Shown: positions 1 through 64,000 of the stretch, piece after piece
Layout: each line of letters begins with the position of its first letter
Numbering within the stretch: the first letter of the stretch is position 1
From: a bacterium
GTDB taxonomy: Bacteria; Bacteroidota; Ignavibacteria; Kapaibacteriales; UBA7675
DNA length: 64,000 bases
Assembly: GCA_030430495.1 (NCBI GenBank)
Contig: JAUIKM010000007.1
Location: forward strand, 1 to 64,000
Direction: 5' to 3'
Notes under the pieces: generated by a model
What the model was told of the DNA's origin: nothing
What the model saw: the letters and a program-made list of their open reading frames with translations, nothing else
Databases searched by the model: none
Program-made: the position numbers and the translations under genes

Positions 1-75
1 CACGCAAACGGTCGCATAGCAGAATCCCGCATGCGGTACGATCAATCGTACGGCGCAGGGGGGCTACGTCTCTAA
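1..75 (+). CDS. Possible 3' end of an unidentified gene
   Basis: Frame 1 is open from the window edge for 24 codons and ends with TAA at 73-75. The peptide (HANGRIAESRMRYDQSYGAGG then LRL) has a plausible coding composition. Frame 3 is also open for a similar distance, so the coding status is a guess. The 173 bases from here to the end of the next gene show no convincing terminator or promoter. No function can be assigned. Confidence 0.2.
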   Translation, partial: HANGRIAESRMRYDQSYGAGGLRL

Positions 76-248
76 AACACCGGTCGGGATAAATTCCTTG
101 CTTTTTAACATACCGGCGGCGGGGCGGTCCCCTTGATCTCGGTGGAGTACGCCCTGAAACAAACTGGTTGATAACTCAACAATTAACACATCACCATTTC
201 ACAACTCCAATCTCTTTCTCAGCACATCAATGCTCCCGGCATTCACAC

Positions 249-1028
249 TCAACCGCTCACCATCTCCCACACCCACTCGACAACCCCAAACATATACAAA
301 GCCGAAAGCCCGATAACTCCAAACAATACCCAGCGCACAAACTTCGGGCCCCAGGACACCGCCATGCGCGCCGCGATCATCGCGCCGGCGATGCCGCCGA
401 TCGATAAATACAGCGCCGCCTCCCAGTTGATCATGTCGTTGTACACAAAAACGCCCAGCGCAAAGGGCGTGTACACAAGAACGATCAGCAGTTTAAGCGC
501 ATTTGCGCGCACAAGGTCATAACCAACGCTCATAACCAGGCCGGCGAGCAGAAAAATGCCGATGCCCGCCTGAATAAATCCGCCGTACAGCCCGATGCAA
601 AAGAGTGCGATGCCCTGCGTCCAGTTTAACCGCTCTTGTACCTTCAGTTTGTCCGACGGCAGCCAGCGTTTTGGGTTGATCAACATCACCGCCAGCATCA
701 GAGCCATAATCGTGCCGATGATAATCCGCAGCAATTCCTCGTTCAGCTTGACCGCCAGAGCAGCGCCGATCAACGCGCCCGCTATGGCGGGGATCGAAAG
801 CTTGAGTCCGTGTTTGAGCGGCAGTTTGTTGTGGCGTTTGAAGCTCCAGACGCCCGTGACGCATTGCAGCAAAATCGCAACGCGGTTCGTTCCGTTGGCA
901 ATCGTCGGCGGCAGACCGGCAAATATCAGCGCCGGCAGCGTCACCAGCGAGCCACTGCCCGCCAGTGTGTTGACGATGCCTGAAAGCAGCCCCGCCGCGA
1001 GCAGTATCACAATCTGAAGTGTGTCCAT
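249..1028 (-). CDS. TauE/SafE-family sulfite/anion exporter-like membrane protein
   Basis: A 259-residue, very hydrophobic protein with about eight predicted membrane segments. It opens with the family-typical half-repeat: a glycine-rich GLLSGIVNTLAGSGSLVTLP stretch at residues 14-33, and a second GGFIQAGIGIFLLAGLV stretch near residue 150. These are the paired signatures of the TauE/SafE permease family, which moves sulfite, sulfoacetate or related organic anions across the inner membrane. The substrate cannot be read from the sequence. It is transcribed away from the menaquinone/shikimate array, and no sulfur-metabolism gene lies next to it except a distant comB-like gene at 52.8 kb. Confidence 0.85.
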   Translation of the reverse strand: MDTLQIVILLAAGLLSGIVNTLAGSGSLVTLPALIFAGLPPTIANGTNRVAILLQCVTGVWSFKRHNKLPLKHGLKLSIPAIAGALIGAALAVKLNEELLRIIIGTIMALMLAVMLINPKRWLPSDKLKVQERLNWTQGIALFCIGLYGGFIQAGIGIFLLAGLVMSVGYDLVRANALKLLIVLVYTPFALGVFVYNDMINWEAALYLSIGGIAGAMIAARMAVSWGPKFVRWVLFGVIGLSALYMFGVVEWVWEMVSG

Positions 1029-1098
1029 GCCAAGTCCGGCATTTGAGTATCAAGTCATTGAGAGCAGTCGTGCAGTCCCGCCGCACCAGGCTGAAATC

Positions 1099-1626
1099 TT
1101 ACGCCGCCGCGTGTGCCGCCGCCGCGTCGTGTGTCTCTGTTTCCACCCGTTGCGGCCCGGCGCGTTCAGCCGCGGCTGTGAACTCCGGCGCCGGCGTCTC
1201 CGCCAGAAACGCCTCCTCCAGCATCGTCGCCAAAGTGCGCATGTACAGAATCACGTCCTCGCGCTTGCGGTGATTCAGCTCGCGCCGGCCCGACGGCAGG
1301 CGACGCAGTATCTTGCGGTCCGACAATCGTTCGAGATGCGCCAGATCCTCGGGCGTCAGTCCGATTTCCAGCATCGCGGAGATAATGTGATCAATGGGGT
1401 AGCCGCTGGTGGGGCAGTAGTCGATGGTGTGGCGCTGCCAGTCGCCGGCTTTTTGCAATGCGCGTCGGTGAATTTCCGCGCGCGAGAGACTCGTTACCGT
1501 TTGCGCCAGATGACCGCAGTTGCACGCGCCCTGGTGCGACCACCGGTAGTGCGCGCCGCCCGCCAGCCTGTCCGCCGTAGTGCGCAGAACCGTGATCAGT
1601 TCCGCCGTTGCACGTGCCATCATCAT
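1099..1626 (-). CDS. Conserved hypothetical protein with CxC motif
   Basis: A 175-residue protein reading MMMARATAELITVLRTTADR and onward. The start was placed at the ATG triplet cluster 1626-1618 because GCGGAG lies directly upstream and the longer upstream extension is arginine-rich and not protein-like. The core has conserved-looking features: WSHQGACNCGHLAQTV with a CxC pair, SRAEIHRRAL, and DYCPTSGYPIDHII. I recall similar uncharacterised proteins in Bacteroidota but know no function. The last 35 residues are an alanine/glutamate/threonine-rich tail of low complexity. It could bind a metal through the cysteines; that is speculation. Confidence 0.65.
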   Translation of the reverse strand: MMMARATAELITVLRTTADRLAGGAHYRWSHQGACNCGHLAQTVTSLSRAEIHRRALQKAGDWQRHTIDYCPTSGYPIDHIISAMLEIGLTPEDLAHLERLSDRKILRRLPSGRRELNHRKREDVILYMRTLATMLEEAFLAETPAPEFTAAAERAGPQRVETETHDAAAAHAAA

Positions 1627-1851
1627 CTCCGCTGTCTTGTGTGAACCGTCGATCCGTTTGCGTCCGGCCTTGCAAACGATGCAGACCACAATTGAGTGCC
1701 GGCGGTCTCCGGATTCGCCGGCCGCGGCATGCCGTAACAACCGACGTATTCGCGGCCGAACGCGCTTCAATTTTCGCTGAATCGGCTTTTTGCGCATTTT
1801 TGCGGGCTGAACAATTCCTGAATGCCAATTTCAATCGCGGAAAACCTCTGA

Positions 1852-2277
1852 ATGGCCATCTGGCATCTCGACTTTGACATCGCGGCGATCAATGCGCTGC
1901 GCGCCAATTCCATGCTCCAACACTGCGGCGTCGAGTTCACGGCCAAAGGGGAGGACTGGCTGGAAGCGCGCATGCCGGTCGACCGGCGCACCGTGCAACC
2001 CTTCGGAATTTTGCACGGCGGCGCTTCGGTCATGCTGGCCGAGACAATCGGCAGCGCCGCCGCCTCGCTCTGTGTTGATCCGGCCGAATTTCGCTGCGTT
2101 GGTCTTGATATCAATGCCAACCACCTGCGCCCGGTCAGTCGCGGTTGGGTCGTCGGCCGCGGTGAACCCGTGCATATCGGCCGCCGCACACAGGTCTGGT
2201 CGATTGTCATTCGCAATGAGGAAAATGAAAAAGTCTGTGTTTCGCGCCTTACGGTAGCCAATATTCCGGCGCGTTAG
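1852..2277 (+). CDS. menI: Hotdog-fold acyl-CoA thioesterase, probable 1,4-dihydroxy-2-naphthoyl-CoA hydrolase
   Basis: A 141-residue hotdog-fold protein of the PaaI/YdiI type. The key segment is PFGILHGGASVMLAETIGSA (about residues 50-69), where the family's HGG loop and the acidic residue on the central helix (E in LAET) form the active site. Members of this branch hydrolyse DHNA-CoA to 1,4-dihydroxy-2-naphthoate. That role is inferred from its position just upstream of an array with menF, D, H, B, C and E, in which the hydrolase would otherwise be missing. PaaI-like hydrolysis of another aryl-CoA is the alternative. A 266-bp gap with its own promoter candidate separates it from aroF. Confidence 0.75.
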   Translation: MAIWHLDFDIAAINALRANSMLQHCGVEFTAKGEDWLEARMPVDRRTVQPFGILHGGASVMLAETIGSAAASLCVDPAEFRCVGLDINANHLRPVSRGWVVGRGEPVHIGRRTQVWSIVIRNEENEKVCVSRLTVANIPAR

Positions 2278-2398
2278 GCTTCGTCCACGTGCCGTTGCGG
2301 CGGCGCCGCACCCGCGGCGAGGAATGGGGAAACAATTGGCGAACTTGTTCGTCACAGTGGGCGATGCACGCACTGTGCGTCTCAGCTCAACGGGAGGA

Positions 2399-2427
2399 CC
2401 GCCGCGATTTTCATCGATTCGCGGCGG
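2399..2427 (+). promoter_or_regulatory. Perfect 9-bp inverted repeat upstream of the aro-men array
   Basis: CCGCCGCGA (2399-2407) and TCGCGGCGG (2419-2427) are exact inverted repeats around an 11-nt loop. No T-run follows directly, so it is not a simple terminator. It lies 117 bases before aroF and upstream of the promoter candidate at 2469, so it could be a protein-binding site or the end of the menI transcript. Confidence 0.4.
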
Positions 2428-2468
2428 CGTTGCGCGAATCAGGCCCCTTTTGTCATGTTCCTTAGTCG

Positions 2469-2476
2469 TATATTTG
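2469..2476 (+). promoter_or_regulatory. Candidate Bacteroidota-type -7 element (TATATTTG) for the aro-men array
   Basis: TATATTTG matches the TAnnTTTG -7 consensus known from Bacteroidota. A TTTTG (2448-2452) lies upstream as a possible -33 element, at a slightly short spacing of 16 bases. A start of transcription just downstream would give a leader of about 65 nt before the aroF ATG at 2544. Confidence 0.4.
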
Positions 2477-2543
2477 CCGTCAGGACTCTCGATGTTTCGT
2501 CCGGGGGGCGCATCAATCAACAATTGGGGGCAAAGACCGAACA

Positions 2544-3578
2544 ATGGTCATTATCCTGAATTCACATGCTGATGAAAACGACATTCAGTCTCTGAGTGCC
2601 GCCCTGGCCTCCCGGGGGCATCGCGTTTTTTGCTCGCTGTTCCACGATCGTTATGTCCTGTCACTGCAGGCCGGCGCCGCCATTGATGAGCAACAAATTA
2701 AAGCGTTCGACTGCGTCGATCGCGTTGTAGCCGTCGACACCGAATACCGCCTGGCCAATCGCGCCGTCAAACCCGAGGGAACCCGTATCACGGTCGGACA
2801 GGCCGAATTTGGCGGCTCGCGTCCCGTGGTCATCGCAGGCCCCTGTTCCGTTGAAAATCGCGAACAAATGCTGCGCGCAGCGGATATTGTCGCTCGCCAT
2901 GGCGCTCAGGTCCTGCGCGCCGGAGCATTCAAGCCGCGCACCAGCCCCTATTCATTCCAGGGTCTCGAAGAACGCGGCCTGGAACTGCTCGCCGAAGCGC
3001 GCGAACGCACCGGACTGCCGATTATCACCGAAGTTCTCGACGCCGGCGACGTTGAGATGGTCGCCGGATATGCCGACATTTTGCAGATCGGCAGCCGCAA
3101 CATGAAAAACTACAAACTCCTCAAAGCGGTCGGCGCGCTCGACAAACCCGTTATGCTCAAACGCGGCATGGCCTCCGAGCTGAACGAACTGCTGCTCAGC
3201 GCCGAGTACATCCTCAGCGGCGGCAACGGCAATGTCATTCTCTGCGAGCGCGGCATCCGCACCTTCAGCGATTTCAGCCGCAATACGCTCGACCTCAACA
3301 TCGTGCCCGCCGTCAAACAGGCGTCGCACCTGCCCATCATTGTTGATCCCAGTCACGGTACCGGGCGCCGCGACCTCGTAGCGCCCATGAGTCTGGCCGC
3401 ACTGGCCTGCGGCGCCGACGGGTTGATTGTCGAAGTGCATCCCGAGCCGGACAAGTCGCTTTCCGATGCCGATCAGGCAATCGGGGAAGAGACCTTCGCC
3501 CGTCTCATGTCCCAATCACGTGATGTACTGTCCTGGCGCACTCAAAATGACCCGACTCCTGTCAATTCCTTTAACTGA
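2544..3578 (+). CDS. aroF: 3-deoxy-7-phosphoheptulonate (DAHP) synthase, type I-beta
   Basis: A 344-residue enzyme joining phosphoenolpyruvate and erythrose 4-phosphate, the entry step of the shikimate pathway. Residues 1-70 form a ferredoxin-like regulatory domain, as in the Thermotoga-type I-beta enzymes that are feedback-inhibited by Tyr or Phe. The barrel follows, with the metal-binding Cys in VIAGPCSVE (about 93-101), the [11 protein letters not shown] substrate loop (about 129-139), [15 protein letters not shown] and the metal His in [12 protein letters not shown]. It is the first gene of the array and its last 32 bases overlap aroB. It belongs to the same barrel superfamily as kdsA at 53.8 kb, but the sequence signatures clearly separate them. 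Confidence 0.95.
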
Positions 3579-4635
3579 GTTCGCACGCTCCATTCCCGTT
3601 CACATTGGCGCCGGCGCATTGCAAGCCCTGCCGCAGTTTGTGCGCGATCGCTTTGCGCGGCATCGCATTTGTGTTGTTGTCGACTCCGCCGTTTTTGCCC
3701 TGCACGGGCCGTTTTTGCAGGCGCTTTTTTCATCGCTTCCCAACTTTGACAAATTTTTGCTTGTCCCGCAGGGAGAAACATCCAAGTCCCGTCGCGAGCT
3801 GGCCAGACTTCAGGACGAAGCCCTGCTGGACGGCCTCGGGCGCGACACGCTCGTCGTAGCCGTCGGCGGCGGCGTGGTCGGCGATCTGGCCGGTTTTCTG
3901 GCGGCGACGCTCTTGCGCGGATTGCCGTTCATTCAGGTTCCAACCACACTGCTGGCCCAGGTCGATGCGTCGATCGGCGGTAAAGTCGGAATAAATCATC
4001 CGCTCGGCAAAAATCTGCTGGGCGCTTTCCATCAGCCCGCCGCTGTATTCAGCGACATCTCGCTGCTGCAAACTCTGCCGCAGCACGAACTCGTAAACGG
4101 CCTCGCCGAAGTCGTGAAAATTGCCGCCGTGGCCGACCCGGCTTTCCTGACCAATCTGGAGTCGCGCCGCGAAGCTCTCGTTCAGCGCGACGCCGACGCA
4201 CTGACCGAGGTAATCAGCCGCGCAGCCGAACTCAAAGTGCGGGTCGTTGCGGACGACGAACGCGAAAACGGTCGTCGCGCCATCCTGAACTTCGGTCATA
4301 CCGCCGGTCACGCAATTGAACAGTTGAGCGCGTACGGGATCGGACACGGTTTTGCCGTCGCCGCCGGCATGCGCATTGCCATGTCGCTGTCGCGGCGTCT
4401 GCTCGCTATGGATCCCGCCTGCGTACGGCGTCTCAATCGATTGCTCGACGGGATCGGACTGACCGCCGTCCGCCTGCACGAACTCGAATGCGAAGCCGTG
4501 TGGCAAAACATCGGTTTTGATAAAAAACGGCGCGGTGGACGGCCGCGGTTTGTCCTGCTCAAAGACTTCGGCAGCCCCGTCGTCACGGCCGATGTCCTTT
4601 TCGACGACTTTGTTTTCGCCTGGAACGACCAGTGA
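3547..4635 (+). CDS. aroB: 3-dehydroquinate synthase
   Basis: A 362-residue NAD- and divalent-metal-dependent enzyme converting DAHP to 3-dehydroquinate. The ATG at 3547 ([20 protein letters not shown]) was chosen because it restores the normal N-terminus; the frame is open further upstream inside aroF. Visible signatures: GETSKS (about 76-81), the NAD-binding [20 protein letters not shown] (about 102-121), [15 protein letters not shown] (about 129-143), [11 protein letters not shown], and the metal ligand region [12 protein letters not shown] (about 249-260). It overlaps aroF by 32 bases, which suggests translational coupling. An 82-base gap follows before aroDE. Confidence 0.95.
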
Positions 4636-4717
4636 CAATTCCGCTGCAATCCGCGTGAAGCATTACTTGTGACGTCTTCTCTTATTTCCTTGTTAATCAA
4701 TAAGTTAGGCTTGATAG

Positions 4718-6214
4718 ATGCTCTTGCCTCCGCTGACTCTGAACTACCAGCCTGAATCGCGTTACCACAGTTCCTTGATCTGCCTCAGTATCATTCTGGA
4801 GCCGGGGTGGACCGCCGATCAATTGTTGCGCGACGCCGAAGGAGCCGAGCTTCTGGAAGTGCGCATGGACAAGGTGCCCGACGCCGACCTGCGCGAACTG
4901 CGCCACCGCCTGCCCATGCCTTTTATCGCAGCCATCCGTCGCGAGAGCGAAGGGGGATTTTTTACCGGATCCGAGCCCGAACGTCTGGTCTGTCTGCAGC
5001 GCGCCGCCGAGTTCGCCCCTTTTCTCGATGTGGAATTTGACGCTTTTGAACTGCTGCAGGCCATGGGATCGCTGCCTGAAGATCTGCGCCTGATCTGCTC
5101 CTGGCACGTGCACAATGAGGACATGCAGTTTTTTGTGGAGGACCTTGAGCGGTTCACCGTATGCAAGGCCACAATTCACAAACTGGTGATGCCCGCCGGA
5201 ATGCCGCTCTGGAAAACCTACGTGCTGGTCCTGCGCCTGCGCGATATGGGCAACGTCGATCTCACCGTCGTGCACGGCGCCGGCGCGAACGCCGCCTGCA
5301 CCCGCATTCTGGGGGCGGCCTCCGGCAACCTGCTTACCTACGTGGCGCTCAACGCCGATGCGGCGACCGCCGAAGGACAGGTCACCTGGGCCGAAGCCGT
5401 TGAGCTCCATCGGCTCAAACACATTGACAACGATGCGCGACGTCTCGGTGTGATCGGGCATCCGCTGGCGCACAGCAAAAGCGTGCAACTGCACAATCGC
5501 CTCGCCGCCGAACTTGGCCTCAACATGGTCTATGTGCGCTGCGACGTCGCCGATCCCGAAGATGCAGAAGAATTGATGACCATGCTGGACGGCTGGAGCG
5601 TCACACTGCCGCACAAACGCCTTGCCGCCTCCGTCGCCAACGAAGTCAATCGCGAAGCACAGTTGTCCGGCGTTTGCAACACCCTGGTCGTCGACGAGGA
5701 AGGCGGATGGCTGGGGCTCAACACGGATTTCACTGCGATGGTCGAGCTTCTGCGGCCCTGCGCTCCGCTCGAAAGTGCGCTGGTCTACGGCAGCGGTTCC
5801 ACGGCGCGTACCGCCATTGCCGCTCTCCGCGATCTGGGCGTCGGCAGCATCGCCCTCGCCGCGCGCAACACGACCGTCCGCGATGAGCTCATAGGCGAGT
5901 TCAACCTGGAATCCGCACATCCCGAAAACCGCTACGATATTGTCCTGCAGTGCAGCGCGGCCGGCATGTTCCCGAACGACGCGGAGCTTTCACCCGCGGC
6001 GGACTTCCTGACCGGGGCACGCGTCGCCTTCGACGTCGTCTACAACCCGCGCAGCACAGCATTCATGCACCGCGCCGAAGAACTGGGCGTTGAGCATCTC
6101 ATTTTCGGCGATCGCATGTTCCTGTTGCAGGCGCGCGCGCAGTTCCGTCTCTTCACCGGTCACGAACCAGAGATGCAGCTCATCGATCGCATCTGGTGGG
6201 AAATCAACCAATGA
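4718..6214 (+). CDS. aroDE: Fused 3-dehydroquinate dehydratase (type I) / shikimate dehydrogenase
   Basis: A 498-residue fusion doing shikimate-pathway steps 3 and 4. The N-terminal half (about 15-230) is a type I dehydroquinase with its catalytic residues present: EVRMD, LDVEF, the catalytic His in CSWH, the Schiff-base Lys in IHKLVMP, Arg in TRILG and Gln in AEGQ. The C-terminal half (about 240-498) is a shikimate dehydrogenase: GHPLAHSKSVQLHN, catalytic Lys in SVTLPHK, GVCNTLV, catalytic Asp in LNTDF and the nucleotide loop GSGSTARTA. The usual glycine after NTD is Phe here. The same domain order occurs in plants and Chlamydiae. Its stop overlaps the aroA start by ATGA. Confidence 0.93.
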   Translation: MLLPPLTLNYQPESRYHSSLICLSIILEPGWTADQLLRDAEGAELLEVRMDKVPDADLRELRHRLPMPFIAAIRRESEGGFFTGSEPERLVCLQRAAEFAPFLDVEFDAFELLQAMGSLPEDLRLICSWHVHNEDMQFFVEDLERFTVCKATIHKLVMPAGMPLWKTYVLVLRLRDMGNVDLTVVHGAGANAACTRILGAASGNLLTYVALNADAATAEGQVTWAEAVELHRLKHIDNDARRLGVIGHPLAHSKSVQLHNRLAAELGLNMVYVRCDVADPEDAEELMTMLDGWSVTLPHKRLAASVANEVNREAQLSGVCNTLVVDEEGGWLGLNTDFTAMVELLRPCAPLESALVYGSGSTARTAIAALRDLGVGSIALAARNTTVRDELIGEFNLESAHPENRYDIVLQCSAAGMFPNDAELSPAADFLTGARVAFDVVYNPRSTAFMHRAEELGVEHLIFGDRMFLLQARAQFRLFTGHEPEMQLIDRIWWEINQ

Positions 6215-7479
6215 AACGCCGTCTCGTCACAGGCCGCCTGGAGGGTGAAATCGATGCGCCCGCGTCCAAGAGTTACTCGCACCGCTGGGCCATCATCTGT
6301 GCGCTCGCAGGCGGAGGACGAGTGCGCAAGGCGCTTCAGGCTGATGATGTGACGGCAACCCTAAATGGCCTGAAATCATTGGGTTACAGTCTTCAATGTA
6401 AAGCGGATTCGATCGCTTTCTTGCCGTCAGAACGGTCTTCAGGCGAGCTGTGGATCGACGCCGGCGAGAGCGGTACGAGTGCGCGCTTTCTGACGGCGCT
6501 CGCGGCTCTGAACGACGGACCGGTGCACCTCGGCGGCCGTGGTCGCATGAACAGCCGACCTTTCGGGCCGCTGCTTGACGTGCTGACCAAACTGGGGGTG
6601 CACTGCCGTCACGGCAATGGGTTTCCACCGCTGGAAATTCGCGGTCCCTTGCGGCGCGGCGGTGCGGTTGCCGTCGAAGCGGCGCAGTCCTCGCAGTTCG
6701 TTTCCGCCCTCATGTTGATTGCGCCGCTGCTCGAATCGGGTTTGCACATTCACCTTCGCGGCCCCGTCAGTTCGCGCCCCTATATCGACGTGACGGCCGA
6801 TTGCATGCGCCGTGCGGGCATTGATGTACGGCTCGACGAAACGGAGATCGGGATTCCTTCCGGAACATACCGCGCAGCCGATTACGAGGTGGAGGGGGAC
6901 TGGTCCAATGCTTCTTACTGGATGATCGGCGCAGCTCTCAGCGGCGGCGTGTTGCGGATCGGCAACCTCGCGCGCGACTCCGTCCAGGGCGATCGGCGCC
7001 TGTTGGATATTTTGCAATCCTGCGGCGTTCACATTGAATACCGGACCAACTCCAGGCATGATTTTTTTGTTTTGCACCGGGCCGGAAACCTGAAGCCTTT
7101 TAATGTCGACCTGACGCCCACGCCCGATCTCGCTCCGGGACTGGCCGTCCTCGCGCTGTGTTGCGACGGCGTGTCCACGCTGGACAACGTCGGCATATTG
7201 CGCCACAAAGAGTCGGACCGGCTGGAGGCTTTACTCCTTAATTTACAATCACTTGGCGCGGTTGCCGAAAGCGATGGTCGAACTCTGAAAATCGCTCCGC
7301 CGCGCGCGCCGCGCGGCGCGCTCATCCGCACATTCGGCGATCATCGCATTGCCATGAGTTTTGCTCTGGCGGGCCTGTGTATACCGGGGCTTGAACTGGA
7401 CGACGCCTCGGTGGTCAACAAGTCCTACCCGCAATTCTGGCGCGACTACGACCGCCTGTTGGTGGAGACCGGCGTATGA
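6211..7479 (+). CDS. aroA: 3-phosphoshikimate 1-carboxyvinyltransferase (EPSP synthase)
   Basis: A 422-residue enzyme transferring enolpyruvate from PEP to shikimate 3-phosphate. The start at 6211 gives a 4-base overlap with aroDE and the standard opening, with the substrate-binding DAPASKSYSHRWAII at about residues 14-28. GESGTSARFL (about 87-96) corresponds to the GNAGTAxR phosphate-binding signature with altered residues (class not clear). SSQFVSALM, KESDRLEAL and FGDHRIAMSFALAG follow in the expected places. It overlaps both neighbours by four bases. Confidence 0.95.
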   Translation: MKRRLVTGRLEGEIDAPASKSYSHRWAIICALAGGGRVRKALQADDVTATLNGLKSLGYSLQCKADSIAFLPSERSSGELWIDAGESGTSARFLTALAALNDGPVHLGGRGRMNSRPFGPLLDVLTKLGVHCRHGNGFPPLEIRGPLRRGGAVAVEAAQSSQFVSALMLIAPLLESGLHIHLRGPVSSRPYIDVTADCMRRAGIDVRLDETEIGIPSGTYRAADYEVEGDWSNASYWMIGAALSGGVLRIGNLARDSVQGDRRLLDILQSCGVHIEYRTNSRHDFFVLHRAGNLKPFNVDLTPTPDLAPGLAVLALCCDGVSTLDNVGILRHKESDRLEALLLNLQSLGAVAESDGRTLKIAPPRAPRGALIRTFGDHRIAMSFALAGLCIPGLELDDASVVNKSYPQFWRDYDRLLVETGV

Positions 7480-8057
7480 GCGGGCAAACCGAAACGGGCG
7501 GGACGAGCGCCACGCGCAGCTTTGAAAACATCGCACTGATCGGTTATCGCGCCGCGGGAAAATCGACGCTTGCGCTGGCGCTTGCCGAGCGTACCGGCAT
7601 GCCGCTGTTTTCCTCGGACAGAATGATCGTTGAAGGTACCGGCACGACTATTGCCGACATGGTCGCTCTGCGCGGCTGGCCGCAATTTCGCCGCAGGGAA
7701 GAGCGCGTGCTGAAAACCCTGGCGCGGCGCACCGGCATCGTTATCGACTGCGGCGGCGGCGCGGCCGCCCTGCCCGAAGCCATGCAGGCGCTGGCGCGGT
7801 CCTCGCTGATCGTGCACGTCGATACCCGGATCGAAATCATTCGCGCGCGTCTGCGCGCCGCGCCGCGCCCCCTGCTCGCGGCCGCCAATGTAGACGATGA
7901 TATTGCGTCGACCTACGAGGTCCGTCAGGCGCTCTACCGTCGCTGGGCGGATGTGCGCGTCGATTCATCGCATTCCGCGGCGGAGGTGGTGGCCGAAACC
8001 GTTTGGCGCAGTTTTTCACAGTTTCAGGCAGCTTATGAGCGCAAATCTACTCGGTGA
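7476..8057 (+). CDS. aroK: Shikimate kinase
   Basis: A 193-residue P-loop kinase phosphorylating shikimate with ATP. Walker A is GYRAAGKST (about 23-31), SSDRMI carries the substrate-binding Asp, FRRREERVL the RxxE region, and DCGGGAA (about 91-97) the glycine-rich shikimate-binding loop. The arginine-rich lid is in RLRAAPRPLL, followed by RQALYRRWADVRVD. Its 5' end overlaps aroA by four bases and its 3' end overlaps aroC by 23 bases. Residues 1-16 before the core are a short extension with no recognised function. Confidence 0.93.
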   Translation: MSGQTETGGTSATRSFENIALIGYRAAGKSTLALALAERTGMPLFSSDRMIVEGTGTTIADMVALRGWPQFRRREERVLKTLARRTGIVIDCGGGAAALPEAMQALARSSLIVHVDTRIEIIRARLRAAPRPLLAAANVDDDIASTYEVRQALYRRWADVRVDSSHSAAEVVAETVWRSFSQFQAAYERKSTR

Positions 8058-9354
8058 GATTTTCAGGATTACCACCTTTGGCGAGAGCCACGGACCGGCG
8101 ATCGGCGTCCTGATCGACGGCGTTCAGTCCAATCTGCCCTTTGACCTCGAAATCGTTCAGCGCGAACTGGACAGGCGTCGCCCCGGGCAGAGCGACATCA
8201 CGACACAGCGCAATGAGGAAGACAGAGTTGAACTGCTTTCCGGCGTGTTTGAGGGCAAAACCACCGGTACGCCCATCTGCCTGCTGATTCGCAACCGCGA
8301 CCAACGTTCGCGCGACTACGGCAATCTGGCGACGGTCCTGCGTCCGGGCCACGCCGCGTTCTCCTGGCTGGCAAAATTCGGCATCTTTGACTATCGCGGC
8401 GGCGGGCGCGCCAGCGGCCGTGAGACGGCTACGCGCGTCGCGGCGGGGGCGGTCGCCCGCCAGTTTCTGCAGGCGCGCGGTATCGAGATTTCAGCCTGGA
8501 CACAGTCTGTCGGCGACATTTCAATCAGTGAATTCGACGAGTCTCAGATCGAGCAGAATGCCGTCCGCGCGCCGGATGCCGCCGCCGCGCAGCGCATGAT
8601 TGCCGCGGTGGAAGCCGCCCGCGATGCGGGCGATTCGCTCGGCGGCGTCATCGCAATCCGCGTGCGCGGCTTGCCTGCCGGACTGGGCGAGCCCGTCTTC
8701 GGCAAACTGGAAGCCGAAATGGCGCGCGCCTTCATGTCCATCGGAGCCGTCAAAGCGTTTGAAATCGGCAGCGGCGCGCGTGCCGCCGCGATGCGCGGCT
8801 CGGAGCACAACGACTCCTGGTACTTTGACGAGCAGTTGCGGCGCCCCGCAACGCGCAGCAACCACGCCGGCGGCGTCCTCGGTGGAATCTCCAACGGCGC
8901 GGACCTGGAGATGCGCATCGCCGTCAAGCCGCCGTCGTCCATCCGCCGCGAGCAGGAAACCATCGATCACCGCGGCAATTCCGTTCAGCTCAGTACCGGC
9001 GGACGTCACGATCCGTGTATATGCCCGCGCGTCGTTCCCGTCGCCGAAGCCATGGCCGCCCTGGTGCTCATCGATCTTGTGCTGCTGCAGGAGCGCCGCG
9101 ACAGCGAACATTCCGCCGCGGCCCTGCAGCGCAAAGTTGCCGGTATCGATCTGCAGATTGCGATGTTGACTGCCCAACGCCGGGCCCTCCTGGCCGGCGC
9201 TGCGGAACTTCCGCCGCCGGATCGGCTGCCGGATAGTGCCGCCGAAGAACTGCTGCGGTTGACGCCGCGTGAACGCGAAGCTCTCGCCGCTCTGCGCTCC
9301 GCAGCGTTTCCGGTTTCCGACAACCACAAACCCGCCAAAGAGGCCGGACTATGA
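8035..9354 (+). CDS. aroC: Chorismate synthase with an unusual C-terminal extension
   Basis: A 439-residue FMN-dependent enzyme converting EPSP to chorismate. The start at 8035 (MSANLLGEIFRITTFGESHG) restores the normal N-terminus. Signatures: FGESHG, RRRPGQSDI, LRPGHA, YRGGGRASGRET, DSLGGV, SNHAGGVLGGISNG and the C-terminal ICPRVVPVAEAMAALVLIDL. A typical enzyme ends about 10 residues after that point. Here some 80 further residues follow (about 360-439), predicted helical, beginning LQRKVAGIDLQIAMLTAQRR, which faintly recalls the first helix of AroQ chorismate mutases. The rest does not match that fold convincingly. It overlaps menF by four bases. Confidence 0.94.
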   Translation: MSANLLGEIFRITTFGESHGPAIGVLIDGVQSNLPFDLEIVQRELDRRRPGQSDITTQRNEEDRVELLSGVFEGKTTGTPICLLIRNRDQRSRDYGNLATVLRPGHAAFSWLAKFGIFDYRGGGRASGRETATRVAAGAVARQFLQARGIEISAWTQSVGDISISEFDESQIEQNAVRAPDAAAAQRMIAAVEAARDAGDSLGGVIAIRVRGLPAGLGEPVFGKLEAEMARAFMSIGAVKAFEIGSGARAAAMRGSEHNDSWYFDEQLRRPATRSNHAGGVLGGISNGADLEMRIAVKPPSSIRREQETIDHRGNSVQLSTGGRHDPCICPRVVPVAEAMAALVLIDLVLLQERRDSEHSAAALQRKVAGIDLQIAMLTAQRRALLAGAAELPPPDRLPDSAAEELLRLTPREREALAALRSAAFPVSDNHKPAKEAGL

Positions 9355-10760
9355 TCAATGCCATCGTCGATGCACTACAACGCGCGCGCCAGACCTTTAA
9401 CCCGCTGTCGATCGCGCCGGGGCAAGATCGCGTTATACGCGTTGAGGTGCCGGTCGATCCGCGCGACTGCCTCGAATGGCTTCGCGTTCAGAACCCCGTC
9501 GGAGAACTGCGGCGTCGATTTTTCTGGCAGGCGCGCGGAGCAAAATTTGCGGCGTCCGGCATCGGCGTGGCCGACGAAGTCGGCTGTGACGAACACGGGA
9601 AAGTCTCGGAGCTGTTTAAAACTATTCAGGCGCGGCTCGGCAACAAAGCCGGGCGCGCGCGCTACTACGGCGGTATGCGATTTGACCGCCAACGCCGCGC
9701 CGACGGCAATTGGCTGCCCTTCGGCCAGGCCGCCTTTGTGCTGCCGCGTTTTGAACTCAGCCGCCGCCGCGACAAAACGGTGTTCGCCTGGCAGGCGCTC
9801 GTCAATCGCGAAACGGATGCCGGACCTCTGTTTGATGAAGCGGCGCGTCTGTGCCGGCTGCTGACCGAACCGCCCGCCTGGAACGCGGAAACGCCCGCCA
9901 CGGGACAAAACGGCGCGGGTATTGAGATTGTCGGCCGTCGCGACGTGCCGGATCTGGCGGGGTGGACGCGCATGATCCAACGCGTTGTCGACGCCGTGTC
10001 GATCGAGGACGTTTCAAAAGTCGTGCTGGCGCGCTGCAGTTCGCTCTTCTGCGCCGCGCCGCCCGATCCGCTCGACATTGTGCGGAGCCTTCGCAATGTC
10101 GACCCGCAGACATATCTCTTTGTTTTCAGCCTGCAGGATCGCGCCTTTCTGGGAGCGCCGCCGGAACGGCTCTACAAACGCGCCGGTACGAGCATCGAAA
10201 CCGAGGCTCTGGCCGGGACGCGGCCGCGCGGCCGCGACGACACTGAAGACCGCATGTTCGGCGACGAACTGATGCACTCGGAAAAGGATCGTCACGAGCA
10301 CGCCGTCGTCTGGGAGCGCATCAGTCGCCAGTTGAAAATGCTCGGCGTCGACGTCGATGAACAGCGCGAAGTGCGCCTCATGCGACTGGCGCGCGTGCAG
10401 CACCTCTACAGCTTCGTCGATGGCCGCGTCAGCGGCACGGTCGGGGAGACGCACCTGCTCGAAGCGCTGCATCCCACGCCCGCCGTGGGCGGCGAGCCGC
10501 GCGGCATGGCGCGCGACATGATTGAAGAACTGGAAGACTTTGACCGCGGCTGGTATGCCGGACCAGTCGGCTGGGTGGCCAACGACGCCAGCGAGTTTGC
10601 CGTGGCGATCCGCTCGGCTCTGGCGCATGGCCCCGTGCTGCACTATTTCTCCGGCGCCGGCATCGTCGGCGCCTCCGATCCGGCGGCCGAGTGGAGCGAA
10701 ATTGAAACCAAGATGTCCGCTTTCCTGAGCGCGCTCGACGGCGGTCCGCACGGCCGCTGA
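9351..10760 (+). CDS. menF: Isochorismate synthase, menaquinone-specific
   Basis: A 469-residue chorismate-binding enzyme interconverting chorismate and isochorismate, the committed step to menaquinone. The N-terminal ~200 residues are divergent, as is usual. The catalytic domain has VSKVVLARCSSL (about 222-233), PERLYKRAG, EALAGTRPRG with the Mg-site threonine, LMHSEKDRHEHAVV (about 304-317), VQHLYS, LHPTPAVGGEPR and a closing GAGIVGASDP. The HPTPAVGG and GAGIV segments are the family's strongest landmarks. ATGA overlap with aroC couples chorismate production directly to its use. Salicylate or enterobactin-type isochorismate synthases are the alternative but the following men genes argue against them. 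Confidence 0.92.
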   Translation: MINAIVDALQRARQTFNPLSIAPGQDRVIRVEVPVDPRDCLEWLRVQNPVGELRRRFFWQARGAKFAASGIGVADEVGCDEHGKVSELFKTIQARLGNKAGRARYYGGMRFDRQRRADGNWLPFGQAAFVLPRFELSRRRDKTVFAWQALVNRETDAGPLFDEAARLCRLLTEPPAWNAETPATGQNGAGIEIVGRRDVPDLAGWTRMIQRVVDAVSIEDVSKVVLARCSSLFCAAPPDPLDIVRSLRNVDPQTYLFVFSLQDRAFLGAPPERLYKRAGTSIETEALAGTRPRGRDDTEDRMFGDELMHSEKDRHEHAVVWERISRQLKMLGVDVDEQREVRLMRLARVQHLYSFVDGRVSGTVGETHLLEALHPTPAVGGEPRGMARDMIEELEDFDRGWYAGPVGWVANDASEFAVAIRSALAHGPVLHYFSGAGIVGASDPAAEWSEIETKMSAFLSALDGGPHGR

Positions 10761-10780
10761 GACCCACGACTTCCATCCCG

Positions 10781-12649
10781 ATGACAAACATGAAAAAACA
10801 TCCCGAGCGAACGGACCAGGAGCAGGCAACAACGAACAATGGTAACAGTTCGGGTGATATTCCACCGGTCGCCGATGAGGCAATCGCGGCGGCGAACTTT
10901 CATCGCGGGCGGCTGATTGTCGATGAGCTGCTGCGCTGCGGCGTCGACTACTTTGTCGTCTCGCCGGGATCGCGATCCACGCCGCTGACGGCCGCCGTGG
11001 CCCGCAATCCCCGCGCCCGCAGTTTTATGGCGCTGGACGAACGCGCCGCCGCCTTCCACGCGCTGGGGTACGCGCGCGCGCGCAAGCGTGCCGCCGTGCT
11101 GCTGTGCACCTCGGGTTCGGCCCTGGCCAATTACTTTCCGGCCGTTGTTGAGGCGTTTAACGACCGCGTTCCGCTGATAATTCTGAGTGCCGACCGACCG
11201 CCGGAACTGCGCGGAACCGGCGCCAATCAGACCATGGATCAGGTGAAAATTTTCGGTGATTTTGCGCGCTGGTGGACGGAATTGCCCTGTCCGGACGGCA
11301 TGATGCCGGAAAGCTCCGTGCGCGGCGGCGTTGCTCAGCTGGAGTATCGCTCGCGCCGCCCGATCGCCGGGCCGGTGCAGATGAACTGCATGTTTCGCGA
11401 GCCGCTGCTGCCGGACTACGACGAAGCCGGTGATGTCGGTGAATTGTTTAACGGACAGGACGGCGCCGCGGACCGCGGGCCGGCGTTTCCCTCCACGCAA
11501 TACATCGCTCCGCTGATGATGCCGCCGCGCGAGGCCGCTGAGCCATTGGCTCTGCTGCTGCAGGGCGGGCAGCGCGGTATTCTCGTGATCGGTCGTTTGC
11601 CGGACGAACATGCTTTGCGGGCGGTTAAACAACTGGCGGATGTGTTAAACTGGCCGGTGTTTGCCGACGTGCGTTCGGCTGCGCGCCGCCGCGATCTGTT
11701 TGACCACTGCGTCGATTTCTACGATCGCCTGCTTGACAGCCCCGTAGCCGCGTCCGAGCTGCGCCCCGACGTGATCCTGCACCTCGGCGACCAGCTCTGT
11801 TCCAAGTCGTATATGCAGTGGACCGTGAACTATCCGCCGCAGCGTTATATCGCCGTCAAAGACCACCCGGAACGGCACGATCCGGCGCACCGCGTAACCC
11901 ATCGACTCGAAGTGGATATTGAACAGTTCTGTCGAGCCATGGCGCTGGAGTTGCGTCCGCGCGCCGCCGGCGACTGGACCAAAACGTGGCTGCGGTATTC
12001 GGAAGCCGTCAACCGGCAACTTCAACTGACATTCAAAGACGAAGAACAACTCAGCGAAGCCGCTGTTGCCAACATTGTTAACCGGCGCCTGCCCCAGGAT
12101 CACGCGCTCTGCCTGGCGAGCAGCATGCCGATCCGTTACTTTGACATGTATTGCGCCGATACAAGGGCGCGGGACGTCACGGCCAATCGCGGCGTGAGCG
12201 GCATAGACGGTACAATCGCTACCGCCGGCGGATACGGCGCCGGGGCGCGCTGCGGCGTCAGCCTCCTGATCGGCGATCTGGCGCTGATTCACGACCTCAA
12301 CTCACTGCTGCACCTGGGCGCTTTGCCGCAGCCCTTTATCATCGTCCTGTTAAACAACCAGGGCGGCGGGATATTTTCGCTGCTGCCCGTGGCAACCCAT
12401 GTGGATATGTTCGAGACCTTTTTCGGAACGCCGCATGCGGCGCAGTTTGACGGCGCGGCCGCTTTTGCCGGTGTAGACTACTTCCGCGTGGAACGAGCCG
12501 ACGAATTTGAGGATTGTTATCGATCGGCCGTGGAACGCAACCGCACCTGTTTAATTGAAGTGCGGACGAATCGCGCTGAAAATGCCGCGCAGATTAAACA
12601 ACTCAATGCCCGGATTCGCGCCATGTTCGCCGGGAGCCGCCGAGAATGA
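10781..12649 (+). CDS. menD: SEPHCHC synthase (2-succinyl-5-enolpyruvyl-6-hydroxy-3-cyclohexene-1-carboxylate synthase)
   Basis: A 622-residue thiamine-diphosphate enzyme adding the succinic semialdehyde unit from 2-oxoglutarate to isochorismate. It shows DYFVVSPGSRSTPLTAA (about 46-62), the catalytic glutamate region LDERAAAFHALGYAR (about 84-98), LLCTSGSALANYFPAVVEA, LILSADRPPELRGTGANQT and, near the C-terminus, the cofactor-binding NNQGGGIFSLLP. Residues 1-35 form a polar low-complexity N-terminal extension; an internal ATG at 10790 is also possible. It starts 20 bases after menF and overlaps menH by four. Confidence 0.94.
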   Translation: MTNMKKHPERTDQEQATTNNGNSSGDIPPVADEAIAAANFHRGRLIVDELLRCGVDYFVVSPGSRSTPLTAAVARNPRARSFMALDERAAAFHALGYARARKRAAVLLCTSGSALANYFPAVVEAFNDRVPLIILSADRPPELRGTGANQTMDQVKIFGDFARWWTELPCPDGMMPESSVRGGVAQLEYRSRRPIAGPVQMNCMFREPLLPDYDEAGDVGELFNGQDGAADRGPAFPSTQYIAPLMMPPREAAEPLALLLQGGQRGILVIGRLPDEHALRAVKQLADVLNWPVFADVRSAARRRDLFDHCVDFYDRLLDSPVAASELRPDVILHLGDQLCSKSYMQWTVNYPPQRYIAVKDHPERHDPAHRVTHRLEVDIEQFCRAMALELRPRAAGDWTKTWLRYSEAVNRQLQLTFKDEEQLSEAAVANIVNRRLPQDHALCLASSMPIRYFDMYCADTRARDVTANRGVSGIDGTIATAGGYGAGARCGVSLLIGDLALIHDLNSLLHLGALPQPFIIVLLNNQGGGIFSLLPVATHVDMFETFFGTPHAAQFDGAAAFAGVDYFRVERADEFEDCYRSAVERNRTCLIEVRTNRAENAAQIKQLNARIRAMFAGSRRE

Positions 12650-13470
12650 TCTTGCAGGCCGACATCCGTCCGGCGCAGTCGTCGAGCCTGCCGGCCCTGC
12701 TCCTGCTGCACGGTTTCATGGGCCTGGGACGCGATTGGGACGCGATCCGCGATGAGCTTGCGCCCGACATAACAACGATCGCGTTTGATCTGCCGGGGCA
12801 CGGCAATTCCGTCGCCAAAACGGCGGGAATAGACTCGGTGCGCGCCGCGGCCGATCTTGTGCATCGCAGCCTGCGCGCAGTGTACGAGGGGCCATATGTG
12901 CTCGCCGGCTACTCGATGGGCGGGCGTATTGCGCTCAACATGCCACTGGATGGAGACGACGCCCCGCGCGGTCTGGTCGCCGTCGGCGCTTCGCCCGGAA
13001 TTGAACATGAAGATGAACGCCTGCGCCGCCGCAGCTGGGACGACCAACAGGCCGCAAACATTGAGGATGATTTTGCGCGTTTTCTCGACCGCTGGTACGA
13101 CTTGCCGCTCTTTGCGCCGCTGCGCATCCACGCTGGATTTAAAGCAATGTTTGCCCGCCGAGCCGCGATGGACCGCGCCGGACTGGCCTGGGCGATGCGG
13201 ACGCTGGGAACGGGCAATATGCCGCCCGTCTGGGAAAAAATTGAGCACGAAAGTGGCGCTTTGAGCGTCCCCACGCTTTTTGTTGCGGGCGAACTGGACA
13301 GTAAATACAGCCAACTGCTGGTGCAAACAGCACAGCGCTGTCCCGCCGTTCGCACCCAGACAATTGCTCGCAGCGGACATGCCGTCCATCTGGAGCAGCC
13401 GCAATTGCTTGCCGCCGCCCTGCGCGGATTTTGTTTAACACTTGCACAAAGGACCGGGGAAGATGAGTAG
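12646..13470 (+). CDS. menH: Alpha/beta hydrolase, probable SHCHC synthase
   Basis: A 274-residue alpha/beta hydrolase. [14 protein letters not shown] (about 22-35) supplies the oxyanion hole, [12 protein letters not shown] (about 86-97) the nucleophilic serine, and [10 protein letters not shown] (about 244-253) the catalytic histidine. MenH eliminates pyruvate from SEPHCHC. The assignment comes from overlap with menD on one side and menB on the other, plus the GFMGLGRDW motif typical of MenH. An unrelated esterase is unlikely in this context. Confidence 0.87.
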
Positions 13471-14287
13471 TGTCGCGTGGCAATCTGCCGGAATGGAATT
13501 CACCGATATTCGATACGAAAAGGCCGAAGGCATCGCCAAAATCACGATTAACCGTCCCGAGGTGCGCAATGCCTTCCGCCCGCTGACGGTACGCGAGATG
13601 ATCTGGGCGCTGGACGACGCGCGCGACGATGCAAATATCGGCGTCATTATCCTGACCGGCGAGGGCGAAAAAGCGTTCTGTTCCGGCGGCGATCAGCGCA
13701 TCCGCGGCGATGCGGGATACCGCGACGACGGCGGCATTCACCGACTTAACGTCCTCGATTTTCAGCGTCAGATCCGCACCTGCCCCAAGCCGGTCATCGC
13801 GATGGTCGCCGGTTACGCCATCGGCGGCGGCCACGTCCTGCACGTCATGTGCGACCTGACGATTGCGGCGGACAATGCGATCTTCGGCCAGACCGGTCCG
13901 CGCGTCGGATCTTTTGACGGCGGCTACGGCTCATCGTATCTGGCGCGCATGGTCGGCCAGAAAAAAGCGCGCGAAATCTGGTTCCTCTGCCGCCAGTACA
14001 ACGCGCAGCAGGCGCTCGAAATGGGCATGGTCAACACGGTTGTGCCCTACGAACAGCTGGAAGCCGAAACCGTGCAATGGTGCCGCGAAATCCTGGCCAA
14101 CTCACCGCTGGCGATCCGTTGTTTAAAAGCCGCGCTCAACGCCGACTGCGACGGACAGGCCGGACTGCAGGAGCTTGCCGGCAATGCGACGATGTTGTTT
14201 TACATGACCGAGGAAGGCCAGGAGGGACGCAATGCGTTTAACGAAAAACGCAAGCCGGACTTCAGCAAATTCCCCAAACGACCCTGA
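13463..14287 (+). CDS. menB: 1,4-dihydroxy-2-naphthoyl-CoA synthase
   Basis: A 274-residue crotonase-fold enzyme closing the naphthoquinone ring. The ATG at 13463 has GGGGA upstream and overlaps the menH stop, so it is preferred over the TTG-proximal start 21 bases earlier. Diagnostic segments: [26 protein letters not shown] (oxyanion hole), [20 protein letters not shown], and the MenB-specific [20 protein letters not shown] and [15 protein letters not shown]. The C-terminal [13 protein letters not shown] helix that crosses to a neighbouring subunit is present. Residues 1-10 are extra relative to many homologues. Confidence 0.95.
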
Positions 14288-14316
14288 ATTGTTTAACTGT
14301 TAAACCGGCAACCGAC

Positions 14317-15441
14317 ATGAGCATTCGCGCTTACGGTTTGCAACTGCGGCGTTTTACTCTGCCGCTTGCCGCACCCGTGGCAATCGGGGACCGCATCCTG
14401 ACTGATCGTTCGGGCCTGCTCTTCTGTTTGTCGGCGGGTGAGAAGCGCGAAACCGCACAGTGGTTCTTCGGTGAGATTTCACCGTTGCCGGGAGTCCATC
14501 CGGAAGACCCGGCAACGGCGGAGCATCAGGCGCGGCAGATCATCGAGTCTTTTGACTCCGGTGAAATTCCGCGCGACGCGACCGAACTGTTAATTTTTTT
14601 GGAGACGCGTTTCACATCCGACACCTGCATGTCGGTGCGGAGCGGCGTGGAGGCGGCGTGCATTCAGGCCGCTGCGCATGCCGTGCGTTTGACTCCGGCG
14701 GAATTCCTGCGCGCCGACGCCGCCTCGGCCGTGCAGATAAACGCCCTGGTTCCGGCCGGCTCCGATGCGGCCGCCGCTGTTGAGGATCTGCGTGCTTTTT
14801 CGTCGATTAAACTCAAAGTCGGGCGCGACTCCATCGCCGCCGATGCGGCGCGCGTCCGCGCCCTGAGCGCCCGACTGCGACCCGGCGTGTATCTGCGCCT
14901 GGATGCCAATCGCTCCTGGTCGCTGGCCGAGGCCAATCGTTTTGCGGCCGAGGTGCGTAACTGTCCGATTGAATACATTGAAGAGCCGCTGGTCGATTCT
15001 TCGCAATTGCCGGAGTTTTTCCGGGCCACCGGTTTGCCGGTGGCCTACGACGAAAGTCTGCGCGGCCGCGACGCGGCGGGCATTCAGCTGTTTGACGGGC
15101 TGGCGGCTTTTGTGCTTAAACCACAGACCCTGGGCGGCTGGGGCGGGATAGCGCCTTTTCTGAAAAAAGCGCGCAGCCGCGGTGTACGCATCATTGTCAG
15201 CAGCGTGTACGAAAGCGGACTGGGACTGCATATGCTGGCGCAGTTTGCGGCCGCCGTCAACGCCGGTGAACAGACCGGCGCGGCCGCGGCGGGGCTTGAC
15301 ACCTGCCGCGCACTGGCGGCCGATATAATTGAACCCGCTTTCAGGCCGGGCGGTTTTCCGCTGAGCGTCGCAACGCATGAGATTGGCGCCCTGCGTCTGC
15401 GCAATGAACTCACCACAACCATCCTGACGCGCGATCTGTGA
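14317..15441 (+). CDS. menC: o-Succinylbenzoate synthase
   Basis: A 374-residue enolase-superfamily enzyme dehydrating SHCHC to o-succinylbenzoate. The catalytic lysine motif is SSIKLKVGRD (about 164-173), and the three metal ligands sit in RLDANRSWS (about 190-198), YIEEPLVD and YDESLRG. The second-side lysine is in FVLKPQTLGG. The N-terminal cap domain resembles MenC proteins, with EISPLPGVHPE. A 29-base gap separates it from menB, and its TGA overlaps the menE ATG (TGATG). Promiscuous N-acylamino-acid racemase activity exists in some relatives; the context favours menaquinone synthesis. Confidence 0.9.
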   Translation: MSIRAYGLQLRRFTLPLAAPVAIGDRILTDRSGLLFCLSAGEKRETAQWFFGEISPLPGVHPEDPATAEHQARQIIESFDSGEIPRDATELLIFLETRFTSDTCMSVRSGVEAACIQAAAHAVRLTPAEFLRADAASAVQINALVPAGSDAAAAVEDLRAFSSIKLKVGRDSIAADAARVRALSARLRPGVYLRLDANRSWSLAEANRFAAEVRNCPIEYIEEPLVDSSQLPEFFRATGLPVAYDESLRGRDAAGIQLFDGLAAFVLKPQTLGGWGGIAPFLKKARSRGVRIIVSSVYESGLGLHMLAQFAAAVNAGEQTGAAAAGLDTCRALAADIIEPAFRPGGFPLSVATHEIGALRLRNELTTTILTRDL

Positions 15442-16856
15442 TGAGCGCCGCGCCGCAGAGCGAATGGTCCGGCGCAGCCGCCTGGAAACCTGGCGCGCAC
15501 CTGCGCGAAATCGGGCGCGCACCCGCCCTGTATTTTGACGACAAATCCCTGACGTATTCCGATCTGTTTAAGTACGCCTGCGCACGCAGGCGCGCGCACG
15601 AGCGCGCCGCGCTGCCCGCAGCCGCAGTGCTGGCGCTGGACTGCCGCGATCCCTTGTCGGCTATCGTGGAAATGTGGGCGCTATGGCTGGGCGGCCGCTG
15701 CGCCGCGCCGCTCAGTGCGCGCTGGACGGCGGAGCAACGCGGCATTTTTGTTGAAATGATCGGTGCTGAAGCGGTCGTGAGTTCGGACGGAGAGTTTGTT
15801 CCGGGCCTGCGCCGGATGCCGCCGTTTGATCTGCGCACAGGATCAATTTCGGCGGACATTGACGATCCGGAGCTGGACACGACCATTCCCGCCACGATTG
15901 TGGCGACCTCGGGCAGCAGCGGCCGGCCCAAAGCCGCCAGGCACGCGGCGGCGCAGCACCTCTGGAGCGCGCTCGGAAGCGCCGCCAATATTCCGCTCGG
16001 GTCCGGCGACGTCTGTGCGCTGTCGCTGCCGCTCTATCACGTCGGCGGCCTGGCGATGCTCTGGCGCTGTTTTCTGGGCGGCGCGGCGCTGTTGGTCCGG
16101 CGCGGCGACGGCGACGCTTCCGGCCTGGCGCTGGACGGACGCGCAACCCATGTTTCGATGGTTCCGACGCAATTGTATCGGCTGCTGAAGCGCGGATTTG
16201 CGGAAGTGAATCCGGCCTGGAAAGCCGTTCTGCTGGGCGGCGACGCCGCGCCCGCCGCTCTGATTGAGCAGGCGACGGAGGCGGGTATTCCGCTGCACAC
16301 CACGTATGGCTGCACGGAAATGAGTTCGCAGGTGACAACGACGCGTCCCGGTGCGTCCGCCGCAGAGCTGAAGAGCGCCGGCGCGCTCCTGCCGCATCGC
16401 GAGCTTTCACTGGCCGCCGACGGTGAAATACTGCTGCGCGGCCGCACGCTTTTCAGCGGCTATCGACGCGCGAACGGCGCGCTCGACACCGCCCGCGATG
16501 CTGAGGGCTGGTATCATTCAGGCGACCTCGGGCGCCGGGACAAACAAGAAAATCTGCAGGTGATTGGAAGAAAAGACAACATGTTTGTCTGCGGGGGAGA
16601 AAACATCCAGCCGGAAACCATTGAGCGCGAGTTGTTAAACATCGCCGGAATTGTGCGCGCCGTCGTGATCGGAAGGGAAGATGCGGAGTACGGCAAACGC
16701 CCCTTCGCGTACGTGGAGAGTGAGGTGGAACTCAACGAGGACGCGCTCCGCGGCAGGCTGCGCGAACATCTGCCCGGGCTGTGGATTCCATCCGGTTTTG
16801 CAGCGCTGCCGGCGATGGGCAACAGCATGAAAATTGACAGACGCGCGCTGCAGTGA
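15441..16856 (+). CDS. menE: o-Succinylbenzoate-CoA ligase
   Basis: A 471-residue ANL-family adenylating enzyme activating o-succinylbenzoate with ATP and CoA. The phosphate loop is TSGSSGRPKAARH (about 154-166), followed by LPLYHVGGLAML, TTYGCTEMSSQVT (about 290-302), YHSGDLGRRD, GRKDNMFVCGGENIQPETIE and the catalytic lysine in GNSMKIDRRAL at the very end. A GTG at 15438 directly precedes the ATG and is an alternative start. It is the last gene of the array. No convincing terminator was found in the bases after its stop. menA and menG (ubiE) are not in the window. Confidence 0.92.
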   Translation: MSAAPQSEWSGAAAWKPGAHLREIGRAPALYFDDKSLTYSDLFKYACARRRAHERAALPAAAVLALDCRDPLSAIVEMWALWLGGRCAAPLSARWTAEQRGIFVEMIGAEAVVSSDGEFVPGLRRMPPFDLRTGSISADIDDPELDTTIPATIVATSGSSGRPKAARHAAAQHLWSALGSAANIPLGSGDVCALSLPLYHVGGLAMLWRCFLGGAALLVRRGDGDASGLALDGRATHVSMVPTQLYRLLKRGFAEVNPAWKAVLLGGDAAPAALIEQATEAGIPLHTTYGCTEMSSQVTTTRPGASAAELKSAGALLPHRELSLAADGEILLRGRTLFSGYRRANGALDTARDAEGWYHSGDLGRRDKQENLQVIGRKDNMFVCGGENIQPETIERELLNIAGIVRAVVIGREDAEYGKRPFAYVESEVELNEDALRGRLREHLPGLWIPSGFAALPAMGNSMKIDRRALQ

Positions 16857-17286
16857 AGTCGGAGCCTGATGTGTTTCGATATGCAAATACCTCGCCATTA
16901 TTGCACGCGCAGTTTTTGCAGGGCGGACGAGCGGACCTGCCGGACGCCGTATTACACAATCGCTGCACGGGTTGAACGGGGACAAGCCGGATTGCCTGGG
17001 TTTTCGCGTCGGAGAGCCGCCGCTGTTTGTATTTAACAGTGGATTGACTTATTATTTTGCGATCGTTTTACCAACGACACGTCGATGTCCGACACTTTTT
17101 TCGAGCCGGCGAAAACATCGTCGCGCGGCAGAGACGTAAAGCGGCAGGTCATGTGTCTCCACATATTGTGAATTCCGGGAGGCGGTTGGATAAATACAGG
17201 TAAAGGATTTTCACCATTTGCGACCAGAATGTCCGGCCGACGATTGATCCGGCCAGGATCGGTACACAGGGAACACGGGGGGTAAC
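16857..17286. other. 430-bp gap between menE and the kinase cluster
   Basis: No gene is supported here. TTGACTTATTATTTTG (17043-17058) is AT-rich in a GC-rich setting and combines a TTGACT with a near-match to the TAnnTTTG element, so it may hold the promoter of the downstream kinase. GGGGGG just before the GTG at 17287 can serve as ribosome-binding site. The reverse-strand reading frames lack coding character. Confidence 0.4.
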
Positions 17287-19359
17287 GTGAGCCAATCAAT
17301 GGTTCGAAATCGCGAGCGAGACAAGGACGAATCAACAGGCAGGCGAACGGCGCCGCCGACGCGCGACGCATCTCCGCCGGAGCAGGGCGCGGCGGTGCGC
17401 CCATCACACACGACGCTTGAGTCCGACTACGAATACTACCGCGATGTTTTTGAGAACTCGCCCGATATGATTGTCTCCGTTTCCGCGGAAGACAAAACCA
17501 TTATCCGATGCAATCAGACGGTTGTCGAGGTGCTCGGCTTCAGCAAGGACGAAGTGATCGGCAGGCCTGTCGTGGATTTCTACGCCCGGGAGTGTCTGGC
17601 CGATGTGCAGCTTGCGATGCAGTCCTTCACTACACATGGATTTGTGCGCGATGCGCACCTGATCCTGCGCCGCAAGGACGGGAAGACAATCCCCGTTACG
17701 CTGAACGTCACCGCCATGCGCGACGAAAACGGCAAGATTCTCTACAGCCGATCGATCTGGCGCGATGCGACGCAGGGCGACCGCATCATTGAAGAGTCGC
17801 GCCGGCGCAACGCCACGCTGCTTTCAGCCAATGTTAATCTGCGCTCGCGGTATCAGTCGGCCGAGGTGATGTTCCGCTCGCTGTTCACCCATGCGGGTAT
17901 GGGCATAACAATTGTGAGCCCGGCGGGGAAAATTCTGGAAGTCAATCCGGCGCTGGAGGAAATACTGGGATACAGCTCCGAAGAACTGCGTGCGGTCAGT
18001 TTTGAGGATATCACCCATCCCGACGACATCGATCTGGACACGGAATTCTATGCCGAATTGATGAGCGGTCAGCGCACGTCATACCGGGTGACCAAGCGCT
18101 ACTACCACTCGACCGGGCGGTTGATTTACGCCCGTCTGACGGTTTCGCTGATCCGCACGCCGACGGGCGACATTCAACACGTCGTCGGCATGTTTGAAGA
18201 TGTGACGGAGCGCCAGGAGGCGCAGCTCAGGCTGCAGGAGAGCCGTAGACGATTTGAGCTGGCGGCGGAAGGTTCGGCCGACGGTATCTGGGACGTCAAC
18301 CTGGAAACCGGCGCGCTGGTGGCGTCAGGTCGGATGGCGGAGATGCTCGGTCTGGATCAGGACGAGATGCCGGAGTCGATCGAGGAATTGCTGGATCTGG
18401 TGCACGAGCTGGATCGCGAGCAGGTGGAAGAAACAATCGGGCGGCTGCGCGAGCCGGGACGGCGCTTCAGCGTCGACTGCCGCTTTCGTTTTGCCGGCGG
18501 CGAGTACCGCTGGCGCCAGATGCGCGGCGGCATAGTTGAGGTGGCGGCGGATGAGTCGTTCAGAATGGTCGGCGTGCTCAGCGATATTGCGCTGCGCAAA
18601 CGCACGGAAAATCAGCTGCACAACCTGAATGTACAGCTTGAGCGGCGCGTACGCCAGCGCACCAGAGCGCTGGAACAGGCCAACAAGGAACTCGAAGCAT
18701 TCAGTTATTCCGTGTCGCACGACCTGCGGGCGCCGCTGCGCGCATTGGACGGATTCAGCCAGTTGCTGCTGGAAGACTACGCCGACGCGCTGGACGCCAC
18801 GGGGCGGGACTTCCTGAATCGCATCCGCGGCGCGGCTCAGTCCATGGGCGCATTGATTGACGACATCCTGCGACTTTCACGCGTGACGCGCATGGAATTG
18901 ACGATCGTCAACATCGATCTGAGCCGCATGGCGCGCGAACTGGCGCAAAATCTGCATGCACAGGAGCCCGACCGCGCGATCGAGTGGAAGATTCAGCCCG
19001 GCATTGCGGTGCGCGGCGATGAACGCCTGATCAGGATCGTGCTGACCAACCTGCTCGAAAACGCGATGAAATACTCGCGTCCACGCAAGCCGGCGATTAT
19101 CGAAGTGGGCATGGAATTACACGAGGACGCGCTGCGATGTTTTGTGCGCGATAACGGCGTCGGATTTGACCACCGTTACGCTAAAAAGCTGTTCAAAGCG
19201 TTTCAACGTCTGCACAACAAAGCTGACTTTGAAGGCTCGGGTATAGGCCTGGCCACGGTCGCCCGCATTATCAACCGCCACGGCGGCGAAGTGAGCGCAC
19301 TCAGCGAACCCGACAAGGGCGCTGCTTTTTACTTTACCCTCAATTGCGAAGCAGAATAG
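17287..19359 (+). CDS. Multi-PAS sensor histidine kinase (soluble, phytochrome-kinase-like core)
   Basis: A 690-residue kinase starting with GTG (an ATG follows four codons later). No membrane segment is visible, so it is probably cytoplasmic. Three PAS domains occur at about 50-165, 195-315 and 320-440; the second has EVNPALEEILGYSSEEL and the third is divergent. The HisKA core has the phosphoacceptor in SYSVSHDLRAPLRALDGFSQ (about 478-497), then ATPase motifs NLLENAMKYSR, DNGVGFD and GSGIGLATVARIINRHGG. This kinase type usually pairs with short Rcp1-like receivers, and one follows six bases later. PAS ligands are unknown; no haem or flavin signature is obvious. Confidence 0.9.
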   Translation: MSQSMVRNRERDKDESTGRRTAPPTRDASPPEQGAAVRPSHTTLESDYEYYRDVFENSPDMIVSVSAEDKTIIRCNQTVVEVLGFSKDEVIGRPVVDFYARECLADVQLAMQSFTTHGFVRDAHLILRRKDGKTIPVTLNVTAMRDENGKILYSRSIWRDATQGDRIIEESRRRNATLLSANVNLRSRYQSAEVMFRSLFTHAGMGITIVSPAGKILEVNPALEEILGYSSEELRAVSFEDITHPDDIDLDTEFYAELMSGQRTSYRVTKRYYHSTGRLIYARLTVSLIRTPTGDIQHVVGMFEDVTERQEAQLRLQESRRRFELAAEGSADGIWDVNLETGALVASGRMAEMLGLDQDEMPESIEELLDLVHELDREQVEETIGRLREPGRRFSVDCRFRFAGGEYRWRQMRGGIVEVAADESFRMVGVLSDIALRKRTENQLHNLNVQLERRVRQRTRALEQANKELEAFSYSVSHDLRAPLRALDGFSQLLLEDYADALDATGRDFLNRIRGAAQSMGALIDDILRLSRVTRMELTIVNIDLSRMARELAQNLHAQEPDRAIEWKIQPGIAVRGDERLIRIVLTNLLENAMKYSRPRKPAIIEVGMELHEDALRCFVRDNGVGFDHRYAKKLFKAFQRLHNKADFEGSGIGLATVARIINRHGGEVSALSEPDKGAAFYFTLNCEAE

Positions 19360-19364
19360 CTCAT

Positions 19365-19802
19365 ATGCCGAAATCACACCCGATACTCCTCGTTGAAGAC
19401 AATCCGGACGACCAGCTGTTAACCCTGCGGGCCCTCGAATCCAACAACATCATCAACCAGGTGGAGGTCGCCGTCGACGGCCAGGAAGCCCTGGACTACC
19501 TGCACCGGCGTGGTGAATACGCCGGGAGGAGCGATCGCGGACCGCAATTTGTTCTGCTGGACATCAACCTGCCGAAGTTGAGCGGGATCGAAGTGCTGCG
19601 GGAAATACGCAGTACGCCCCGGCTCCGTCATCTGCCCGTGGTCATCCTGACCTCGTCAAAAGAAGATCGCGATCTGATTGAGAGTTATAACCTCGGCGTG
19701 AATTCTTATATTCGCAAGCCGGTGGACTTTAATCAGTTCACCGAACTTGTAAAACAGTTGGGATTCTACTGGCTCGTAATCAATGAAGCGCCCGAGCTCT
19801 AG
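19365..19802 (+). CDS. Rcp1-like single-domain response regulator
   Basis: A 145-residue stand-alone receiver. ILLVEDNPDDQLLTLRAL supplies the acidic pocket, VLLDINLPKLSG the phosphoacceptor Asp (about 65), VVILTSS the switch Thr/Ser and YIRKPVDF the conserved Lys. The NPDDQLL opening and a DYLHRRGEYAGR insertion are characteristic of the Rcp1 family that acts with phytochrome-type kinases. It begins six bases after the kinase stop and has no output domain, so it must signal by protein contact or phosphorelay, plausibly to the hybrid kinase downstream. Confidence 0.92.
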   Translation: MPKSHPILLVEDNPDDQLLTLRALESNNIINQVEVAVDGQEALDYLHRRGEYAGRSDRGPQFVLLDINLPKLSGIEVLREIRSTPRLRHLPVVILTSSKEDRDLIESYNLGVNSYIRKPVDFNQFTELVKQLGFYWLVINEAPEL

Positions 19803-20072
19803 GGCGGCTGATCGCAACGTTTGCAGTACAGGATCAAACTATTGCACCGACACACCACGACAACAACAAGATCTGTCGTGTTCTGTCATTCGGATTCAGA
19901 TAGACACAGCACCTCAATTGGGCGGTGTTTGGGCGAGAATTATTATTGGGCCGTCTCTTCTCATCCATCAATATTCAGATGAGAGGACCGATCTACAGAG
20001 TATTGCGGTTCGCAACCAGTCGAAAACGCAAGACGAGAAATTCGGCCGGCCGGTACAAACTACGGGCACGAC

Positions 20073-22010
20073 ATGTTTCAAACTCCGGGGCGGGGCATGC
20101 AGGATACTCTTCACGTTCTGATCGTCGACGATTCCGCGGACGACGCGTTCTTGCTCACACGCGAGCTGAAAAAACACGGCTTCGTCGTGGACGTGCGTCA
20201 TGCCGATTCGCGCGAAAGCCTGCGTGCGGCGCTGGACGAGATGGAGCAGATCGATATCACATTCTGCGACTACACCATGCCCGGCTTCAGCTTTGAAGAA
20301 GCCAACGATATGCTGCGCGGCTCGGACGAATACGCACCCCTGATTCTCGTGACCGGGACCATCAGCGAAGACATGGCCACCGACGCTTTGCGCGGCGGCG
20401 TGCAGGACTTTCTCATCAAGGGCCGCTTTACACGCCTGGCGACTATCGTCGAGCGCGAAATGCGCGACGCCCGCGCCCGCCAGCTGCACCACCAGGCCGA
20501 AAACAAAATTGCCCGAATGGCCAACATGCTCAACAAGGCGCAGGCCGCCATTATCGCCATTAATCTGGATCGCACGATTACCTTCTGGAATGCCGGCGCC
20601 GAGCGCCTCTACGGCTGGAAAGAAGAGGAAGTGCTCTACGGCAATATCGATTCCCTGCTGTTCAGCAATGCGGCCGAAGCGCATGCTCAGGCGATGCGCG
20701 AGACTACCATCCACGGCGAGTGGCAGGGTGAACTGGTGCAATACACCCGCGACGGCCGCCCCATTACGCTGCGCTGTACCTGGACGACCGTAGATGATGA
20801 AATGGGTGAGGTGGAAGGCATTCTGATGACCTGCATCGACGTGTCGGATCAGAAGCAGTGGGAGGAAATGTTCAGACGTGCGCAGCGCGTACAGACGATG
20901 GGAATGCTGGCCAGCGGAATGGCCCACGACCTCAATAACCTGCTCTCGCCGATCCTGCTGGCCGGCAGCCTGCTCAAGTCCAAAACCACCGACCCTGCCA
21001 ACGTGCGCGTGCTCAACACCATCGAGCAATGCGTCTACCGCGCCACGCACCTGATTAAACAGGCGCTGCACTTTACACGCGGCGACGGACAGGACAAACA
21101 GATTGTCAAACTGCGCTACCTGCTGCACGAATTTGAACAACTGATCCGCGGAACCTTTCCCAAGTCGATCGACATCTCCCTGGATGTCGAGAAAAAACTG
21201 CCCCCGCTCTTCTGCAATGTGACGCAGATTGAACAGATCCTGATGAACCTCTGCATCAATGCGCGCGACGCGATGCTGGACGGCGGCAGGCTCTCGATTC
21301 GCGCGCGCCGGATGCAATACACAGGCGACGGCGTTTCCGTCCTGGCGGAGCACGACCCGGGCCTGTTTATTGCTATCGAAGTTTCCGACAACGGCGCGGG
21401 AATTTCACCGGAAGATCTGGACAAAGTCTTCGATCCGTTTTTCAGCACCAAATCCGAGGATCAGGGCTCGGGACTGGGGCTCTACACCGTCAGCAACATC
21501 GTCAAGGAATATCTCGGAGAGATAGATGTCGTCAGCGCGCCCGGGAAAGGCACGACCTTTACCGTCTATTTACCGGCCTATTCAGACTCCGGCGGCCAGG
21601 AGAGCAGCGAGGTGGACAGCGAGGACCTGCGGGGCAACCGCGAGGTTCTGCTGATTATCGATGACGAAAAGGATTTCCTGGCGGTCTGCAAACAGGCCGT
21701 TGAAGCCTTTGGCTACGTCGTGATGTGCGCATCCGACGGCCCCGAAGCCATCGCCACCTTTGCCGACTACAAAAACTCCATCGACGTGGTGGTGTGCAAC
21801 CGCGAAATGCCCAACCTCGACGGCGTCAGCATCATTCGCGCCGTGCGCAGTCTCTCTCCGTCCATTCCGGTTATCATGATAAACGCCGGCGAAGACGCCA
21901 ACGAAGTAACACTGGCCGGTCTTAACCTCGGCAACATTCTGATGAAACCTTTTTCCTCGCAGCAACTGCTCAAGATGGTCCGCAAAGTCATCTCAAAGTA
22001 CGTCGTGTAA
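20073..22010 (+). CDS. Receiver-PAS-histidine kinase-(pseudo)receiver hybrid protein
   Basis: A 645-residue cytoplasmic hybrid; a second ATG at 20097 is an equally good start. Order: receiver 1 (about 10-125) with phosphoacceptor in TFCDYTMPGF; PAS (about 150-265); kinase with GMAHDLNNLLSPILL (about 285) and ATPase motifs LMNLCINARDAML, DNGAGISPEDLDKVFDPFFS and GSGLGLYTVSNIV; C-terminal receiver (about 525-645). In the last domain the residue aligned with the phosphoacceptor Asp is Asn (VVVCNREMPNLDG) and the switch Thr is also Asn (MINAG), while the Lys is kept, so it is probably not phosphorylated. Likely co-transcribed with the preceding pair; a weak hairpin (19959-19984) lies in the 270-base gap. 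Confidence 0.9.
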   Translation: MFQTPGRGMQDTLHVLIVDDSADDAFLLTRELKKHGFVVDVRHADSRESLRAALDEMEQIDITFCDYTMPGFSFEEANDMLRGSDEYAPLILVTGTISEDMATDALRGGVQDFLIKGRFTRLATIVEREMRDARARQLHHQAENKIARMANMLNKAQAAIIAINLDRTITFWNAGAERLYGWKEEEVLYGNIDSLLFSNAAEAHAQAMRETTIHGEWQGELVQYTRDGRPITLRCTWTTVDDEMGEVEGILMTCIDVSDQKQWEEMFRRAQRVQTMGMLASGMAHDLNNLLSPILLAGSLLKSKTTDPANVRVLNTIEQCVYRATHLIKQALHFTRGDGQDKQIVKLRYLLHEFEQLIRGTFPKSIDISLDVEKKLPPLFCNVTQIEQILMNLCINARDAMLDGGRLSIRARRMQYTGDGVSVLAEHDPGLFIAIEVSDNGAGISPEDLDKVFDPFFSTKSEDQGSGLGLYTVSNIVKEYLGEIDVVSAPGKGTTFTVYLPAYSDSGGQESSEVDSEDLRGNREVLLIIDDEKDFLAVCKQAVEAFGYVVMCASDGPEAIATFADYKNSIDVVVCNREMPNLDGVSIIRAVRSLSPSIPVIMINAGEDANEVTLAGLNLGNILMKPFSSQQLLKMVRKVISKYVV

Positions 22011-22153
22011 TTCTCCGCCCGCGCTTTCCACTGAAATCCCCCCTGCAAAACCCTCTTGTTTGTCATCGGGATAGCAGCGTCAGGTCCGCGCGTGGTTTCG
22101 CGTCGACGCATTGCGGGATGTCCGCGCCGTTGCCGGGCGGGGAAGTTGCCGTA

Positions 22154-23311
22154 TCAGTCGTCGGCTTTCAGCAGAATGCGGATGGGGCCTACGGGCGAGC
22201 GCTCGGCGATATTGGTGACGCGTATGCGTTCGACTTCGGAGACTTCGTGATTGCGGGGAATCAGGACGTAGCCGCTGGAGTTGCGGATGTCGTCCGCCAC
22301 TATCATGCCGGCGGCGAGTTGGGAGACGGGAATCTCGACGACGATGTGGCCGACTTTGGCCTTGAGGATTTCGCCGCGCAGGGCGGCCAGCACTTCGGAG
22401 TAATACTTTCTGGCGGACTCGTGGTGCAGGCGATCAAGGGCTTCTGACTCGGCGATGCCGGTCGCCAGAATCGACTCAAATTCCATGGCCGCCTGCAGGA
22501 TGCTGGTCAGCACATCGGTGCGCGCGGCTTTGCGCAGCGGCATGAGGCCCGAAGTCGAAAGGTTGAATTTACCGAGGTTGCCGACGGCATTGGCGACGTT
22601 TTCCAGTCGCGGAATTTTCATCAATAGATTGCGTCCCACCTCCGGATGGCGGGAGACCATGTCGTTTTCCGCTTTGCTGAGTTCCTCGCCGTCAATCCAT
22701 TTCTTGACGAGATCGCGGGAGAGGGTGATACAACCGACGTGCGACAGCAGGGCGGCCACGTCTATCTCCCAGGTCTGCTCAATGTTCAGGCGCGTGGCCA
22801 TGGCGCGCGCCCGCGTGCGGATTTTCCGCGATCGGCCAAAAATCTCCGGATAGGTTATCGACAGCAGTTCAATCATCAGTTTGATTGCGCCGCTGAGCGT
22901 GTGCTCCAGCAGCTCGTGCTGCGATTTTTCGAGCATGTAGTGGTTGCGCGCGTCGGCCAGCGCCGCGGTCAGGTCGTTGCGATGCGCCGACTTGACGAGG
23001 TAGCGGAAAACGTTGCCTTTGTTGATGGCTTCGGTCGCGCCGGCGAGATCGGCATGGCCGGTCAACATGATGCGTACCGCCTGCGGCACGCGTTCGCGCA
23101 CGCGTTCCAGGAATTCTATGCCGTTGATGCCCGGCAGATCGTAGTCCGAAACGACGATGATGTAGTCAGTGCCGGAGTCAATAGCGTCGAGTCCGTCTTC
23201 AGCCGAAGAGACGACAGTCAGGTCGTAGTTGGCTTGCAACTGCGCTCTGAAGAGGGCGGCATAATCCGGATCGTCCTCCACCAGCAGAATCGCTGTTCTG
23301 TCTTCGGCCAC
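22154..23311 (-). CDS. Response regulator with degenerate HD-type output domain (RpfG-like layout)
   Basis: A 385-residue protein. The receiver (1-125) is complete: LLVEDDPDYAAL, VVSDYDLPGINGIEF with the phosphoacceptor, IMLTGH and YLVKSAH. The output half has the helical layout of HD-GYP phosphodiesterases, including RHPEVGRNLLMKIPRLE at about 235. The HDxGK metal signature is replaced by LSHVGCITL, and the HHE/GYP segment by NLGKFN. Cyclic-di-GMP hydrolysis is therefore unlikely; a signal-binding or scaffold role is inferred. It converges on the hybrid kinase gene and is probably transcribed alone from the 145-base region upstream. Confidence 0.85.
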   Translation of the reverse strand: MAEDRTAILLVEDDPDYAALFRAQLQANYDLTVVSSAEDGLDAIDSGTDYIIVVSDYDLPGINGIEFLERVRERVPQAVRIMLTGHADLAGATEAINKGNVFRYLVKSAHRNDLTAALADARNHYMLEKSQHELLEHTLSGAIKLMIELLSITYPEIFGRSRKIRTRARAMATRLNIEQTWEIDVAALLSHVGCITLSRDLVKKWIDGEELSKAENDMVSRHPEVGRNLLMKIPRLENVANAVGNLGKFNLSTSGLMPLRKAARTDVLTSILQAAMEFESILATGIAESEALDRLHHESARKYYSEVLAALRGEILKAKVGHIVVEIPVSQLAAGMIVADDIRNSSGYVLIPRNHEVSEVERIRVTNIAERSPVGPIRILLKADD

Positions 23312-23456
23312 GTGAAGTCTCCAATGAAAAAACGGTCTGGTGTGATTTCCCGGCTATGCCGGCGGTTTGCGTGCCGACCTCAACACAGGTGCGGCAGCGG
23401 CTATACAGGACGGAACGCTCCTGCCGCAACAGACCAATCGAACGTGAATAATAGTG

Positions 23457-23771
23457 TTATCGGAATTTTACCGCCGTTCCGTAGGCCATGACTTCCGCCG
23501 CATTCTGCATGACGTCCGCCGTGGCGAAGCGCACACAGACAATCCCGTCGGCATTCAGCTCGCGCGCGGCGTCCTCCATGCGATCCAGAGCTTCCTCGCG
23601 CGACTGATCCATCATCACGGTATAGTCGCGGATTTCGCCGCCCACGATTGACTTCAATCCGGCCATAATGTCTCGACCTACGTGACGTGCGCGTATCGTG
23701 CTGCCGCGGACGATACCGAGCGACTCGGCAATTTCATGCTCGGCAAACTCGTTTTGGGTTGTGATTTTCAC
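23457..23771 (-). CDS. YbjQ/UPF0145-family putative heavy-metal-binding protein
   Basis: A 104-residue protein. The GTG at 23771 (KITTQNEFAEHEIAESLGIV follows) has GGGAACAG upstream and gives the family-typical N-terminus; the longer frame is not needed. The conserved core VRGSTIRARHVGRDIMAGLKS, GGEIRDYT and AARELNADGIVCVRF...YGTAVKF matches the YbjQ family throughout its normal ~105-residue length. The family forms pentameric dodecin-like assemblies and is named for putative metal binding; its physiological role is not known. Confidence 0.9.
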   Translation of the reverse strand: MKITTQNEFAEHEIAESLGIVRGSTIRARHVGRDIMAGLKSIVGGEIRDYTVMMDQSREEALDRMEDAARELNADGIVCVRFATADVMQNAAEVMAYGTAVKFR

Positions 23772-23888
23772 AGACTGTTCCCGGAAAAAGTTTCTATATC
23801 GAATGCCGACGGCTGCTCGCACATCGGCTAACAAAAGGGGATTTATCAGAAGCTGACAGGAGTAATCGGAAATGTTCTTCGCTGCGAA

Positions 23889-24659
23889 TCAGGTCAGCGC
23901 CGGCTGCCGACGGACCGAGCCGATGACGCTTTTGTAGGCCCGTACCGCGCCGGCCAGGCCCATGTGGAGCGCGTCGGCCGTCAAGGCGTGCCCGATGCTG
24001 ACTTCGTCCACGGAAACGGCCGCAAGCAGCGTTGCGAGATTGTGCAGGTCCAGATCGTGACCGGCGTTGACGCCCAGCCCGACGTCCCGCGCCGCCTGTG
24101 CGGCGTGAATGTAGCGCTCGAGGACGGCGTCCTGTTCATCCGTGCCGAATGCCTCGGCGTACGGGCCGGTGTACAGTTCGATGCGGTCGCAGCCGAGGTC
24201 GCGGACGTGGGGCATCATGTGCGTCAGCGGATCCATGAAAAGAGCAGTGCGGATGCCCAGCGATGTCAGTTCGGCGATGATCGGGGCGAGGCGCCCGGCG
24301 TCGTCGGGGAAGGTCCAGCCGTGGTCGGACGTGGCCTGTGTGGGAGAATCGGGGACCAGCGTGCACTGGGCCGGTCGCATCTCGCGTATCAGGGCCATAA
24401 ATCCGGGGTAGCGGTCGCCCGCCTCGGCAAAGGGATTGCCTTCGATGTTGTATTCGACGCGGCGCTGCGTGCAGAGCGGACCGAGCTTGCGCACGTCGGC
24501 GGGCGTAATGTGACGCAGGTCGGGGCGGGGATGGACCGTGAGTCCGTCGGCTCCGGCGGCCAGCACCATTTCACCGGCGTGGGCGACGTCCGGAATTCCA
24601 TGCGATCGCGTGTTGCGCACGAGGGCGACTTTGTTGAGGTTGACGCTGAGTTTGGTCAA
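23889..24659 (-). CDS. pdxJ: Pyridoxine 5'-phosphate synthase
   Basis: A 256-residue TIM-barrel enzyme condensing 1-deoxyxylulose 5-phosphate with aminoacetone 3-phosphate in the DXP-dependent vitamin B6 pathway. Landmarks: LSVNLNKVALVRNTRS (4-19), GLTVHPRPDLRHI (about 39-51) with the substrate-phosphate site, EYNIEGNPF with the catalytic Glu, TLVPDSP and GVNAGHDLDLHNL with the catalytic His. Length is standard. It stands alone on the minus strand; no other B6 gene is in the window. Confidence 0.95.
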   Translation of the reverse strand: MTKLSVNLNKVALVRNTRSHGIPDVAHAGEMVLAAGADGLTVHPRPDLRHITPADVRKLGPLCTQRRVEYNIEGNPFAEAGDRYPGFMALIREMRPAQCTLVPDSPTQATSDHGWTFPDDAGRLAPIIAELTSLGIRTALFMDPLTHMMPHVRDLGCDRIELYTGPYAEAFGTDEQDAVLERYIHAAQAARDVGLGVNAGHDLDLHNLATLLAAVSVDEVSIGHALTADALHMGLAGAVRAYKSVIGSVRRQPALT

Positions 24660-25098
24660 GTTCCGATCCCTTCAATCAGGCTACAGGCAGCCGCGGATTT
24701 GATCTTTCTGGCGGGGGCCGGGCAAGGCGGTTCCGTTCCCATAGCAGCCCCAGAGTTTCTACCCGTTCCGCAAAACTACCGATTGGCGCGTTTTACACAA
24801 ACTATCGGCGATTTTTCCGTCGCGCGCGTCGCGTTTAAAGCGCCGCCGCGCGGGAACATGCGCGCGTCCGGCAGCAGTTGCAGCGCCGCGCAGGGCTTCG
24901 CTGCGCCCTGTGGATGGATCAGTCCGCCGGAATGCCGGTTCAGTCGATTGTCTGGTGGAGTTTCAAAGGCGGGTCCGTACTTTCGGAAGGACTGCGCCGC
25001 ATTGGCGGCGGTCGTCGGGGCGGCCCGCCTAAACTAAAATTCGGATGCGATCGGCTATGGGTTCTGGTGCATTGCAACTTCAGGCGAGTTCGACCTCA
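24660..25098. other. ~440-bp divergent intergenic region between pdxJ and the LytS-like kinase
   Basis: It must contain promoters for both divergent genes. It is very GC-rich in the middle (CGCCGCGCGGG around 24840). A short inverted repeat CAGGGC/GCCCTG around 24895-24914 could form a hairpin. No clear TAnnTTTG or TTGACA/TATAAT pair was seen. If the upstream ATG at 25045 is used, the gap is 385 bases. Confidence 0.35.
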
Positions 25099-26151
25099 AT
25101 GTTGGAATTCCGTTTCCGCTATCCGATTATCCTGATCACGTCGATCTTTTTCTTCGGCGTGTTTGAGTTTGTCCAGGTCACCGATCTGATTCGTTTTCAG
25201 ATCAGCGACGCAGGTCTCTTTGTGCTCACGCTGTTTATTGTCCTGGCCGTGTGGGAGGGGAACCGACTGATTATTCGCCTGGTGGATCGTTTTGTCGAGT
25301 CGGACTACACGGAGGTCAAAACCATGTGGCGGCGCTTTTTTGCGACCTTTCCGCTCGCCACCATTTACTCGGTCGGTTTTGTGGTCGTTCTGCCCGGCCT
25401 CGGCTGCATGTGGGCCAACGACATACCATTTGACTTCGTGGAGCCTTCACTTAAACTGTTCAGCGTTTTTGCCTTTTTGCTCATGAACCTGATGCACACG
25501 GGCAATGCGGTCTACTACTACATGGCCAAGTGGAGAGACAGCATGGTGGAGGCGGAGCGCTTTAAAAAGATGAGCGTTGAATCGCAGTTTGAAGCGCTGC
25601 GGACGCAGGTCAACCCGCACTTTCTGTTTAATAGTCTGAACACGCTCGCCACGCTGATGCAATCGAACACCGAGGTGGCGTCGGAGTTTGTGCACCGGCT
25701 CTCCAGCGTGTATCGCTACATGATTTCGCATCAGGACGACGAACTCGTGGACCTGCAGGAGGAAATCGAGTTCGCCAACTCCTATCTCTTTTTGTTGAAA
25801 ACGCGGTTTGCCGACAGCATTTCTATCGATATCAATGTGCCGGAACAGTACTCCTGCTGTAGCATGATTCCGCCGGTCACTCTGCAAATGTTGATCGAAA
25901 ACGCGATTAAACACAACGTCGTTGCCAATAAAAAGCCGCTCAAGATCGAGATATTTGTTGAAGACGGTGAATTCCTGGTGCTGCGCAACAACCTGCAGCG
26001 CAAGATGTACACACAACCTTCCACGCGCATCGGACTGAGCAATATTGAGCGTCGCTATCAGTTTCTCAGCAGTCGCGAAATTCACGTCAGCGACAGCGGC
26101 GACTATTTTACGGTTAAACTGCCTCTGCTGTTTTCGGAGTACAAATTATGA
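25099..26151 (+). CDS. LytS/YehU-type membrane histidine kinase
   Basis: A 350-residue kinase of the His_kinase (PF06580) type. Residues 1-150 hold about four membrane segments (for example IILITSIFFFGVFEF, FVLTLFIVLAVW, TIYSVGFVVVLPGLG, FSVFAFLLMNLMH). A short coiled linker leads to the phosphoacceptor motif ALRTQVNPHFLFNSLNTLATL, followed by the ATPase lobe with PPVTLQMLIENAIKHN and RIGLSNIERRYQFL. There is no large sensory domain, so the membrane part itself probably senses. An in-frame ATG at 25045 is an alternative start. It overlaps its regulator by four bases. Confidence 0.9.
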   Translation: MLEFRFRYPIILITSIFFFGVFEFVQVTDLIRFQISDAGLFVLTLFIVLAVWEGNRLIIRLVDRFVESDYTEVKTMWRRFFATFPLATIYSVGFVVVLPGLGCMWANDIPFDFVEPSLKLFSVFAFLLMNLMHTGNAVYYYMAKWRDSMVEAERFKKMSVESQFEALRTQVNPHFLFNSLNTLATLMQSNTEVASEFVHRLSSVYRYMISHQDDELVDLQEEIEFANSYLFLLKTRFADSISIDINVPEQYSCCSMIPPVTLQMLIENAIKHNVVANKKPLKIEIFVEDGEFLVLRNNLQRKMYTQPSTRIGLSNIERRYQFLSSREIHVSDSGDYFTVKLPLLFSEYKL

Positions 26152-26927
26152 AAGTACTGATTGTAGAAGATGAAAGGCCGGCCGCCGACCAACTGGCGCA
26201 ATTTGTCCGCCGCTACGACAACTCCGTCGAAATTGTGGACGTCCTGGACTCGGTTGACGACAGCGTTGAATTCCTGAGCCGCAATTCCGATCTCGACCTG
26301 ATTTTCCTCGACATTCATCTGTCGGATGGATCGAGTTTTGACATTTTTAACGACGTCAAGGTCTGCGCTCCGATCATTTTCACGACGGCCTACGATCAGT
26401 ACGCCATCAAGGCGTTTAAAGTTAACAGCATCGACTATTTGTTAAAACCGATCAAGTACGAAGACCTGAGCGCGGCGATCGACAAATTCCACAGTCTGCG
26501 CGGCAACAACAAGGCCGCGGCGCCGCAATCCGAGCCGCCGATAGATCTTGCGGCGATGCAGACGATGCTGCGGAGTTTAACGCACAACTACAAAAAGCGC
26601 TTCCTCATCAAAGCCGGCGAGGTGATCCGATTTACCACGGTGGAAGAGATCGCCTATATTTACGCCGAGGGAAAGATTACCTATCTGGTGGACAACGAGC
26701 GCCGCAAATTTATTATTGACTACACGCTGGAGGAGCTGGAGTCGCTGCTCGACCCCAAAATCTTCTTCCGCGCCAACCGCAAGATTATTACCAAGATTAC
26801 CTCGATCCGCAAGATTGTCAACTACCAGAACAGCCGTCTCAAAATCACGGTTCACCCGGAGTTCATGACGGATATCATTATCAGTCGCGAAAAAACGCCG
26901 TTGTTTCAGAAGTGGCTGGACCGCTAG
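26148..26927 (+). CDS. LytR/AlgR-type response regulator with LytTR DNA-binding domain
   Basis: A 259-residue partner of the preceding kinase (ATGA overlap). The receiver (1-120) has LIVEDERPAADQL, LDLIFLDIHLSDGSSF with the phosphoacceptor Asp, IIFTTAYDQYA and YLLKPIKYED. After a linker comes the LytTR domain (about 150-255), with FLIKAGEVIRFTTVEEIAYI, the typical FFRANRKIITKITSI and IISREKTPLFQKWL. LytTR proteins bind paired direct repeats; the targets are not known. The neighbouring TonB receptor gene converges on it and is not an obvious target. Confidence 0.93.
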   Translation: MKVLIVEDERPAADQLAQFVRRYDNSVEIVDVLDSVDDSVEFLSRNSDLDLIFLDIHLSDGSSFDIFNDVKVCAPIIFTTAYDQYAIKAFKVNSIDYLLKPIKYEDLSAAIDKFHSLRGNNKAAAPQSEPPIDLAAMQTMLRSLTHNYKKRFLIKAGEVIRFTTVEEIAYIYAEGKITYLVDNERRKFIIDYTLEELESLLDPKIFFRANRKIITKITSIRKIVNYQNSRLKITVHPEFMTDIIISREKTPLFQKWLDR

Positions 26928-27094
26928 TCTGCGCGAGCGTTGTTGTGTCTGTAACCTTCTGTCTGACCGGCTTGCGCCCGCAGACGGTCGCGCCTTGTTG
27001 ATTTTCTTGTTAGTCCATGGGTGCGGATCGATGATGCAGCCGGCTCTGATTTTTGCGCGCAATGGCCTCCATATGCCATTGTTTGAGCTCGCTC

Positions 27095-29518
27095 TCACAA
27101 CTCCACAATCACTCCAATCGTCGGCAGCACCTGGCCGCTGGTGTTCTCGATAAATCGCGGCAGGTAGGCCGCGGCATTGTTCGGATCGACAATCGGCGTG
27201 CCGGCGGCATCGCGCTCAACGTCCAGATAGTCGCGCAGCACCGTCTCAAATGCGTAGGCGTTCTGAATGTCGAGATAGAGGCCCAGACTCCAGGTGTCAA
27301 AAAAGAACTTGCGATCCACCCGGATGTTTAATTGGTGGTAGGCGTCCGTTGTCATGCTGTTGACGCGTGCAAAGTCTTCCAGCCCCGCGCCGCGCGCGTC
27401 CCAGTTCTCGCGTTGTACCGAAGCCGCTACATCAAACGGCGTGTAGGGCGCGCCGCTGTAAAACGTCCAGCGCCCGCCGATCTCCCAGCCGTTGCCGAAA
27501 CTTTTGCCGCCGGTTAAACTGATGATGTGCCGGAAGTCCCAGGACGACGGTTGATATTCGCCGCTTGCGTCCGTGAATTCGCTGCGCATGAAGGTGTAAG
27601 TCAATATGCCGTAAAAGCCGTCGGTGGCGCGCAGTTGTCCCAGGAATTCCAGCCCGAAACTGCGTCCTTCCGAGGTCGGCGTCACCGGCTCGCTGCCGAC
27701 CACGCCGAAGTCGCCGCCCAGATTGGCCAGCGAAACCTGCTGGTCCAGCGCAAAGGGGTAGTTGTTGTACTTCTTGTAAAATCCCTCCAGCGTCAGCGTC
27801 CCGTTGCCGTCAAAAACAGTCTGTTCAACTCCGGCGACCAGATGTGTACTCCTGATCCACGTGATTCCGTTTGTTTTGTTAACAAGAGTGCCTTCTTCGG
27901 AGTCGCGGTAGCCGAGTACCGTGTTGGCCGGAAGTTGATAGTATACGCCCGTGTTGAAGTTGACGCTGAACGACTCGCTGAGAAAATACGCGGCCGAAAA
28001 CCGCGGCGAAAGTTGATCCAGCAGATTTGACGTCTCGTCCGAATAGTCGGCGGCATCGGCGCGCAGTCCGACCGAGAGCAGGAGGCGTTTCTCCAGCAGG
28101 CGCGTCGACGCCTGCGCCGAAAACCCCCAGCGCAGCGTGTTTAACTCGCTGCTGAAGTTCCGCAGCAGCACGCCCTGCTGCGTCGCAAAGCGGTTAAAAG
28201 TCTCGTTTGTGTAAGTGTTCTGATCCAGATTGGCGCTCAGTGTCAGATTGAAATTGTCGAACTGACGGAAGTCCTCCAGCCGCACTTTGTTGTCAATCTC
28301 CCTGGAATTGTAGTCGAGCGTCAGGTTTTGCGGGTCGCTGTCGTCGTTGTTGTTGTACTTGACAAAGTCGTTGTTGAATTCGTTGCGGGAGACGACAAAG
28401 GTGTAAAAACCATCGTCGCGAAAGTGCTGATAATTTGCGCCCAGCGTATAACTCCACTGCGTCTGAACGGGAAGGAAATTCAGCAGGTAGCGTTTTGTTT
28501 CGGTGTCGTTTGCATCGAAGTTCAATTCAAAGTCGTCAACAGCGCCCAGGCCGATGATACTCAGTCTGTTTTTATCGTCAAAATTGTGCGTCAGTTTAAG
28601 TTGAGCGTCGTTGTACGTGGGCAGGAAGGGGAGGCCCACAAGATCGGCGAGAATCTGCAAATAGGAGCGTCGTCCCGAGACGATCACGCTGCTGTTTTCA
28701 CCGAGCGGCCCCTCCAGCGTGAGACCGAGATCGCTGGCGCCGACAACGGCATTGGCCGTATAACGATCCGTGCGGGCCTGTTTTTGCCGGAATTCAAAGA
28801 CGGAGGACAGGGCATTGCCGCGCGAGGCCGGGAAGGCGCCGGCGTAATAATCGACATTGGAAATCACATCGACGTTTAACAATCCGACGGGGCCGCCCGA
28901 ACCGCCCTGCGTTGCAAAATGGTTAATCGTCGGTACTTCAATTCCGTCGAGGAAAAAGCGATTTTCGTTCGGCGCGCCGCCGCGAATAATAATGTCGTTG
29001 CGGAAACTCACTGTTGACGCCGCGCCCGGCAAAGTCTGAATGACGCGCGAAATATCGCGATTTGCGCCGGGGCTGCGTTTGATTTCGGCATTGCCCAGCG
29101 AGCGCAGCGAGAGCGGACTTTCCTCAATTTTGTTGTTAAATCGCGATCCGCCGACCACGACGCCTTCCAGCTCCACGGCTTTGGGCGTCAAAGCTATCTG
29201 AACGACGGCCGGTCGCGAGTTTGTGACTTCCACCTCAAAAATTTTGCGCGATTCATATCCAACCGACGACGCGCTGATGTTGTACAGGCCGGGCTCAAAA
29301 CCGGCCAGTAAAAACGCGCCCTCGCTGTCCGAGATAGTGCCCAGCTGCGTCCCCTCAACCCGAATGGTCGCTCCGATGATCGGATTGTTGTTTAAGGCAT
29401 CGACCACATTCCCGCGGATAACGCCCGTTTGAGCCGAGAGAGCCGCGCTGCTTAAACAAAACATGATTGCCAGTTGACAGAATGTTAATACTGCCTGCGG
29501 AATTGTTGATCTTCTCAT
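27095..29518 (-). CDS. TonB-dependent outer-membrane receptor with carboxypeptidase-regulatory-like N-domain
   Basis: An 807-residue receptor. The start at 29518 gives a good signal peptide (about 1-29, ending SSAALSAQTG). Residues 30-110 form a carboxypeptidase-D-like beta-sandwich (GVIRGNVVDALNNNPIIGAT, LAGFEPGLYNISASSVGYES). A plug domain follows with NRDISRVIQTLPGAAS and NDIIIRGGAPNENRFFLDGI. The remainder is an alternating beta-barrel with many aromatic turns, such as NPNTYTNETF-like loops and WEIGGRWTFYSGAPYTPFD. It ends in hydrophobic residues (IGVIVEL), as expected for barrel insertion. No SusD partner is adjacent, so a siderophore, vitamin or peptide ligand is as likely as a glycan. 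Confidence 0.9.
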   Translation of the reverse strand: MRRSTIPQAVLTFCQLAIMFCLSSAALSAQTGVIRGNVVDALNNNPIIGATIRVEGTQLGTISDSEGAFLLAGFEPGLYNISASSVGYESRKIFEVEVTNSRPAVVQIALTPKAVELEGVVVGGSRFNNKIEESPLSLRSLGNAEIKRSPGANRDISRVIQTLPGAASTVSFRNDIIIRGGAPNENRFFLDGIEVPTINHFATQGGSGGPVGLLNVDVISNVDYYAGAFPASRGNALSSVFEFRQKQARTDRYTANAVVGASDLGLTLEGPLGENSSVIVSGRRSYLQILADLVGLPFLPTYNDAQLKLTHNFDDKNRLSIIGLGAVDDFELNFDANDTETKRYLLNFLPVQTQWSYTLGANYQHFRDDGFYTFVVSRNEFNNDFVKYNNNDDSDPQNLTLDYNSREIDNKVRLEDFRQFDNFNLTLSANLDQNTYTNETFNRFATQQGVLLRNFSSELNTLRWGFSAQASTRLLEKRLLLSVGLRADAADYSDETSNLLDQLSPRFSAAYFLSESFSVNFNTGVYYQLPANTVLGYRDSEEGTLVNKTNGITWIRSTHLVAGVEQTVFDGNGTLTLEGFYKKYNNYPFALDQQVSLANLGGDFGVVGSEPVTPTSEGRSFGLEFLGQLRATDGFYGILTYTFMRSEFTDASGEYQPSSWDFRHIISLTGGKSFGNGWEIGGRWTFYSGAPYTPFDVAASVQRENWDARGAGLEDFARVNSMTTDAYHQLNIRVDRKFFFDTWSLGLYLDIQNAYAFETVLRDYLDVERDAAGTPIVDPNNAAAYLPRFIENTSGQVLPTIGVIVEL

Positions 29519-30172
29519 TTTTAGTCCGTTAAGAATCGCGTCCAGGTTGACCCACAACAGTTGCAACATAACAAATTTCCGCCGCCGCATCGCCGAATGC
29601 AAATCATTCGGCGCCAGCCGCACGTCGCGCGTCATCAAGGGCCGTATCGGCTGCCTGAGCCGCGTGCGGCGAACTGCCCGGCGACGCGGGACGTCCGGCT
29701 CCATGATTCTTTTGCTTGCCTTCGGGTGAATAGTCGGGCGTTCTTGAGAAAGTTCTCTCACGGCAGGCCGCGGATCGCGTCGGGTGAATTCACCGGCCTG
29801 CATATTGAGCTACATCTGTCGGAGTGGGAGTCGGTGCGTCGTTTGCTGCGGCGCTCCGGGGCCGGAGCTTCGGATTCAGGTTGTGTTACCGAGCAGTGGA
29901 CAGGCTCCCCGGCAGGCGTAGTCTGCCGCGCTCAGAGAAGTCGCTTGCAAGACTGTGGCGCAAAAGGCGCGCCGCCTGACGGCGCCGGAGCAAGTCTCCG
30001 AGCCGCGGACCTGTGGGTGGTAGTGAGCGCCGCCGACGCGTTGCGGTGCGAGCTTTTTCGACTGCGAGGTGTGCAGAATGAACCGGTGGGCGGGCGGGTC
30101 TGCCGGAATCGCCAATGCGATCAAAGCTGCATGCTGCCATACAATCGCTCTGAGCCTATGCCAATAAAACAA
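29519..30172. other. Long intergenic region upstream of the TonB-receptor gene
   Basis: About 650 bases between the TonB-receptor start and the terminator of the giant propeller gene. Reading frames here lack coding character, including a 345-codon plus-strand one. The stretch contains the 53-bp dispersed repeat described separately and a small hairpin (TGAGA/TCTCA at about 29743-29760). The promoter of the TonB gene is expected near 29520-29620 on the minus strand; no consensus was recognised. Confidence 0.4.
30036..30088 (+). repeat. 53-bp dispersed repeat, copy A
   Basis: Matches 38548-38600 at 49 of 53 positions in the same orientation. The unit starts ACGCGTTGCGG and ends TGCAGAATGAACCGGTG. 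Both copies lie in non-coding DNA downstream of a minus-strand gene. The sequence has no strong internal symmetry. The flanking sequences of the two copies are unrelated. Confidence 0.7.
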
Positions 30173-30220
30173 GAATGCCGAGCTGGGGGCGTGCGCACAC
30201 ATCGCCCCCAGCCTGCATTC
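30173..30220 (-). terminator. Intrinsic terminator of the giant propeller-protein gene
   Basis: On the minus strand, GCTGGGGGCG and CGCCCCCAGC pair perfectly over 10 bp around an 11-nt loop. An outer GAATGC/GCATTC pair extends the stem, and TTGTTTTATT follows. It begins 7 bases after the stop codon at 30227. Confidence 0.85.
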
Positions 30221-30226
30221 CTTCGA

Positions 30227-33200
30227 TCAACGCGCCAATACCAACGGTACTACTCGTTGAATCGTCTCGTTGCCGTCGGCGGCCTGAACTACGATGTAGT
30301 ACATTCCGCTGGTCAACATTCGTCCATTGCCGTCGCTGCCGTTCCACTCAATCCGGTATTCGCCGGCATTGAAGTTGTCGTTCACAAGCTGCGCCACGGC
30401 GCGCCCGTTTACGTCGCGCACTTCCGCCTGCACGAATGCGCTGCGATTCAGTCGGAAATCGATGCGGCTGTCGCCCTGTGTCGGGTTGGGAGCCGCCGTC
30501 AGACTCTCGAACAGGGCGGGACCAGTTGCCCCGGGCATCTCGTCCACGCTGCTGCGGTACGAGGCGCCGCCCAGTTGAACCGTGACGGTCGCCGTTGAAC
30601 TTCCATCCTGTCCGTCGCTGATCGTGTAGCTGAACTCGTCCGTCGAAGATGCCGGAATTTCACTGGGCAGTCCGGCCGTGCCCGGCGGCGTATACTTGAC
30701 TTTTGTGCTGTCGGCATTGAGCGCAGCCTGACCGCTGCCCGGACTGGTGACGCTCGTGATCTTGATCGGATCGCCATCGATTTCCACGTCGTTGTCCAGA
30801 ACACACAGTTCAATGGAATTGTCCACGGGAATCTCGCTCGGCAAAGTTTCGACGCCGGTCATAACATCGTAGCTGTCGTCGCGTGCAATCGGTTTGAGGT
30901 TGCGGTAAAATACCGCCACCGCGTCGTCGCTGGAGCCGGCAACGTAGACGAATTTGCTGTCGCTGCTGACTTCGATGCCTTTGGCGCCGCGCAATCCGTC
31001 GACGCCGTTTTTGCCGTCCTTTTTGCGTTCTTCAAAGTTCAATTCGCCGCTTTCCGGTTTGCGCGAAAAGTGGCCGAGCGCTCTGTCGGACTCACCGGAA
31101 ACGTAGACCTGCAGTCCGTCCGCACCGACGGCCACGTCGGCTGCGCCGTCGAGACCGGCCACGCCTGCGTCGCGATCGCTGTAGTCGTGTACATAGGTGA
31201 GTTTGCCCGTGCTGTCGTCGCGTGCAAACACCGCCACGGCGTCATCGCCATTGCCGGCAACGTAGACATGACGGCCGTCGGCACTGACTTTGACCGCGAC
31301 GGCTTTGCTCAATCCGTTAACGCCGGCTTTGCCATCTTTCTGGCGTTCAACAAATGTCAGTGAGCCGTCGGAATCACTGCGGCTGAAGACCGCCACGGCA
31401 TTGTCGCCGGATCCGGCGGCATAGACGTGTTTGCCGTCGGGGCTGACAGTCACGTCGCAGACGGCGCGCAGGCCGTCAACGCCGCCCGAACCGTCTTTAT
31501 GGCGTTCCAGGAAGACAAACATTCCACCGGCCTGACTCATGACGGCAATGCTGTTTTCGCTCTTGCCGGCTACGTAGATGTTCTTGCCGTCAGGGCTGAG
31601 CGCCACGGCCGAGGCACCTTTGAGACCGTCGAATCCGCCGGAGTTGTCTTTTTCACATTGTATCTGCGACAGGCTGCCGTCCACGTCGTTGCGTTCGAAG
31701 GCGACCAATGAATTGTCGCCATAGCTCGAAGCATACAGGTAGTTGCCGTCGGGTCTGAAGGCCAGGTCGCTGACGTAGCGGATTTTGTTGACGCCGCCAT
31801 GCCCATGGCGATAGCGTTCCACGTATTCCAGTGTTCCATCGGTACTGCTGCGGTTAAACAGGACAATGGAGTGGTCATTGCGTCCCGCGGCGTACAGATG
31901 TTTGCCGTCAGGGCTGATTGCCGTATTGCCGACGTTGTTGAGTCCTCGCACGCCGTTTTTGCGATCCTTTTCGCGTTCGACGAATTGCAGGTTGCCGGGC
32001 AGGCAGGCATTGCCGACGACCATCACAAGGGCACTGGTGGCAACGCAGCCGTTGCTGTCTTCCACCGAGTAGTCAAAGACGTCGAGGCCGTTAAACTCTG
32101 CGTCGGCCGTATACGAGATTTCACCTTCGGAGATTGAAGCGTCGCCGTTGTCGGGCGTTGCCGTTGACTTAATCGAAAGGGTGCTGCCGCTGTCGTTTGC
32201 CAGGACATTGGCATTGGTCGACTCGCCTGAGTTGACTTGTTTAACATCCGGAGCTACAATCAGTGTTTTGGCATCGACATTCAACACGACGGCTGTTGTA
32301 CAACCTGCGCCGAGCGTGCGATTGAGCGTCAGTTTGTCGGCTGCGCCCTGGTTCCACTCGACGACGATTGCGCTGCTGCCCTGTCCGCTCAGAATCGTAC
32401 CGCCGGAGATGGTCCAGTTGTCCGTTTCGCCTGCGGCGGCGGCTGGAAGAGCTGCATACGTCAGCGGTGTGTTGGGACAGCCGCAGGTCGTACCACTGAT
32501 CGACGGCTGCGCACTAAGGGAAAACGTTGTGCTGCCGATGCCGTCCAGATCGAAGAGTTTCATCGTGTACGTGCCGCCCATGTCAGCACTTCCCGCCGGA
32601 ATCTCGGTGGCAAGCATGGTGGCCGTTGAAGAAGAAACGTCCAGGCCGATCGTCGAGTTGTCAGGCAAGGTCAGCGAGGCTTTGGTGACGTCGCCAAGCG
32701 AGAGCCCTGTCAGGTTAAGCGCGAGACTGCCTGTCGTGGAAATCAAACAGTCGGGAGCAGCCGCGTGCACTTCAGGGGGGATACCATTGTTCCAGAGTTC
32801 GAGTTCAGTACTGATTCCGCCGGACAAAACTTCCAGGTCGCCGTCGCCATCCAGATCGCCCAGTGCAATACCCTTGCGACCGGCGTCTGTAGCTCCCATG
32901 GCATAGGAGTCAAAGGTCGCATCGCCGTTGTTCAGGAACACCTGAATGGAAGCGTCTTGCGGGCTGAAAGACTTGTACACGCGCAGCACCAGAACATCCA
33001 GATCGCCGTCGCCGTCGATGTCGCCGACGTCGAGCCCGCGTTGATTGGCCTCGCGCCCGAATGAACTGCTGGCGAATGTGCCGTCGCCGTTGTTTAACCA
33101 CAGGGCGTTGGCCACGTCCGTTCCGCTGTAGCTGTATTGGCCCGAGAGCACGGCGTCCAGATCGCCGTCGCCATCCAGGTCGCCGGTTTTAATACCCCAG

Positions 33201-35740
33201 TAACCGCCGCTTGCAAACGTCGAGGTGGCAAATGTGCCATCGCCGTTGTTTAAGAAGATCTGATTTCCGCGTGAAGTACTATGGTTCGGGCGGATGATGT
33301 CGAGATCACAGTCGCCGTCCAGATCGCCAAGCGCAAACTCAAATCCGCCGGCGCCGGTGCCGATCGTCTCGTTCGTCCAGTCGCCGTTGCCATCGTTCCA
33401 CAATATGGATGTAAATTCGGCGTAACCGTCGTCGCCCGCAACGATATCGAGGTCGCCGTCGCCGTCCATATCGCCCAGTTCGACACCCTTGTCGCCGGAA
33501 AAACTGCTCGTAACCGTCGTCTGACTAAAGGATTGTCCGTCGCCGTCGTTGTAAAACAAGTGAATGTCTGTGTGGCTGTTGTTAACAACAAAATCGAGGT
33601 CGCCGTCGCCGTCCAGGTCTCCGATTGTGAGTCCTTTGGTAGACATCGAACTCGAAAATACTTCCGAAAGTCCTCCGGTTCCGTCGTTGTGCAGAACGGC
33701 CACAAGGCCGTACGAGTCGGTCAGAACCACGTCCAGATCGCCGTCGTTGTCCATGTCGCCAACGCGGATCAGGGTGGGTTTGCGATTGATGCCCGGATCG
33801 AATTTCTCAAATCTGCCGTCGCCGGTTTTGACTTCTGCCAGGAAAGAGTAAACGTTAGACGGGAGCACGTCGCCGCCGAAAGTCGTCGCCCCGGTCACCG
33901 ACACCATGATTTTTTCGCCGGGTTTGAAGTTCGCGGCCGGGTCGATCACTACGCGCGTGTCGTCGGCTTCGAAGCTGATGCTCGCCTTCGTCGTGATGTG
34001 CCCCGTCTGGTCGCCGTACACGATCAGATTGGCGTTGCTCGGGATGGTTGCCGACGTCAGCGTGGACGTGTTCATCGGCTCACCGTAGGTAATCGCAATG
34101 TCGGCGTCACAGGCGGCCGACGGCGTGTTTTTGGCGGGAGAGAACTGCGGGCCACTGCTTCCGTTGAGCCACAGTTCCACGCCGCCCTGGCTGCTCGAGT
34201 AAACCGGGGACACCGCATCGAGATCGCCGTCGCCGTCGAGGTCGCCCAGCGCCACATAGACGTTGTTGTGGTTGTCGCTCTTAAATGTTGAAGTTCCGAA
34301 TGTTCCGTCGCCGTTGTTGATCAGGATTTCATTGTTGGTGGATCCGAAATTGACGATTGTCACATCGAGATCGCCGTCGCCGTCCATATCGCCTAATTGC
34401 AGACCGATGGCATCGTTCGTCGGTGCGGAGCCGTGGCTCGTGAACGTTCCGTTGCCGTCGTTAATCCAGAAGGCGGAACTCACCAGATCGAGGTCGCCGT
34501 CGCCGTCGATATCGCCAAGAGCCAGGCTGCGCGCCGTGGAGCCCGTATAGGTACTGGAAGCAAACCCGAAGCTGCCGTTGTTTAACAGAACCAGGTGATC
34601 TGTACCGCCGTAAGCGTTGAAAATAATGTCGAGGTCGCCGTCGCCGTCAATATCACCGCTCGCAACATCGGAGATCGAAAAACCGCCGTGAATGCCGTAG
34701 CTCGAATCGGTAAATGTCGCGTCGCCGTTGTTGCGGAACAGATGCAGGGAGTTGACATTCAGTCCGGCCACGATGTCGAGGTCGCCGTCTTTATCCATAT
34801 CGCCGATTGCCGCGTGGAAGGCGTTTGTACTGCCGAGCTGCTGCGACGTGAACGTGCCGTCGCCGTTGTTTAACAGAATCGACGGAATGTCGGCACTGTT
34901 GACGGATGGCAGAATGACATCGAGGTCGCCGTCGCCGTCAAGGTCGCCGGTCTCGATATTGGCGCTGCGAATTGCCAGCGACTGCTTCAACGTAAACGAT
35001 CCGCTGCCGTCGTTGAGCAGGGACTCGATTGCAAAGGTGCTGCCGTCGTCGTCCCATTGGTGCAGCACATCTATATCGCCGTCGCCATCAAGGTCGCCGA
35101 CCGCGACGAATGTGGAATACGATGCGGTGCGGATGTAGCCGGCGGGCGCAAATTCACCGCTGCCGCCGTCCACTGCCGCCGTGAAGCTGAAGACCTGCGG
35201 TTTTTCCGGGATATTGCCGTCGTCGTCCAGGATGTTGTCGGTGAGCGTTACCGAGATAACTTCGCCGGGTTTAAAATCGTTGTTCGGATTGAAGGTCACC
35301 GGGCCGGAAACGGTTCCATTGAACATGCCGTCTTCCGAAATCAGGCCGGTCTGCGAGCCGAACACGCGGATATTGGCGCCGGTGGCCGTCGGCACGTCGA
35401 CGCCGTTGCTGAAACTGATGACTACGTTGGCGTCTTTGGCGACGTTGAGCGCATTGGTAGCCGGGCTCAGGTCGGTGAACTTGTAGAAGCTGAAGGCCTG
35501 TGCGTCCGCCTGGCCCAGGAAGGCCGCCGCCATTGCCAGCAAACCGGTTTGTACCGCCGGGCGTTTCAAAGGATTGAGGCGCAGGGCCAGGTGTCTGACG
35601 CGTTTTGTCAGAATGGCAAGACGTCGTCGCACGTCGAGTGCGCCGCCGTCCTGTGTTCGCAGGCGTTTAATCTGGCGCAGCGCCTTGCGATAGCGCCGCA
35701 GCAAATCTCCGGAACGCGATTTTGAACGTTGAGCTTGCAT
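30227..35740 (-). CDS. Giant T9SS-exported protein with two FG-GAP propellers and one lactonase-like propeller
   Basis: An 1837-residue secreted protein. The start at 35740 (MQAQRSKSRSG) was preferred; residues 1-58 are strongly basic and a hydrophobic export segment follows at about 60-82 (ending GQADAQA). Order: bacterial Ig-like domain (about 83-190), seven FG-GAP/VCBS repeats with calcium-type DxDGDGDLD loops (about 205-530), a second Ig-like domain (about 540-650), seven more FG-GAP repeats (about 660-985), sandwich domains, seven YVAG-type lactonase-like repeats with PDGKHVYAAG motifs (about 1245-1620), a cadherin-like domain, and a T9SS type A sorting domain (about 1750-1837, starting APNPTQGDSRIDF). 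A surface or secreted adhesive or binding role is inferred. It follows a TPR-LuxR regulator gene on the same strand. Confidence 0.9.
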   Translation of the reverse strand: MQAQRSKSRSGDLLRRYRKALRQIKRLRTQDGGALDVRRRLAILTKRVRHLALRLNPLKRPAVQTGLLAMAAAFLGQADAQAFSFYKFTDLSPATNALNVAKDANVVISFSNGVDVPTATGANIRVFGSQTGLISEDGMFNGTVSGPVTFNPNNDFKPGEVISVTLTDNILDDDGNIPEKPQVFSFTAAVDGGSGEFAPAGYIRTASYSTFVAVGDLDGDGDIDVLHQWDDDGSTFAIESLLNDGSGSFTLKQSLAIRSANIETGDLDGDGDLDVILPSVNSADIPSILLNNGDGTFTSQQLGSTNAFHAAIGDMDKDGDLDIVAGLNVNSLHLFRNNGDATFTDSSYGIHGGFSISDVASGDIDGDGDLDIIFNAYGGTDHLVLLNNGSFGFASSTYTGSTARSLALGDIDGDGDLDLVSSAFWINDGNGTFTSHGSAPTNDAIGLQLGDMDGDGDLDVTIVNFGSTNNEILINNGDGTFGTSTFKSDNHNNVYVALGDLDGDGDLDAVSPVYSSSQGGVELWLNGSSGPQFSPAKNTPSAACDADIAITYGEPMNTSTLTSATIPSNANLIVYGDQTGHITTKASISFEADDTRVVIDPAANFKPGEKIMVSVTGATTFGGDVLPSNVYSFLAEVKTGDGRFEKFDPGINRKPTLIRVGDMDNDGDLDVVLTDSYGLVAVLHNDGTGGLSEVFSSSMSTKGLTIGDLDGDGDLDFVVNNSHTDIHLFYNDGDGQSFSQTTVTSSFSGDKGVELGDMDGDGDLDIVAGDDGYAEFTSILWNDGNGDWTNETIGTGAGGFEFALGDLDGDCDLDIIRPNHSTSRGNQIFLNNGDGTFATSTFASGGYWGIKTGDLDGDGDLDAVLSGQYSYSGTDVANALWLNNGDGTFASSSFGREANQRGLDVGDIDGDGDLDVLVLRVYKSFSPQDASIQVFLNNGDATFDSYAMGATDAGRKGIALGDLDGDGDLEVLSGGISTELELWNNGIPPEVHAAAPDCLISTTGSLALNLTGLSLGDVTKASLTLPDNSTIGLDVSSSTATMLATEIPAGSADMGGTYTMKLFDLDGIGSTTFSLSAQPSISGTTCGCPNTPLTYAALPAAAAGETDNWTISGGTILSGQGSSAIVVEWNQGAADKLTLNRTLGAGCTTAVVLNVDAKTLIVAPDVKQVNSGESTNANVLANDSGSTLSIKSTATPDNGDASISEGEISYTADAEFNGLDVFDYSVEDSNGCVATSALVMVVGNACLPGNLQFVEREKDRKNGVRGLNNVGNTAISPDGKHLYAAGRNDHSIVLFNRSSTDGTLEYVERYRHGHGGVNKIRYVSDLAFRPDGNYLYASSYGDNSLVAFERNDVDGSLSQIQCEKDNSGGFDGLKGASAVALSPDGKNIYVAGKSENSIAVMSQAGGMFVFLERHKDGSGGVDGLRAVCDVTVSPDGKHVYAAGSGDNAVAVFSRSDSDGSLTFVERQKDGKAGVNGLSKAVAVKVSADGRHVYVAGNGDDAVAVFARDDSTGKLTYVHDYSDRDAGVAGLDGAADVAVGADGLQVYVSGESDRALGHFSRKPESGELNFEERKKDGKNGVDGLRGAKGIEVSSDSKFVYVAGSSDDAVAVFYRNLKPIARDDSYDVMTGVETLPSEIPVDNSIELCVLDNDVEIDGDPIKITSVTSPGSGQAALNADSTKVKYTPPGTAGLPSEIPASSTDEFSYTISDGQDGSSTATVTVQLGGASYRSSVDEMPGATGPALFESLTAAPNPTQGDSRIDFRLNRSAFVQAEVRDVNGRAVAQLVNDNFNAGEYRIEWNGSDGNGRMLTSGMYYIVVQAADGNETIQRVVPLVLAR

Positions 35741-36474
35741 AGTTGATCGAATGGATTGTGTTAAGTGGAACAGGGATGTTGAGTCAGTTAACTGTGCGCG
35801 TGAGTGCGAATCGGGCATGAAAATGCCGGGAGGCGCGTCAACTGCAAACGCGCTTCCTGAAATGACATGTGCGGATGATTAAACAATAAACACCGCCTTG
35901 AACTGGCGGTTTGTTGTCGGCTCAGCTTGTGCATGACTTTGGGAGCAGCCATGCCGAACCATTACCTGATGCACCTCGCTCAGGTACAAAATTCCCCGCC
36001 GGAAGAACAGTTCATCCGGAGCAGGTTCGGCGCTTTGGCCGACTGGTTTGAGCAGCAACAACTACAATTTACAATCAAACTGCGGCGGCATCCCTACTGC
36101 AAACCTACGCAAACAGCGAAAAACTTGACGCCGCCGAATTGCCGCGGACGCGAGTGCAAAGCAGGGGGATTCTCAGTAAGTGCATGCAAATCAATGAGAT
36201 ATGGTCGTGAAAATGCGCTGGTTTTTCTGGGGGACGGCGTCAGTACGTTACGCATTTGCCACGCACGGGGAAGTTTATTCATCTTAAGAATTCTGCAGTC
36301 GAATAATGCGGCTTTGTGCCGCTTGAACTTGCGTGCGAGACTGTACACCATTGGCCGGAAGTTTGTATGCCGACGCACTTGTTCAGGGCTGAACACTCCT
36401 TGACAAACAAAAGAGTCATGGAGCGGTGCGCAGCACAACGCGATCTGGCCATGCAGGCCGTGAAAGTTTAATTT
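35741..36474. other. 734-bp leader between the first regulator and the giant propeller gene
   Basis: It should contain the promoter of the giant protein. It is unusually long for this genome's otherwise tight spacing. Plus- and minus-strand frames of 60-158 codons occur but lack coding character or good start sites. GTTAACTGACTCAAC lies upstream of the gene start on the minus strand. No consensus promoter or terminator was recognised. Confidence 0.4.
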
Positions 36475-38205
36475 TCAGGCAAGTTCGCGCAGGAAAGGCT
36501 GCAGGTCCATTTTGCCGTCGAGGCCGATTTTCTTGCGGATGCGGTAGCGGTGGGATTCAACGCTGCGCTGACTTAAACGCATGATGCGGCAGACGTCTTT
36601 TGAGGGGATCTCGAGTTTCATCAGTGCGCAGATTTTGCGCTCCTGTGAGGAGAGGTCGGGGTGGCGCGACTGCAGGCGTTCCATGAATCCGGGGTGGATG
36701 AGGGAAAATTGTTCCTCAAATTCATTCCACAAATTGTCCTCGTCCAGGTGAATCGATATGTCGCGACAGATGGAGCGCAGGTCGCTGCGAATCTGCGGAC
36801 CGCGGTTGGCCGCGGCTGCTTTCATTGCGTTAGCAGCTTCCTGCAGCAACTCGTTTTTTGTTGAAATCTGGATTGTTTTGGCGACGAGCTGGTTGCGCGT
36901 CTGGTCGCGTTCGCGCTCCATCTGTAGTGATTGCTGCTGTTGCAGGGCGGACTTTGTCATGGCAATTGTTAACTCCCGGCGCGACTGTTCGATTTCAACC
37001 GTGCGCGTAAGGTCGGAGTACATCAACGCAATTTTTTCATCGTTAATTGTTTTAATCAGCGCCGCGTGTTCTTCCAGCAGTTCGAGCGCCGCTTTAAATT
37101 CGCCGGCGGCAGAGCGAATATCTTTCAGTATTTCCAGCGCCTGCGTCTTTTCGCCGTTAAAATGTTGTTCGTCGGCAATTTCCAGGCCGCGTTCGGCGTA
37201 TGCCTGCGCGCCGTCAAGCTCGTTTGCCAAGAGGTCGAGCCGCGCCAGCAGGATGCAGGCTGAGCATTCGTTGCGCAGAAGTTTGACTTTTCTGGTTATC
37301 TCCAGAGCTCTTAATGCATAGCTGCGCGCGCCGCCAAATTCGCCTCGCTCGAACAGCGCCATGGCCCAGACCGCGGCAACACCTTCCTGCTGGATATTGC
37401 TCTGCAGCATGGTCGCGAGACTTTCGGCTTCACGCAGCAGGTCAAACACGCTGTCGTCGACGTTGTTGTTTAACACGTTGGCGCGTGCAATACACAACAG
37501 GGCATTGGCGATATTGATCGGATAGTTGATGCTGCGCGCAATGTTGAGCGAAATGTTAAAATTGCGTATTGCTTCCTCGTAGTTTTCCAGTCCGGCATAG
37601 GCAATGCCCAGGTTGTGATGAATGCTCTCCGTGTTGAGGCCGTGGCCATCTTTGGCGGCGAATTCCAGCGAGCGTTCACATTCGCGAATAGCGCTGAAGT
37701 AACGACTCTGCGAAATATAACCCAGGCTGGAGATAAAACAAACGTGAATCAAGACGCCGTAATTTTCGGCCGCCGTGGCCAGCTCCTCCGTCTGCCTCAG
37801 GAACTGCATGCCCACGGATACCTGCCCGGCGTAAATGTACAGCGTGGCCAGTTCTTTCAGCGTGTACATTAACAGAGTATTGTTGTTTACTTCTTCGGCC
37901 AGTTTTTTGGCGGTGTTTAAGTCGCGGCGTGCTTCATCATTGGCGGCCAGCCGGGTATACGCACTGCCGCGTCGCATAAACAGTTCACCTTGCAGGCTTT
38001 TGTCCTCGACGTTGTTAATCTCGGCCAGGACAAGATCGGACAATTCCAGGAAGTCGCCGGGATTTTGTTCAACAATCAGGCGTCCTTCCCGGCAGAGGTA
38101 TTTCAGGCGCGCCTTAACATCTGACTTGTCGAAAAACTCACTGCGCATTTTAGCGATGTTCAGCTTCGAGCGCTCGACGGCATTGCGGTTTGCGGTAGTT
38201 TCCAT
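36475..38205 (-). CDS. TPR / coiled-coil / LuxR-type HTH transcriptional regulator (module 1)
   Basis: A 576-residue soluble protein with no signal or membrane segment. About residues 55-390 are tetratricopeptide-like helical pairs (for example SIHHNLGIAYAGLENYEEAI). Residues about 400-470 form a charged coiled coil (EIEQSRRELTIAMTKSALQQ and onward). The C-terminus (about 510-576) is a LuxR/GerE-type helix-turn-helix: LSSQERKICALMKLEIPSKD with the recognition-helix segment LSQRSVESHRYRIRKKIGL. It probably senses through the TPR superhelix and binds DNA. It lies upstream of, and in line with, the giant T9SS propeller gene. It is a more distant relative of the two regulators at 39.8 and 44.1 kb. 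Confidence 0.85.
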   Translation of the reverse strand: METTANRNAVERSKLNIAKMRSEFFDKSDVKARLKYLCREGRLIVEQNPGDFLELSDLVLAEINNVEDKSLQGELFMRRGSAYTRLAANDEARRDLNTAKKLAEEVNNNTLLMYTLKELATLYIYAGQVSVGMQFLRQTEELATAAENYGVLIHVCFISSLGYISQSRYFSAIRECERSLEFAAKDGHGLNTESIHHNLGIAYAGLENYEEAIRNFNISLNIARSINYPINIANALLCIARANVLNNNVDDSVFDLLREAESLATMLQSNIQQEGVAAVWAMALFERGEFGGARSYALRALEITRKVKLLRNECSACILLARLDLLANELDGAQAYAERGLEIADEQHFNGEKTQALEILKDIRSAAGEFKAALELLEEHAALIKTINDEKIALMYSDLTRTVEIEQSRRELTIAMTKSALQQQQSLQMERERDQTRNQLVAKTIQISTKNELLQEAANAMKAAAANRGPQIRSDLRSICRDISIHLDEDNLWNEFEEQFSLIHPGFMERLQSRHPDLSSQERKICALMKLEIPSKDVCRIMRLSQRSVESHRYRIRKKIGLDGKMDLQPFLRELA

Positions 38206-38637
38206 CCTGCAATTTGCGGTCTTCCGTCAATTTTTCAAAACCTGCGGCGCCGCGCCCTTTTCAGATCGCTTTTACCTTCGGTAAGCTCCATGATGATGTT
38301 GTTTGTCATCGAGAGTTCAGCCGCGAGCCGCCGAACATGTGAATCGTGTTCAGGTTGAGAGCAAGAGAGGGAGTTGAGACGGCGGAAGAGCGTCGAGTCC
38401 GGCATCTCGTTGCAGGTGTGGGGCGGTTCGGCGATCCGTTCAAGCGGCGGCAAGGCGCGTTTAACCACGAGATTGGCTATGCCTGGGACGATCGGGCATG
38501 GAATTGTGCCGCGTTGGACTTGGTCTGCGTGCAGGCGAGCAGCGAATACGCGTTGCGGAGCGAGCTTTTTCGACTGCGAGCAATGCAGAATGAACCGGTG
38601 AACAGTCAACGCAGCAACAGCAATCCGCCATCTGCAC
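38206..38637. other. Non-coding stretch with dispersed repeat copy B
   Basis: About 430 bases between the first regulator's start and the acetyltransferase remnant. It holds the 53-bp repeat at 38548-38600 and presumably the promoter of the module 1 regulator near 38206-38300. The open frames crossing it have no protein-like composition outside the repeat. Confidence 0.4.
38548..38600 (+). repeat. 53-bp dispersed repeat, copy B
   Basis: Second copy of the repeat at 30036-30088, with four mismatches (one single, one block of three). Like copy A it sits just downstream of the 3' end of a minus-strand gene, here 38 bases from the acetyltransferase remnant. Confidence 0.7.
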
Positions 38638-38928
38638 TCAGCCGCCAATCGCGGTCTCGGCTACCCGCCGTTTCCAGATCATGTGGCCTGTGCCGGGGCC
38701 GTAGAAGTCGCTCAAAAACACATCCGGCTCGCCGAGCTGTTTTTTCCAGTATCCCTGCGATACCTGATAGCCGCAGTCCAGCACAAACTCCGTACGCTGT
38801 TTTGGCTTGAGCTGCTCCACAATCGCACGAACCATGGCCGCGCCGACGCCCCGACCGTGGTATTCCGGGGCTACCAGCACATTGCCGATCTCAGGCGGCC
38901 CATCAGAGGGAGGAAATATACAGGTGCT
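38638..38928 (-). pseudogene. Truncated GNAT-family N-acetyltransferase
   Basis: The frame opens after a TAA at 38931-38929 and encodes only the C-terminal half of a GNAT domain. The acetyl-CoA motif is intact: EIGNVLVAPEYHGRGVGAAMV. The rest includes GYQVSQGYWKKQLGEP and ends HMIWKRRVAETAIGG. The first beta-strands and helices (roughly 50-70 residues) are missing, and no in-frame ATG exists; the only starts are GTG codons inside the domain. None of the other upstream frames supplies a clear N-terminus. It is most likely a decayed gene, perhaps broken when the surrounding module region was rearranged. Confidence 0.65.
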
Positions 38929-38931
38929 TTA

Positions 38932-39779
38932 CCTGGCCGAGTGAGAGGACGGAAAGATACGTGCGGACCCGGCCGCAGCATCAACCATCATTTCAAAGAC
39001 AAATATTGGCAATTTCCTGCCAATTTTCGCTCTTGCCGGCGCTCTGCTCAAGCTCAGCACAGACTATGAATCTTGTCCACATGTAAAGATTCTCCACATG
39101 TGTCGTTTGTCGGTCAAGAACATGAGCATTCACTACAGTCCTGAATTTGACCTGTTTGCAGTTTGGTCCTTTCTGGGTAAATACGGTCGACGTTGTTGTC
39201 GCAACATTCATGCCGGTTCAATTTTACGTGTTGTTGCCGCAACTTCCCTGAGTGCGTAATACCGTAACCACAATGACAAACAAAAAGTCAAAAAAGCAGT
39301 CTGTGTGTGCGCCTGAACGATTAAACAGTTGTTTTTGTGCTGAAGCGCGAAGCACGGGTATGTATCTGCTCAATGGCGAACCGAGGTCAACAATTATGTC
39401 ATGTTCCGAATGTCGGAAATGTTGTATTCTTGTCCCCAACACTAAAGCGCAAAATGGACCTATTTGAAAATCATGTGTCCATTTGATTGTGGCCAGGCTG
39501 TTGCCCGAACTGGCCTCGACGCATTGAGTGAAAATGCGAGTCGAAAACGACCGGAGGATCACAGCCGAGCGGAATTATGCAACACTCACAAAGTCGCATT
39601 TTCATACGAGCATAATACCGATTTTATAGGTCGTGATTTTGTGCACTGATTTTGTCAGGGCGGGAACGATGCCTCTTTACCAGTGTAAACGTGAAGGGGT
39701 ATTGCCGTCTGTCCGGTCAGTACATGTTCGGTTGGTAATTTAACTGGCGAATGAATCAGGAATAAGGGGGCAGAATGCT
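38932..39779. other. ~850-bp non-coding region upstream of the second regulator
   Basis: More AT-rich than the surroundings and without a supportable gene. It contains an inverted repeat ATTGGCA/TGCCAAT (39004-39023), two copies of TCCACATGT (39077-39085 and 39093-39101), two near-identical GTTGTTGYCGCAAC segments about 40 bases apart (around 39194 and 39230), and a direct repeat of TGATTTTGT (39634-39642, 39647-39655). The last pair lies in the likely promoter region of the regulator and could be an operator. Confidence 0.4.
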
Positions 39780-41507
39780 ATGCAACACAGTCCAATGAAA
39801 CCACACGACTTAACAAAAATCTCTCCTGCATCAGTTCTCGAAATGACCGCAGAGGAACTTCACAGGATCACGCTGATCGGCTTGAGCGCATATCAGGATG
39901 ATCCCGAGAAACTGTTGGGCCTGGCGCATGCGTTTAAGCAACGGTCCTTTGCCCTGGGATTGAAACGGCTGCAATTGTACGGCCTGAGTTTTTGCGCCCG
40001 GCTATATGAAGGGATGAACAGACATGAGGAATGCTCGGCGGAAATACAGCAGATGCGGGAAGTGGGCCGGCAGCTCACACTCCCGAGTGAACTCTGCTAT
40101 TTCCATAGTCAGATTGGAACGCTAGAAGCAAATCGCGGCGATTTTGCCGTTGCCATGAAACACTTGTTGTCCGCTGTTGAATTGTACACGGAAGACAGCG
40201 GCGAGGGCGTTGCCTACGCTCAGGCATGCCACGGAATCACCTTTACCTACAATGAAACAGGTCTGTATCAGGAGTCTATTCGCTGGGCTTTGCGTTTGCT
40301 CGACTTTCTCGATCGCGGCGGCGCTCGCTCAGATACAGGCACCCTTCACTGTCTTGTTGCCGATGCGTACAAAATGTCCGGCGACAATACCACCGCGCGC
40401 CGTTATCTCGAAAAGGCGCGAAGCATTTTTCGCAGCACAGGGCTGAAACTGGGGGAGGCCGATGTGTGCCTTCTCGATGCGCAGTTGTATGTGGCGGACG
40501 GCAACTACGCGGCGGCGCTGCAAGCCGCCGAGCATGCCCACGAGCTCTTTGGGGAAGTGAAATCTGTACTGCAGGAGTACAAATCCCGCCTTTTGCGCGC
40601 TCAAATTCTTCGCATGTCGCAGCGAGAACGCGAGGCGCTGGACCTGCTTGAAAACTGGAGACCGGATCAGGGAGCGGAGCGGACACCGAGATATGAAACG
40701 CAGCGCCTGCACGAAATGGGCCGGATACTGCGGCAGATGGGGCGTCCCCAGGAGGCGCTTGAATATTTTCTGCGTGTGGAGGCGGTATTCAAGTCCGGCG
40801 ATCGCAAAGCAGACTTTCTGGATCTGTACGACGATCTGGCCGAAGTGTACGCCGAGCTGGGAGACATCCGGGCAACCCGAGAATACAGCCGCAAGTTTCG
40901 CGATATGCGGGAAGAAATGTACTCTCTCGAACGCCTGCGTGCGGTAGCACGCGTGGAAATGCAACGCAAGATCCGTAAAGCGGAGCACGACGCCCGCAAT
41001 TTGAAAGCCGAACTGCAAACAACACGCGAAAATCTGCAGTCGCACAAAGCCAAGCTGGGAGAGCTGACCATTCGACTGGACCGCAATCAGGCCGAGTTTG
41101 AAGTTGTGAGACAGCACATCCGCAAGATTGCAGCGACCAGCGTCGGCCGGCGACGTCACTTCGCCGAAAATCTGTTGAATCTGATCGAAAGTTCACACGA
41201 CCAACGCAATGAAGTCGACATCGCCGAAGTTTTTGACGAGGTCGTTGCCGACCTTGCAAACGCATATCCCGCTCTGACGACCACCGAGTTAAAGATATGT
41301 GTCTTTTTGCGCATGGCGCTGAGCACCAAAGAAATTGCGGATTTGACGTATAAGTCGGTGGCGACTATCAAGACACACCGGCGCAACATTCGCAAGAAAC
41401 TCAACCCCGGTCGACAGAGCCTCAGCGCGTATCTGATGCAATTTGGCAAGCCGGATCCCGCGGCCGATAAACAACAGGAATCCCGGTGGGCCATACCCAG
41501 CCCCTGA
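39780..41507 (+). CDS. TPR / coiled-coil / LuxR-type HTH transcriptional regulator (module 2)
   Basis: A 575-residue soluble protein. After an N-terminal segment (MTAEELHRITLIGLSAYQDD) come TPR-like helical repeats to about residue 370 (HLLSAVELYTEDSGEGVAYA, MGRPQEALEYFLRV). A long coiled coil follows (about 375-450), then LTIRLDRN and SVGRRRHFAENLLNLIE, and a C-terminal HTH: LTTTELKICVFLRMALSTKE with recognition segment SVATIKTHRRNIRKKLNP. These last three blocks are nearly the same in the 44.1-kb regulator, so the two are paralogues. GGGGG lies 13 bases before the ATG; a downstream ATG at 39795 is possible. A propeller-type T9SS protein gene follows 310 bases later. Confidence 0.87.
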   Translation: MQHSPMKPHDLTKISPASVLEMTAEELHRITLIGLSAYQDDPEKLLGLAHAFKQRSFALGLKRLQLYGLSFCARLYEGMNRHEECSAEIQQMREVGRQLTLPSELCYFHSQIGTLEANRGDFAVAMKHLLSAVELYTEDSGEGVAYAQACHGITFTYNETGLYQESIRWALRLLDFLDRGGARSDTGTLHCLVADAYKMSGDNTTARRYLEKARSIFRSTGLKLGEADVCLLDAQLYVADGNYAAALQAAEHAHELFGEVKSVLQEYKSRLLRAQILRMSQREREALDLLENWRPDQGAERTPRYETQRLHEMGRILRQMGRPQEALEYFLRVEAVFKSGDRKADFLDLYDDLAEVYAELGDIRATREYSRKFRDMREEMYSLERLRAVARVEMQRKIRKAEHDARNLKAELQTTRENLQSHKAKLGELTIRLDRNQAEFEVVRQHIRKIAATSVGRRRHFAENLLNLIESSHDQRNEVDIAEVFDEVVADLANAYPALTTTELKICVFLRMALSTKEIADLTYKSVATIKTHRRNIRKKLNPGRQSLSAYLMQFGKPDPAADKQQESRWAIPSP

Positions 41508-41817
41508 GCGTTGCCGGTGCAACGTGTTGAGCCATTCAATGGCGGGAAGGCAGGCCTTTCACCCCTGGCGCCTTCCGTGTAAGTTCCTTAAAATCAACAA
41601 GTTGTGCGCCTCGTACCTACTTTATACCTTCCTGCAACGCTGGCGTTCGTCCATCCGCCGGTATATATTGGATCAGATCGCGGCGCCTACGATCACTGTA
41701 CCCCTCTCTCAGTTCACTAGTATCGGTCCCGGTGGATACGATGTTGCCAATGTTCAGCCGGGCGGCTGAGATTGCCGTATCCCCTCGACCAAATCACAAT
41801 TTAACGGATGGATTATC
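41508..41817. other. Leader region between the module 2 regulator and its secreted protein
   Basis: No full gene. One plus-strand frame ends with an oddly protein-like tail (VPLSQFTSIGPGGYDVANVQ, stop at 41767-41769), which may be chance or a fossil. GGATGGA just before the ATG at 41818 can act as ribosome-binding site. No clear promoter or terminator was recognised, and the sequence is not similar to the corresponding leader of module 3. Confidence 0.4.
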
Positions 41818-43551
41818 ATGCAAACAAATGTTGTAACGACTCGCTTGTTTAAGGCAGGCATCATACTCTGTGCCTTGATGATAACAACTCAGGTGTTTGC
41901 CCAGCCAAGCCTCACATTGGAACGCGAATTTGGTTCCAACGAAATGTGCGGCGGCTCGACGCAAAAATATGTTGAATACGCCAATTCACTTGCAACGACT
42001 GCGGATGCCGGCGCGGTCATGTTCGGCCCGATGTATCAGACCTGTGGTCTGTACAATTCCACACCGACAGCCGTAAAGGTAAATCGCTTCGGCAATATGC
42101 AGTGGAATCGCACTTACCAGATTGAGTCTCCCGGTCTTGGTTTTGAGATTGTTGACTGCGTCAACGGCGAAATGGCCTGGACCTGCACGGGTGTTGACGG
42201 AGTGTCCGGCATTCAGGGCGCGCTCGTGGTGCGTACGACAGGCGGCGGCGTACCGGTCTGGTCCACCATCGTCTATTGCGACATCGAAATGGTGCACCAG
42301 TATCATCCCGAGAGCATCATCGAAGCTTCCAACGGGGATATCGTAATCTGCGGTTACGTCGAGCATATGGACTCGCAGACGGATCGCCGCGATGTGTTCA
42401 TGGCTCGCCTGGATGCGGGCGGTGTGCTGCTGTGGTCGCACTACTACAGATGGACTCCCGGAATTGAGGAAGCCGCGCGTTTTCTGGCTGAAGACTCGGC
42501 CGGCGATCTGATCGTGGCCGGACATGCGATTGACCGGAACACCATCGATACGGATGCCCTGCTCATGAAAACCCATGCGAATGGTATCGTGATCTGGGCG
42601 CATCACTACGGTTCGTCGAACATCAGTCAGGAATTCGAGTCGCTGGAGATCGACTTTCAGGACAACATCTATGCCGCCGGTTTCTGGGATCGCGGAAATG
42701 GCGGCGCCGACGCATATGTCGTCAAAGCCGCCGGCCTCAACGGCAATCTGATCGGTGCGGCTCACATGTACGACGTTGCGCCCAATTCGCTCGACGGCGC
42801 CTACAGCATCAACCCCGCTCTGAACGGAACCAGTTTCGTCGTTGCCGGGGAAGCCGTCATCGCACCGGGCGCACTGAATCAGTACGGTTCGTTTGCCATG
42901 GAGATTCCGGCAGCGCTTGGTGCGCCGACCTGGATTCACCGTTATGGCTTTACCAATACGCGCGATCAGTTCCGCAGTGTGGAGTCGACGCCCGGACTCG
43001 GTGTTAATCCCGCGCCCGGTTACTGGATGGCAGGCGGCAAAGATCCGTCCGGCCTCGGCAGTGGGGACCTCGACTTTTATCTGGTTCGCACGAACCAGAT
43101 TGGCGAGGACCTCTGCACAACCAACACTCTGCCCGTGTTTTCTCTGAACTACGATGACGAGGAAGTCAAATACACACACGTAACCTGCGCAACGAGCACG
43201 TCGATTACGTTGTCGTACAAGTCAATCATGGTTCAGAACAACATCTGTATTGACATTGTCATGAAGGGCTCGACCCAGAACGACAATGCGCCGATTAACG
43301 GCCAGATGCCTCTGCTTGCACCCAACCCTGTCGTGGCAGGTGAATCGATTGCATTGGAGCCGGGCGTGGAAGCGATCAGCCGCGTAGAAGTGCGCGATAT
43401 CCTGGGACGTGAGGTGTTCCGCTATGACCTTGCCAATCCGGGAGAAATCGTTCAGGTGGAAACACAGGGATGGAGCGCCGGCGCCTACGTCGTGACATTT
43501 GTGCAGCCCGACGGAACAACATTCAGCGCCTCGCTGCAGGTTGTTAAGTAA
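41818..43551 (+). CDS. T9SS-exported beta-propeller-like protein (module 2)
   Basis: A 577-residue secreted protein. Signal peptide 1-29 (LCALMITTQVFAQ, then PSLTLEREFG). The body has about seven repeats of the pattern hydrophobic strand, glycine turn, W, aromatic-Tyr: VKVNRFGNMQWNRTY, VVRTTGGGVPVWSTI, MARLDAGGVLLWSHYY, LMKTHANGIVIWAHHYG, VVKAAGLNGNLIGAAH, MEIPAALGAPTWIHRYG, LVRTNQIGEDLC. This is like SBBP-type propellers. Nine or so cysteines are shared with the paralogue at 46.1 kb. The C-terminus (about 500-577) is a T9SS sorting domain: LAPNPVVAGE, VEVRDILGREVF, GWSAGAYVVTFVQPDG. Exported by T9SS to the surface or medium; ligand unknown. Followed by a terminator. Confidence 0.88.
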   Translation: MQTNVVTTRLFKAGIILCALMITTQVFAQPSLTLEREFGSNEMCGGSTQKYVEYANSLATTADAGAVMFGPMYQTCGLYNSTPTAVKVNRFGNMQWNRTYQIESPGLGFEIVDCVNGEMAWTCTGVDGVSGIQGALVVRTTGGGVPVWSTIVYCDIEMVHQYHPESIIEASNGDIVICGYVEHMDSQTDRRDVFMARLDAGGVLLWSHYYRWTPGIEEAARFLAEDSAGDLIVAGHAIDRNTIDTDALLMKTHANGIVIWAHHYGSSNISQEFESLEIDFQDNIYAAGFWDRGNGGADAYVVKAAGLNGNLIGAAHMYDVAPNSLDGAYSINPALNGTSFVVAGEAVIAPGALNQYGSFAMEIPAALGAPTWIHRYGFTNTRDQFRSVESTPGLGVNPAPGYWMAGGKDPSGLGSGDLDFYLVRTNQIGEDLCTTNTLPVFSLNYDDEEVKYTHVTCATSTSITLSYKSIMVQNNICIDIVMKGSTQNDNAPINGQMPLLAPNPVVAGESIALEPGVEAISRVEVRDILGREVFRYDLANPGEIVQVETQGWSAGAYVVTFVQPDGTTFSASLQVVK

Positions 43552-43624
43552 ACATGGTGGTAGTTAACATCTCGTCATTTGGAACAGGACGGTAAAACGT
43601 CTTCCAAATGACGAATGTACGGAG

Positions 43625-43660
43625 CATGCCCGGGCGGAGTAATCCTCTCGGGCATGTTAA
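43625..43660 (+). terminator. Probable terminator after the module 2 secreted protein
   Basis: CATGCCCG (43625-43632) and CGGGCATG (43649-43656) pair perfectly over 8 bp around a 16-nt loop and are followed by TTAATTTCTT. It lies about 75 bases after the stop codon. Confidence 0.6.
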
Positions 43661-44072
43661 TTTCTTGCTGAAACGATGGAAGTGTTAAGCCAGATGAGGT
43701 CAATGCCGCAGTGCCCGAAATCAATTTCTTCACCATTGCTTCAACGGGGTTTCCAGTCGAAGGTAGCGCACTTTGCGACTTTTTACCGCCTTTTTCCTCT
43801 TTGTTTGATTGCATTGCAGGCAAGGTTAAGCCTGTTTCAGGCGATACCCGTCAGAGTCGAGCGCACTGCACATGCTGCTGCAAAAACAATGCAAAAAAGA
43901 ATGACCAGTGAGATCATTGGCCGAATCTTATGTTGGCCGGCTGCACGGAGTTGATGTTAATGCAGCGTCCATCGCCCGGGACGCAACTGCGGGGAACAAA
44001 ATGTTTGAGAGACCTACGGCCGGATTCGCGTGCGGTGTGATTCAAGTACCAAAAATGAACAGGAGAATTCAC
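43661..44072. other. ~410-bp region upstream of the module 3 regulator
   Basis: The regulator frame is open from 43908, but the part before 44073 is not similar to the paralogue and has no ribosome-binding site, so I treat it as untranslated. CAGGC/GCCTG (around 43819-43836) forms a small hairpin. No convincing promoter was recognised. Confidence 0.35.
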
Positions 44073-45788
44073 ATGAGCGGGACATACCAAAACAATACAC
44101 TTCTGATTTACCCGGACCGGACCAGCGTGATGACTATGAGTTCGGATGAACTGTGGAGCCTGCACAAAAGCGGAATCAGAAAACACGGAGATCCGACCAG
44201 GCTGATTGAGTTTGCGCGAGCCTATGAGAAGCGTTCTCACAGTCTGGGCATTCTGTTTCTCGAAATGGAAGCTCTCGCGCTGCAGATGGTCAGTTTAACG
44301 TTCCAGACAAAAAACGAAGAAGCTACAACAGTGCGCAAGCGATTTGTCAACCTGCGGAATCGACTGCAGTCCCGCCGTGAATATCTCTTCTACTATTGTT
44401 GTCTCGGCACGCTTGCGGAAGCTATGGATCAGCAGGCCAAAGCTGTCTCGTTTTTGTTAAAGGCAGTCGAGTATTACGACCAAAGTCATGCAGATGCAAC
44501 ATTTTATGCACAGGTCTGCCACGGACTGACAAACGCCTACTTCAAATCCGGTCTGTATCCGGAGGCGCTGCACTGGACGCTGATCGTTCTGGACCTGCAG
44601 GAATCGGGTGCGGTCTCGTCCTCGCCGCATTCTTATTATCTGGCCGCGCTGATATACCAGCAGGCCGGCGACAAAACGCGCGCCGCCGAATTTGTCGATT
44701 TCATGCGGCGCAAGTGCGGGGAGCTGAACGACGATCTCTTTGAAGCCCGAATCCTGCTGCTCGACGCAAGTGAACTCCTCAACTGCGCGGATGATGACAC
44801 GGCAAAAATCGCGGCCGGACTGGATATCGCGCGGCAGGCCGTCCGCAAGCTGGAGCGACAGCACCACTTTTCCACCGTCTGTGAAGCGCTGTTGATTCAG
44901 GTGTCCGCGCTGAGGCGTTTGCGGCGTTTCGACGACACGCGTGCGATACTCGAAGGCCCTGCACTGAATTCAGCGTCGACTCCCTGGATTGTAGCCGCGC
45001 GAATGAAGGAATACGGCCAGCTGCTGCTGGAAAACGGAGAGCCGGCTGCGGCAGTCGAAAAATTGCTGCCGCTTGAGGCGGAGTGGATGCATGGACTGGA
45101 CGGCGAAGACAAGTGTGAGGTAATGGAAGTTCTTTCCAAAGCGTTTTTGCAATTGGACCAGTTGGAACGCGCCCGCGCATACACGCAGAAATACCACGAA
45201 ACCATGCTGCAATTGCATTCAATAGAGTTTCAGCGTCGTATTGCGCAGGCAGAGATACAGAAGGAAATTCGCCGCGCCGAGAGGGAAGTGCAGAACCTGC
45301 GCTCAGAACTGCAAAATGCGAATGATCATATCAGAGACAGCGATGCCCGCCTGACCGAGCTGACGATTCGGCTCGATCGCAATCGCGAACAACTCACAAC
45401 CATCAAACAACAGATTTACGACATTGCCGCCAAAAGTGTCGGTCGCCGTCGTTATTTTGCCGAAAACCTTATTAACATGATCGATGCTTCTATCGATGAT
45501 CTGGATGAGTCCGGCAGGGAACTCGATATTAGCGGTGCATTTGTGGACATATTAACAAACCTGTCCACTCACTGCCCTGAGTTGACAGCCACTGAATTAA
45601 AAGTCTGTGTATATTTGCGTATGGCGCTCAGTTCCAAGGAGATTGCCTCAATCCTGTGTAAATCACACGAGACAATTCGCTCTCACAGACGCAATATCAG
45701 ACGCAAGTTAAAACCCGGCAAACGCAACCTGGCGGCCTTCCTGATGGAGCTGGGCAACAAAGAGGTCAACAACGGCGCACCAAGGTGA
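44073..45788 (+). CDS. TPR / coiled-coil / LuxR-type HTH transcriptional regulator (module 3)
   Basis: A 571-residue soluble regulator. The ATG at 44073 was chosen for its AGGAGA ribosome-binding site seven bases upstream. Layout equals the module 2 regulator: N-terminal MSSDELWSLHKSGIRKHGDP, TPR-like repeats (for example HGLTNAYFKSGLYPEALHWT), coiled coil (about 380-450), LTELTIRLDRN, SVGRRRYFAENLINMIDASI, then HTH LTATELKVCVYLRMALSSKE with SHETIRSHRRNIRRKLKP. The shared blocks show the two arose by duplication, but the TPR parts have diverged strongly, as expected if they sense different cues. The paired secreted protein gene begins 265 bases downstream. Confidence 0.87.
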   Translation: MSGTYQNNTLLIYPDRTSVMTMSSDELWSLHKSGIRKHGDPTRLIEFARAYEKRSHSLGILFLEMEALALQMVSLTFQTKNEEATTVRKRFVNLRNRLQSRREYLFYYCCLGTLAEAMDQQAKAVSFLLKAVEYYDQSHADATFYAQVCHGLTNAYFKSGLYPEALHWTLIVLDLQESGAVSSSPHSYYLAALIYQQAGDKTRAAEFVDFMRRKCGELNDDLFEARILLLDASELLNCADDDTAKIAAGLDIARQAVRKLERQHHFSTVCEALLIQVSALRRLRRFDDTRAILEGPALNSASTPWIVAARMKEYGQLLLENGEPAAAVEKLLPLEAEWMHGLDGEDKCEVMEVLSKAFLQLDQLERARAYTQKYHETMLQLHSIEFQRRIAQAEIQKEIRRAEREVQNLRSELQNANDHIRDSDARLTELTIRLDRNREQLTTIKQQIYDIAAKSVGRRRYFAENLINMIDASIDDLDESGRELDISGAFVDILTNLSTHCPELTATELKVCVYLRMALSSKEIASILCKSHETIRSHRRNIRRKLKPGKRNLAAFLMELGNKEVNNGAPR

Positions 45789-45934
45789 GGGTGAAGCGTA
45801 AGGTGTTGATTCTTAACGGCTTAGATGCTAGCTGCCCCTTTTTTACCGCAACGTAAGCCTTTACATGGCGCTTCCGCTTTTGTATGTTTAAGCGAATCCC
45901 GGCCGAGATTTGTTTCCTGACAAACCACCGAGAC

Positions 45935-45963
45935 TTGACAAGGAGCGGCTTAACTCTTGTAGA
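45935..45963 (+). promoter_or_regulatory. Candidate sigma70-type promoter of the module 3 secreted protein
   Basis: A perfect TTGACA (45935-45940), a 17-base spacer and TGTAGA (45958-45963) form a -35/-10 pair. Transcription would start around 45970, at the C9 tract, about 85 bases before the ATG at 46054. Confidence 0.45.
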
Positions 45964-45970
45964 TTGCCAT

Positions 45971-45979
45971 CCCCCCCCC
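45971..45979 (+). repeat. C9 homopolymer at the predicted transcription start
   Basis: Nine consecutive C residues, the longest homopolymer I noticed in the window. It begins 8 bases after the -10 candidate and lies in the 5' leader of a surface-protein gene. Tracts like this can vary in length by slipped-strand replication and alter initiation or promoter strength. Confidence 0.6.
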
Positions 45980-46053
45980 AACCAGGTAAGATGCGCAGTT
46001 CTGTTCAGCTCTTTTTCGAGTGGTTGTTAACTTTTTTCACATAGGAGATTCTT

Positions 46054-47793
46054 ATGCAAGCTGTTAACCAAACCGTCCGCACGCTGCGGGCGGCAATCAT
46101 TCTCTGCGCCCTCATCGTAAGTAGCGCCGCCGCACAACCCAGTCTGACGCTGCAACGCGAATTCGGTTCAGCTGAATTCTGTGGCGGTATGACGCAGAAT
46201 TACGTGGAAGAGGCAAATTCTGTTGCTACCACCAATGACGCCGGTGCGGTCATGATCGGACCGACAAATTTAACCTGCGGACCAATTAACGTCAGCCCCA
46301 CGGTTGTTAAAGTAGATCAAATAGGCAACGTAGTCTGGAACCGGACATACAACATCGAATCTCCCGGCAACGGCTTCGAGATTTACGAATGTAACAACGG
46401 CGAACTGGTCTGGACCTGCACGATGAATGACTATTCCTCCGGCCAGATCGGAGCTCTCGTTGTTCGCACAAATGCCGGTGGCGGTGTGCTCTGGGCGCGT
46501 CTTGTTTATTGTGTTACTGAACCTGGTCTGATTTATAACCCGGAGAGTATCATTGAGGCTACGTCCAATGGCGATATCGTTGTCTGCGGTTATGTTGACG
46601 ATCAGACCGACCCATCGAATCGCCGTGACATTTTTCTCGCGCGTCTCAGCGCTGCCGGTACGTTGCTCTGGGCCAGATACTACGATTGGACGCAAGGCTC
46701 CGAGGAAACCGCCAAATTTCTGCGCGAGGATAGTAACGGCGATCTGATTCTTGCCGGTTGGGCGGTTCATCGTATTACGAATGACGTCAGTGCTTTCCTG
46801 ATGAAAACGACCTCCGCGGGCGCCATCACCTGGACGCATCACTACGGCACCAGCGCTGTCTCTCAGACATTTGAGTCGCTGGCGCTTGATGCCCAGAACA
46901 ATATCTATGCGGCAGGTTTTTGGGATGTCGGCGGGAATACGGCGGATGCCTACGTCGTGCACGCGTCGGGCGCAAACGGTAATCTGATCGGATCCGCCTA
47001 TCGATACAACATCATCCCGGGTTCACATGACGGAGCGTACAGCATTAACAACGCTCTGAACGGAACAGGATTTGTACTTTGCGGTGAATCGGTGACAACG
47101 CCCTACGGCAGCAATCAGTACAACTCTTTTGCCATGGAAGTGGGCGCAGGTCTTGGTGCTCCGGTATGGGTGCATCGTTACGGTGCTTCGTCCAAGTACG
47201 ATATCCTGCGCAGCATGGAGTCGACTCCCGGCGTCGGCGGCAATCCCGCTCCGGGCTACTGGATGGCCGGCGGCGACGACCCTCTGGCTTCCGTTACACC
47301 CACGACAGACAGGGAGTTTTTCCTGATTCGCAGCAATCAGATTGGCCAAACGATCTGTACGCAGTTGCCGGATACATACTATTCGACGGACGATACACAT
47401 CAGGACGTCAAGTACCGCGACACAACGTGTTCTGAAAGCATCGAAATCACGATGACGGACAAGTCGATCATGTATCAGACAGTGATCTGTGTCGATATCG
47501 TGATGAAAAGCGGGGCGGATGAGGACCTGTCGCCGGAATCCTCCGAACTGCCGCTGATCGTTCCCAATCCTGTTAACGTTGGTCAGATGCTGTCGCTTGA
47601 CACGCGCGGCCTGGAGCTTCAAAGCATCGAGGTGCGCGACCTGCTCGGACGCCTGCTGTTCAGCCGTGACAATCTGAGCAAGGGAGAAGTTGTTCGACTT
47701 GACACGCAGGGCTACAGCGCCGGCACCTACCTCGTGACCTTCATTCAGCTCGACGGAAGCCGATCTTCGGCAACACTGCAGATTACCGATTAA
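46054..47793 (+). CDS. T9SS-exported beta-propeller-like protein (module 3)
   Basis: A 579-residue paralogue of the 41.8-kb protein, alignable end to end. Signal peptide 1-27 (IILCALIVSSAAAQ). Repeats: VKVDQIGNVVWNRTY, VVRTNAGGGVLWARLVY, LARLSAAGTLLWARYY, LMKTTSAGAITWTHHYG, VVHASGANGNLIGSAY, MEVGAGLGAPVWVHRYG, LIRSNQIGQTIC. Conserved cysteines recur in EFCGG, LTCG, YECNNG, VWTC, VYC, VVCGYV and CSES/VICVDI. T9SS sorting domain at about 500-579: IVPNPVNVGQ, IEVRDLLGRLLF, GYSAGTYLVTFIQLDG. AGGAGA is seven bases before the ATG. A strong terminator follows. Confidence 0.88.
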   Translation: MQAVNQTVRTLRAAIILCALIVSSAAAQPSLTLQREFGSAEFCGGMTQNYVEEANSVATTNDAGAVMIGPTNLTCGPINVSPTVVKVDQIGNVVWNRTYNIESPGNGFEIYECNNGELVWTCTMNDYSSGQIGALVVRTNAGGGVLWARLVYCVTEPGLIYNPESIIEATSNGDIVVCGYVDDQTDPSNRRDIFLARLSAAGTLLWARYYDWTQGSEETAKFLREDSNGDLILAGWAVHRITNDVSAFLMKTTSAGAITWTHHYGTSAVSQTFESLALDAQNNIYAAGFWDVGGNTADAYVVHASGANGNLIGSAYRYNIIPGSHDGAYSINNALNGTGFVLCGESVTTPYGSNQYNSFAMEVGAGLGAPVWVHRYGASSKYDILRSMESTPGVGGNPAPGYWMAGGDDPLASVTPTTDREFFLIRSNQIGQTICTQLPDTYYSTDDTHQDVKYRDTTCSESIEITMTDKSIMYQTVICVDIVMKSGADEDLSPESSELPLIVPNPVNVGQMLSLDTRGLELQSIEVRDLLGRLLFSRDNLSKGEVVRLDTQGYSAGTYLVTFIQLDGSRSSATLQITD

Positions 47794-47889
47794 ACTCTGT
47801 GATTTGAGGACCGATGGTCGACTTTTTGTTGACCGTGACGTCAGGACTGTGCCTTCAGGCTAAAAACCTGATCCGACTTTCGTCGACGG

Positions 47890-47928
47890 CACGCCCGGTT
47901 GCACTTGCGCGGCCGGGCGTGTTGTTTT
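47890..47928 (+). terminator. Intrinsic terminator after the module 3 secreted protein
   Basis: CACGCCCGG (47890-47898) and CCGGGCGTG (47913-47921) pair perfectly over 9 bp with a 14-nt loop, followed by TTGTTTT. It closes module 3 and lies before the convergent ATPase/TOPRIM pair. Confidence 0.8.
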
Positions 47929-47982
47929 CAAGCGTTTTTGTTTAACAAATGGGTGGAAGGCTGCGATTGCTTACTGAGACGG

Positions 47983-48567
47983 CTACTTCCCGATTTCTTT
48001 CATTTTGGCAATAAAATAACGCGCGCTGGGGCAGTTGGGGTGTTCGGCGGCGCGGGCGATGGAGAAGTTGTGTCTTTCAACAAATTCTCTGGCAAACAGA
48101 GTTTTCTTCTCACACGTCTTTTGTTTTTGCCGAGCCAGCTTGCGGAGATGTCTCCATGCGTCAATAGATTCAGACTCTGGATTTCCGATCTTGATCTTGT
48201 TGTCCTTTAACCAGGAGCCCAGTGCGGCGGTATCCGCCAGAAACCAGGATTCAAGGCAGTTGCGGGCCACAAGGATTTGTTCGAGGTGTTTAATCCGTCC
48301 CACAGCCCGTTTTCGTTCTGTAATGCATTTGATCTGGTCATCCTTATCCAGATCCGTCAAAAGTACAATTTTGTCGACACGTCTGTTTTCAACCAGGATT
48401 TGAACGTATGGTCGAATTTTGTTGCCTTGCTGATTCCGATTGCCTCTGGCGTTGACAACTTTGGTGACGAGAACTCCGCAAGCATCTGACAACTTTACTT
48501 TTGTGTGTGCGTGTTTGAAAACGACGTCGTCTGAATCTCCTTCCACGATGAGGCCAATTCTCACCAC
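47983..48567 (-). CDS. TOPRIM-like protein, partner of the upstream ATPase (putative defence nuclease)
   Basis: A 194-residue protein starting with GTG, with GGAGG seven bases upstream. It opens with MVRIGLIVEGDSDDVVFKHA, the TOPRIM glutamate motif, and has LLTDLDKDDQ at about residue 70, the TOPRIM DxD motif. The rest is basic and includes CLESWFLAD, a segment often seen in DUF4276/RloB-like TOPRIM proteins. TOPRIM domains cut or join nucleic acid using metal ions. It overlaps the ATPase gene by seven bases. By analogy to OLD, Gabija GajA and PARIS, it could be the effector nuclease of a split ATPase-TOPRIM anti-phage system; no direct evidence for that here. Confidence 0.72.
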   Translation of the reverse strand: MVRIGLIVEGDSDDVVFKHAHTKVKLSDACGVLVTKVVNARGNRNQQGNKIRPYVQILVENRRVDKIVLLTDLDKDDQIKCITERKRAVGRIKHLEQILVARNCLESWFLADTAALGSWLKDNKIKIGNPESESIDAWRHLRKLARQKQKTCEKKTLFAREFVERHNFSIARAAEHPNCPSARYFIAKMKEIGK

Positions 48568-49874
48568 GGCAATCCTCCGTCCAGCAAATTGGACAACCAG
48601 GCATTGTCCATACCGACTTTGGCGATGCTCTTGTCCGTTAAACCGTCATCATCTGCACGGTGCATTGTTGTTTTGCCGCCTTCTTTGTCGACAATCCACA
48701 ATTCATCGACCTTTAACTGCCGCACCAGCGACTCACTGTGCGTGGTCAGCCAGATAGGCGGACCTTCCTGCGCGTACTCGCGGAAAAAGTTAACCAATTC
48801 GCGAATGGCGTGCGGGTGCAGTCCGCGTTCCGGTTCTTCAATCAGGATCGGTCCCTTTTTATCCTGGTTGTCGATGACCGCTACGAGTAGGCCAAGCAAG
48901 TACATTGTGCCGTCGGACATCAAATGCGCCGGGAACTGCTGATCTGTTTCACCTTCGCTAAAGACAATTCCGGTCGAACCGTCGATGTGTTGTTTAGTTG
49001 TTTTGACAGATCGGACGGAAGGAACAATGAGACGAACCCAATCGATAATTTCTTCGCGTGCCGCTGGATTGTTTTCAAGTTTTTTCAAAACCGAGGCGAG
49101 GTTGTTGCCCGATGTATTAAGTCTTGAGTCATCCATCGCGGCTCTGACAGGATACTTGATATCTGACGATGATATTCGAAAGAGATTCCATTCTCGTAGC
49201 CACTTGGCCAATGACTTAAATCCCACGATCGCCAGACAGCTGTCTCGATAAGAGTGAACTTTCTGGAATACATGATACATGTCTGACCAATGCTCAACAA
49301 TTCGATCGGGCCCATTGGATGTATCGGGTGCCACTTTTAACATCGTGTCGTGATCAAGCAACAGACTTTCGGTGAAAAAGTAGGATCCTGTTGCTAAACG
49401 CGAAATAAATATCTTGTAAACAATCTTTGCGATCCAATCCGGTTTATCATCAGTAATGTATTCTTGTGGATCTTCCCCCAGAATAAACGGAGTCTCTGTC
49501 CTCTTGATAAACATTCTGGATTTGATGGGGAATGTAAGTTCCTCACTCAAGAGCGAATGTATTGAACTGCTGGTACGCCCAATGTTTATTGGAACTTTGC
49601 AGGCTAACTCCAGGGTGAGGGATGGCTTTGTGCGTGTTGGAGCGCCATTCTGAGTAGTGATTGATCCCATCCCCCCATGCAACCTCAACGCATTGTCCAA
49701 CCCCGTCCTGAAAACTTCCGAGAAAAAATCCAGCGCATCAAAAAAGTTGCTCTTGCCGCATCCATTCGCGCCCGCAAACACGGAAAATGGCCCGACGTTT
49801 TTGATCTCAAATGCGTCGATGCTCTTGTATCCGCTGATTTTCAGCGACTCAATATGGATCGGTTCTCGTTTCAA
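48561..49874 (-). CDS. AAA/ABC-type ATPase of OLD/RecF-like family (putative defence sensor)
   Basis: A 437-residue ATPase. Walker A: VFAGANGCGKSNFFDAL (about 32-48). The middle ~200 residues are divergent. Then MSDGTMYLLGLLVAVIDNQD (signature region, about 320-339), GPILIEEPERGLHPHAI (Walker B and D-loop, about 344-360) and WLTTHSESLVRQL (H-loop). This is the AAA_15/AAA_21 layout of single ABC ATPases found in OLD, RloA, PtuA and similar systems. There is no C-terminal TOPRIM; it is encoded by the overlapping next gene. The genes are visibly more AT-rich than ftsK upstream (56-base gap), suggesting acquisition. Confidence 0.83.
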   Translation of the reverse strand: MKREPIHIESLKISGYKSIDAFEIKNVGPFSVFAGANGCGKSNFFDALDFFSEVFRTGLDNALRLHGGMGSITTQNGAPTRTKPSLTLELACKVPINIGRTSSSIHSLLSEELTFPIKSRMFIKRTETPFILGEDPQEYITDDKPDWIAKIVYKIFISRLATGSYFFTESLLLDHDTMLKVAPDTSNGPDRIVEHWSDMYHVFQKVHSYRDSCLAIVGFKSLAKWLREWNLFRISSSDIKYPVRAAMDDSRLNTSGNNLASVLKKLENNPAAREEIIDWVRLIVPSVRSVKTTKQHIDGSTGIVFSEGETDQQFPAHLMSDGTMYLLGLLVAVIDNQDKKGPILIEEPERGLHPHAIRELVNFFREYAQEGPPIWLTTHSESLVRQLKVDELWIVDKEGGKTTMHRADDDGLTDKSIAKVGMDNAWLSNLLDGGLPW

Positions 49875-49930
49875 TCTGTCCTTTTGACTGATTCACAAAT
49901 CGATTCAGACTCAACTTAGAACTTTTCCCC

Positions 49931-52765
49931 TCAAACCAAAACCGCCTCCAGCTCCATCTCGCTCTCAAACAAGACCTGGCGCGCCTTGGAGCCGTCAAAC
50001 GACCCCACAACGCCCGCGTCCTCCAGCTGGTCCACGATCCGCGCGGCACGCGAGTAACCAACCTTTAAACGCCGTTGCAGCAGCGAAACCGAGCCCTGTT
50101 GGTGACGCACAACTATCCGCGCCGCTTCGTTAAACAACTCGTCGCGGTCGGCCGACACGTCGATGCCGTCCACCTGTCGTTCTTCCTGCGTCGAAGGCAG
50201 CTCGTATGGTTTGGAATAACCGATCTGACGACCGATGTGTAAACACACTTCTTCCACTTCTTCCGTCGAGATAAACGAGTTCTGCACGCGCACCGGTTTG
50301 GGCGCGCCGCCCGGCAGGAACAGCATGTCGCCGTTGCCCAGCAGGTGCTCCGCTCCCGTCATGTCCAGGATTGTGCGCGAGTCGATTTTCGACGACACCA
50401 TATAGGCAATCCGCGCGGGGAAGTTGGCTTTAATTAAACCCGTGATAACGTCCACCGACGGCCGTTGCGTCGCCACCACCATGTGAATGCCGATGGCCCG
50501 CGCCAGCTGCGCCAGGCGTGTAATCGATTCCTCGACCTCTTTGCCCGCCGTCATCATCAGGTCGGCCAGCTCGTCCACAATGCACACGATGTAGGGCATC
50601 TCGCGGTGCACCATGTCGGTCGTGTCTTTGTACGCGCCCGCGAGCACCTTTTTGTTGTAGTCGGCAATATTGCGCTGTCCCACCTTCGCCAGCACGTCGT
50701 AGCGCTGCTCCATTTCCAGCACGAGCGACTTCAGCGCCAGCACGGCGTTTTGCGGCGTTGTAATAATTGTCTCGTCGATGTCCGGACAGACCGCCAGGAA
50801 GTGGTTGCCCAGCTCTTTGTAAAACGTCATCTCGACTTTTTTGGGGTCGATAATCATCAGTTTAAGTCGCCGCGGATGGATCGTGTACAGCAGCGAGTTG
50901 ATGATGGTGTTAACACCCACACTTTTACCCGAGCCCGTCGACCCGGCGATTAACAAGTGGGGCATTTTTGCAAGGTCGGCGGTAACAACTTCTCCCGAAA
51001 TTGATTTGCCGAGGGCGAGCGTTAACATGCTCTTTTTGTCTTCGGTAAACTTCTTCGAGCGCACCAATCCGCCGAAGCGCACCATCGTCGGTTTTGCGTT
51101 CGGAATTTCGACCGCCACCGTTCCGCGGCCGGGAACAGGCGCAATAATCCTGATTCCACGCGCTTTCAGCGCCAGTGAGATGTCATTTGCCAGATTCTCA
51201 ATCTGACTGACTTTAACGCCTGCCGCCGGAACAAATTCGTACTGTGTTACCACCGGTCCCGGCGTAACTGTCAGATCTTCAATTTCAATTTTGAAGGTTT
51301 GCAGCTTTTCCTGCAGGATGCGCGCATTCTGTTTAAGTTCTTCCTCGTCGACATCCATTTCTTCTTCGTCGTCGGCCAGGAAATCCACCTTGGGCGGTTC
51401 GTAAATAATATCCTCGTCCAGCGGGTGCTGTTCCACCAGCGTTTTATCGGCGCTCTTTTGTTCAACTTCCTGCTCCTTGACGGTCAGGGTTAACGACGGC
51501 TGCGCGGGCGCTTGCACCTCCGGTGCGCTTTCAAGGCCACTTTTGTTAACCTCCGTGTTGCCGGTCGCCGATGGAGGAGTTGTTGAACTTTTTTGTTGCG
51601 ATTCGATGCGCGACTCGGTTGCGGGTTCGTCGTCGCGTTCCAGGTCAAATACGCGCGCCGGATCTGTCGGCGGACGTTGTGTCTGCTGATCGGCGGCGGA
51701 GGTGCGGACAATTTTCGGCGGAGCGGGGGAGTCCGTGCGGCGCGGCGGACTGCTCTCAACCTCTGTCGCCTGGCCACTGGCTTCGGCCTGGCCTGTGTTG
51801 TCCATGCGCTGCAGCACGCCGTTCCAGCCGCTGGGTTCGCCGCGTTGTTCGCTGCGACGTCGCAGCGCGCGTGCGGGTTCTTCGTCGGCCGGGTCGATCT
51901 CGACCTCGGCTTCGTCGTCTGCGGCGTCCTCAATTTCATCTGTCTCGTCATCCGCGGCGGGGGCGTTGGACGCGAGTTTCTGTTTCAGCACGCCGACGTG
52001 TTCGCCGAGCTGTTTGAGTCGTACTTTGGCCATTTCCCACAGGTCTTCCAGATCGACATCCAGCCCCACGATCAGTGCAATTGCCGTCAGAGCGGTCAAC
52101 AGCAGGAAAGCGCCGGCGCTGCCGATCAGCTGAGAACTGATTGTGGCGATAAATTGTCCGACGTTGCCGCTCCATTCCGGCGCCAGTGTCGGCATCCAGT
52201 CGATGAGCTGAATCACGCCGGCAAACGATGCCGCCAGGATGCCCAGAGCGAGCGTCAAACTCGTGGCGCGCACCAGATTCTGCGCCGTCTGGCGGCGGAA
52301 AATCGCCGCCGACCAGATCATGGTAAGAACCGGGAAAATCAGTGCGGAATAACCGATGGTATTGACGTACAGAAAATGGGCCATCACGGCGCCGAGCAGG
52401 CCCAGCCAGTTGTGGGTTGTGTCGGCGCGTGCCTGCACGGCTTCATCGCCCTGTAGCAATCCGATCAGGTCGGAAAACGACAGGCTGGCGTTGGCTTCGT
52501 CGTAGGGAGTGTAAGAAAGCAGGGCCAGCAGAAGTAAAACGGCGAACAGCCCCAGCAGAACCGCGGCTACTTTGTCGCGATGCCGTTGAAACACGCCTGG
52601 AACGCCGGTTTTGGCCGACGATGATTTTTTTGTGCCGGTTTTGGCGGTCGATGCGGCGCGCGCGCGGGCATTGCCTGCCTGCGGCGCCTGTCGTCTGCGG
52701 CCGCCGCCTTTGGGAACGTCGCGCTCCCGGCGGATGACCACATCGCCGTTGGAATTCTGATTCAT
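49931..52765 (-). CDS. ftsK: DNA translocase FtsK/SpoIIIE
   Basis: A 944-residue septum-linked ATPase that pumps chromosomal DNA and activates dimer resolution. The start at 52765 has GGGGA upstream. Residues 1-60 are basic and polar, then four membrane segments (about 65-250). An acidic and Pro/Gln-rich linker (about 260-480) contains RTDSPAPPKIV-like low complexity. The motor has Walker A GSTGSGKSVGVNTIINSLLY (about 608-627), Walker B YIVCIVDELADLMM and VATQRPSVDVITG. The gamma winged helix at the end (DELFNEAARIVVRHQQGSVS to the C-terminus) reads the polar DNA motifs. Complete in all parts. Confidence 0.95.
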   Translation of the reverse strand: MNQNSNGDVVIRRERDVPKGGGRRRQAPQAGNARARAASTAKTGTKKSSSAKTGVPGVFQRHRDKVAAVLLGLFAVLLLLALLSYTPYDEANASLSFSDLIGLLQGDEAVQARADTTHNWLGLLGAVMAHFLYVNTIGYSALIFPVLTMIWSAAIFRRQTAQNLVRATSLTLALGILAASFAGVIQLIDWMPTLAPEWSGNVGQFIATISSQLIGSAGAFLLLTALTAIALIVGLDVDLEDLWEMAKVRLKQLGEHVGVLKQKLASNAPAADDETDEIEDAADDEAEVEIDPADEEPARALRRRSEQRGEPSGWNGVLQRMDNTGQAEASGQATEVESSPPRRTDSPAPPKIVRTSAADQQTQRPPTDPARVFDLERDDEPATESRIESQQKSSTTPPSATGNTEVNKSGLESAPEVQAPAQPSLTLTVKEQEVEQKSADKTLVEQHPLDEDIIYEPPKVDFLADDEEEMDVDEEELKQNARILQEKLQTFKIEIEDLTVTPGPVVTQYEFVPAAGVKVSQIENLANDISLALKARGIRIIAPVPGRGTVAVEIPNAKPTMVRFGGLVRSKKFTEDKKSMLTLALGKSISGEVVTADLAKMPHLLIAGSTGSGKSVGVNTIINSLLYTIHPRRLKLMIIDPKKVEMTFYKELGNHFLAVCPDIDETIITTPQNAVLALKSLVLEMEQRYDVLAKVGQRNIADYNKKVLAGAYKDTTDMVHREMPYIVCIVDELADLMMTAGKEVEESITRLAQLARAIGIHMVVATQRPSVDVITGLIKANFPARIAYMVSSKIDSRTILDMTGAEHLLGNGDMLFLPGGAPKPVRVQNSFISTEEVEEVCLHIGRQIGYSKPYELPSTQEERQVDGIDVSADRDELFNEAARIVVRHQQGSVSLLQRRLKVGYSRAARIVDQLEDAGVVGSFDGSKARQVLFESEMELEAVLV

Positions 52766-52787
52766 TTGTTTCCCCTCTATGCTGCTT

Positions 52788-53558
52788 CTACGCCGAAGGA
52801 TGTTCCATGGAAGCGCCAAGCGCCGCCTTCAGCGTCGAATTTTCGAATATCGGCACGACCGGCGCGGTGTCCGCGGTCAGGCAGTAAGCCACGTCATCGC
52901 CGTAGCCCAGGTCGTGCAGCCGCTGCGCATGCGAGGTCGACATCACAAAGTCCGTCAGTCGCGATTTGTGCAGCGTGTACAATTCCAGCGCCGCCCGCGT
53001 GGCGTCGCAGATCGCGACGTCGCCCAGGCGTTTGCGCAGTTCGCCGGCAATGGCGCCGACGCCGAAGGTATCCTCAAACGAGAAGTTGCCGTCCGTTCCG
53101 GCGCAAACCAGTTCGATGCGTCGCGGGCCGTCTTCGCCCTCGCGGTGCGCCACGATATAGTCGATCAGCACCGAAAGGTTGGCAAAACCGCCGACAAGCC
53201 GATGTGTCGCAAAACGCGTGCGCGCAATCGCCTGTGCGCCGTTTGTGGACGTGAAAACCAGCGCCTTGCCGTTCAAAATCTCGTTTGTGTATTCCAGGGG
53301 CGAGTTGCCCAGATCAAAGCCGTCGGGTTTGACGCAGTTGCGTTCTCCGGCCAGCAAGCGGACTTCTTTGTCCAGTTTGCCGGCGATGCGCATGGCGTCT
53401 TCAATTTCAAGTGCGGGAATAACTTCGCGTGCGCCGCGGTGCAGGGCGGTACAGATACTGGTGGATGCCCGCAGGACGTCGACGACGACCGCGATGCTGC
53501 CCCTGTGCGACATGTCGTCGGCCACCAGGGCGTGCGTAAGATAGGTCTGGATCGCCAT
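52788..53558 (-). CDS. comB: 2-phosphosulfolactate phosphatase family protein
   Basis: A 256-residue member of the ComB family. The start at 53558 has AGAGGA upstream. Conserved segments: VVVDVLRASTSICTALHRGA (about 23-42), LLAGERNCVKPDGFDLGNSP (about 68-87), VFTSTNGAQAIARTR (about 99-113) and VCAGTDGNFSFEDTFGVGAI. ComB dephosphorylates 2-phosphosulfolactate on the way to coenzyme M or sulfolactate. Many bacteria keep it without a coenzyme M pathway, and no other com gene is here, so the true substrate is uncertain. It lies 22 bases upstream of ftsK on the same strand. Confidence 0.88.
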   Translation of the reverse strand: MAIQTYLTHALVADDMSHRGSIAVVVDVLRASTSICTALHRGAREVIPALEIEDAMRIAGKLDKEVRLLAGERNCVKPDGFDLGNSPLEYTNEILNGKALVFTSTNGAQAIARTRFATHRLVGGFANLSVLIDYIVAHREGEDGPRRIELVCAGTDGNFSFEDTFGVGAIAGELRKRLGDVAICDATRAALELYTLHKSRLTDFVMSTSHAQRLHDLGYGDDVAYCLTADTAPVVPIFENSTLKAALGASMEHPSA

Positions 53559-53832
53559 CTTCCTCTTGAATGCTGCTTTCAGTGAATTAAGGATCCAAGC
53601 GGAAATATACGCAGTCCGGCGTGATGCTACAAACAATTTCAGGCTTGCGGCGACCGCCGGAGTGCTTTGTGGCTCTTCCTCCACAGGCGTCGGCGCATAA
53701 CGGGCCGGGCACGTGCAATTGCACTGTGGAAAAGAGCACAACGCCTTTGTTGTGAAAGCCGTCGGCCTTTTTGTAATTTGAAATCGCGCTGAAACGCGCA
53801 GTTGGGCAATTTCTCTCCAATCTCCTGTGCAG

Positions 53833-54663
53833 ATGCAGAACAACACCCCCGGTACAGTTGAGCCGGATTTTATCCTGATAGCCGGCCCTTGCGTCATTGA
53901 ATCGCGCGACCTCCTGCGCCGCTGCGCGGAGGCTCTGCTCGAAATCACTGCACCGCACAATCTCAACTTCGTCTTTAAAGCCTCTTACCGCAAAGCCAAT
54001 CGCAGCAGTGTCGACTCCTTTACCGGCGTAGGCGACGTACAGGCGCTTGGCTGGCTGAGCGATATTCGCCGCGAGTTCGGCGTTCCGGTTCTCAGCGATT
54101 TCCACAGCGTCGCCGAGGTACAGAACCTGTCCGAGGCCGTCGACGTCATCCAGATTCCGGCCTTCCTGGCGCGTCAGACGGATCTGCTCCAGGCCGCCGG
54201 CGAAACCGGAAAAACCGTCAACGTCAAAAAGGCGCAGTTCATGGCGCCGACCGACATGCAAAAGGCGGCCGCCAAAGTTCGCAGCGCGGGCGAGGGGCCT
54301 GTCTGGTTGACCGAACGCGGCACCAGCTTCGGTTATCACGATCTGGTCGTGGACTTTCGCGGTCTGATCATCATGCGCGAATTCGGTCACCCCGTTATTT
54401 TTGATGCAACGCACTCGGTGCAGCGGCCGTCCATCGGTCGCGAGTCGGGCGGGTTCCGCGAATTTATTCCGCATCTGGCGCGTGCCGCCGCCGCCTGCGG
54501 CATTGATGGTTTGTTTATGGAAGCGCATCCCGATCCGGCCAAAGCCAAAAGCGATGCCGCCACGCAGTTAAACTTTGCCGAAGCGCGCGCCGTTCTGAAT
54601 TCCGTCGTGGCCCACCATAAACTGGCGCGTGAATTTGCCGCAAACCAGGCGGCCGAAAAATGA
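53833..54663 (+). CDS. kdsA: 3-deoxy-8-phosphooctulonate (KDO8P) synthase
   Basis: A 276-residue enzyme condensing PEP with arabinose 5-phosphate to KDO8P, a precursor of LPS inner core. ATG at 53833; a GTG two codons upstream is also possible. Segments: LIAGPCVIESRD, VFKASYRKANRSSVDSFTG (about 46-64), VLSDFHSVAEVQ, IQIPAFLARQTDLL, VNVKKAQFMAP, LTERGTSFGYHDLVVDFRG and FDATHSVQRPS. The position matching the metal-site Cys of some KdsA enzymes is the Cys in AGPC, shared with DAHP synthases. It overlaps lptC by four bases. Confidence 0.95.
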   Translation: MQNNTPGTVEPDFILIAGPCVIESRDLLRRCAEALLEITAPHNLNFVFKASYRKANRSSVDSFTGVGDVQALGWLSDIRREFGVPVLSDFHSVAEVQNLSEAVDVIQIPAFLARQTDLLQAAGETGKTVNVKKAQFMAPTDMQKAAAKVRSAGEGPVWLTERGTSFGYHDLVVDFRGLIIMREFGHPVIFDATHSVQRPSIGRESGGFREFIPHLARAAAACGIDGLFMEAHPDPAKAKSDAATQLNFAEARAVLNSVVAHHKLAREFAANQAAEK

Positions 54664-55238
54664 AACAGGGCCGGAACAGAACATTTTCTTCCTGTTTAAC
54701 ATTTGCCGCGGCCTGCACCCTCGCGCTCTGCAGCATGGCTTGCGCCGAGGAAGAAGCGCCTAAAACAATCGACATTGATACTTCGCGTTTGCCGACGCAC
54801 CAAAGCGTGGATGTGGAAGTGTATTTCATGGATTCCAATCGCGTGCGCGCCGTGCTGCACGCCGGTGAAGCCAACGTCTTTGAACACGAGCGCAAAACCT
54901 ACCTGCGCAAAGGCGTTAAAGTTGAATTCATGAACAGCAGCGGCAGCGATCGCGTCAGTGTCTTGACCGCCGACAGCGCTGAAATTGACGATCGTACCAA
55001 AGACATGAAAGCGATGGGCAACGTCGTGGTTATTTCCGACAGCTCGAGAACAACTTTGACGACATCGCTCTTGCTGTGGGAAGAACAAAAGCGCCGTATT
55101 TTTGGAACCGAATACGTGCGGATAGAATCGCCCTCCGAGATCATTACCGGCTACGGTTTTGAATCGGACCAATATCTGAAGAACTACAAAATCTTTAAAG
55201 TGAGCGGTAAGTCGTTCAAAACGGGGAGTGGAAACTGA
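54660..55238 (+). CDS. lptC: LPS export ABC transporter periplasmic protein LptC
   Basis: A 192-residue exported protein. The N-terminus has a hydrophobic signal (about 8-28, CLTFAAACTLALCSMA then CAEEEAP); the Cys could be lipidated but the lipobox is not canonical. The remainder shows the LptC/OstA beta-jellyroll pattern: VDVEVYFMDSNRVRAVLHAG, KVEFMNSSGSDRVSVLTADS, DDRTKDMKAMGNVVVIS and TEYVRIESPSEIITGYGFES. It bridges the inner-membrane LptBFG complex to LptA. Overlap with kdsA links KDO synthesis and LPS export. Confidence 0.88.
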   Translation: MKQGRNRTFSSCLTFAAACTLALCSMACAEEEAPKTIDIDTSRLPTHQSVDVEVYFMDSNRVRAVLHAGEANVFEHERKTYLRKGVKVEFMNSSGSDRVSVLTADSAEIDDRTKDMKAMGNVVVISDSSRTTLTTSLLLWEEQKRRIFGTEYVRIESPSEIITGYGFESDQYLKNYKIFKVSGKSFKTGSGN

Positions 55239-56014
55239 TGCGTCGTTTCCTGATTGCCGGCAACTGGAAAATGCATAAAACAGTTCAGGAAACTGAAGCG
55301 TTTGCCGCAGACCTGTTGCCGCGTTTAAGTGCCGGTTCTGCAAGCAGACCTGACATTCTGATCTGTCCCGGATTTCCTTTGCTTGCCGCCGCGCACAAAG
55401 CGTTCAGCGGGTCGGCTGTCTCCTGGGGAGCCCAGAATTGCCACGCGGAAGCCGGCGGAGCATATACAGGTGAAGTGTCAGTTGAAATGTTGAAGTCGCT
55501 CGACTGCACCTACGTTATCATCGGCCACTCCGAACGCCGCGCCATGTTTGCTGAAACGAATCAGAGCTGCGCGGCAAAAATCAAAGCCGCAATGAGCGGC
55601 GGACTTAAACCGATTTACTGCGTCGGTGAAACGCTGGAAGAGCGCCGCGGAAATCTGACCAACGATGTTTTACAACGCCAGATTGTCGAAGGACTTGACG
55701 GCGTTGAACCCGGCGTCGATGGAGTGTTGACGATAGCCTATGAGCCCGTTTGGGCCATTGGAACCGGGCTGGCCGCCACGAGCGAGATGGCGGAAGAAGC
55801 GCATGCGTTTATTCGTGCGCAACTGCGTGACAAACATGGGGAAAAGACAGCCGAGGCAGTCCGAATACTGTACGGCGGCAGCATGAAGCCGGGCAATGCC
55901 GCGGATCTGTTGAAGCGTCCCAACGTCGACGGCGGTTTAATCGGAGGCGCTTCGCTTGAAGCGGAATCTTTTGCAGCTATCATTTCACATGCGGAAGCAC
56001 TCGCGGAACATTGA
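55238..56014 (+). CDS. tpiA: Triosephosphate isomerase
   Basis: A 258-residue glycolytic enzyme interconverting glyceraldehyde 3-phosphate and dihydroxyacetone phosphate. All landmarks are present: AGNWKMHKT with the catalytic Lys, IIGHSERRAMF with the electrophilic His, the catalytic Glu in IAYEPVWAIGTG (about 166-177) and the phosphate-binding YGGSMKPGN and GLIGGASLE. The start codon shares a base with the lptC stop (TGATG), so it is in the same operon. Confidence 0.97.
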   Translation: MRRFLIAGNWKMHKTVQETEAFAADLLPRLSAGSASRPDILICPGFPLLAAAHKAFSGSAVSWGAQNCHAEAGGAYTGEVSVEMLKSLDCTYVIIGHSERRAMFAETNQSCAAKIKAAMSGGLKPIYCVGETLEERRGNLTNDVLQRQIVEGLDGVEPGVDGVLTIAYEPVWAIGTGLAATSEMAEEAHAFIRAQLRDKHGEKTAEAVRILYGGSMKPGNAADLLKRPNVDGGLIGGASLEAESFAAIISHAEALAEH

Positions 56015-56086
56015 TTGTTTACAGAGCCGCATTGTTTGTGCGGCGTGCTGTTCAGGGGCGTCCAACAGGTTCAGACCGGGTCAACT

Positions 56087-56686
56087 ATGATTTTGCGAAA
56101 TGGTCCTCTCGTTTTGACACTGGCGCGCATGTTTATGGCGCCGCTGTTTGTAATCCTGTTTCTGGCGCAGGATTCACTGGGCAAAATGGTCGCGATCGTG
56201 GTGTTTACTCTGGCTGCGATTACCGACTACGTCGACGGATGGTGGGCGCGCCGCCACAAACTGGTGACGCCGCTCGGCGTGTTTCTCGATCCACTGGCGG
56301 ACAAAGTTCTTGTGCTGGCGGCAATGTTTGCCTTTTCACTTGAACAGTTAATACCGCTATGGATGGTTTTGATTGTCGTCGCACGTGATGTATTGGTGAC
56401 GGGGCTGCGAATGTATGCGGAGTCGCGTTCACATGTGATTGTCACTTCGCGTTCGGCCAAGATCAAGACCTTCCTGCAAATGACGTTTATCATTTACGTT
56501 TTAACGCTGAATGCCTGGGAAACGCTGGCGCCGGAAGTCTCTCCCTCTGAGCGCCTGGCGGCGGGCGATCCCGATGTTCTGTTTTACGGCATGAGCGCGG
56601 TCTGTCTGGTAACCATCTGGACGGGAGCGCAATATTTGGTGGATAATCGCACCATTTTCGGTCAATTGCCGCGAGCGGGTGTTTAA
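56087..56686 (+). CDS. pgsA: CDP-diacylglycerol-glycerol-3-phosphate 3-phosphatidyltransferase
   Basis: A 199-residue inner-membrane enzyme forming phosphatidylglycerophosphate. The ATG at 56087 gives the normal N-terminus (NGPLVLTLARMFMAPLFVIL); the upstream part of the frame is not membrane-like. The CDP-alcohol transferase motif is complete: DYVDGWWARRHKLVTPLGVF followed by LDPLADK (about 46-73). Four to five membrane segments. An insert of about 20 hydrophilic residues (ETLAPEVSPSERLAAGDPD) precedes the last segment. Its stop overlaps pgpA by one base. Confidence 0.93.
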   Translation: MILRNGPLVLTLARMFMAPLFVILFLAQDSLGKMVAIVVFTLAAITDYVDGWWARRHKLVTPLGVFLDPLADKVLVLAAMFAFSLEQLIPLWMVLIVVARDVLVTGLRMYAESRSHVIVTSRSAKIKTFLQMTFIIYVLTLNAWETLAPEVSPSERLAAGDPDVLFYGMSAVCLVTIWTGAQYLVDNRTIFGQLPRAGV

Positions 56687-57198
56687 TGAATCGCCGCGAA
56701 CAATTTAAGCAATTCAATCCGCGCGTACGGGCGGCGGTGCTTTTGTGCAGCCTGGGCGGCGTCGGGTACCTGCCGATTTCCGGCACTGCGGGGAGCGCCG
56801 CCACACTGCTGTTGCTATTGCTTCCGATTGATAATATGCACCTGCTGCTAATGGCTTCAACAGTCGTTTTTACAGCTGTCGGTGTTGCGGCGATTGCTTC
56901 AATTGAACAAATCTTCGGGGATGATCCTTCGATTGTTGTTATTGACGAAGCGGCGGGAATGAGTCTGACCCTGGCTTCGCCGCTTATTCCACTTGAGCCG
57001 TTGTGGATCATTCTGGGCTTTGCGTTTTTCAGATTGTTCGATATTGTCAAACCCTGGCCGGTTAACAGGATTGACGCCGGACGCGGCCCCTGGGCCGTGA
57101 TGGGGGATGACCTTGTCGCCGGTGTTTACGCGGCTCTGGCGCTGCATGCCGTCTTTCACCTGACGGCGCTTGGCGCGATGTTTTGGCCTGCCGCCTGA
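56686..57198 (+). CDS. pgpA: Phosphatidylglycerophosphatase A
   Basis: A 170-residue membrane enzyme removing phosphate from phosphatidylglycerophosphate, the step after PgsA. Landmarks: CSLGGVGYLPISGTAGSAAT (about 22-41), IVVIDEAAGMSLTL with the metal-binding acidic residues (about 83-96), FFRLFDIVKPWPVNRID and GPWAVMGDDLVAGVYAAL. The position next to pgsA (TAATG overlap) supports the call and gives a two-step phosphatidylglycerol unit. Confidence 0.95.
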   Translation: MNRREQFKQFNPRVRAAVLLCSLGGVGYLPISGTAGSAATLLLLLLPIDNMHLLLMASTVVFTAVGVAAIASIEQIFGDDPSIVVIDEAAGMSLTLASPLIPLEPLWIILGFAFFRLFDIVKPWPVNRIDAGRGPWAVMGDDLVAGVYAALALHAVFHLTALGAMFWPAA

Positions 57199-57304
57199 GG
57201 CTGTTTTATGTGGAAAACCCTCTGTGAAGGGCCTGTTTGAGCGGCATTGTGGAAAGAAATCGCCGAAAAACCGCATGAAATCTACGTTCGCCGCTACTTT
57301 TTTC

Positions 57305-57320
57305 TTGCAATCGATTGCAA
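57305..57320. promoter_or_regulatory. Perfect 16-bp palindrome upstream of the HU gene
   Basis: TTGCAATCGATTGCAA reads the same on both strands. It lies 62-77 bases before the HU start codon, in an AT-rich segment likely to hold the promoter. A dimeric repressor or activator site is the simplest explanation; autoregulation by HU itself would not need such exact symmetry. Confidence 0.55.
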
Positions 57321-57381
57321 TTCACGTTAAGTTTACAACACCGTTTTTACTCTTTCTTCAAACTTCTCCAAGGGTTATCGT

Positions 57382-57702
57382 ATGGCGGCTAACAATCTTA
57401 ACAAGAGCGATCTTGTTGAGGCAATTGCTGAGGGTGCAGAACTTAGCAAAGTGCAAGCAGAACGCGCTCTCTCATCCGTTCTCGAATCAGTAACAAAGAC
57501 CTTGACCAAGGGCGGTAATGTTACCTTGATCGGCTTTGGTTCTTTTTCGGTACAAAAGCGCAAAGCCCGTAAAGGCAAAAACCCTCGTACGGGTGAGTCG
57601 ATCAAGATTCCCGCACGCAAGGTTCCCAAATTTACGCCGGGCAAAGGCTTGAAGGACGCCGTCAGCGGCATCGCCAAGAAAGCCGCAGCCAAGAAAAAGT
57701 AA
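57382..57702 (+). CDS. HU-family nucleoid DNA-binding protein
   Basis: A 106-residue histone-like protein. Helices NKSDLVEAIAEGAELSKVQA and the beta-arm are typical: VTLIGFGSFSVQKRKARKGK, NPRTGESIKIPARKVPKFTP with the Pro at the arm tip region. After GKGLKDAVSG it carries a Lys/Ala tail (IAKKAAAKKK), slightly longer than the usual 90 residues. Transcribed alone, with an upstream palindrome and a strong terminator right after the stop. Confidence 0.96.
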   Translation: MAANNLNKSDLVEAIAEGAELSKVQAERALSSVLESVTKTLTKGGNVTLIGFGSFSVQKRKARKGKNPRTGESIKIPARKVPKFTPGKGLKDAVSGIAKKAAAKKK

Positions 57703-57729
57703 GGACTTGCGTGTTACCGAATTAAAAAG

Positions 57730-57753
57730 ACCGCTCCTCGGAGCGGTTTTTTT
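57730..57753 (+). terminator. Intrinsic terminator of the HU gene
   Basis: ACCGCTCC and GGAGCGGT form a perfect 8-bp stem closed by a 2-base TC tip, followed by seven T residues. It starts 28 bases after the HU stop. A TATAAT immediately after it (57755-57760) may be the -10 of pyrB-carB, although no -35 is evident. Confidence 0.92.
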
Positions 57754-57850
57754 GTATAATGCCGTTTGAGTTTTTTACGGTTCTGCTGCGGGCGGATGCC
57801 CGGCCCCGAACCGCAATTCCGCCGCTCCGGTGGAGTCAATTAAACATCCT

Positions 57851-58798
57851 ATGGCGCAGCCCGGCTCCGACTTTCCGCATACGCATCTCCTCAGTGCGGA
57901 CCAGCTTCAACGCAATCACCTGGATTGCATTTTTCAACGCAGCGATGAATACCTGGAACAACTGCGCCTGCACGGCCCGGACGGCTTCAGTCGTGTCTTG
58001 AACGGCGTTGTTGTTGTCCTGGCATTTATTGAGTCTTCAACGCGAACGCGCGTGTCTTTTGAGGTCGCCGCCAAACGCCTTGGCGCACAAACACTCAACT
58101 TCCAGGCCGGCGCCAGCAGCCTGTCCAAAGGTGAATCGCTGGTAGACACGATGTTTACCATTGAGTCCAATCATCCCGACCTGATCGTGGTGCGGCATTC
58201 GGCGGCCGGTACGCCTGAATTCCTTGCGGGTCGTCTGCAGAGCGGAATCATTAATGCGGGCGATGGGCGACGCCAACACCCGACGCAGGGCCTGCTTGAT
58301 GCATTTGCGCTGCGCAACCGCATCGGCTCGCTGCAGGGAGTTAACATTTGTCTGATCGGCGATATCTACCACAGCCGCGTGGCGCGGTCGAATTTTGATA
58401 TTTTGCGGACCCTGGGCGCCAACGTCGCGGCCTGCGGTCCCGGTACGCTGATGCCCGACAGCCTGGAAGCTCTGGGCGTGCGCGTTTTCCACAAGCTGGA
58501 CGAAGCCCTTGAATGGGCAGATGTCGCCAATGTTCTGCGCATTCAACGCGAGCGCATGGACGTCGGATTGCTGCCGTCGCTGCGCGAATTTCAACGGCAA
58601 TTCGGAATCAGTGGCCGCCATATGCAACAGCATCCCGAGCTGCTCGTCATGCACCCGGGACCGGTAAATCGCGGGGTGGAATTGTCCGCCGGCGTCGTCG
58701 AGCACAAGCGATCGCTGGTCCTCGAACAGGTCGAAGCCGGCGTGGCGATTCGCATGGCGCTTCTGGCGCTGATCTCCGAAGCGCGCGGACTCGTCTGA
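57851..58798 (+). CDS. pyrB: Aspartate carbamoyltransferase catalytic subunit
   Basis: A 315-residue enzyme making carbamoyl-aspartate in pyrimidine synthesis. Carbamoyl-phosphate site [11 protein letters not shown] (about 59-69), SSLSKGES loop, [33 protein letters not shown] (about 127-146), and [12 protein letters not shown] near the end. The ATG at 57851 is preferred over a GTG 21 bases earlier. No pyrI is present; it is followed 53 bases later by carB, so two consecutive users and makers of carbamoyl phosphate are grouped. Confidence 0.95.
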
Positions 58799-58851
58799 CC
58801 CCCGATTCCGGCGAGTCTACATTTTCAACTTGCCTTACGTGTTGGAATCCT

Positions 58852-61800
58852 ATGCCAAAACGCACAGACATCTCCTCGGTCCTGGTTATCGGCTCCGGCC
58901 CCATCGTTATTGGTCAGGCATGTGAATTCGACTACAGCGGTACGCAGGCTTGCAAAGCGCTGCGCGAAGAGGGAATTCGCGTCATCCTGGTCAACTCAAA
59001 TCCGGCTACGATCATGACGGACCCGGATATTGCCGATGCCACGTACATCGAACCAATCGAGTCGGATTACATCGAAGCGATCATCCGCAAGGAAAAACCG
59101 GATGCAATCCTGCCGACCGTCGGCGGTCAGGTCGCGCTTAATGCCGCCGTTGATCTGCACGACAAAGGGATTCTGCAGAAGTACAATGTCGAGTTGATCG
59201 GCTCCCAGATTGAGTCAATTCACAAAGCGGAAGATCGCGAATTGTTCCAGGAAGCGATTACGCGATGCGGCCTGGAGATGGCGCGCGGCGGATTTGTCAA
59301 TTCGATGGAAGAAGGCCGCGCGCTCAGCCAGAAACTGCAATTCCCCTTGATCATCCGACCCTCGTTTACGCTCGGCGGCAGCGGAGGAGGAATCGCGTAC
59401 AATCTGGAAGAGTTCGACGAGCGCCTGCAGCACGGTCTGAGTTCCAGTCCGGTTGGGCGTGTGTTGCTGGAAGAGTCGATTATCGGCTGGAAAGAATACG
59501 AACTGGAAGTGATGCGCGACAAAAAAGACAACGTCGTCATCATTTGTTCGATTGAAAATTTCGATCCCATGGGTGTGCATACCGGCGACTCGGTGACGGT
59601 TGCGCCCGCACAAACGCTGACGGACCGCGAGTATCAGCGCATGCGCGATGCCGCCCTGAAAATCATTCGCGAAATCGGCGTGGAAACCGGCGGCTCCAAC
59701 ATTCAGTTTGCGCTTAACCCGCGCGACGGCCGCCAGATTATCATAGAGATGAACCCGCGCGTTTCGCGTTCTTCGGCACTGGCGTCCAAGGCGACCGGTT
59801 TTCCGATTGCCAAGATTGCGGCCAAACTCGCGATCGGCTATACGCTGGACGAAATCGACAACGACATCACCAAAAAGACGCCGGCCAGTTTTGAGCCGGC
59901 GATCGACTACGTTGTGACCAAGATTCCGCGCTGGGACTTCGAAAAGTTTAAAGGCGTCGACGATGAACTCGGCGTGCAGATGAAATCAGTCGGTGAGGCG
60001 ATGGCCTTTGGCCGCACGTTTAAGGAGTCCTTCCAGAAAGCTATCCGCAGCCTGGAGCAAAAACGTCACGGCTTCGGTTATGACTCGGCCGACTACTTAA
60101 ACAAACCGCCGAGCGACGAGGCCGAGCTGGCGCCGCTGCGCAAACGCACCTCCAAGTCGATTTTTGACCTGTGCGACGCTCTGCGCGCCGGAGTTGAAAC
60201 CTCACAGATCTACGACCTGACCGGATTTGACCCCTGGTTTATTGATCAGTGCCGTGAGATTGTCGACGCCGCCGAACAAGTGTTGGTGCAACGCCGCAAC
60301 AGCGGAGCCGCACATTTCCTTGAGACGCTGGACAAAGGCGCGCTCAAATCACTTAAACAACTCGGCTTTTCGGATGTGCAGCTTGGCGTACTTTGCGGCT
60401 GCACGGACGAGGACGTTCGCCTGCGCCGCAAGGAAATTGGCGTCACGCCGGTGTTTAAGACTATCGACACCTGCGCCGCCGAATTTGAATCCAGCACGCC
60501 TTATCACTACTCGACCTATGAGGACGAAAACGAAGCAGTGCGCTCCGACCGCGAGAGCGTGATTATTCTCGGCGGCGGACCGAATCGAATCGGGCAGGGG
60601 ATAGAGTTTGATTACTGCTGCGTGCAGGGAATCTTTGCCGCCAAAAAGGCCGGCTACGAAGCGATCATGATTAACTGTAATCCGGAGACGGTTTCAACGG
60701 ATTACGATACAACCGACAAACTCTACTTTGAACCGCTGACGTTCGAAGATGTTATTAACGTCATTGAGTTCGAACAACCCAAGGGCGTCATATTAACATT
60801 CGGCGGTCAGACGCCGCTTAAACTGGCGCGCAGTCTGGAAAATGCGGGTGTGCCGATTCTTGGGACGTCGCCGGAAGGCATTGACCTTGCCGAGGACCGC
60901 GAGCGCTTCGGCAGCATTCTGGAGCAATGTAAAATTCCCTGTCCGGCGTGGGGCACGGCAACCTCCGTACAGCAGGCGCAGCAGATAGCCGACCGCATCG
61001 GGTATCCGGTGCTGGTGCGCCCCTCCTATGTGCTCGGCGGCCGCGCCATGCAGATTTGTTATCGCTCCGAAACGGTGCGCGAATACACCGAACAAGCGCT
61101 CAGCGCTTCGCCCGAGCGTCCGATTCTGATAGATCATTTTCTCGAGAACGCCTACGAATTCGACGTTGACGCCATATCCGACGGCGAGACGGTGATCATC
61201 GGCGGCATTATGCAGCACATCGAAGAAGCCGGCGTGCACTCGGGCGATTCCAGCTGCGTTTTACCGCCCTACAACGTCACCAACGAGCAGGCGGAAATCA
61301 TGCGCGAGTACACGCGGCGTCTGGCGCACTCGCTTAACGTTGTCGGTCTGTTAAACATCCAGTTTGCCATGCAGAACGGGCAAATCTACGTGCTGGAAGT
61401 TAACCCGCGCGCTTCGCGTACGGTGCCCTTTGTGTCCAAGTCCACCGGCGTGCCCCTGGCCAAACTGGCGACGCGTATTATGCTCGGTGAAAAGATTCCC
61501 GACATTAAACTCGGTGCTTCCGACCTGAAAGACATGCCGCTGGCGACGGATCGCGTCGCGATCAAGGAATCGGTGTTTCCGTTTAATAAATTTCCCAAAA
61601 CCGACATCTTCCTCGGGCCGGAAATGCGATCCACAGGTGAAGTCATGGGAATAGATGAAAACTTCGGTAAAGCTGTTGTTAAGTCGCGCTTGTCCAGCGG
61701 CAACAAACTGCCGGAGAGCGGCAACGTGTTTGTTTCACTGAGCAATCACGACAAAACGCTGCGCGCAATTGAAATCATGCAGGGTTTCAGCGAACTCGGT

Positions 61801-62130
61801 TTTTCCATCTGGGCGACCAAGGGAACGGCGCAATTCCTGCACGAGCAGGGGATAGAGGTGCGCACCGTGCTCAAACACTACGAGGGACGCCCCTCCTGCA
61901 TAGACCACATCAAAAACGGCGAAGTCCAGCTGGTGATCAACACGCCGATCGGCGAGAATGCCCGCTACGACGAGTTTGTGATGGGAAGGACGGCCATGGA
62001 AAACAAGGTGCCGTTTTTCACTACACTCGCGGCGGCGGCGGCGACGTTAAGCGCCGTGCGCACCATGCGCACGCCCGGCCTCTCCGTCAAATCGCTGCAG
62101 GAATACTACGGCGCGGATTCACTGGCCTGA
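58852..62130 (+). CDS. carB: Carbamoyl-phosphate synthase large subunit
   Basis: A 1092-residue enzyme; the frame is open further upstream into pyrB, but [20 protein letters not shown] at 58852 is the family N-terminus. Two homologous ATP-grasp halves (about 1-400 and 560-940), each with a GPIx[11 protein letters not shown]-type start (second copy [20 protein letters not shown]), QVALN and QTPLKLA motifs, and [20 protein letters not shown]. An oligomerisation domain lies between. The C-terminal ~140 residues are an MGS-like allosteric domain ([19 protein letters not shown]). The small subunit gene carA is not in the window. Confidence 0.96.
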
Positions 62131-62230
62131 CAAAACGTTAAGCAGGATTTATGTTCAGCAGCAGCGTAACACTTTTGCAGTTTAACCTGTCTCTAACCAC
62201 GTGCAGCGGCGCGATGGAGCGCGTGAACAA

Positions 62231-63142
62231 ATGAACACAGCCGCGCGCACCTGGACAATCGTTGAATTACTGCGATGGGGCACGGACTACTTTGCTGCCA
62301 GAGATGTCGACAGCCCGCGACTTAGTGTGGAGTTGTTGCTCTGCCACGTAACCGGTCTGCAACGCATCGATTTGTATGTTCAGCATGACAAACCACTGGC
62401 CGACGCTGAGCTGGTCGACCTTCGCTCGATGATCAAACGTCGTGCAAAGGGTGAACCGCTGCAATATATCCTGGGTTCGGTTGAGTTTCTGGGCTGTACG
62501 ATCGCCGTGGAAACCGGCGTATTGATTCCGCGTCCGGAAACGGAATTCATTGTTGACGATCTGTGCAAGCGCCTGGAGAGCAACAAGGACCGTCGGCTGC
62601 GCATCCTCGATATCGGCTGTGGTTCCGGGTGTATATCTGTTGCGTTGGCGCGCGCATATCCACTGGCGCGCGTCCTGGCGCTCGACGTCTCGGAGCAGGC
62701 TCTGAGCATTGCAGAGCGAAACGCGGTGACAAACAAGGTGGAAAATGTCGTGTTCAGAAAGTGCGATATACTCAGTCAAATGCCGCGTATTCAGGCGCCC
62801 TTTGATGTGATCGTTTCAAATCCTCCGTATATTGCGCATCGCGAAGTAGCGCAACTGCAGCGCGAAGTGCGTGATTACGAGCCACTGAATGCATTGACCG
62901 ATCATGAGGACGGCCTGTCGTTCTACCGGCGTTTTGCGGAGATATTTCCACAAATGCTGGCTCCGGAAGGCCTGTTCTGCCTTGAGTTTGCCGACGGCGC
63001 TTCCGGGGAATTGGCGGAGATGTTCACAAAGGCGGGATATACGTGCGATGTGCTGCGGGATTTGCGCGACGAGCCCAAAGCGCTGCTGGGTAGCCGTGCG
63101 GCTAATACGCGCCCAAGCAACGAGTTAGGCGGGATGACATGA
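62231..63142 (+). CDS. prmC: Peptide chain release factor N5-glutamine methyltransferase
   Basis: A 303-residue enzyme methylating the GGQ glutamine of release factors. N-terminal helical domain (about 1-90) with DSPRLSVELLLCHVTG; EPLQYILGSVEFLGCTIAVE; RPETEFIVDDL; SAM-binding LDIGCGSGCISVALA (about 120-134); and the active-site NPPYIAHREVAQLQREVRDY (about 195-214). The ATG at 62231 is chosen; the frame opens 30 bases earlier without a good site. A 100-base gap separates it from carB. Confidence 0.94.
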   Translation: MNTAARTWTIVELLRWGTDYFAARDVDSPRLSVELLLCHVTGLQRIDLYVQHDKPLADAELVDLRSMIKRRAKGEPLQYILGSVEFLGCTIAVETGVLIPRPETEFIVDDLCKRLESNKDRRLRILDIGCGSGCISVALARAYPLARVLALDVSEQALSIAERNAVTNKVENVVFRKCDILSQMPRIQAPFDVIVSNPPYIAHREVAQLQREVRDYEPLNALTDHEDGLSFYRRFAEIFPQMLAPEGLFCLEFADGASGELAEMFTKAGYTCDVLRDLRDEPKALLGSRAANTRPSNELGGMT

Positions 63143-63206
63143 TGGTTGTGTCAAGCCTGTATTTGTAGTTTACAGAAATTTAATTACCCCCGTGGTGGTA
63201 TTTTCA

Positions 63207-63214
63207 TAACTTTG
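63207..63214 (+). promoter_or_regulatory. Candidate Bacteroidota-type -7 element (TAACTTTG)
   Basis: TAACTTTG fits TAnnTTTG and lies 31 bases before the STAS gene start in an AT-rich gap. A clear -33 TTG is not visible at the expected distance. AAGGGACC supplies the ribosome-binding site. Confidence 0.4.
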
Positions 63215-63244
63215 TAGCTTCAAAACACATCGCAAGGGACCTTA

Positions 63245-63595
63245 ATGTTTGACCAGATCAAATCCGAAGACTGTGGAGATTATACGCTCTTCACGCTTCG
63301 TGGCCAGTTTATCGGCGGCGACGAAACTGACAGGCTTCGCCAGCTTTTGAGCGGTGTGGCCGAACAACAAGACAACATTGCGATTGTCGATCTCGCCAAC
63401 GTTACCTACATCAACTCGACCGCATTGGGTGTGCTTATCTCCGCACATGCGCGCTTCACAAAACGCAACGGGCGCGTCGTTCTCTGTAATATCAGCGACA
63501 ACATTGAGAACATCTTCATTATCACAAAGCTGACGCTGGTATTCGAGATTTACGACACGGTCGATGAAGCCAAGAGCAAAATTTCCGAATCATAA
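63245..63595 (+). CDS. STAS-domain protein, anti-sigma-factor antagonist type
   Basis: A 116-residue single STAS domain. The phosphorylatable serine motif is in DLANVTYINSTALGVLISAH (about 56-75), preceded by FTLRGQFIGGDETDRLRQLL. Proteins of this SpoIIAA type are switched by an RsbW-like kinase and a PP2C phosphatase, and release a sigma factor or steer another partner. No kinase or phosphatase gene is adjacent. The next gene, a MotA/TolQ/ExbB-type channel subunit, starts 28 bases later and is probably co-transcribed. Confidence 0.9.
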   Translation: MFDQIKSEDCGDYTLFTLRGQFIGGDETDRLRQLLSGVAEQQDNIAIVDLANVTYINSTALGVLISAHARFTKRNGRVVLCNISDNIENIFIITKLTLVFEIYDTVDEAKSKISES

Positions 63596-63623
63596 ACTTT
63601 CAATCTATCTGGAGTCAGTTTCC

Positions 63624-64000
63624 ATGAAGAACGCTTTTAACGCGATCGTCATTATCCTTGCGCTGGTATTGTCGTATTTGTTTTTTGAGTTTGTGATGGG
63701 CAATCCTGGCAACTTTGAAGACCCGGATGTCAGGCACCTTCCGATTCAGGGCAATATCATGGGCATGATTTACACGGGCGGTCCGCTCGTATCGCTCCTG
63801 ATCGCCTTCATCCTCATTGCGACGACATTTATCATCGAGCGTGCTTTTTCGATCAGCAAAGCGCGCGGTAAAGGCAAACTGGAAACCTTCATCAAAAATA
63901 TCTCGCAGCAGCTGAGCAAGGGCGACATCGACGGTGCGCTCAAGTCTTGCCACACCCAGCGCGGCAGCATGGCGAACATCATTCGCGCCGGCCTTGAGAC
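63624..64000 (+). CDS. MotA/TolQ/ExbB-family proton channel subunit, 5' part
   Basis: The gene runs off the right edge; 125 codons are visible. GGAG lies nine bases before the ATG. It has an N-terminal membrane helix (AIVIILALVLSYLFFEFV), a short external stretch (GNPGNFEDPDVRHLP), then IYTGGPLVSLLIAFILIATT leading into FIIERAFSISKARGKGKLET, the usual first helix and cytoplasmic start of ExbB/TolQ proteins. Residues after it (DIDGALKSCHTQRGSMANII) match the family's cytoplasmic helices. The N-terminal extra helix is common in Bacteroidota-group members that work with TonB. Confidence 0.85.
   Translation, partial: MKNAFNAIVIILALVLSYLFFEFVMGNPGNFEDPDVRHLPIQGNIMGMIYTGGPLVSLLIAFILIATTFIIERAFSISKARGKGKLETFIKNISQQLSKGDIDGALKSCHTQRGSMANIIRAGLE

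Follow-up and report, generated by a model that had tools for sequence, protein, structure and literature searches.

Motif counts in a long gene of a Kapaibacteriales bacterium had suggested that a single protein might fold into three seven-bladed β-propellers (referred to here as the sequence-only reading), raising the question of whether these rings close, what they are for, and how their blade number is kept. The window analyzed here is the whole 64,000-nucleotide stretch of contig JAUIKM010000007.1 (assembly GCA_030430495.1, positions 1 to 64,000 of the forward strand). It contains a minus-strand ORF at 30227-35818 that encodes 1863 aa. Since the other family proteins begin, in alignment, at Met27, position 35740 is the better start, and we place the giant propeller protein gene at 30227-35740 (minus strand), in agreement with the 1837-aa length read previously. 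Residue positions below follow the 1863-aa numbering, and all features of the protein lie on the minus strand.

Domain order and predicted folds

A Pfam scan of the whole protein returned two Big_5 domains, FG-GAP repeats, a Lactonase domain, two Big_9 domains, and a C-terminal FlgD-like Ig domain. At the N-terminus, a conserved leader with a basic part and a hydrophobic segment (residues 27-108; 35495-35740) is followed by an Ig-like Big_5 domain (best stretch of Pfam PF13205, residues 114-213; 35180-35479), FG-GAP propeller 1 (residues 219-548; 34175-35164), a second Big_5 domain (approximate limits, residues ~559-660; 33839-34144), and FG-GAP propeller 2 (residues 666-1012; 32783-33823). 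The second Big_5 domain is the other PF13205 stretch, was aligned with the first, and precedes block 2 in that alignment, in line with the earlier proposal of an Ig-like domain ahead of each FG-GAP block. A linker (residues 1013-1185; 32264-32782), with a weak PKD-like match at residues 1105-1181 (18.8 bits, under the Pfam cutoff of 25), leads to an Ig-like domain of the Big_9 or tandem-95 type recognized by Pfam and NCBIfam (approximate limits, residues ~1193-1270; 32009-32242). The lactonase/YVTN-type propeller 3 (residues 1275-1640; 30899-31996), an Ig-like Big_9 domain (best stretch of Pfam PF17963, residues 1642-1747; 30578-30895), and a type IX secretion system (T9SS) type A sorting domain (NCBIfam TIGR04183, residues 1776-1857; 30248-30493) complete the protein.

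Seven FG-GAP repeats had been counted in each of two blocks, and we recovered seven DxDxDG-type motifs, i.e., seven blades, in both. DxDxDxDxD-type motifs were located at residues 242, 292, 340, 389, 436, 477, and 526 in block 1 and at residues 688, 734, 783, 832, 880, 933, and 988 in block 2; one FG-GAP motif has Glu as its last residue. All 14 FG-GAP blades of the window have a calcium-type loop, one of them with Cys for Gly (DGDCD), and may bind calcium. The motifs, Pfam (FG-GAP_3, 266.7 bits, cutoff 26.9; FG-GAP, 54.9 bits, cutoff 22.1), and blade HMMs define both propellers, with a structural model in addition for propeller 1. Considering that blade HMMs match shuffled family proteins only ~0.002-0.005 times per 400 aa, these repeats are not chance. 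Propeller 2 is 39% identical to propeller 1, and sequence profiles returned CRTAC1, integrin alpha-V and alpha-4, and Tc-toxin B subunits as FG-GAP relatives of known structure. The third block is covered by a Pfam Lactonase match (130.8 bits, cutoff 21.7; 8.7e-38), and its sequence-profile relatives are 6-phosphogluconolactonase-like proteins and the surface-layer protein 1l0q. The seven YVAG repeats claimed for this block stand if the motif is relaxed: seven Y[VA][AS][GS] sites are present, at residues 1309, 1362, 1415, 1466, 1519, 1572, and 1625 (in order YAAG, YASS, YVAG, YAAG, YVAG, YVSG, and YVAG), but exact YVAG occurs in just three of the seven.

Ring closure was judged from structure comparisons of AlphaFold2 models for two blocks, residues 107-556 and 1262-1645. 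Both gave closed, seven-bladed matches, and neither was an open solenoid or an unclosed ring. The first model used 17 sequences, with 15 hand-picked rows from 13 of 38 related loci and with the viral-contig rows L081 and L088 in its alignment, and reached a pTM of 0.76, with a pLDDT of mostly 85-95 in the propeller part and ~25-65 in the poorly modelled first Big_5 domain. Its top Foldseek match was CRTAC1 (TM 0.59 over the entire query), and VIA-align matched propeller 1 to AUDH 4a7y (Z 30.9, 332 residues, rmsd 3.1), integrin alphaIIb 9e8a (Z 29.8, 314 residues, rmsd 2.7), and CRTAC1 (Z 29.1). The propellers of AUDH and integrin alpha are 7-bladed according to the available text of PMC8023676. 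Since a trial alignment with lactonase-type viral-contig rows was poor, propeller 3 was folded from its single sequence (pTM 0.81, pLDDT 77.5). The model resembled 7big, a designed propeller with seven blades (Z 37.5, rmsd 1.7 Å), and 6-phosphogluconolactonase 6nau (Z 35.4); by Foldseek, the best matches were 6nau and the related E. coli protein 1ri6 (TM ~0.70 over the query), and the fold matches include surface-layer protein 1l0q. Its secondary structure consists of six four-stranded units and a last unit of three strands. Thus, of the three closed, seven-bladed propellers originally proposed, propellers 1 and 3 are backed by AlphaFold2 models, but propeller 2 only through its identity to propeller 1. 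Because AlphaFold versions gave conflicting blade numbers in one case described in the accessible part of PMC9218822, models alone are no proof of a blade count.

The piece ahead of the first lactonase-type repeat, LQFVEREKDRKNGVRGL, had been thought to resemble a repeat end, and an HMM of the window repeats (51 positions) indeed matched residues 1275-1290 with its positions 35-50 (13.4 bits). This proposed velcro strand of blade 7 (31949-31996) would complete a split seventh repeat, the same window-only HMM finding six full repeats in propeller 3 and a seventh that covers profile positions 1-31 alone. Across the third blocks of 17 proteins, the last repeat stops at profile position 29-32 in 16 and is below threshold in L048. 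A leading end-piece scored >2 bits in 10 of the 17, and in a 17-row alignment every row has a similar leading piece with an invariant Gly-Leu. The first 30 residues of the propeller 3 model, which include the proposed strand, had a pLDDT <50, and the strand was not placed. For the FG-GAP blocks, a strand profile was made from the stretches before motifs 2-7, with the protein under test excluded. Stretches before motif 1 lay above the random 95th percentile in 41 of 50 blocks, and trailing stretches in 7 of 50. Mean scores were 0.4 for leading, 20.5 for internal, and -28.1 for random stretches, i.e., the leading stretches are weaker than true blade ends. They fit the leading strand that the available text of PMC3192720 describes for integrin-type propellers. 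As far as sequence can indicate it, velcro-type closure is visible for both propeller types, FG-GAP and lactonase-type.

Family, blade counts, and probable copying unit

The C-terminal cassette of the protein (lactonase-type propeller, Ig domain, and T9SS type A tail) was found at least 17 times in its own genome, where 150 of 292 first-look candidates were scored; the genus-level search covered this one genome. In the sister-genus genome G002, scoring of 150 out of 512 candidates gave at least 29 near full-length copies and at least two limited to the propeller part, and G001 gave partial matches only. Among 294 genomes sampled from the class, the cassette was detected in the own genome alone, which is not proof of absence since scoring took four candidates per genome and the sample contained no sister genus. 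Twelve of the own-genome cassette proteins bear FG-GAP propellers, from one to five each, and L043 and L054_6557 have beta-helix-type matches in their place (Pfam was run on five of the other family ORFs). The window protein's best match in G002, L090, is 48% identical to it; truncated by the contig at its N-terminus, L090 still retains the lactonase-type wheel behind two of FG-GAP type. L054_2 was assigned to the L046 cassette, and thereby counted among the twelve, because two contig ends share a peptide. The ends of contigs C30 and C61, where L054:2-5653 and L046:5023-8340 lie, read the same short peptide, and a single three-propeller gene is probably split between them.

An HMM retrained on the family counted seven blades in all 30 FG-GAP blocks of the 12 own-genome cassette proteins. 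The count did not change when the cut-off was set to 0, 2, or 5 bits or when the block gap was varied between 60 and 90 residues; stricter cut-offs of 8 and 12 bits left seven in 29 and 28 of the 30 blocks. With an HMM built from the window blades alone and a cut-off of 3 bits, 27 blocks had seven and three had six. A strict Ca-loop pattern occurs 201 times in these 12 proteins, which have 210 blades. The 30 blocks do not include the own-genome FG-GAP ORFs that have no cassette, L055 (blocks of 1, 4, and 7) and L050_7208 (blocks of 1, 5, and 1), or L056, L057, and L058, each with few scattered FG-GAP motifs. In seven FG-GAP proteins of G002, chosen as best matches to the window protein, 20 of 21 blocks have seven blades, the other (four) being cut by a contig end. 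Five genomes from another family of the order, likewise chosen by match, yielded seven in 26 of 31 blocks, one exception lying at a contig end, and G001 yielded seven in 3 of 8, again with one exception at a contig end. At 23 loci from named genomes, FG-GAP blocks ranged from 1 to 21 blades.

If wheels descend as wholes from a common wheel, blade k of one should resemble blade k of the other. By chance alone, a best circular shift of zero is expected for one pair in seven. The best shift was zero for 32 of 49 close module pairs, for 45 of 111 and 64 of 284 in the two middle classes, and for 163 of 781 distant pairs. By this sequence comparison, whole-wheel descent is clear for recent pairs, and for distant pairs it is not proven. 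Six pairs of modules within the same protein reach 82-92% identity. When the nearest relative of each blade was sought (n = 350), it lay in the blade's own module 5 times, in another module at the same position 189 times, and in another module at another position 156 times. Given such pairs and only 5 of 350 nearest blades within the own module, the unit of recent copying is most likely the whole wheel, the older modules being left undecided; homogenization inside a wheel is possible. Modules 3 and 4 are 92% alike in L040 and 83% alike in L095, and 79-80% alike across the two genera, a pattern that hints at homogenization between wheels or at independent duplication. Varying blade number and internal blade amplification are reported for highly repetitive VCBS propellers in PMC9218822, although most wheels of the present family are less repetitive than those, so that the two sets are not directly comparable.

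Leader, sorting domain, and neighbouring genes

The C-terminal tail of the window protein scored 30.7 bits against NCBIfam TIGR04183 (cutoff 23) and 20.7 bits against Pfam Por_Secre_tail PF18962 (under the cutoff of 27), and therefore passes the NCBIfam cutoff only. SprA is encoded in the genome (TIGR04189, 934.6 bits together with a neighbour, cutoff 200). At the N-terminus, the window leader has 18 K/R and 3 D/E when its last 24 residues are excluded, and by eye its long basic part is followed by a hydrophobic segment with an AQ-type end. Eleven own-genome proteins have this conserved leader, 77-89 residues long; ahead of its mostly hydrophobic final 24 residues, it has 14-20 K/R and 1-6 D/E. 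Each of the 11 is an FG-GAP protein, and the passenger behind the leader starts with a Big_5-FG-GAP module. In L045, where the FG-GAP wheel does not come first, the leader is ordinary and short. A profile trained on these 11 leaders and on five from G002 necessarily finds them, and the weight of the search rests on its other outcomes: up to E = 0.01 it matched nothing beyond the 11 in the own genome; it matched 20 places in G002 and 2 in G001; and up to E = 1e-4 it matched none of the other 116 genomes in an order sample of 119. Among the genomes sampled, the leader is confined to three genomes of one family.

Directly upstream of the propeller gene is a gene for a regulator with TPR and a LuxR-type HTH (36475-38205, minus strand), possibly part of the system. 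A TPR-LuxR gene lies directly upstream and on the same strand in 8 of 17 cassettes (the window, L039, L042, L043, L045, L047, L049, and L052), the 17 including L050, whose start is cut by a contig end, and L054_6557, which has a short flank before it; in L053, such a gene lies downstream. A profile of the nine genes matched 47 stretches in the genome, the nine ranking first in a list made with a profile trained on them. In G002, TPR-LuxR genes precede three of nine cassette ORFs examined. This adjacency is suggestive of a regulatory role. A row of four plus-strand genes of 575-626 aa was also noted in the window (39780-47793). The gene at 39780-41507 has TPR matches and that at 43908-45788 a LuxR-type HTH, both being weak matches to the regulator profile, and the other two gave no Pfam match at 1e-5. 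Downstream of the propeller gene, 27095-29803 encodes a TonB-dependent receptor (plug domain, carboxypeptidase-like N-domain). It was considered as a member of the system and left out because the fetched flanks of the other loci hold no relative.

Proposed role of the propellers and comparison with known systems

We consider it likely that the protein is a surface-anchored giant secreted by the type IX route, built from Ig-like spacers and three closed, seven-bladed propellers, the third of which belongs to the shared cassette. After export across the inner membrane, it would pass through the T9SS and be held by its C-terminal domain at the cell surface, where it is probably displayed. The lactonase-type wheel would then lie near the cell and the integrin-like FG-GAP wheels at the free end, as calcium-stiffened heads most likely directed at glycans or other surfaces. 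Of this picture, the domain order, blade counts, two of the folds, the family with its recent duplications, the leader, the regulator adjacency, and the presence of SprA were obtained by computation, and anchoring, the binding of calcium and ligands, and regulation are inferred. The "stalk" of the sequence-only reading would correspond to the Ig-like domains and the T9SS tail, the sequence features that suggest it. The family appears to have grown by copying of whole propeller modules and by setting other display parts, beta-helices among them, on the same cassette. Since about half of the copies lie behind a TPR-LuxR gene, separately controlled display is suggested. More tentatively, the loci may constitute a modular display system: one T9SS cassette that carries a variable number of whole, seven-bladed calcium wheels or beta-helices, a new class of basic leader of ~80 residues dedicated to passengers that begin with Big_5-FG-GAP, and dedicated TPR-LuxR regulators. 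Under this tentative reading, seven would be held because duplication and homogenization act on whole wheels and not on single blades.

Other roles can be envisaged for the same wheels. Propeller 3 could be a working lactonase that the FG-GAP wheels merely present at the surface, as its Pfam Lactonase match (8.7e-38) and best Foldseek matches, 6nau and 1ri6 (TM ~0.70), might indicate. His and Glu are the kind of residue found at lactonase-type active sites. No invariant column of propeller 3 in the 17-row alignment of cassette copies is His or Glu, making an enzyme role less likely, and the surface-layer protein 1l0q is also both a sequence relative and a fold match; we regard a lactonase as quite unlikely. 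The profile and fold match to that archaeal protein points in turn to a family that is mainly structural, i.e., an S-layer-like or matrix coat of calcium-stabilized wheels that have no specific ligands. Nearly all blades have calcium-type loops, and at least 17 and at least 29 copies in two genomes would suit such a coat. However, varied display parts on one cassette (one to five propellers, or beta-helix) and regulators beside 8 of 17 cassettes fit a repertoire better, and we give the coat a minor though real share of the probability.

It could also be argued that the sevens are a counting artefact and that the FG-GAP blocks are in fact open solenoids, or rings with a different number of blades. 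Blade number varies in the repetitive VCBS propellers covered by the available part of PMC9218822, external relatives have other counts, and the stricter HMM gives six in 3 of 30 own-genome blocks. Against this, the family HMM returns seven in 30 of 30 own-genome and 20 of 21 G002 blocks, robustly to cut-offs, the models match closed, seven-bladed folds, and leading strand pieces are present, so that we hold an artefact to be very improbable. The surface-displayed protein with three closed wheels, which we prefer, can be compared with several known systems.

Bacterial integrin-type FG-GAP propellers with seven repeats, a Ca2+ motif in each, some tandem sets of seven, and a leading strand for blade 7 were already described by Chouhan et al. 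(2011), as far as the available text of PMC3192720 extends, and the present FG-GAP propellers share all of these traits. Relative to that text, the present proteins differ in having their 1-5 FG-GAP propellers followed by a propeller of lactonase type and a T9SS tail, and in forming a large paralogous family. The VCBS supercluster (aldos-2-ulose dehydratase, integrin alpha), in the text available from PMC8023676, and CRTAC1 have the same fold, DxDxDG loop, and PF13517, whereas in the Pfam scan the window protein has no enzyme or integrin partner domain, and its family keeps a steady seven; with the integrin alpha subunit, we claim the propeller fold alone as shared. 6-Phosphogluconolactonase and YVTN propellers (1ri6, 6nau, 3fgb, 6igb, and 1l0q) have the same PF10282, described as 7-bladed, and the same fold. 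Here, in contrast, such a propeller is the third of a T9SS cassette protein, with repeats of ~53 residues, and neither His nor Glu is invariant across its 17 copies. The C-terminal TIGR04183 domain and a genomic SprA are as in T9SS type A cargo, from which the leader of ~80 residues with its long basic part and the multi-propeller passenger set the protein apart. A literature search found no paper uniting FG-GAP, type IX secretion, and β-propeller. To what was known, the present case adds three wheels of mixed type in one protein with a T9SS cassette, a blade number that stays at seven in 50 wheels from two genera, the recent whole-wheel copies, the leader, and the regulator link.

The family brings integrin-like wheels into what may be a bacterial surface repertoire, together with a conserved, long basic leader. 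Its 50 related wheels in two genera, all seven-bladed and with whole wheels as recent duplicates, also form a natural series with which the question of what fixes blade number becomes testable. Long runs of blades were also seen elsewhere. An order relative (L100:2-14971) has an open frame of 4990 aa with eight FG-GAP blocks of seven, and an Omnitrophota ORF (L038:7587-14339) has 21 FG-GAP blade matches in a single unbroken run, i.e., three times seven.
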